Assembly: GCA_032358255.1 (NCBI GenBank)
Contig: JAULBX010027961.1
Location: 1 to 32,585 of the forward strand
Length of the DNA stretch: 32,585 nucleotides
Source: Heterotrichella gracilis
Taxonomy: Eukaryota; Sar; Xanthophyceae; Tribonematales; Xanthonemataceae
Reading direction: 5' to 3'
Below are positions 1 through 32,585 of this stretch, one piece after another; position 1 is the stretch's first letter; every line of letters starts with the position of its first letter. Made by a program: the position numbers and the translations under genes. A model generated the notes under the pieces. It saw only the letters and a program-made list of their open reading frames with translations. It was not told the origin of the DNA and did not search any database.

Positions 1-144
1 CCAGCACCAGCACCAGCACCAGCACCAGCACCAGCACCAGCACCAGCACCAGCACCAGCACCAGCACCAGCACCAGCGCCAGAACCCGCACCCGCACCAG
101 CACCAGCACCAGCACCAGCGCCAGAACCCACACCAGCTCCGCCA
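1..144 (+). repeat. CCAGCA hexanucleotide repeat coding a Pro-Ala linker
   Basis: A nearly perfect (CCAGCA)n run with a few CCAGCG, CCCGCA and CCAGAA variants. In the exon phase set by the donor at 147 it reads Pro-Ala throughout. It is the linker between the N-terminal part and the GRDP-like domain of copy A, and is cut by the window edge. On the opposite strand it gives a meaningless Leu-Val run. Confidence 0.9.
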
Positions 145-965
145 ATGTAAGTCTGATTGGGCTCTACATGATGCATGGCATGGTCCTTTATGTGTGAGCT
201 GCAAGGCGATGCATGTTTCTTCCATTTCTCCATTCGCCATGACATGAACCCCCTTGCTGCACCGCCTGCAGGACCCTAGACACCCTGCGCCAGTCCCTGC
301 TCCCCTTGGCCACCGGCCCCAGCCCCCACGCACGGGCCCTGCTGGTTCAAGACTACCTGCGCTTCATGCGGCTCAAGGCCCTGCACCCAGGCACCCGCCT
401 GTCACCGCCCAAGCGCGTAGACCAGCTGTGGCACCGCCACCTGGAGAGGGCAGATGAGTACGCAGCCATGGAGGCCCTGTTTGGCTGCTAGCTGATGCAC
501 TATGATCGCTTCACGGACCGTGAGGCCTGGCTGGGCAATGTGCTGCGCACGGCAACTCTGTACTTGGCCACTTTTCGGCTGAAGCCATCGCAGGACGTCT
601 GGGAGTTTGAGGCAGGGGTGCAGGTGCTGGATGTGCCTGTACCCGGCAGCAGCGCTGAGCGCACACGTGTGTATGCCTACCCCGACTGCACGGTGAACGA
701 CGTGCTGCAGCGCCTGGAGGCTGCTGTGCCTGCCCTGGCCAGCAAGTCATACCAGTTCAGCGCGGGCGGCGAGGTGCTTTGCGGCTGGCGGCGCGTCTCC
801 CGCTGCCCACCTGTGTCAGAATGGAGCGCAGCGGTGTATGTTGAGAGTGCAGCGGGCATGCGCAGGAGGAGCACATTTAGAGGTCATGAGTTGGATGTGG
901 TTGTGACGGACCAGCTGGGCAGTGTGATGCGCCGGCTGTGCCCGCTAGTGCACATCCCCATGCAG
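1..965 (+). pseudogene. Copy A: exons 2 (partial) and 3 of a GRDP-like/ubiquitin-like family gene, broken by an in-frame stop
   Basis: Two exons are visible. The first (1-146, continuing left of the window) is almost pure Pro-Ala and ends at a gtaagt donor in phase 2. The second (272-965) follows a tgcag acceptor and ends at ATGCAG|gtgcgc in phase 0. It has exactly the length of the matching exon of copy B (694 bases) and reads the same way: LLVQDYLRFMRLK, VDQLWHRHL, then a ubiquitin-like part with YPDCTVNDV and FSAGGEVLCG. At 489-491 a TAG interrupts the frame right after LFGC; copy C has CAG (Gln) and copy B has GAG (Glu) there, so a C-to-T change from Gln is the simplest origin. The frame is open on both sides of the stop, so decay is recent or the exon is skipped. 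No exon 4 follows before copy B starts. It may be the 5' part of one gene together with copy B. Confidence 0.65.
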
Positions 966-1429
966 GTGCGCAGTCACCACCATGCGCTTGGGTGGCACAC
1001 TCTCCACTCCACCACGTACCACAAGCATGCATGTTTTGCTGTGTGCCGTTTCCACAAACCCAAAAGCAGCTGCATGCCGTCATCCCCTTGCCTCCACTGC
1101 TAGTAGCCATTGGCACGTAATTGACTAATCAACCATGGATGTCAGCAATACACCCAAACCCAGTGCCACTCACCTGAACCATGGTGCCACAGCCAGTACG
1201 GTATTGGCAGTGTGTTTGCTACGCACACTCACCTTTTAACCAAGCAAAACCAGGCGCACACCAACCACAGCGCCACGGGCCCAGTGTCATGGCTGTCATG
1301 GCTGCATTCACTCCCGCAGTGTGTCTCTGTGGGCATGGTAAGACCCCACGGCGACTTGCACCACAACCATGACCACGAACAGCATGGCAGGCTATTCAAA
1401 ACCCCTTTCTCAACCCGTGTTGTGTGCAG
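966..1429 (+). other. Intron or spacer between copy A exon 3 and copy B exon 2
   Basis: A gtgcgc donor stands at 966 and a tgtgcag acceptor ends at 1429. I find neither the exon 4 (ubiquitin-like) that should close copy A nor the exon 1 that should open copy B. The flanking exons are both phase 0, so splicing across this gap would join the copies in frame. Confidence 0.5.
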
Positions 1430-3818
1430 GTGGCGGGACAGGAGAAAGTGAACTGGCAAATGGTTGTGCAAGCCATGCCTGCCTTCAGTGAAGCCGACTC
1501 CAGCATGGTACCAGGCCTTGCAGCCCGCCTGGCCACTGTGGGCCGACAAGCGTGTGTGGAAGGGTCGTTGCGTGTGTGCAGGCTGGTGCAGGGTGAGGCA
1601 GGTCAGGCAGGGACGTCAGGGAGGGTGTCGCCACAGGCACCCGCAGCAGCGGCACGACCACCAGCGCCACCGCCACCATCTGACGCGCCAGCAGCATTAG
1701 CACCAGCACCAGCACCAGCACCAGCACCAGCACCAGCACCAGCACCAGCACCAGCACCAGGACCAGCACCAGGGCCGGCACCAGGACCAGCACCAGGGCC
1801 GGCACCAGCACCAGCACCAGGGCCTGCGCCAGCACCAGCACCAGCAATGTAAGTCCTAGCGGGCTCTGCATGATGCATGGCGTGGTCCCTTTATGCTTGT
1901 GCTGCAAGACGATGCATGGCATGATCCCTTTATGCTTATGCTGCAAGACGATGCATGGCGTGATCCCTTTATGCTTATGCTGCAAAAAGATGCATGCGCT
2001 TCCATTTCTTCATTTGCCATGACTTGAATTCCCTTGCTGCATCGCTTGCAGGACCCTAGACACCCTGCGCCAGTCCCTGCTTCCCCTGGCCACTGGCCCC
2101 AGCCCCCATGCCCGGTCCCTGCTGGTCCAGGACTACCTGCGCTTCATGCGCCTCAAGGCAATGCACCCAGACACACGCCTGTCACCGCCCAAGCGCGTAG
2201 ACCAGCTGTGGCACCGCCACCTGGAGAGGGCGGGGGAGTACGCAGCCATGGAGGGTCTGTTTGGCTGCGAGCTTATGCACTATGATCCCTTCACAGACCG
2301 CAAGGCATGGCTGCGCAATGTGCTGTGCACCGCAACTTTACACCTGGCCACGTTTCAGCTGAAACCCAGGCAGGACATCTGGGAGTTTGAGGCAGGGGTA
2401 CAGGTGCTGGATGTGCCTGTACCCGGCAGCAGCGCTGAGCATGCATCCGTGTATGCCTACCCCGACTGCACGGTGAATGACGTGCTGCAGCGCCTGCAGG
2501 CCGCTGTGCCTGCGCTGGCCAGCAAGTCCTACCAGTTCAGCGCAGGCGGCGAGGTGCTGTGCGGCAGGCGGCGCATCTCCCGCTGCCCACCTGTGTCAGA
2601 GTGGAGCGCAGCGGTGTATGTAGAGAGTGCAAGTGGCACGCGCCGGACGATCTCGTTTGGCCATGATAAGTTGGATGTGGTTGTGACGGACCAGCTTGGG
2701 TGCGTGCTGCGCCGGCTCTGCCCACTGGTGAAAATCCCGATGCAGGTGCGCCGCCTTTGCCATGCATGGGTGACGCTCTGTCCATTTCCTACACATCGCA
2801 TCCTTGGCATTTTTTTAGGGTTCAGCATGTCGGCACTTATAGGGAATATTTGCCACCGTCATTGCGCTTGCATTGATTCTCTCCTAATGTCAGATGTTAT
2901 ACTGGGATTTCATATGTCATGCATCACCTCTGTCGCAAGACAATTTCCTGGCGCGGTTGTGGGCTACAGGGCATACTATGCATGCGATAACAGGGGTCAT
3001 GCAATAACAGCAAGTAGTGCCTCATGCCCGTGGCACTGTCTACTGGTGGTAGGCATGCGTTTGGTATTCATACCATTCCTTGACCATCCTACGTTCATAC
3101 ATGTTTTCGGGTCGCGTGCCAAAATGCATGACATGCTCTTTCCTCAATGCGCACGCTGCCAGTTAATAAGGCGTGTGAATGAATGCAGGACATGCGCTTT
3201 TTCAGCGTATCTTATACCGAAGGCCTGCAGCCCCTCCCTGCTGGGGGTGGCTTGCTCCATGAGTACATCAGCGTGGGTCGCTCTGAGCTTCCAGAGCTGC
3301 CAGTGACAGTCAACGTGTGCTTGGCGTACAGCGAGGCTGCACTTGAAGCCCTGCAGCTCACCCTTGATGAGGGTTCCACTGTCTCAGACCTGTTTGACGG
3401 GCTGGATGCGCAGCTGTCAGAGCACTCGAGCTTGAGAGTGGACCAGCTGTATGTGTGTGTGGCAGGGACCCGCTTTGACTACCCAGACTGGCGCAAGCAA
3501 AGCCCGATGTTGCTGGATGTGGGTGTGGGTGATGGGGGTGTGGTGGAGGTTTCAGAGCTGGCACATGGCGAGTGGCCATGTGGCTTACAGACTGTGTACA
3601 TTTTGGACCAGGCAGAAAAGGCGATGGTCCTCCGGGTGAAGCCTGACACAAGGGTGGGGGCACTTGTGGAGGCGTATTGCATGCGCAGAGGGGTCGATGA
3701 AGGTTTGATCAAATTCCTCTTTGAGGGTGTGCGGTTGCAACGTGATAGGAGCATTGGGTACTACAACATTGAAGACGGGGAGTGCATCAGAGCAATGCGA
3801 GAGCAGATGGGGTGCTAG
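1430..3818 (+). CDS. Copy B: GRDP-like domain plus multiple ubiquitin-like modules, SUMO-like C-terminus ending Gly-Cys (5' exon not seen)
   Basis: Exons 1430-1848, 2052-2745 and 3189-3818 join in phase (419 bases ending phase 2, then 694, then 630, stop TAG). Exon 2 gives a helical stretch with VNWQMVVQAMPAF, then a Pro-Ala linker. Exon 3 has LLVQDYLRF and VDQLWHRHL (2197-2223), followed by FGCELMHYDPF. This matches the pattern of the glycine-rich-domain-protein (GRDP/DUF1399) family: a VDxxWHxH motif, a Tyr, then Phe-Gly and a His. A ubiquitin-like segment follows (YPDCTVNDV to AAVYV). Another seems to straddle the exon 3/4 junction (LDVVVTDQL, IPMQ-DMRF). Exon 4 adds a third (LTLDEGSTVSDLF, LLDVGVGDGGVVEV) and a final SUMO-like one (3582-3815: LRVKPDTRVGALVEAYC, IKFLFEGVRL) ending REQMGC. 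SUMO normally ends EQTGG. The strand pattern and SUMO likeness are seen; binding or conjugation is not known. Exon 1, present in C and D, is missing here. Confidence 0.72.
1700..1848 (+). repeat. CCAGCA/CCAGGACCAGCACCAGGGCCG coding repeat (Pro-Ala/Gly linker)
   Basis: Hexanucleotide repeat at the end of copy B exon 2. The first half is pure CCAGCA. The second half alternates Pro-Ala with Pro-Gly through CCAGGA and CCAGGG variants, a sign of higher-order unit duplication. It codes a flexible linker. Confidence 0.9.
1872..1998 (+). repeat. 39-bp intronic minisatellite, three full units plus a partial
   Basis: Units start at 1872, 1911 and 1950 with GATGCATGGC; a partial one starts at 1989. Each unit continues with tGaTCCCTTTATGCTT and CTGCAA. 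The equivalent intron of copy A (147-271) holds only one such unit plus the partial one, so the array grew after the A/B duplication. Confidence 0.9.
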
Positions 3819-4453
3819 CAGACGCAAACCAAGTTTGCAGTGCAAGTATGGTATACACATCAAAACTCAGTTGCCAGCTCAGTTCCCAATCAGTGTTTTA
3901 TTGCCAACTTGCCCACATTTTTTCGTCTTTCCCCGCGTATTGGCGGTCCAGTTTTTAGCAGGGATGCTTCTTGACTCTTCTACAAAGATTGCAAGTTGAG
4001 CAATTCATATTGACCCAAATTGAATGCGCAACTATTACAATACGGTGTGTATTTCTTGCCCATTTTATATTAATGTGCAATCGCGCAGGAATGCGCTTTC
4101 TTGCCAAGGTACCGCTCAGTTGCAATTTGCCCGTGACAGCAACACACAGTGCAGTAATGGGTAGTACTACTGTAACAGTAAAACGGTTTCACAATGACAA
4201 TGCCATCAGCCGATGCTCGGCTTCAAGCCTTTCCTGCAATTACAACTGTTACAAGTAGCTCTGTATGCAGACAATAACGTGCCACCCGTGGTACCACAAC
4301 GAGCAGTGACTTCAAGCCTGCCAAAATCCAAACAAACTTCCGACCAGCCTAGCTGTTCTGTACCTCTTTCCCATGTTGTTTCTCATGTAACCCCCTACGG
4401 GTTTCATGAACATCAAGTTATTTAAACCTGATCAGACATGTCCATGCTATTAC
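3819..4453. other. Convergent intergenic region between copy B and the kelch gene
   Basis: AT-richer non-coding sequence between two genes that end towards each other. It should hold both 3' untranslated regions. I see no convincing gene, RNA or repeat. Confidence 0.6.
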
Positions 4454-7400
4454 TCAGGTGCCCCCCTTCTTCTTGAACAGCTTCCTGCACCTTTTCCTGC
4501 AGAACTTGGGCTTGCTGACCTCCACCCATGCACCCCCAAGGGTGTCGTACTCCCACACATCGTTCAGGTAGCAGCTCTTGGGTGCCTCGCCACCAAATAT
4601 CACAAACTTGTCGATGTTCACTGTGGAGTTGCCAATCTGCATAGCACACGCACTTGCTTTGGGTTTAGAGTATAGGGCCAATTGCATGGACCCGCGCGCC
4701 CTCATGTCAGGTTCAGCAATTATAGCAACATATGTTCATTCAGGGAGGGTAAAGGATTTACGTGAATCTGCACACGCGCTCACGCAGAACAGCCACCTGT
4801 GTAGTCATCCATTCGGTGCCTGTGTGACCATGCAAAGCAATGTGCACAGCCATGGGTATACCCCGCCACTAAGTGTGTGGCTTGTGGCTAGCACAGCCTG
4901 TAATTTGAAGGCTAGCCTGGTTGTGCAAGCATGATCTCAGATGCTGTATGCTAAACTGCGCTTGGATATTGATTAGTGGGGATAGGTGACGGTCATTGTA
5001 TGCTATCTTGCACAACGAATTCTCTCTCTATATACCCTTCCCCTCACACATGACAATGCAAAGGCACGCGCTCTAGCCTGCAGGAGCCAACACAGAACAG
5101 AAGCGGAAAGGCGGGAGCCTGCTGCCTGCTGCAGTTTGAAAATACCATAGGCGGATGCAGGGAGGGCAAGCCCTCACGAAGGGAACGACCAATGCTTGCT
5201 TCAGGATATAGGCATCTCGCCGGGGAAATAGAATAGGGCCCTTGCCATGGGGACTAGAAATGTACTTTTTTATTTACAGGTTTATGTCCTTTATTTGTTT
5301 TTAGGAGCCTGGGGTCCTTTTCTATTCCCCCTGTACTCCCATCACATTCCTCCTTGATACACAAACTGCACAATTCCTCACCTTGACTGGATCTGTGTAG
5401 CTGATGAAGCTGTGCAGGAATCGCGGCAGCGGCAGAGGGCTGTCCAGCGGCGCCTGGGGGTCCTCTAGTGGCCCCAGCTTGGTCCACATCTTTGCCAGGG
5501 GGTCAAATGACCAGAAGCAACCGAGGATGCTGCTGCTGAGGTGGGTGACGTTCTTCCCTCCCCTGCCACCTGGAAATATTACAGGCCCGCAAATTGAAAC
5601 CTGGACATGCCGATGACATGCGTTCTGAAGTTAGGCATGCATAGCAAATGCCCCCTTGCATAGATACACAGGGGAGATGCGTATGAAATTTGTTATCCTG
5701 AGAGAGCATCGCGTCCCGAAGCCACCAGACACAGGTATGGCTGCTTCCAATCAACCGGTTGGCTTTGTTTGGCTGCCTCACCCAAGCAGACAAGGACAGT
5801 TTTCTTTGGGCCCACCACCTACCCAATGTAGGCATTGCTGCGCCACCTAATTAGGACTTGAGCCAGGATCCGACTTTGGATTCTAAGTGCACCACCTGCA
5901 AAATGCTCAGGGTCCCATTTATCCTTGACTGCACCACCTACCAAATATGAGCAGGGTCCCATTCACAAAGGCCCCAGCGTGGTGGTCCCTGGGCGCCGGC
6001 ATGGGACCCTCCAGGGCGCTCCAGTCCTCCCACTCATGCGATTCCAGGTTGAATGCCCACACATCGGTGTGGTAGTCAGACTCATCCCTGCCCCCGTGCA
6101 CAAGCATGAAGGGGGGGGTGCCCGGGAATGTGGCCGCGATGTGACCCTTGCGGGGCCCAGGGCCCTTGGAGAGCAGGCCATTGGCTGCAAGGGAGGGCAG
6201 ACACATAGTGATATAATCTAAGCATTTACGTGCACAGCCTATATGGGGTGCAGCGGGTTGGAATCAGGGTGGATCGCAAACCCTACTGGGACCTTGCCTA
6301 GCTTTTGAACTCTTTCAGACGTACATGCTGACCCTGCAGCTCCCAAGATTTAGTATGAGCAGTAATGTGGGTCCAATAACCGCCATGCATGATGGACACA
6401 CATTTGTGTTCGTAATGGAATACTCCTCAGGAGTTTGTAGAGGCCGTTGCATTGGTATCACAGGAAACCTGCACTGTTCACATAAACCCAGACCATGCGC
6501 ATGGCACAGAAACCCTACCTGGGCCCTTCTTTGCGTTCCACAACTCTGTCCACACCACTCGACTGCCATCCAGCTTTGCCTCCCACACGTCGTTCAGCAG
6601 CTTCCCACTGCACAGGGATGGGTTTGGGGGGTTGGTGATCGACAGGTTTGGTGGCATGCGTCTTTTCAGAGGCCACGTTGGGAACCATGTACCAGCTGCA
6701 AGGATGGGCGACATCCCATCTGGTGGCAGCAAGGTGCTGATTGTGCTGAATGCTACAGCTGATTCAGCAGGACCCAGCTGGTGCGGAAGTCCACAGATGG
6801 TGGTGGAAGAAAGCAAGTTGAGCCCTACTTGGAGCACCAAAAACTCCATCTACTGACCACCATATCACCCAGATTCTCCTGCAAATTTCCTGCACCCCAC
6901 CTGGCCATTCTGCCTCCCATGATCACCATCCTCCACCCCCCATCTTTGGCCTGGTAGGTGGTGGCGCTGTGTGCGCGGCGGGGGGCAGGGGCGGCTGCAA
7001 GGGGAGTAATCACACACAGGTAAAGGAGTGATGATAAAGTAAGAGGGAGGAGCACGAGAGATGGCATGCACACAGGTGGCAGAGGAAACACGTACTCAGA
7101 TGAGGTGCAGCAACAGAGATGGTGAATGACGACCATATCATATTTCTTGTTGGAGCATGTAGGTAGGGCTACACACATGCATGCAAAAGGACCCTCACAC
7201 AGTACCAGCGCTTACCTTGGTTGAAACCCGCTCGTGCGTGCTGCCATTTCCACCCATCATTCACTTTCAGCTGCCAGGTGTCCTGCAGATAGTCCTGCCC
7301 ATTTGACGCCCCCTTGGGTGCTCCTGCTTTGGAGCCACTGGGTGGAGCAGGGACTGGCGGATCCTCCTGCATTTCCTGCAAAACTTGCTCCCCCTCACTG

Positions 7401-8352
7401 TCCTCATCATAATCATACAGCCCATTGTACGTGTAATCGTCGCTGGTGCCGTCGCCAGCAAAGATGATGATGTCATTGGTGACGGGGTCCACAGCGCCCA
7501 CTGTCTTCCACCTCGGCAAGGGTTTCCAAGCCCAGGTACTCCCCAGCCCCCCGTTTCCATCTCCCCCTCCTGCTCTCCCCAGCGCATGGTTTCCCCCAGC
7601 ACTGGTGTTGTCACTGAAAAGGACCTTGTCCCAGGTGGAGGCCTCAAAATCAAACAGGTAGATGTCGTCATACATGCTGATGCCAGTGGAGATGGCTGGC
7701 CGGCCGCTCCACACCACGAGGGTTTTGCGCACGACGCTGCTGTGGTTTGCAGGGTTCTGCTGGCTGCCGTTGAGTGGCGGTGGCTTGGTCCACACCACTG
7801 CGATGGTGGATGACTTGCGGCATTGGGGAACTCCTGACGCCACTCGAGTCGCAACATGCACTGCAGCAGGGGATAGGCCTTGCCTGGTTGATAATAGGCA
7901 AGGATCTGATTGCCAGGGTACATGTGAGAGTGTGGAAGTTGGGTTGGCCATGTGGCGCCCTTGTCATGTCATGCCATGCCACGCCAATGTCACACCAGAG
8001 CCATGCTGAGGTATAGTTGAGCCTGAAGGAGATCCCTTTTAAAACCCTGACTGACACCCCTGTACTCAAGAGCATTGAAACCGTGCACTCGCGGCTTCCT
8101 TGCAGTCATGCAAGCAGCACCGAGTACTCGCCAGACAAACCCTACCCAAGGGTTATTCCCTGCCCACCTGCGGAGTCGGGCCACAGCATGAAGCCCAGCG
8201 CGACGCCGCACACGCCCATCACTGCCAAGGTGATGACCCCAACCAGAGCACCGGGGGAGGAAAGGCATCGTGCACAGCGCCCTTGGGGAGGTGGGTAGCT
8301 TACCACGGGCTCCGGCGCCTCGTGACCCTCATCGGGGTTTTGCAGCAGCTGC
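4454..8352 (-). CDS. Kelch-repeat beta-propeller protein with N-terminal membrane anchor (first exon not found)
   Basis: Exons on the minus strand: 8352-8168, 7860-7216, 6994-6901, 6607-6519, 6184-5942, 5569-5382 and 4636-4454 (stop TGA). All joins keep phase (1,1,2,1,1,0). About 540 residues are visible. The first exon gives a Pro-rich stretch and one hydrophobic helix (GALVGVITLAVMGVCGVALG). The rest forms about six kelch units, shown by VVWSGR with DDIYLFDF, DIIIFAGDG with DTWQL, MVIMGGR with LLNDVWEAKL, FMLVHGGR with TDVWAFNL, LLIFGGRGG with FWSFDPLAKMW, and KFVIFGGE with NDVWEYD. Kelch propellers are protein-binding scaffolds, and six blades is a usual count. The protein ends in a Cys/Lys/Arg-rich tail (CRKRCRKLFKKK). 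The visible first exon starts in phase 2, so at least one 5' exon lies above 8352. Partner and role cannot be told. The helix suggests a membrane-anchored propeller; which side of the membrane it faces is inference. Confidence 0.82.
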
Positions 8353-8812
8353 CTGCAATAGGGGTGTGGGCAAGCTTGATGCTGCGGAATGCTTGAGCAC
8401 AAGGCAGAAACACAATGTACGATGTCATTGGATGTTAAGGTTTTGCTTGCTGGACTCGGCGTACAGCATAGAACCAACAGCGAGTGGACCTTCTATAGGA
8501 TCTAGGGTTATAGGGTTAGGGTGTGGTAGAGCTGGACGGGTATGCTGCAATGCTGTTACGAGAGGACATGCAGCCACTACACGCTTGTGCACCGCTGTGT
8601 AGCTACATAGTACACCAGCACCGTCTGTCAAGCAGCACCTGGCAGTTTCCAGCTAGCTAGCTGAAGCAGCTATGCCTGCTGGTTGCACAATCCCCAGATG
8701 TGCACTGATATCGATCCCCAATAATAATAATAAAGCCCAAAAAACTACTTGCAGCCGTCACACTATTCAAACAGTTCCTGGCGGACAAAGCGGCTGGCAC
8801 CACTCAAGTTGT

Positions 8813-8836
8813 ATGTCATATGCATGCATATGACAT
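8813..8836. repeat. 24-bp perfect palindrome
   Basis: Perfect dyad centred on TGCA|TGCA (8821-8828), arms ATGTCATATGCA and its complement. It lies some 460 bp upstream of the first visible kelch exon. Could be a binding site or a cruciform-prone repeat. Confidence 0.85.
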
Positions 8837-9397
8837 TGCGTTTGTCCATCAAGTACCAGGGTTGTTGCAGCAGAAAACCCCGCAAACAAAGTGGTACAGG
8901 TATAGTATATGTTGTCACTGCGACTCAGGACACTGCCCACTTACTCGGTTATCTCATTACTACCACTCGGCTGCCCAGCCATGGCGTAAATATGCGCTCA
9001 GGGGTATCTTCCCATGCAAACGTAGATAAAGTCTACTCTCTAGGCTTGTTTGGAGCTTGCTAGGCTGCCGTCGGCAGTGGCATGCGTGAGGCTAATCACT
9101 TGTGCTACGCTGTTCAAAAACCAGGAGCAGTGGGCTTGTCTGGCTGACCAGGGTTGGTTAAGGTCCACCACGTCAGCTGACTGTAGGCGGGGCTGCAGCA
9201 GAAAAAATGCAGATATGCCGCTTTGCAAGTTGCGTGTTTGTCTTTTCTGTCCATTTCTGACGTTCGTAACCACAGTAGCTTGCCCGGAGGCAATACCCTG
9301 GCTAAGGGTTACGAAACGTGCTTGCCACGGTGGGCTAACTTCAGTACTGTGTAAGCAAGTGAGCATGGCTACTAATCAAGTCCAGCGTGCAATATTT

Positions 9398-9439
9398 GGA
9401 GCTCATGTTGCTGGAGAGTTTGCCGGCAACATGAGCTCC
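9398..9439. repeat. Inverted repeat, 14-bp perfect arms
   Basis: GGAGCTCATGTTGC (9398-9411) and its exact reverse complement (9426-9439) are separated by 14 bases. Could fold as a hairpin or be the remnant of a small non-autonomous element. No T-run follows. Confidence 0.85.
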
Positions 9440-9466
9440 TGACAACACCACGCGACTAATTATAAC

Positions 9467-9482
9467 CTAGGAGCGCTCCTAG
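9467..9482. repeat. 16-bp perfect palindrome
   Basis: CTAGGAGCGCTCCTAG, only 27 bases after the preceding inverted repeat, which shares the GGAGC core. Confidence 0.85.
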
Positions 9483-10057
9483 CTAGTTGTATCCATAGGT
9501 GGTGATCGCAGGCAGTGTCCACAACTTGACCAGGCAATCAGAAGTGCTGGCATACAAGCTGGCATGCACACTAAGCAAGTACTTACAACAAAGCCACAGC
9601 AGGCCCATGCGCTGATAACACACAGTGTTAGAAATGGGTTTTGAAATACCCTGCACTCCAAATGGAAGGGCAATCCTGTTACAAATGCTCTGTAGTATCA
9701 AGAAGAGATTTCTTGGAATCAGATACACCGCAGGCAGGGTGGTTGGTAATGTGCCTGTATAGGAATTTCTGGGAAGAATGAATAACACTGACTTGGCTCT
9801 TAGCCCTTTCTGGAACCTGGTCTACTGTGTTGGGCGGTTTACATGTTGCTTACTAACTTGGGAAATCCGTGGGTTTATGTGATTGAAATCGAGCATTTGT
9901 AAAATCCGTGGGTGGACATCAGCACAACACCATCAGTGAGATAGATATAAGTACTGTTGTGTATACTAGACAAAGGCAGCAACGCTAAAGATCTCGTAAA
10001 AAGGTGAGTTGTTTTGTGGCTTCATGAAACCACTCTGCACTGCAACATTGTTGCCAT

Positions 10058-12661
10058 CTAGCACCCACTCATAGTGAGCAATGCATCAATGACCTCCCCG
10101 CCTTTGAACTGGTAATTGCCAATGGTCCTGTTGAAATCCAATTTTCCACATGCAAAGAGGAATTTCATTGAATTTATGTCAATTCTTCTCTTCTCGCAGT
10201 ACGCATGAAGCATAGCCCCCACCCTTGTGCTGGGCTTCACTCTGATTCTGACCTCAATGCCTTGCTGATCCCTGACACATACGACCATGGTGTCAGATTG
10301 CAGGTCATTACGTGGCAGCTCTGAAATCTCCACCACGCTGCCGTCAGTGACACCTACATCTAGCAGCAGCTGGCTGCTCTGGTGCAGGTCAGAGGGCTCC
10401 AATTGGGTACCTGCCACGCGCATGCACAACCTGTCCAAACTCCTGGTCAGAACATTACCCAGCTGGATAAAGAGGTCTGAGACTGTGGAATCTTCTCTGA
10501 GGATCAGCTGGAGGCCTTTGTATGCAGATTTGCTGTAGCAAATGTCAAGTGTGACCGCGAGCTCTGGGAGGTGAGAGAGGCTGACAAAGATGGTGTCATG
10601 TAGAAAAGTGCTGCCAGCAGGGAGAGGGAGGCGATCTGCACTGGTGAAGCACATGTCCTGCATGGAGACACATACTCAATCTGATTCAAGGAATGGCATC
10701 ATGAACTGGGAATCCACATGAGTTAAATATCCTACTACCAGAGTAGTGTGGGTTTTGGGATTTAGGGTTGAGCATGGCGAACACAATCGCAAGGGAGTTG
10801 TTGAATGTGGACACCCTCATGTGATGTAGGCGGTTAACAGTGCACTTGACTTCTTAATGAGTGCCTGCTATCACTCTATATACTGCTGGCATGAACACAC
10901 AGACACCTATCAAGGCTGTGACATGATAGTTTGGTATTACCCAGGCAATGGGGAGAGTGAGACGCATGCATGTTGGCGTGATAGCGCACCTGCATTGGGA
11001 TGTTCAGCAGTGGAGACAGCCGGCGCATCACACTCCCCAGCTGGTCCGTTGCAACTACATCCAGGGTCAGTACCTGCAAGCTTGCTGGCCTGAACGTAAT
11101 CCTTCTGCGCATGCCTGTCGCACTCTCGGCATATACCCCTGCAGTCCACTCTGCCACAGGTGGGCAGCGGGAGATGCGCCGCCTGCTGCACAGCACCTCG
11201 CCGCCTGCGCTGAACTGGTATGACTTGCTGGCCAGGGCAGGCACAGCAGCCTCCAGGCGCTGCAGCACGTCATTCACCGTGCAGTCAGGGTAGGCATACA
11301 CACGTGTGCGCTCAGCGCTTCTGCCTGGCTGCAGTAGGTCCAGCGTCTGCACCCCTGGCCCAAACTCCCAGATGTCCTGACTGGGCTCCACCTGGAACGT
11401 GGCCAGGTACAGAGTTGCAGTGCGCAGCACATTGCGCAGCCATGCCTTGCGGTCTGTGAAGGGATCATAGTGCACCAGCTGGCAGCCAAACAGACCCTCC
11501 ATGGCTGCGTACTCATCCTCCCTCTCCAGGTGGCGGTGCCACAGCTGGTCCACTAGCCAGGGCGGCGACAGGCGGGTGCCAGGGTGCATTGCCTTGAGTA
11601 GCATGAAGCGCAGGTAGTCCTGGACCAGCAGGGCCCGGGCGTGGGGGCTGGGACCGGTGGCTAGAGGGAGCAGAGACTGGCGCAGGGTGTCTAGGGTCCT
11701 GCAAGCGGTGCACCAAGGGGTTCATGTCATGGTGGCTGGAGAAAAAGAAACAACCCGCATCTTGCACTGTGACCTTGGTTGGAAACACAGCAATACAAAT
11801 TCCTGGCAGACTTACATACGCACTGGCGCAGGTGCTGGGGCGGTCGCTGGAGCTAGTGCTAGAGTTGGAGCTGACTCAAGTGCTGGCGCTGGCCCTGGAG
11901 CTGGTACTGGTGTGGGCGCAACCACAGGCATTGGTGCTGGTGTGGGCGCAACCACAGGCATTGGTGCTGGTGTGGGCGCAACCGCAGGCCTTGGTGCTGG
12001 CATCATCATGGGTGTGGCACCACTTGCGGGTTCAGCAGGCGATGTTGATTGCAGGCGGATAGCATTGTAACAGTCAATGACGTTTGCATCTCTGCATGTC
12101 ATGTGCACCTTGCTTGCTAGGTTGTCCAAGTGATTGCTGCTTATGGGCACAAATCCTGGCAGGTTTGACACCACTGCTTGCCAATCCACCTCGGTCTGTC
12201 CACTGCCCTGTGTGCAAACACCAACAAGTTGCCACCAGGCCATCACTTGAGTTGGGGAAAAGGTTGGGAGTTGGTTGATGACTACCATGCTAGATACATT
12301 ATTAGGCATGGAAATAGCTAAGACCAACTTGATCACAGATGAGGGACAGATGTACAGCTATCTTGCACTATTGCAACCCAGGCTGATACTAACATCATGT
12401 ACAATCATGCATGATGCAAGGAACTTCCCAAGTCTTGTGTGTTACCTCTGTACTTGGTTTGTGGCAGGCTGGGTTGGAAAGCAGCAATGAGAGGACCTCC
12501 GTCAGCTCATACTGAAGCCTGATGCCTGATACTGAGCTGGTTCTCACGTTCTTGAAGCGTAAACCTGCTGGGTGTCGTTTAAAGTAGAACTCTCGCAGCA
12601 GGTCACTGTGTTGCTGTGCCACTGCACCTGTTGGCAGCTGGGTATCACAAGACGCAGCCAT
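10058..12661 (-). CDS. Copy C: complete GRDP-like/multi-ubiquitin-like protein, SUMO-like C-terminus ending Gly-Cys
   Basis: Four exons on the minus strand: 12661-12446, 12207-11816, 11698-10990 and 10657-10058 (stop TAG). All are in phase and give 638 residues. This is the intact reference for the family. Exon 1 starts MAASCDTQL and holds a helical part (YELTEVLSLLLSNP). Exon 2 has VDWQAVVSNLPGF, then a Pro/Ala/Thr/Met linker with three decapeptide repeats. Exon 3 has LLVQDYLRF, VDQLWHRHL, FGCQLVHYDPF (GRDP/DUF1399-like), then a ubiquitin-like segment with YPDCTVNDV and FSAGGEVLC. It is five residues longer than in B, near RPASLQVL. Exon 4 has REDSTVSDLF, LLLDVGVTDGSVVEI and the SUMO-like end: VRIRVKPSTRVGAMLHAYC, MKFLFACGKL, then LLTMSGC. 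SUMO and Rad60/NIP45 SUMO-like domains share this RVK...AYC...FLF...G layout. A function in ubiquitin-like signalling is inference; no catalytic motif of an E1, E2, E3 or protease is visible. Confidence 0.8.
11911..12000 (-). repeat. Three 30-bp tandem units coding a decapeptide linker repeat
   Basis: Units 11911-11940, 11941-11970 and 11971-12000 are nearly identical. On the minus strand they code VVAPTPAPMP-type decapeptides in exon 2 of copy C. They replace the CCAGCA array found at the same place in copies A and B. Confidence 0.9.
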
Positions 12662-13436
12662 TATAGTACAAAACTGGACGGAAGCTCTTCAAAAACTCTA
12701 AACCGTGCTAACTGACACCCAGCCTGTAGAAAATAGCAGTGGCATGGCTTGCTGTTGGCCAGTTTCCACACGAAACAACAATTGCAGACGCCACGTATTG
12801 GTATTGGTACGGTCACTGTGGGTGATTTGAGGGTTCACAGTAAGGGCAAGTATGATTCTGGACGGTAATAGGTCTGTGCAACGAAATGTTTGAAACGTAC
12901 GCCGTTGCTAGTGAAATGGGTTTAACTATGGGAGGTGGGCACTATGTCCTGCATGCCTCGGGTCCGTGTTGACTGCCAAGATATTGATGCGTCATACGAG
13001 TGCAGTCTGTTGCACAGTGGCCTGCCAACGGTTTAAAACCGTCAGACCAACTATGAAGACAGTCACTGTAATTTTCAAAAAAGTTGTGGCAAATGACCAC
13101 CATGGCACCTATTTGTACCCTAGCCAAGGGTTTATGAGGCATGGCACAGTGCACAAAGCCATTGACTGCAGCAAGCATTGTCTGACACGACCTTGCGACA
13201 AATTTGTGCACCAAAGATTATATCAGCAATAAGGTGTATTACATGCAATACACTGCTCATGAAAGACACTAGTGCTGTGTAGCACTGCATGATGCCAGGC
13301 TAGCGTAAATTAAATCACAGTATCCATGTTACTAACGTGGAAAGCTGCACCAGCTTTTTACAAATGACCAAGAGCCCACAGATCCAAGCTATTGGCATGT
13401 GGTTACAGTATATCAGTGCAGACACCAACAGCACAA
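12662..13436. other. Upstream region of copy C
   Basis: Presumed promoter and 5' untranslated region of copy C (which reads left) and the 3' side of the open exon at 13437-13889. No repeats, RNA genes or convincing coding stretches seen. Confidence 0.5.
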
Positions 13437-13889
13437 TCACTGTGCAATATAATTGCAGGCTCTGGGAACATGAGCTGCAGCGCGTGACCCTTGCAGGAAA
13501 CACGCTTTCTGTTCTTTAACAAAAATACATAATAATGCAGGCATCTGGTGTCGCCCAACAATATGACAATGACTGCCTGTCACGGGGTAATAGTCAGTAC
13601 CCGTAGGAAAAAGACTATTTTCGTAAAACGTCACTGCACCTCCTGCATAATCCCAGATTGCTACATTATACTGGCTGTGGTGGAACTGCCAGCCTGGCGG
13701 CCCAGCAAGTTGCACCAATGGTGACCCAAGGGCTTGGAGATTGCTTTTATTTGTATCCTTGTGGCCAAAACTATCAAGGCGCAAATTATACATTTTGTAT
13801 ACACCATCATACACAATGTCCACAGTGCTGCTACCCTTCCCGAGGGTCATAAATTCCTTGCTACCACCCAAAACACACCCCTGCAGGTG
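13437..13889 (-). CDS. Unidentified open exon (possible 3' exon of an unknown gene)
   Basis: After an acctgcag acceptor ending at 13890, a frame on the minus strand stays open for about 150 codons to a TGA at 13437-13439. The first two thirds look like real protein: KEFMTLGKGSSTVDIVYDG, YKMYNLRLDSFG, PGWQFHHSQYNVAIWDYAGG, VTFYENSLFPTG. After that the composition turns random, so a donor (for example ACGG|gtactg) may end the exon earlier. I see no homology to the ubiquitin-like modules and do not recognise the fold. It lies just downstream of copy D on the same strand and could be a fragment of a separate gene or an alternative 3' exon of D. No 5' partner exon was found. Confidence 0.35.
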   Translation of the reverse strand, partial: HLQGCVLGGSKEFMTLGKGSSTVDIVYDGVYKMYNLRLDSFGHKDTNKSNLQALGSPLVQLAGPPGWQFHHSQYNVAIWDYAGGAVTFYENSLFPTGTDYYPVTGSHCHIVGRHQMPALLCIFVKEQKACFLQGSRAAAHVPRACNYIAQ

Positions 13890-14029
13890 CCACACAAGGC
13901 TGGCACACTAAAATGCCCAATTAGAATGCAATCCCACACGGTCTTCCAGAGTGGAACTTTCAAGGTAAATTCTGGCTTCTGAACAGCATTGATGTGCTGA
14001 CTGTGCTGCCCACCGCCCTGCACTTCCAG

Positions 14030-17000
14030 TTATAACTCTGCTTTGATGACATCACCATTGGACACTGCGTACCATGCCAAGCTGCGCAAGTCCTTCAACG
14101 TTATGCCATTCAACTTCAGGGTCATGTTATCCATTGGAAAACCACATTTAGCCAGTCCTTTCTTGATCGCGAGGACTGATGCTGAGCGCTGCAGACTGGT
14201 GTCAACATACTTAACTGTGTCGCCGATTTTGACATCAACCCTGATCCGGATGAAGGGTTCTGCATCCAGCTGGTCATACACCACGATCTGTCCACCTTCA
14301 AACACGCTGGAGTCCAGCAACAAACCGTCCCTTTCAGAACCCTCAAAGTTGTGGACTGCCATGCCACCAACTCGCACATACAGGTCTGCCAAAGGATCAC
14401 GGTGCAGAGCCACTGCAATCATGTTCCTCAAAGAACCCAGGGTTGACCCTTCATTCAGAGTGAGAATGAGGGTTTCATGAGGAAGGCTGCTTGCAAAGCA
14501 CACGTTCGCCATCACATGGAGGTCTGGAAGGGCGGCTGCATAAACAATTAGGCTGTCATGAATCAACAACCCATCAGCTGACACGTGTCGTCCTTCAGCT
14601 GTCCTGAATCGAATGTCCTGCATTTACAGCATATCAGCATCATAACTACTAGCAACTTATGTTGATGTATGCTGCATCATGCGGCTACTAAGTTAAATGC
14701 GGCAGCTAAAAACAGTATGAATATATAGCCCTAAATATCATATTATCATATACCAATTATTGCAATTGCTTTCTGCGCCTATCAACTCTGCAATGAGGCC
14801 TTGTGCAAGTTGCAAGAATAGTGTGCACATGTATCTTACCTGCATTGGTATGTGCATTCTGTCAGACAAGTGACTGAGAGCTGTGCCCAGCATGTCTGTC
14901 GCCGCAAGAGTGAATGCTGATGCCTCCAGGGAGAATTCCTTCAGAAACATCACTGGCTTGGGCAGATAATGCGCACTGGCAGGATACATCACTGCCGTCC
15001 AAAATGAAGCTGGCGATACCCTTGAAATACGTTTTGTGCCACATATTACTTCCCCTCCTGCGCTGTATTGGAACGATCTGCCGGCCAGCTGGGGCTGCAC
15101 CAGCTTGAGGCGCGCTATCACATCATTGACAGTGCACTCAGGGTAGGCAAACACGTGAGCTGGCTCCTCCCCGTCTGGAACTGGCATTGGGAGCACTTGC
15201 AGGGTTTCATCGAAATCCCAGATGTCTTGACAGGGCAGCTGACCAAATTGCGCCACATACATTGTTGCAGCTGCAAGCATAGCCTGCACCCATTGCTGGC
15301 GAGGTGCTGGCGGATGGTGGTACTCCAATTGACTGCTCAACAGCTGCTGCAATTCTGCGTATGCGGTGTCACCTTCCCAATGGGCGTGGAGCTCCCAAAC
15401 GGCTTGTACCTGTGCAGAGAGCACAGTGATAGGTTGTCAATGCAGATTATACACCTATTAAGAATGATATGTCATGTGACATGGGCATGCAAATTGCTGA
15501 TTGTCGCGTATTTGACCACAGCAAATTGTTTCAAGATGGACATGGCAAGGTAGTCCAGGGCACTGCAACTGTATATAATTGTATGGGGTCCAAAACACCA
15601 CGATAGCAGAAAGTTAATTAATGCACCTTCTTGGGAGGTGACAGCTGCAGTTGAGGATACTGCGTAACGAGCCACAGGAATCGCAGATATTCTTGGACCA
15701 GCAGCGCAGTGCTTCCATCGTCACAATTCCAGGCTGAGCGAATGATGACATACAGCTTCAGGCGCACATCGCTGAGGCTGATGATGCCTGCACACCAACG
15801 ATACTTGACATTGTCATCAACGCATTGCATCCCCGATAAAGGACGTAATAATACGCCCCCCTGCTATGGCATGTCCTGAAATGGACAACCAACTTGGTAA
15901 GCAAATAATTCCATATATTGATTAGACTCAGTTGATAGAGTCACCCTGTGTTACGGGAGGTTTACGCCACTGGCAGGAAAAATGTGTGGGCATTCACTCG
16001 GGAAATCATGTTGTCCATGCGTTCAGACTGGTTTACCTGGCATCCCGGCTTGCCTTTTACATGGAGCGGCTGCACACTTTTGAGAGATTCGAGTCCCAAG
16101 CATCATGCGCACCTGGTTCCATTGCAGCGTCGTCTTCCACAGCCGCTGGCGGTGTCTGTGCTGGCTGCACAATCCAGTCAGTGGGGCTCAAGGTGGCTGA
16201 CGGTGTGTTGTTTCGCTCTTCTGCAGCAGTCTCTGGCACCTCAATTTGCCCTGCACCCCAGTTGTGTATGTGTTGTGCCCAGGCTGTGAATTCGTGTGCA
16301 ATCATGCACAATCTTGATTGATGCTTATACGAAGTGTGGATGAGTCTGCTCCTGAAGAGGATACAGACTTTGCACTTTGCACTGGAAGATATTCAGTACC
16401 TGATCCACGTTGGCTAGGATACAAGGGCGTTGGTTGAGGATGGTCCCGCAGAGGTTCCTACCTAATGGGACCGCTGCAAGGGCCTGAGGCCTGCTGATGA
16501 CTTTGCTTGATGCGGAAGCTGCTGTAGCTGGCCGCCAGTGCTCAGGATCAAGGACCATTGCAAAGCATGCCAGCACGTCAGCGCCAGTGCAAGTCTTCGC
16601 CACTTGGCTGGCGATGTGCTTGATGGTACTATCATGTGCTGCATCATGCCATTCAAGGCCATCAAATTCAAATATGCAATTGACAACAAGCTCCCATTCC
16701 ACGGTGGCAACCTCATCATGACCTGCAAGCTGAAGAGAGCAATTGTGCTGTCAGTGGATTGCATGGTTTGACCTGCGCAGCACGCTGCAGGCAGCGACTG
16801 CAACTGCAAGTGGGACATGCAAACACAGTGTTACCTTTTTTCGCAGGCCTTGCATCAGACAGATGCGGTTATCAATATTCCAGTACATTTGATTGCAAGG
16901 GTTCAAACCATCCACCACACCATCCAAAGGTTCCATCCCCGTGACAGAGTGATTGCTAATAAATGGTCACGCTGTACATATCTATAGTCCATGCAAGGGT

Positions 17001-17234
17001 GGCAATGGAATGGAGGGCTGTTTCGAAGCTCACCCTGTGCACCCAGCTGGGGTGGGCCAGAAGGGTGGACAGCACGTCGCCAAGCTGGTACGTGTAACGA
17101 GCACCGTTGTATGTCAAGCTGCGTTGAATGGGGAACCTGTCTTTTGAACCAGAATGAATCCCGTAGTAGCTCTTGAGTAGGGAATTGCAGTCATCTGGGC
17201 TCTTAAATAGCGCTTGCTGATCTGAAGTGTCCAT
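14030..17234 (-). CDS. Copy D: divergent GRDP-like/multi-ubiquitin-like paralog without Pro-Ala linker or Gly-Cys end
   Basis: Six exons on the minus strand: 17234-17034, 16711-16462, 16283-16113, 15787-15627, 15409-14840 and 14617-14030 (stop TAA). All phases fit, giving 646 residues. Exon 1 (MDTSDQQALF, YQLGDVLSTLLAHPSW) aligns with exon 1 of C. Exon 2 (VEWELVV, HIASQVAKTCTGADVLACF) matches the WQxVV region. Exon 3 holds a Glu/Thr/Pro-rich linker instead of Pro-Ala. Exons 4 and 5 carry the GRDP-like part (LLVQEYLRFLWLV, SPPKK|VQAVWELHAHW, LEYHHPP), split by an intron absent from A-C exactly before the VDQLW-equivalent. Then come the ubiquitin-like segment (YPECTVNDV, FQYSAGGEVICG) and last exon (LTLNEGSTLGSL, LLLDSSVFEGGQIVVY). 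The final module keeps a beta-grasp look (RIRVDVKIGDTV, MTLKLNGITL) but ends KAEL, so the SUMO-like AYC...FLF pattern is gone. The exon 2 acceptor (gatgag|GTTGCC) is my best choice, not certain. Confidence 0.72.
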
Positions 17235-18336
17235 CAGTGCCTGTTGCATAGAAAACCAAGCCATTTAAATGGAGACTGGATAACGTGCTTTGATAAGTGT
17301 AGGCAACTTAGAGCAAGACAGTCACTCCTTCATGGCGCCGTCCAAGTCCACGCATTTAGCCATACTGAGGATTTTTTAGCATCAATCTTCCAGATAACAC
17401 TCATGAGGCCTCAAGGATCTACATGGGCTGTTGTCCTGTGTGTCGCAACTGGGCCATGACTCAGTGGGCCAACCCTAGTCTAGTCAAAATGAAGGATTCG
17501 CCCTTCCTTTCACATGACGTAGATTTCTCAAGTGGGTTCTTTGTGTAGAACTAAATTTAGCTACCAAGGCTGCATTACAAGTGTCAGGCGTGCTTGGAGC
17601 CAGCCAACTGCGCAGTTTGCCCGCCATGCCGAGCCATGCCAAGCCGGGGTGGGCCAGGGGTGGGGTGGCCAAATGCAGTGTACCTTACCAAGTTTAAACT
17701 GAGGCCACAATATATCGTCTGTTACAGCGTACTTGGCTTATTAGTGCAGTTAATTGCTCTGTTGCTCGGCCAGTACAGGTAGTGGATACCCCATTCAGTC
17801 ACGACCCATGTCCTGCAGATAACAGCTGGGAAGGTGTGCCAGTTGTGGTTGAGCATTGGAAAGCATTCCTCTGTCTTGCAGTATAGAAAACAGCCTTTCG
17901 TATAGAGAAGGCAGCCTTTACGAGGGGTTCACGGACTCGATTTCAAGTCTTGACAGCCCGAACCCTCCCCGTATCCAGTCACTGCAAATTTCCCTAATGC
18001 CCACTAATGCATGCATATCAAACCACGCCCGACGACGCCACCTATTCTTGTACTCTCTGCACCTTTCATGAACTGCAATACAAGACCTTATCTGCGCACC
18101 GTTTCTGTATGTGCATGAGAACGTGTGGGGGTCTCACACTGGCGCCACCCACCTTGCACACTCGCCCTCTGGCGGCACTCACCTGGGGCAGAGCAAGGGG
18201 TGCGCTCCTGGCAACGAAACAGCCTAGCCAGCTCACTAAAAGGCGACCAGCTGGTCTGATAAGGCACTGCTTTGTTTCCTGCACGGCAGCACCGCCCACC
18301 TGGGTTGACGAAGAAGGCAGTACTGAGGAGGGCAAC
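17235..18336. other. Divergent intergenic region between copy D and tRNase Z
   Basis: Both neighbours start away from here, so it should hold two promoters. The right part (18109-18336) is open in frame with the tRNase Z start and may code an organelle leader (see that gene). No other gene seen. Confidence 0.5.
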
Positions 18337-21300
18337 ATGGGCAAGCAGAACAAGGGGGCTGAGGCCCAGGCATACGCAAACACAAGCTGCTTCGTGCAGG
18401 TGATACAGCGTTGGTGACCCCTGATTGCTTGCACTTGCACCCTATGCTCTGGCATTGGCGCGTCGGACACAGTGAGCATCAAGCACATGGCTAGTGGTTG
18501 CCTTTCAGTGCACGGCTAGTGGGAATTGCATGCCATTTAAAGGTCGCCACGCAGCTATGGACGCCGCTGCACCCACCTAATCAACTCAACATTACATCCC
18601 GTGCAGGTGGTGGGTACTGGGCTGGACACCGGGGAGACCTCGCCCTCAGTGCTGCTGTTCTTTGACCGCCAGCGCTACCTGTTCAATGCCGGGGAGGGGT
18701 TCCAGCGCTTCTGCTTTGAGCACAAGGTCAAGATGAACCGCGTGTCCTCGCTGCTGCTCACGCGCGTGAGCACGCAGGCTGCCGGGGGCTTGCCAGGTAC
18801 GCTAGGATTATCACTAGGGTTTTGAAGCTAGCTCAGAATACCCTAGGGGAAACAGTCAGCAGTCCAGCACAGGCGTCAACAACAGGCATTCCGATGTGTC
18901 ATGGTTTCAACGTCTCGGGCGCATCTATTTGAAGTCTCTGGCGCATCTTTTTAATGGTTTTTATTTTGCTGCACTGCTGCGATACCCATGTGATGCTTGG
19001 AACAAAACGCTGCCGGCGTCGTTGAACTGCAATGTATGCCACAGGCATGCTACTGACAATGGCAGACACGTCAGCGGGCGGCCTGTTGGCGGGGCGGGCG
19101 GGTTTGAACCTGCATGGCCCTTCAGGGCTGAGCAAGCTGGTGAACGCCATGCGCACCTTTGTGAACACCAAGGATTTGGGCCTCAAGGTGCACGAATTTG
19201 GTGAGTGGTACAGGGGAGGTGCAACATGACTCGATTCATTGTGTGCATGGCTGGCAGCAATGCACAGTTCGTATATTGTGACGAGCTGTTGTGACAAAAA
19301 TCATGGAGCATTCCAGGCACTGATGCTGTGGTATGGGTGATCAGAGGCATCTCTCGCGTGCGATGTCCGTGTACCTGTGTGCCATTTGCTGAGGGTCGAC
19401 CCTTTCATAACGTCGTCTTCCATAGCCCAGCTATGTTGGTTCATGATGACATGTAATGGCGTGGGTAATTCATGCGCCCAGCGCCCTCTGAACGATCATC
19501 TGTCCCCATGCGATCCCCGTTGGCTGCTCTGCAGAGCCTGTCCCCGATGCCCAGCCAGTGATCAACAATGAGGTGGTCACCATCACACCCATCACTATCG
19601 AGCCCACCCCTTCGGAGCCCTCCAAATTACCCAATGACAGCGCGCCAGCTGGCACCAGGGCGAATGGGTCCGCAGAGGGGCAAGGGGAGGAGCAGGATGG
19701 AAACGCAGCAGGGGAGGGCACCGCTGAGCCGCGTGCCAAGCGTGCGCGTGTGGAGGGGGATGGTGTGGGAATCGCTGACGGGGAGGTGGCTGAAAGCGCA
19801 GTTCAGGGGCCCGTCGCCTGCTACGTGTGTGAGCTGGCATCCATACCAGGCAAATTCTTCCCGCAGAAGGTACGTGTGGGGGAAAGCACCTCAGCTGATG
19901 GTGATGCCAGGACAGACGCTGTGTGTCTATTATGCTTATTGGGGTCACAGGTTAATGCATTACTTCACATCGTAATGTATCATAGAGCCGGCGCATGTCA
20001 TTCAGTGCACTTCCTGCATGCAATGCATACTAGGTACTTGAAGTTTCTCCTCAGCGTACCTGCTGTAGCCAGAGATGGCTTCTATGAGTACCATTATTAC
20101 CCATGCATTGTGTGGTGGGCGTACCAGCACTTGATGCCCTGGCTAGCGAATGGGGGGTAGAATGTTCGTTCCCCCTTGCTTATTTCAGGGCTGTGCATCC
20201 ACACCATTGCTGACAATGACATCATGTGCAGGCCGCTGAGCTGGGAGTGCCAAGGGGGCCAATGTACGGTTTGCTGAAAGGGGGGCAAGCAGTCAAGCTG
20301 GACAGCGGTCGCATGATTCAGCCCGACGAGGTGTGTGAGCCCGCCACCCCTGGGCCCATTGTGGCAATCATAGACTGCCCGGATGGGAGCTACATCCCTG
20401 GCCTGACATCCTGCCCGGGCATCAAGGTGAAGATCCTCAACGATGCAACCAAGAGGGACCAAGGTGGGTGGTTGAAATCAATTGCAAGTCACTGTAACCA
20501 GAATGGATGTGGAGGGGGAGGGGGAGGGGGAGGCATGCACACTACCCTGTGCGCGCACCTGGGATAGCTCAACACCATGAATGACTGCGATTTCTCATAC
20601 CATGCGTTCATCTCTCCTTCTCCTGCAGTGGCCTGCGTGGTGCACCTGTGCCCCTTGCAAGTGGCCGAGCACCCAGAGTACCGGGCGTGGATGGACAGCT
20701 TTGCGCCTGAAACCAGGCATATACTGGTGCACGCTGACGTGGCAGCCAAGGTGCCCATTCTGACCTCGTCAGCGCGCGTGCAGGCCATGCTCAACTGCAT
20801 CGACCCCACCTACTTCCACCTACAAGAACACGTGCAGGCTGGGCATGGTACGTGAGCAATTTGCTTCATGAGCACTTACATGGTTCAGTAAATAGCTGGG
20901 TAGGCATATGGCATTCCAGGAAACAGTTCACATTGGCAGTCAGCCGTGCACATCCAGATCAGCTGGGCTTTGTAACCCCACTGGCGCCCATATCACCCAT
21001 TCCGCGCAGAGGACCCCCCGCCGCTCCCTGCCGGCTTCCCTGCCAGCGCGCTTGCCGCACAAAACCTGCTGCGCTTCAACCTGCGGCCTGTGAACAAGTT
21101 TGGGCTGGACGTTAGCGAGGTACCCAAGGCCCTGGACTGTGAAGCCGTGCATCGGGACATCAAGGTACACACTGGCGGTTTTATAAAGATGCTAGCAACA
21201 TGTCATAGAAAATGGGTGTGATAGTGAGGACCACAGATGCGTTGTGCAGTGCTCTGGATGAGGGTAGGGGTGGTTCTATCCACACAGGTTGCATTGTGAT

Positions 21301-23508
21301 TGCTGCAACCACCTCTTCCCTTCCCAAATGCCGCTTTCTCTTACTTGATTACTGCGGGTCTATGCGCACTTGCCATGCCACCTTATTAACACCTTTGGCG
21401 TTCATCTCTTTTCCCTCCCACTCCCTCTGAGTAGGCCCCCTCCCCCTCCCACAGGAGCAAATGCCTGATGTGATGGCAGCCGCGCAGCTGGCAGTGTCAG
21501 CCGGGGCAGCGGATACCCTTCCGGAGTGTTTGCAGGGTTTGGGCAGGGAGGAGTTTGAGCTTGTGTTCCTGGGGACGGGAGCCGCGGTGCCTGCAAAATA
21601 CAGGAATGTGACGGGCACCTACCTGCATTTCTTCGAGAAGGGCGGCCTGATGGTGGACTGCGGTAGGTGCATATACCTAGTGAAATATACTAATAAAAAA
21701 ATTTAATTTTGACTGCATTTTCTAAAATGTATTTAGAGCCCTGTGAGGAAATGTGACAAGGCTTGACTCCCATGCACTCTGTTTGTCTATTTCAACACCG
21801 CAAAAGCTGGCGGATTTTTTATAAGGACATACAGGGAAAGCATGTGATTGTCGTTTCAGTAGCTAGCTTGTACCTAGGTGGCAGTATGTATGATGATCAC
21901 AATCCATGATGTTGCGCACAGTGTGTGACGGGCCACATGTGCCGCATGAGGTTGTGAAATTGGTACAACAAAAATGCAAGGAGAATGGCTGTGATAGTAG
22001 TTTGTTGGGCGCTTGCCTAATGGTACAAGCTAACCTCCCCATGCTTGGCCTCTACTACCAGTAAGCTTTTATGCCCCCACCACCCCCACAGGCGAGGGCT
22101 CCCTGGGCCAGCTCATCCGGCGCTACGGCTGGCCGGCCACGCAGCAGATTGTGCGCAACATGCGGTGCGTGTGGATCAGCCACATCCACGCCGACCACCA
22201 CGTGGGCCTGTCAAGGCTTCTGAGCGCGCGCAAGCAGCTGCTGGGGAGCGCATGCGACCCGCTGCTCGTCATTGGGCCGCGCCCGCTGAGGCGCGCGCTG
22301 CAGGTGGGTGTGGGTGTGGGTGGAGGGGCGCTGGGCTAGGGTGGTGTTTGTGAATGGGGGGTGTGTCCTTAGGGTGGCTGTTGGATTCTGATTGGTACAC
22401 AGTGGCGATCTGTGGCCACTTGGATGAACTATTTTTCTTTACAAAAGTCTGACATTATTCTGTCACAAGCATGTGGTTCGTAGGGCATTTCATGCTCAAG
22501 GGCACTTGCCGCCCCTTGACGCCTCACCACCTACTTCACTCACTTTCACATTTTAAATCCCCTCTCCGCGCGCGCGCACAGGCGTACACCCAGCTTGAGC
22601 CCATGTCCTTCCGCTACGTGGACTGCATCAACACAGTCCCCCTTGCTGGGGAGGAAACCCGGGAGGTGGATCCAGCCGTGACCAGCGCCGTGGAGGAGGT
22701 GAAGAAAACCCTAGGGTTGACGCGCCTGGAGAGCATCCCCGTGGTGCACTGCTCGCACTCCTTTGGGCTGGCGCTGGAGTCGGCCAAGGGGTGGAAAGTG
22801 GTGTTCTCGGGGGACACCAGGCCATGTGACGCGGTGGTGGAGGCGGCCAAGGGGGCCACGCTACTGGTCCACGAGGTGAGTTTAGGTTCAAAGGGGATTC
22901 GAGTAGCGTATCAAGCATGTTGGCAGGGAGGAAGGCGTGTTGGATGCTGTGCTGGTCATTGTAGGCCGTTCAGCTGGGATCCACGCTGTGTGCATTTAAG
23001 GACTGGGCAACCCCTAATCTTGCACTTGCCATCTGGAAAATTCCAGTGGCCACTCACACCTTGCCCAATGCTGCATTCAATGCGCGTAAAATTATCTGCT
23101 GTATCACAGGGGTGTGAGTCCTGCCTCAATGCACGCTTTGACTCAAATAGGATCGAATTTATTGAATTTACGTTCTAATTTCCCTCGACCTTGCCACTTG
23201 CACTGACCCCTGACCCGCCCCCGGCGCAGGCCACCTTTGAGGATGGCATGGTGGACGAGGCCATCGCCAAGAAGCACTGCACCACCACCGAGGCCATCAG
23301 CACCGCCGCGCGCGCAGGCGCCTTCCGCACCATCCTCACCCACTTCAGCCAGCGCTACCCCAAGATCCCGGTCATCGATGCGCACTTCGGCGACTCCACC
23401 TGCATCGCCTTTGACCTCATGTCGGTCAATATGGCTGACCTCCCCAGGCTCCCGCGCCTGGTTGCCCCCCTGGCGCTGCTGTTCAAGGAGGATAATGATG
23501 AGGAGTGA
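18337..23508 (+). CDS. tRNase Z, long form (tRNA 3'-processing endonuclease, ELAC2-type)
   Basis: Eleven exons: 18337-18399, 18607-18796, 19045-19200, 19535-19869, 20232-20463, 20629-20847, 21010-21164, 21455-21662, 22092-22303, 22582-22875 and 23230-23508 (TGA). They join in phase to 780 residues. The enzyme cuts the 3' trailer from tRNA precursors. The N-terminal half is the inactive metallo-beta-lactamase half of the long form (LFNAGEGFQRFC, LGVPRGPMYGLLK). The C-terminal half has the catalytic set: the PxKxRN loop (496-501), SHIHADHH with H550/H552/D554/H555, HCSHSFG (646-652), FSGDT with D668, and THFSQR with H726. All expected zinc ligands are present. Exon 4 inserts about 70 low-complexity residues with a basic PRAKRARVE run that could be a nuclear signal. 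The frame is open upstream to ATGs at 18109 and 18115, giving an Arg/Thr/Ala-rich leader that could be a transit peptide. One gene could thus serve two compartments; this is inference. Confidence 0.95.
20511..20533 (+). repeat. G-rich tract in tRNase Z intron 5
   Basis: Runs of five G separated by single A (GGA GGGGGA units). Meets the usual pattern for a G-quadruplex on the plus (transcript) strand, 48 bases downstream of the donor at 20464. Confidence 0.8.
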
Positions 23509-25018
23509 GGGGAGAGAATGCAGCTTAACCGTTGAACGCAGGGGCGCTAGAATATGACTATTATGGTCCCCCTGCTGAATGCTTCAGTGCCATCGAGGAG
23601 GGCAAGAACTGCAGCGGGCTTTCATCATTGCTATATTTTTCTGATGCAGAGGAGGGCATTCCCAGCTGATCCGATCTGCAATCGGCTATTGGGGAGGGAA
23701 CACAAGTAGGAATGCGTGGAGCAATGGCGTTCGGGGCGTCTGCTGGGGAACTGGCGCTGATTAGGCAAGCCATTGGGGCTGCTTGCATTCAGCAGCAAGT
23801 TGCACTGCAGGGACGCCCATATGCCATTAAGAGTGCTCTGTAGGGTGTACTATACCTGAAAACGCACTATGGACTCCGAGTTGAGAGGATGGTTTCATGT
23901 GTGATGGTCAAGGTGAATTATGCCTTGGCACCTGTTCCAGGGACAGCACCGTGGCTGCTACACATATGTGCTGTGCTGCTGGTTTGTGAGTGAAGAATGC
24001 GACGTATGACTGCTCTTGCAAGACAATTGTTACTTTTGTACGGTATATCTGCAATAGTGGATATCCAGTACTGCAGGCTGTATCATGCACTGGAATGTAT
24101 AGGCTGACCACCACCTAGCAAGATGCCGTGGCCCACAAACAACTTATACTGCAGATAGTGGAAGTGGTACAAACCCTGAGGTGAGACACTTTCAGCTTCA
24201 GCACCGAACACCTGGGTGCAGCTTGACCCCACTTGCACTTGGCGAATGTGAAGTGGTGAGAGCCGTAGGTGAGGGTTACGTCATACCTTCTACCAAGCGT
24301 CCCCAGTATTTCTCCGCGCCTATTTGCGACACTACTAAACACGCATCTCACACCAACAGCAGCAGCCTAAGAAGGATTTCTGCTGCAAGTTTGATAGAAA
24401 AGTTCTGTTGCTAACTGTCTGAGACACAAACATAGCGGTAGTGCGCTGTAGTGCCCACAGGCGAGATCACATGACAAGTCTCCAAGTCCCCAAGGTCGCC
24501 AGGGCGCTCGGAGCAATGAGAGCAGTCAGCGGTTCGAGGGCTTCATGTACCTCTTCGGAGGTGGCTGCAGTCATGGGTGAGATGATATTACAATCGCAAG
24601 ACCACTAGATCCACAATGCCGTGCATGCATACCCGTCCAAGGTTTGTGGGCTGCGAGGTTGGGTTCTCGTCGAAACCGAGAAAAATATTGGCCAGCGTAT
24701 CCTTTATTGGTGTGTATTTCACTGTTCTTCATCCTTGAAGGCTTCTCTTGGGAGCAAAATGGTCCTTCAAAGTTGGTGTCGGTCAGCGCAGTGTCTGATG
24801 CATGCATGCATATTGTTTACCGCGCAATGGCAAGTGTAGCGTGCAGCAAACACTTTACAGTGGTATTAGATGCAAATAGTATGGCTGAGACTATTTAACC
24901 GTGCCTACTTATGAACGACATTGAAATCCGGTGCTTTGGATTGCAATGATGCCGTTGGCGAACACGTTGGCGAACGGTCTCAACATGTTTGGACAAGCCC
25001 AACAACGCTGCGTTCACC
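23509..25018. other. Intergenic region between tRNase Z and the Old Yellow Enzyme gene
   Basis: Contains the tRNase Z 3' end and the OYE promoter. Apart from the orphan kelch exon (24461-24576) it has no clear gene. A short open segment on the minus strand around 24080-24350 looks weakly protein-like but lacks any recognisable motif or supporting exon. Confidence 0.5.
24461..24576 (+). pseudogene. Orphan kelch-type exon
   Basis: A 116-base segment flanked by a cccacag acceptor and a GG|gtgaga donor. It reads in phase 0 with no stop: SPQGRQGARSNESSQRFEG, then FMYLFGGGCSHG. Pro-x-Gly-Arg-x-Gly-Ala, a spacer and a hydrophobic run into Phe-Gly-Gly is the core of one kelch blade. I found no partner exons on either side, and it is on the opposite strand to the local kelch gene, so it is probably a relic or a lone exon of a decayed gene. 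Confidence 0.45.
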
Positions 25019-27245
<2,227 letters not shown>

Positions 27246-28043
27246 ACAGAGGTTGACTGTGCAGTGTTGGAGAATCCTAGCAATTACCAATTGAATCCCA
27301 ATCTTGACCGTTATTGGAGGGATCTAACATTTACCAACCAATGCGCTTTTGGTGATCAGCCAAGCAAACACTGGTGGCATGGCTTGACAGTGATTGAGCT
27401 GGTCTGCATGGTCCCGACCGGCGGCCTTTGGCGCCGTCCCAACAAATTGGTTGTTTTTTTGTTTATTACTGACCATTTCTACAGCAATTGCATTGTCGCC
27501 AGTACGCATGGCTGTGTATTGCCGCTTTTTGTACACATGTTTACGAGATGCTGATTGCATATGTGTGCTTTGTCAAAGTTGCAGTTGCATGCAAGGTTGG
27601 TGCGCATCAGGTGTGCGTAGGTGACATGCATTGAAAATTGGATTTGACGATACGTTTGTTTCAATAATCAATTGCTGCATGCGCTGGATACACCTGGACT
27701 ATTAATTGACTTTTTGAGGCTGAAGGCCACCCAATTGCCTAGGGAAAATCCTAAACCAGTTACCCCATGCTGAGATAATCGAATTAAATAATCGAATTTT
27801 GAACGAGCAGAAATTCGGTCCACATTTCTGGTGGGGTTGCACTTTGGACGGTCCAGTTCCCAACGCCCAACGTCTTGCTTTGTGCAAAGGCTACGTGACA
27901 GAGATACGTCTCCCGGCACGATCGGTCTAACATCTACAAGTTGGTATCCGTCGTGCAACATGCGCACTGTATGACCCAACACAAACCCCTGCACCTCATT
28001 CCCAGCTGCACCCACATCTAGGAAGTCTGTTCCCTTGGACAAG
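27246..28043 (+). other. Intergenic region between OYE and CYP51
   Basis: OYE 3' untranslated region followed by the CYP51 promoter. A long open frame on the minus strand (27668-28228) overlaps CYP51 exon 1 in antisense and has no recognisable motif, so I leave it out. No RNA gene seen. Confidence 0.55.
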
Positions 28044-31000
28044 ATGGATATTCCACCTTTGCTAGAGGTGGTCCAGACCCTGCCACTGCCCCTTCTGGTG
28101 GCAGGGGCGGCCGTGTTGACGGTTGTGGCTCTGATCGTGGCCCGGGTGCTGGGGAACACCCTCACCTTTGGCAAGCCTCCAATATTCGAGGGGATCCCAT
28201 ATGTTGGGGGGCTCATCAAGTTCGCCAAGGCAAGTGACCGCCACCAGATGCGAAGATGGCATCACCCATGCTCCTAATCACCACATCACCCTGTTTCGTT
28301 GCTCGCTGTAGGGCCCACTTGAGCTGATGGAGGGTGGATATAAGGCTCTGGGTGAGGTGTTCACTGTCCCCGTGCTCCACAAGAAAATCACCTTCCTGAT
28401 TGGGCCCCACGTCTCATCCCACTTTTTCAAAGCGCCTGATGACGAAATCAGCCAGTATGAGGTGAGTGCGTGTCGTCCACCCTCCCAAAGTACCCTGTTT
28501 GGCGCCAGATCATGACTTTTGAACCCACGCCGCATGCCAGTTGCCGATTGCATGCATAGCAGACCCGCCAGATCTGGAGCCCTTCGACTGCGCCCACGTG
28601 TTATTTTATCTCTATCTGTTATTTGGCAGGTGTACAAGTACAGCGTGCCCCTGTTTGGGAAGCGAGTGGTGTTCGACGTGGACCATAAAACGCGCGCCGA
28701 GCAGTTTCGCTTTTTCGCCGACGCCCTGAAGACGCAGCGCATGGCTGGGTACGTGCCTTCGTTCGTAATGGAAGCGAAGGTACGCTTAGAATCGAGCAAT
28801 AGCCCTGGTTTTGCAGTTTCCAAGGTTGTCGCCTAATTGGCGTATGCATGCATATGGTTCAAGATGTGCCCACTGATTGTTCAAGATGCTTCCCCTGTGT
28901 GGTCAAGCCTGCAAAATATATATGCATAACTGTAAGGACACAGATAATAATATGCGCATGTCTCAAGTCTGCTGTGCACCTTGCCCTGACGCATGTTGGG
29001 GCTGTGTAGGAGTTTTTTGGCAAGTGGGGCGACGAGGGCGTGGTCTGCCTCAAGACCGAGCTTTCGGAGCTGATTATCCTCACAGCATCCCGTGCACTGC
29101 TGGGTACGATCATTGCACAGCACTACCCCCACACATCTGTGTGCATCACCTGCATGCATCCTCTCATGTAATGCTTTGCACCCCGCTGCCAGCCGGTTGC
29201 ACTCGCAGCCTTGGCGAGCAATCCATCCATCCATGCAACCCATAAGCTGGTCTCCATGCCAACCCCATGGGATACCGCTTTGGGATGCAATCCCAGGCCC
29301 CCGCCATGTGGAAACCTGAAAACCCTTGCAATACCCTCCCGCAGGCCGCGAGATCCGCGAGAGCATGTTCAGCACGGTGAAGGACCTTCTGATCGACCTG
29401 GACATGGGCGTGCTGCCCATCAGCGTGTTCCTGCCCTACCTGCCCATCAAGGCGCACGCAATCCGGGACAGGTGAGCCCAGGCAGCCCTGCTTTTCACCT
29501 GCTGAAATCTTGGCGTAGCTGTAGGCATACTTTTTGAGGGAATCGGGTCATGCTACACCAACAGGGGGGGTCGGGGGGTGGGGGGGTCTCTGATTTGATG
29601 CAGAGCTGCTGTGAAATTTGCAAGTCAAGTGCCGACCAGACGCACACCTGGTTGCATGTGTGAGCCATGGCAGGCGTTAGTCATGCAGCCTGCCATAGAT
29701 TGCACACAATATCAAGCACCTCAGCATCCTGAGAGGGCCGCCAATGCCCCTCAATGCGCCCAGCTTGCACAGGGCATGTTATTTGTTCACCTGCCCAGCT
29801 ATGTGTCCTTCTCTCTCCAGGGCTGATATCGGCCCCAGGTACAGCGGGCTGATCCATAGGGTTTAGGGTTTAGCCAACATGCGCCAGCACATTGGCGGAG
29901 TACTCTGTCATATTGAACCTGACAGCTCTGTTAAAGCACCTCATTACAGCACTATCCATGCACATTATTCACAGCAGATGTTTGTTTGGACAGGGCGCGC
30001 GAGCATCTGGCCGCAATCTTCACCAAGGCCATCCAGCAGCGGAGGGCGCGCAACGCGATCGGCGAGAAGGACGTGGACGTGCTGCAGTCGTACATTGACG
30101 CGCGCTACAAGACCGTGTACAACGGGCGTGCCACCGACGACGAGGAGATTGCCGGCATGCTGATTGCCACGCTGTACGCGGGGCAGCACACCAGCGCGGT
30201 CACCAGCAGCTGGACAGGCTACCTGATGATGAATGACAAGGTGGGGAGGAGGCGACAAAGCAGATGATCATAGAACACACAGACACGTGGTGGTGCCATC
30301 ATGGGGGATGAAGCATGTGGACGTTTTTCATCAAGATGCTGGTATTTGTATGATCATGTCTCTCTCCCATGCACATGCACATGTATGCATATGTATGTGC
30401 TCTGGATCATGAGCTGGTGTGTGGGGGGTGCTACATTCGCAGGATGGTTGCATAGCGTACAGAGCACAAGCACCATGACATGCATGTGGGTGGCATTTTT
30501 GTCTGGGGGTTGGGAGTGGGTGCGATGGCAGACCTGCATGCCTGTGATTTATCCCCAGCGACCTGAAACTTGCCTTGGGGTCATGGCAACAGCGTACCAC
30601 TTGATGTTTATCACAGGAGAATTTCGGATTGCACTGAAATTACTGTGTAGATGCATGTTGTTCACAGCAAGAGCGCATAGAAGCCTCTGGAACTGTGGTG
30701 TGTACTGGCATGGTGTGCACAGCAGGACCCATGTGGAAGGGTTTAATTTAATATCATTTTGTACTAACGTGCACATGCATGCTGTCTACAGGAGAACTCC
30801 TGGAAGGCGGCTGTGAAGGAGCAAGAGGAAATCATCAAGCAGTATGGGCCACAGCTCACCATGGAGGTGAGTACATACATGGGTAGAGCAATGCGCTGGG
30901 GCATTTGGGCAGGGCATGAAAAACACTGGACATTCCCCACCTTTGCCGGGCCTTTCTGAGCGGCGGTCTGGAGCCTGCACTTGCACAGTTTGTGCGTCTG

Positions 31001-31894
31001 CCACTGCAACAGCTTGGATTGAGAGGCAAATGCATGGCATGGTTGGCAGTGGCAGGCGCCATCCACGCACGTGCAACATACCTGTTTGCTCTACCTCTGC
31101 CCTCCCATGGGCACCACCTCCCCAGAAGTCTGAACCCTACACCCTAACCCCTGTGCAGGTCCTGAACAAGATGGACGTGCTGCACAACTGCGTGACCGAG
31201 GCCCTGCGCATCCACCCGCCGCTCATCATGATGCTGCGCTACGTGCGCAAGCAGTTCTCAGTCACAGACAGCAAGGGCAAGAGCTTCACGATACCAAAGG
31301 TAGGTAGCTGGAGAGCCGTGGTCGCAAGGCATCTCATACTACCCCATGGCAAACGCAACTGTCACCATATGTTGATGCTTCCCACTGCAACCTGGCACAA
31401 CCTGCTGCATTCACTGCAGTGCATGCTGCCAGGCAGCTGTGAGGGGTGCATTTGCATCATTCGATCAACCGCAAAGCCAAGCTACTCAACTGTCAGCTGC
31501 GTTCTGATACCACAATGTAGCACCAGCACTCGCCTACCCAACCTGCTCCCCCCCGCAGGGCCAGATCGTGGCTACCTCCCCGCTCTTCTCCCACCGCTTG
31601 CCCCACGTGTTCAAGGAGCCGCTGGTGTTCGACCCGCTGCGCTTTGCGCCCCCCCGGGAGGAGGACAAGGCGCTGCCCTTCTCCTACATCGGCTTTGGCG
31701 GCGGGCGCCACGGGTGCATGGGCTCCAACTACGCCTACTTGCAGATTAAAACCATTTTTTCGGTGCTGCTGCGCCAATTCGACTTTGAGTTGGTGGACGG
31801 CGTGCCGGAGCCCAACTACAAGTCAATCGTGGTGGGGCCCATGCCCTCGCGCGTGCGCTATGTGCGGCGGAAGGACCCCCTCCCTGTGGCCTAA
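28044..31894 (+). CDS. CYP51: Sterol 14-alpha-demethylase (cytochrome P450 CYP51)
   Basis: Nine exons: 28044-28229, 28312-28461, 28630-28779, 29010-29103, 29345-29471, 29994-30240, 30792-30866, 31159-31299 and 31559-31894 (TAA). They join in phase to 501 residues, the usual CYP51 length. The enzyme removes the 14-alpha methyl group of a sterol precursor (obtusifoliol in plants and many algae) using P450 reductase at the ER. Seen: an N-terminal membrane helix (about residues 10-38), a Pro-rich hinge with PIFEGIPYVGG, the B' region LGEVFTVPVLHKKITFLIGP, an FDVD segment with EQFRFF, AGQHTS (298-303, the CYP51-specific I-helix motif with His before Thr), ExxR (E357-R360), and the heme loop FGGGRHGCMG (436-445, Cys443). 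Intron 1 uses a GC donor. Introns 5 and 6 are long and carry G-rich and telomere-like motifs. It is the only CYP51 in the window and does not sit with other sterol genes. Confidence 0.97.
28230..28311 (+). other. GC-AG intron (CYP51 intron 1)
   Basis: The exon ends CCAAG and the intron begins GCAAGT. The only nearby GT (28234-28235) would add residues and shift away from the conserved IKFAK-GPLEL junction. Everything except the second base matches the donor consensus, as expected for GC donors. Confidence 0.85.
29564..29586 (+). repeat. Poly-G cluster in CYP51 intron 5
   Basis: Three G-runs of 7, 6 and 7 bases separated by TC and T. Potential G-quadruplex on the transcript strand, about 90 bases into the intron. 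Confidence 0.8.
29857..29873 (+). repeat. Telomere-like TTTAGGG motif in CYP51 intron 5
   Basis: TAGGGTTTAGGGTTTAG: just over two units of the plant and green-algal telomere repeat. Looser versions occur at 8502-8520, 10756-10768, 26603-26634 and (reverse) 31134-31150. Confidence 0.75.
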
Positions 31895-32585
31895 GCACCT
31901 GCACTGCAGCCTCAAGCTGCGGGGCCACGCAAGGGTGGTTGCGGAGGGGCACCCATCCATTGGCGTCCGCAGCCTTGCTGCAGCCTGTTGCAGCGGCTGG
32001 TGGGGCCACGCAGGGATTGTTGAAGGGAGACCCACTTCTCAGGCAAAAGCATCCAACTCTTGGGTGCGGTTGACTGGCAGATGAAGCGGCCAAGGGCCAT
32101 TGGCAGCGCTCAGCTTTCAGATGACTGAACTGCTGTTGGCAATCTCCTGTTGGCAAGATTTTTTTTGGTGTTGTTTTTTGTGCTTGAGCGGTCAACAAAG
32201 GATGCGCGAGTGCACATCGCGTGGTAGATCATGCGGTAATAGATGCATGCAGATTAGCATGGAATTTTTTAACTAAATTGAGGGTGCAATTGTGCTGCAT
32301 TTTAACGCACTTCTAAGCTTCCACGCGTACAACATCCAATGTTTCTGATGTTCTGTTCGCACTCGCCAAACACAGGGGTTGTACTTTGACCATTGGGTGC
32401 TGTGTTCCCTGCCAGGATTATTCGCGTTGAATCAGTCAGCGCAGAACGGTATCACTCCGTTAGGTGGATTTTGACTATTCATACCCGTTGACTGATTAAA
32501 TGCCAGCTAGAAAGAAAGAAAGAAAGGAAACGCCCACAGGGCAAAGCCAGGCACAACACACACAACAGGGCGTGTTCCACCTCGC
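31895..32585 (+). other. CYP51 3' flank and intergenic end of window
   Basis: 3' untranslated region and spacer. It contains a near-duplicate pair with GGGGCCACGCA (about 31921 and 32003) and a short GAAA microsatellite at 32510-32526. No further gene is visible before the window ends. Confidence 0.55.
32510..32526 (+). repeat. GAAA microsatellite
   Basis: About four GAAA units, GAAAGAAAGAAAGAAAG. Confidence 0.9.

Follow-up and report, generated by a model that had tools for sequence, protein, structure and literature searches.

The window, by which we mean the whole analysed stretch of 32,585 nucleotides, makes up the whole of contig C544 in the 68.5-Mb genome assembly of a photosynthetic eukaryote. 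Four homologous exon-3 blocks lie in it, all inside positions 1-17264, with A and B on the plus strand and C and D on the minus strand. Searches with exon 3 of C recovered A, B and D with E values of 1.7e-127, 1.5e-122 and 3.1e-43, respectively, and two inverted repeats of 631 and 627 nt share 87% identity. The blocks on both strands and the inverted repeats bear out the local multiplication and inversion proposed in a first-pass annotation of this DNA. A genome search beyond the window located the family also on contig C193, which holds a further copy, E, and a unit F. Judged from their sequences, the related genes at the cluster look real and constrained. The following features were assigned within the window.

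1..146, plus strand: unit A, end of exon 2 with the Pro-Ala linker (exon end read by eye)
272..965, plus strand: A exon 3, with the WH domain, UBL1 and the first part of UBL2 (E = 1.7e-127, one TAG)
1430..1848, plus strand: B exon 2, with the N-terminal segment and Pro-Ala linker (translation, splice sites)
2052..2745, plus strand: B exon 3, with the WH domain, UBL1 and the first part of UBL2 (exon-3 homology)
3189..3818, plus strand: B exon 4, with the rest of UBL2, the UBL3 segment and the SUMO-like C-terminus (Pfam Rad60-SLD, E = 2.2e-11)
10058..10657, minus strand: C exon 4, with the rest of UBL2, the UBL3 segment and the SUMO-like C-terminus (Pfam Rad60-SLD, E = 3.8e-12)
10990..11698, minus strand: C exon 3, with the WH domain, UBL1 and the first part of UBL2 (exon-3 homology)
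11145..11301, minus strand: UBL1 tract of C, 94% identical to copy E on C193 (sequence match and permutation test)
11816..12207, minus strand: C exon 2, with the N-terminal segment and Pro-Ala linker (gene model)
12446..12661, minus strand: C exon 1, start codon at 12661 (match to F exon 1, E = 1.4e-7)
14030..14617, minus strand: D exon 4, with a divergent C-terminal domain (Pfam ubiquitin, E = 6.2e-5, below cut-off)
14840..15409, minus strand: D exon 3b, with most of the WH domain, UBL1 and the first part of UBL2 (E = 3.1e-43)
15627..15787, minus strand: D exon 3a, with the first part of the WH domain (similar to A, B and E)
16462..16729, minus strand: D exon 2 (open frame, candidate GT sites and in-frame join; match to F exon 2, E = 0.010)
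17034..17264, minus strand: D exon 1, start codon at 17264 (match to F exon 1, E = 7.5e-7)

C and D are complete gene models with GT..AG introns, encoding 638 aa (the length given for C by the first-pass annotation) and 605 aa. Exon 1 is homologous among F, C and D (F vs C, 1.4e-7; F vs D, 7.5e-7). Exon 2 of D has no Pro-Ala linker, and the splice site at its 3' end was chosen among candidate GT sites. Exon 3a of D shows 50-53% likeness to A, B and E across 29-34 residues (E = 0.08-0.13), and the intron separating it from exon 3b is absent from A, B, C and E. The exon 2 region of B is matched by exon 2 of F (E = 6.3e-15). No acceptable candidate for exon 1 of B was found in the 464-nt gap between A and B, where the best traces spanned 20 residues (E = 0.027) or 10 (E = 0.074). 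For E, no exon 1 or 2 was detected in the 2,481 nt upstream that were searched (best E = 0.15). The single layout claimed for the four units stands for the homologous exon-3 blocks, present in all; it fails in that A lacks an exon 4 ahead of B and is truncated where the contig ends, B has no recognisable exon 1, and D has an extra intron inside exon 3.

Exon 3 of A is interrupted by a TAG stop at 489-491, confirming the earlier report of one broken copy, and no exon 4 of A was found before B. The first 72 nt of the window, at the contig end, are a pure CCAGCA repeat by repeat count. A is probably the 3' part of unit F, since the linker repeat at the end of C193 is also the one that opens the window; the two contigs probably lie side by side. 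F, A and B together may form a single gene in which the exon 2-3 block is duplicated, a reading that would replace that of A as a plain dead gene copy.

A W..H core is common to all five copies (A-E), and the full WHxH occurs in three of them. Of the VDxLWHxH motif proposed earlier, the form in A, B and C holds, and that in D (VQAVWELHAH) and E (LEQLWRHHAN) does not. Proteins of a bacterial WHxH family were found at 10 loci, most of them named as Bacteroidota, and in two records from viral_contigs. Alignment of the WH-domain profile with that of the bacterial family by hhalign gave 96.3% (E = 1.8e-9) over 81 columns, an earlier run having given 94.5%; the score of 55.4 stood against a shuffled maximum of 19.8, with none of 60 column shuffles as good. 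A Pedobacter member used as a genome query found B (E = 1.2e-5), A (6.1e-5) and C (1.7e-4) and did not find D or E. These profile and sequence matches mark the WH domain as a remote relative of the bacterial WHxH family. Exon 3 of C also found a WHxH member on contig C100 (E = 0.014), apparently a contaminating bacterial sequence that carries this gene. Another weak exon-3 match, on C47, looked F-box-like when read by eye, and we regarded it as a chance hit.

The bacterial members keep WHxHILDT..Y..DC and HHYPYFG, whereas here DC and HHYP are each found in none of the five copies; of the HH pair, A, B and C keep one H, D reads HHPP, and E has lost it (all by eye). The domain had previously been called GRDP/DUF1399-like; known proteins of that kind (PF07173) include AtGRDP1 and AtGRDP2. 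What survives of this assignment is a W..H domain of the GRDP-like kind: the GRDP frame of this genome, on C835, reads IELMWRAHM at the corresponding core. When one piece of each copy was searched (A as far as its stop, B, C, only exon 3b of D, and E), the Pfam family itself matched none of the five at an E limit of 10. A whole-genome search for PF07173 found only C835 (70.8 bits; two candidates scored). AtGRDP2 combines DUF1399 with RNP-1 and a glycine-rich region (PMC4299439), neither of which was seen here by eye.

Profile matches showed the C-terminal domain to be, by predicted homology, SUMO/ubiquitin-like in B, C and E and weakly so in D. Rad60-SLD (PF11976), a family named by the first-pass annotation, exceeded its cut-off of 23.8 bits in B (43.8 bits, 2.2e-11), C (46.3 bits, 3.8e-12) and E (48.6 bits, 7.5e-13), and E also matched Pfam ubiquitin (2.2e-14). 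D reached neither cut-off, matching only ubiquitin at 23.1 bits against 25.4. Compared by hhalign with four SUMO-type sequences from the same genome (two on C527, one on C663 and one on C311), the domain gave 99.2% (E = 6.1e-20), and in a PDB sequence search a solved SUMO chain matched exon 4 of C (E = 2.8e-10). Gly-Gly at the C-terminus is needed for conjugation. The SUMO frames on C527 and C663 end in GG. The four copies that have exon 4 all lack it: B (MREQMGC), C (LLTMSGC), D (KAEL) and E end in GC, GC, EL and VD. Together with the WH-domain alignment (E = 1.8e-9), the Rad60-SLD matches in B, C and E uphold the proposal that a GRDP-like WH..H domain is fused here with a SUMO-like C-terminus. 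In B and C a proline follows the strand-2-like basic run (RVKP); in Rad60 SLD2, P351 is among the residues obscuring the SIM cleft (PMC2946365).

Three to four beta-grasp segments had been proposed; one, at the C-terminus, is firm, two are suggestive and one lacks support. UBL1 did not resemble the profiles of ubiquitin (0.1%) or SUMO (0.3%). Its weak match was to SAP18 (PF06487), which has a ubiquitin-like fold (PMC11784288): hhalign gave 15.9%, with a score of 22.2 versus a maximum of 15.0 in 60 shuffles, over 33 columns that align VYAYPDCTVNDV with IYTWPDASLKEL. In Pfam this match stayed below cut-off in B (E = 0.053-0.078) and A (E = 0.28) and was absent from C, D and E. UBL2 gave 5.5% against ubiquitin and 2.0% against SUMO, with scores of 18.0 versus a shuffled maximum of 13.1 and of 15.6 versus 15.5, the latter a small lead. 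UBL3 gained no support as a beta-grasp domain, its scores against SUMO (11.6) and ubiquitin (10.9) being equalled in 10 and 8 of 60 shuffles. These profiles hold 2-11 sequences; 20 forward comparisons were made, all 20 reversed-profile controls gave 0.6% or less, and column shuffling, a lenient control, was done 60 times for each of six comparisons. Neither exon 3 of C nor the exon-3 alignment matched a PDB sequence at E up to 10.

Selection was assessed as whole-segment averages (NG86 with Jukes-Cantor), in which single selected sites could be missed. Of 36 pair-by-region comparisons, 29 gave Ka/Ks values of 0.12-0.57; in the remaining seven, all involving D or E, Ks was saturated. This range speaks against diversifying selection. 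Silent divergence forms a mosaic: between B and C, Ks was 0.28 in WH, 0.25 in UBL1, 0.81 in UBL2a and 0.92 in exon 4; between B and E it was 0.85 in WH and 0.34 in UBL1, with UBL2a and exon 4 saturated. The UBL1 tract of C (query 65-221) aligns with C193:77875-78031, and gene conversion between the contigs is its probable origin. Among 10 pairs, which share sequences and so are not independent, four gave P = 0.0005-0.0025 for such mosaic tracts and six, A-B and A-C among them, P = 0.12-0.66. For pairs with E the tract spans UBL1 and at most a little of WH; the B-C tract covers much of WH too. GC content does not mark the tract in every copy, since third-position GC in E is about as high in UBL3 (0.70) as in UBL1 (0.72). 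UBL1 of D shares 54-56% amino-acid identity with A, B and E and 48% with C without DNA identity, and its synonymous sites are near saturation (ps 0.68-0.76).

The gene models and Ka/Ks establish the order of the exons, their splice sites and the constraint on codons. Our preferred reading, to which we give a probability of roughly 0.4, is that the copies encode scaffold proteins that mimic SUMO but cannot be conjugated, and form a small family multiplied by local duplication. The C-terminal domain would work like the SUMO-like domains of Rad60, Esc2 and NIP45, docking non-covalently to the SUMO machinery, either a Ubc9-type E2 or SUMO-reading partners. This role may not hold in every copy, given that the C-terminal domain of D lies under the Pfam cut-off. 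UBL1, the most conserved module, would dock one partner shared by every copy. The WH domain may be a binding module rather than an enzyme, since several residues conserved in the bacterial family are lost, and the Pro-Ala linker could serve as a spacer. The copies would have arisen through local duplication and inversion, with UBL1 homogenised between them by interlocus gene conversion. A bolder version, which we consider rather unlikely, is a lineage-specific array of SUMO-mimic adaptors in which short-tract conversion keeps the UBL1 dock uniform and WH, N-terminus and C-terminus drift, so that different readers would share a common dock; a tandem exon 2-3 duplication with a stop in its first block would then add a splice-controlled form.

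It is also plausible, at less than even odds, that this is an ordinary, widespread algal family (GRDP-like plus SUMO-like) that was locally duplicated and does housekeeping in protein quality control or chromatin. Other algae may have proteins in which a WH..H domain is joined to a SUMO-like one, and these would count in its favour. The constraint seen in every computable comparison, the conserved splice sites and the presence of both parent families as separate genes in the same genome are consistent with it. However, exon 3 yielded no confirmed relatives among 18 candidate stretches in viral_contigs and 15 in genome_contigs, a viral and a prokaryotic collection, and none of the papers listed by our literature search concerns such a fusion. 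The SUMO-like domain likewise gave 46 candidates in viral_contigs with none confirmed, and six pieces had no match in NCBIfam. The low synonymous divergence of UBL1 could, on another account, reflect selection on the DNA or RNA of the stretch rather than gene conversion; D keeps the UBL1 amino acids without DNA identity, as expected of a module under strong constraint, but its near-saturated silent sites are forbidden under general silent-site constraint and the tracts are bounded, leaving this account improbable.

The first-pass annotation had suggested a defence or self-recognition role, with copies diversifying under selection. Local multiplication, inversion, the broken block and the variation of the linker from copy to copy fit such a role, as would one weak PADLOC match (Cmr5, E = 0.00018) in the SUMO-like part of B, exon 4, which we took as chance. 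The other seven of eight PADLOC pieces had no match at 0.01, Pfam scans returned no defence domain, Ka/Ks was low or Ks saturated throughout, and UBL1 is homogenised, not diversified; we give the idea little credence. Very improbable is that these exons are cargo or remains of a mobile element that spread them. The copies do lie on two contigs and both strands, the giant Gypsy elements of planarians enclose a SUMO-like domain (PMC6431247), and the domains listed for host-transposon fusions in fungi include Rad60-SLD (PMC10799480). Against this, none of 20 window pieces scanned with Pfam, out of 106 frames of at least 100 aa, contained a transposon domain; introns are kept and codons constrained; and the two contigs are probably neighbours, so that the spread is local.

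Among the closest known counterparts are the RENi proteins (Rad60, Esc2, NIP45), multi-domain proteins with a C-terminal SUMO-like domain that lacks the double glycine, follows a low-complexity stretch and is held to act non-covalently (PMC549199). Their SLD2 domains interact with Ubc9, and that of Rad60 also has a role apart from Ubc9 (PMC2946365). B, C and E share the C-terminal SUMO-like domain; the N-terminus of the family is not low-complexity alone and holds conserved exons and the WH domain, whereas the passages describing RENi mention no WH domain (PMC549199). The other proposed beta-grasp segments here, UBL1-3, may not be SUMO-like. A separate Rad60-SLD match, on C311, may be the genome's own Rad60/NIP45-type protein.

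Should other algae have the fusion, this would be an unremarkable family with a good example of local duplication. If the fusion is real at the protein level, it would add a protein with a SUMO-like domain whose layout is not that of Rad60/NIP45, and the uncharacterised WH..H domain would gain a testable partner in the SUMO pathway. The short conversion tract offers a handy case of duplicated genes that keep one module alike as the others diverge.

Exons were assigned to the four related units of the window (A to D) and to a further copy, E, on another contig of the same assembly (C193), as listed here.

Unit A, 1-965, plus strand: exon 3, preceded by the last part of exon 2
Unit B, 1430-3818, plus strand: exons 2-4
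Gene C, 12661-10058, minus strand: four exons, 638 aa
Gene D, 17264-14030, minus strand: five exons, 605 aa
Copy E, C193:77482-79215: exons 3 and 4 only

The four-exon model of C bears out the 638-residue protein that the first-pass annotation had claimed for this copy. Exon 3 of D is divided by an intron that is absent from A, B, C and E. Exon 3 of A carries a TAG stop at 489-491, and no exon 4 of A was found between its exon 3 and B. Ka/Ks (NG86) was 0.12-0.57 in 29 of 36 comparisons, Ks being saturated in the other seven. The local family proposed from the sequence was judged to be real and constrained. In the intron after exon 2 of B, a unit with 39-nt spacing occurs three times in tandem (1872-1996), and a fourth, weaker copy lies at 169-215 in A.

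The W..H-core (WH) domain encoded by exon 3 had been likened to the GRDP-like/DUF1399 family; a Pfam check for PF07173 gave no match in any of the five pieces. Compared with an 11-sequence alignment of a bacterial family with a WH-type domain (WHxH), the domain gave a probability of 94.5-96.3% over 81 columns, and none of 60 column shuffles reached the real score. When the whole genome was searched with a single Pedobacter WHxH query, B, A and C were matched at E 1.2e-5 to 1.7e-4, while D and E were unmatched. As in the bacterial family, W..H is present in all five copies, whereas further positions conserved in bacteria are partly lost. WHxH proteins were also seen on two viral contigs. The protein at L059:3190-6017 (IMGVR_UViG_3300017700_000784) has a Ser/Cys-rich tail, and its gene has a TerC-like gene on one side and a pair of TerD-like genes on the other (named by eye); that at L058:3848-4414 (IMGVR_UViG_3300009177_000030) has a His/Cys/Gly-rich tail and its gene adjoins ABC-transporter-like genes (also by eye).

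The string of beta-grasp modules described by the first-pass annotation held only in part. The C-terminal domain matched Rad60-SLD in Pfam above cut-off in B, C and E, while D gave a weak match to ubiquitin below its cut-off; comparison of the domain with four SUMO-type sequences of the same genome gave 99.2% (E 6.1e-20); a Gly-Gly C-terminus was found in none of four copies. UBL1, the first proposed ubiquitin-like segment, is the module best conserved when D is compared with the other copies; it showed a weak likeness to SAP18, and no likeness to ubiquitin or SUMO was found. UBL2, which straddles the exon 3/4 junction, weakly resembles ubiquitin (it scored 18.0, and the best shuffle 13.1). 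UBL3 was unsupported as a ubiquitin-like segment by the shuffle comparison. Elsewhere in the assembly, two SUMO frames lie in tandem at C527:7627-9994 (L033, L035), each ending in VGGN.

Silent divergence was uneven along the units. Between B and C, Ks was 0.28 in WH and 0.25 in UBL1, and 0.81 in the first part of UBL2 and 0.92 in exon 4; E was near A, B and C in UBL1 only (Ks 0.29, 0.34 and 0.43; 0.70-0.85 in WH). A permutation test on silent codons in 10 pairs found a tract of excess identity in A-E (0.0025), B-E (0.0005), C-E (0.0005) and B-C (0.0020), and none in the other six (0.12-0.66). One 157-bp stretch is 94% identical between C and E. In A, B and C, WH and UBL1 had a third-position GC of 0.75-0.81, above the 0.58-0.66 of exon 4 in B and C and the 0.42-0.58 of D; the contrast was weaker in E (UBL1 0.72, UBL3 0.70, WH 0.68). 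The pattern in A, B and C is as GC-biased conversion would leave, and the tracts are most simply explained by gene conversion.

Near the end of C193, a stretch weakly matched by N-terminal queries of C and of D (E 0.02 and 0.008) was read as the first two exons of an additional plus-strand unit, F. Its exon 1 matched that of C at E 1.4e-7 and that of D at 7.5e-7, and its exon 2 matched B, C and D at 6.3e-15, 6.2e-6 and 0.010, respectively. A pure CCAGCA repeat occupies 72 nt at the end of C193 (region C193:80001-83007, L076, oriented as at the window start) and 72 nt at the start of the window, on the same strand and in the same linker; the two contigs are probably neighbours. The 3' part is missing from F and the 5' part from A, and the two are taken as one unit, presumably broken by an assembly gap. 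The end of F exon 1, the end of A exon 3 and the start of B exon 2 are all in phase 0. Since, in addition, A is without an exon 4 and no exon 1 could be recognised for B, F, A and B may constitute a single gene with its exon 2-3 block duplicated, in which a transcript joining F exon 1 directly to B exon 2 would stay in frame and bypass the stop in A. Alternatively, B may have an exon 1 of its own that has decayed, of which a 464-nt search yielded no more than traces, one matching 10 residues of F exon 1 (E 0.074) and one matching 20 residues of C exon 1 (E 0.027).

Contig C544 (32,585 bp), which the window covers in full, belongs to an assembly of 903 contigs and 68.5 Mb. In this assembly the chlorophyll a/b-binding family gave 43 exon-level matches (from 53 candidates), which marks its source as a photosynthetic eukaryote. 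At least one contig, C100 (L019), reads as bacterial, apparently a contaminant, and its WHxH gene closely resembles Bacteroidota proteins; another WHxH frame, on C435, is 65% identical to that of Pedobacter. Other window genes include Kelch-repeat frames between B and C (5919-7963, minus strand; one piece PF24681, E 2.2e-14), an FMN oxidoreductase (24950-27245; PF00724, E 4.1e-32) and, at 31508-31894, a cytochrome P450 (PF00067, E 1.2e-18) that looks CYP51-like by eye. Frames at 22021-23508 resemble a tRNase Z type metallo-beta-lactamase by eye; two pieces scanned there had no Pfam match at 0.01.

The suggested defence role was unsupported. A single weak PADLOC match, the failure of the Pedobacter query to match D and E, and the weaker GC contrast in E left the relative likelihood of the readings unchanged. 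The nearest functional model is provided by the RENi proteins (Rad60, Esc2, NIP45), which likewise have a SUMO-like domain and no Gly-Gly; their SUMO-like domains are held to act non-covalently (PMC549199) and their SLD2 domains to interact with Ubc9 (PMC2946365). By analogy with this model, we propose that the family may act as a SUMO-mimic scaffold, with UBL1 as a putative dock common to all copies. Among six papers on DUF1399 and ubiquitin, judged by title and opening of the abstract, none concerned a fusion, and a search for Rad60-SLD in algae returned no paper; the fusion may nevertheless have been described. The family is of moderate note, chiefly for its fusion and the short tract of probable conversion.
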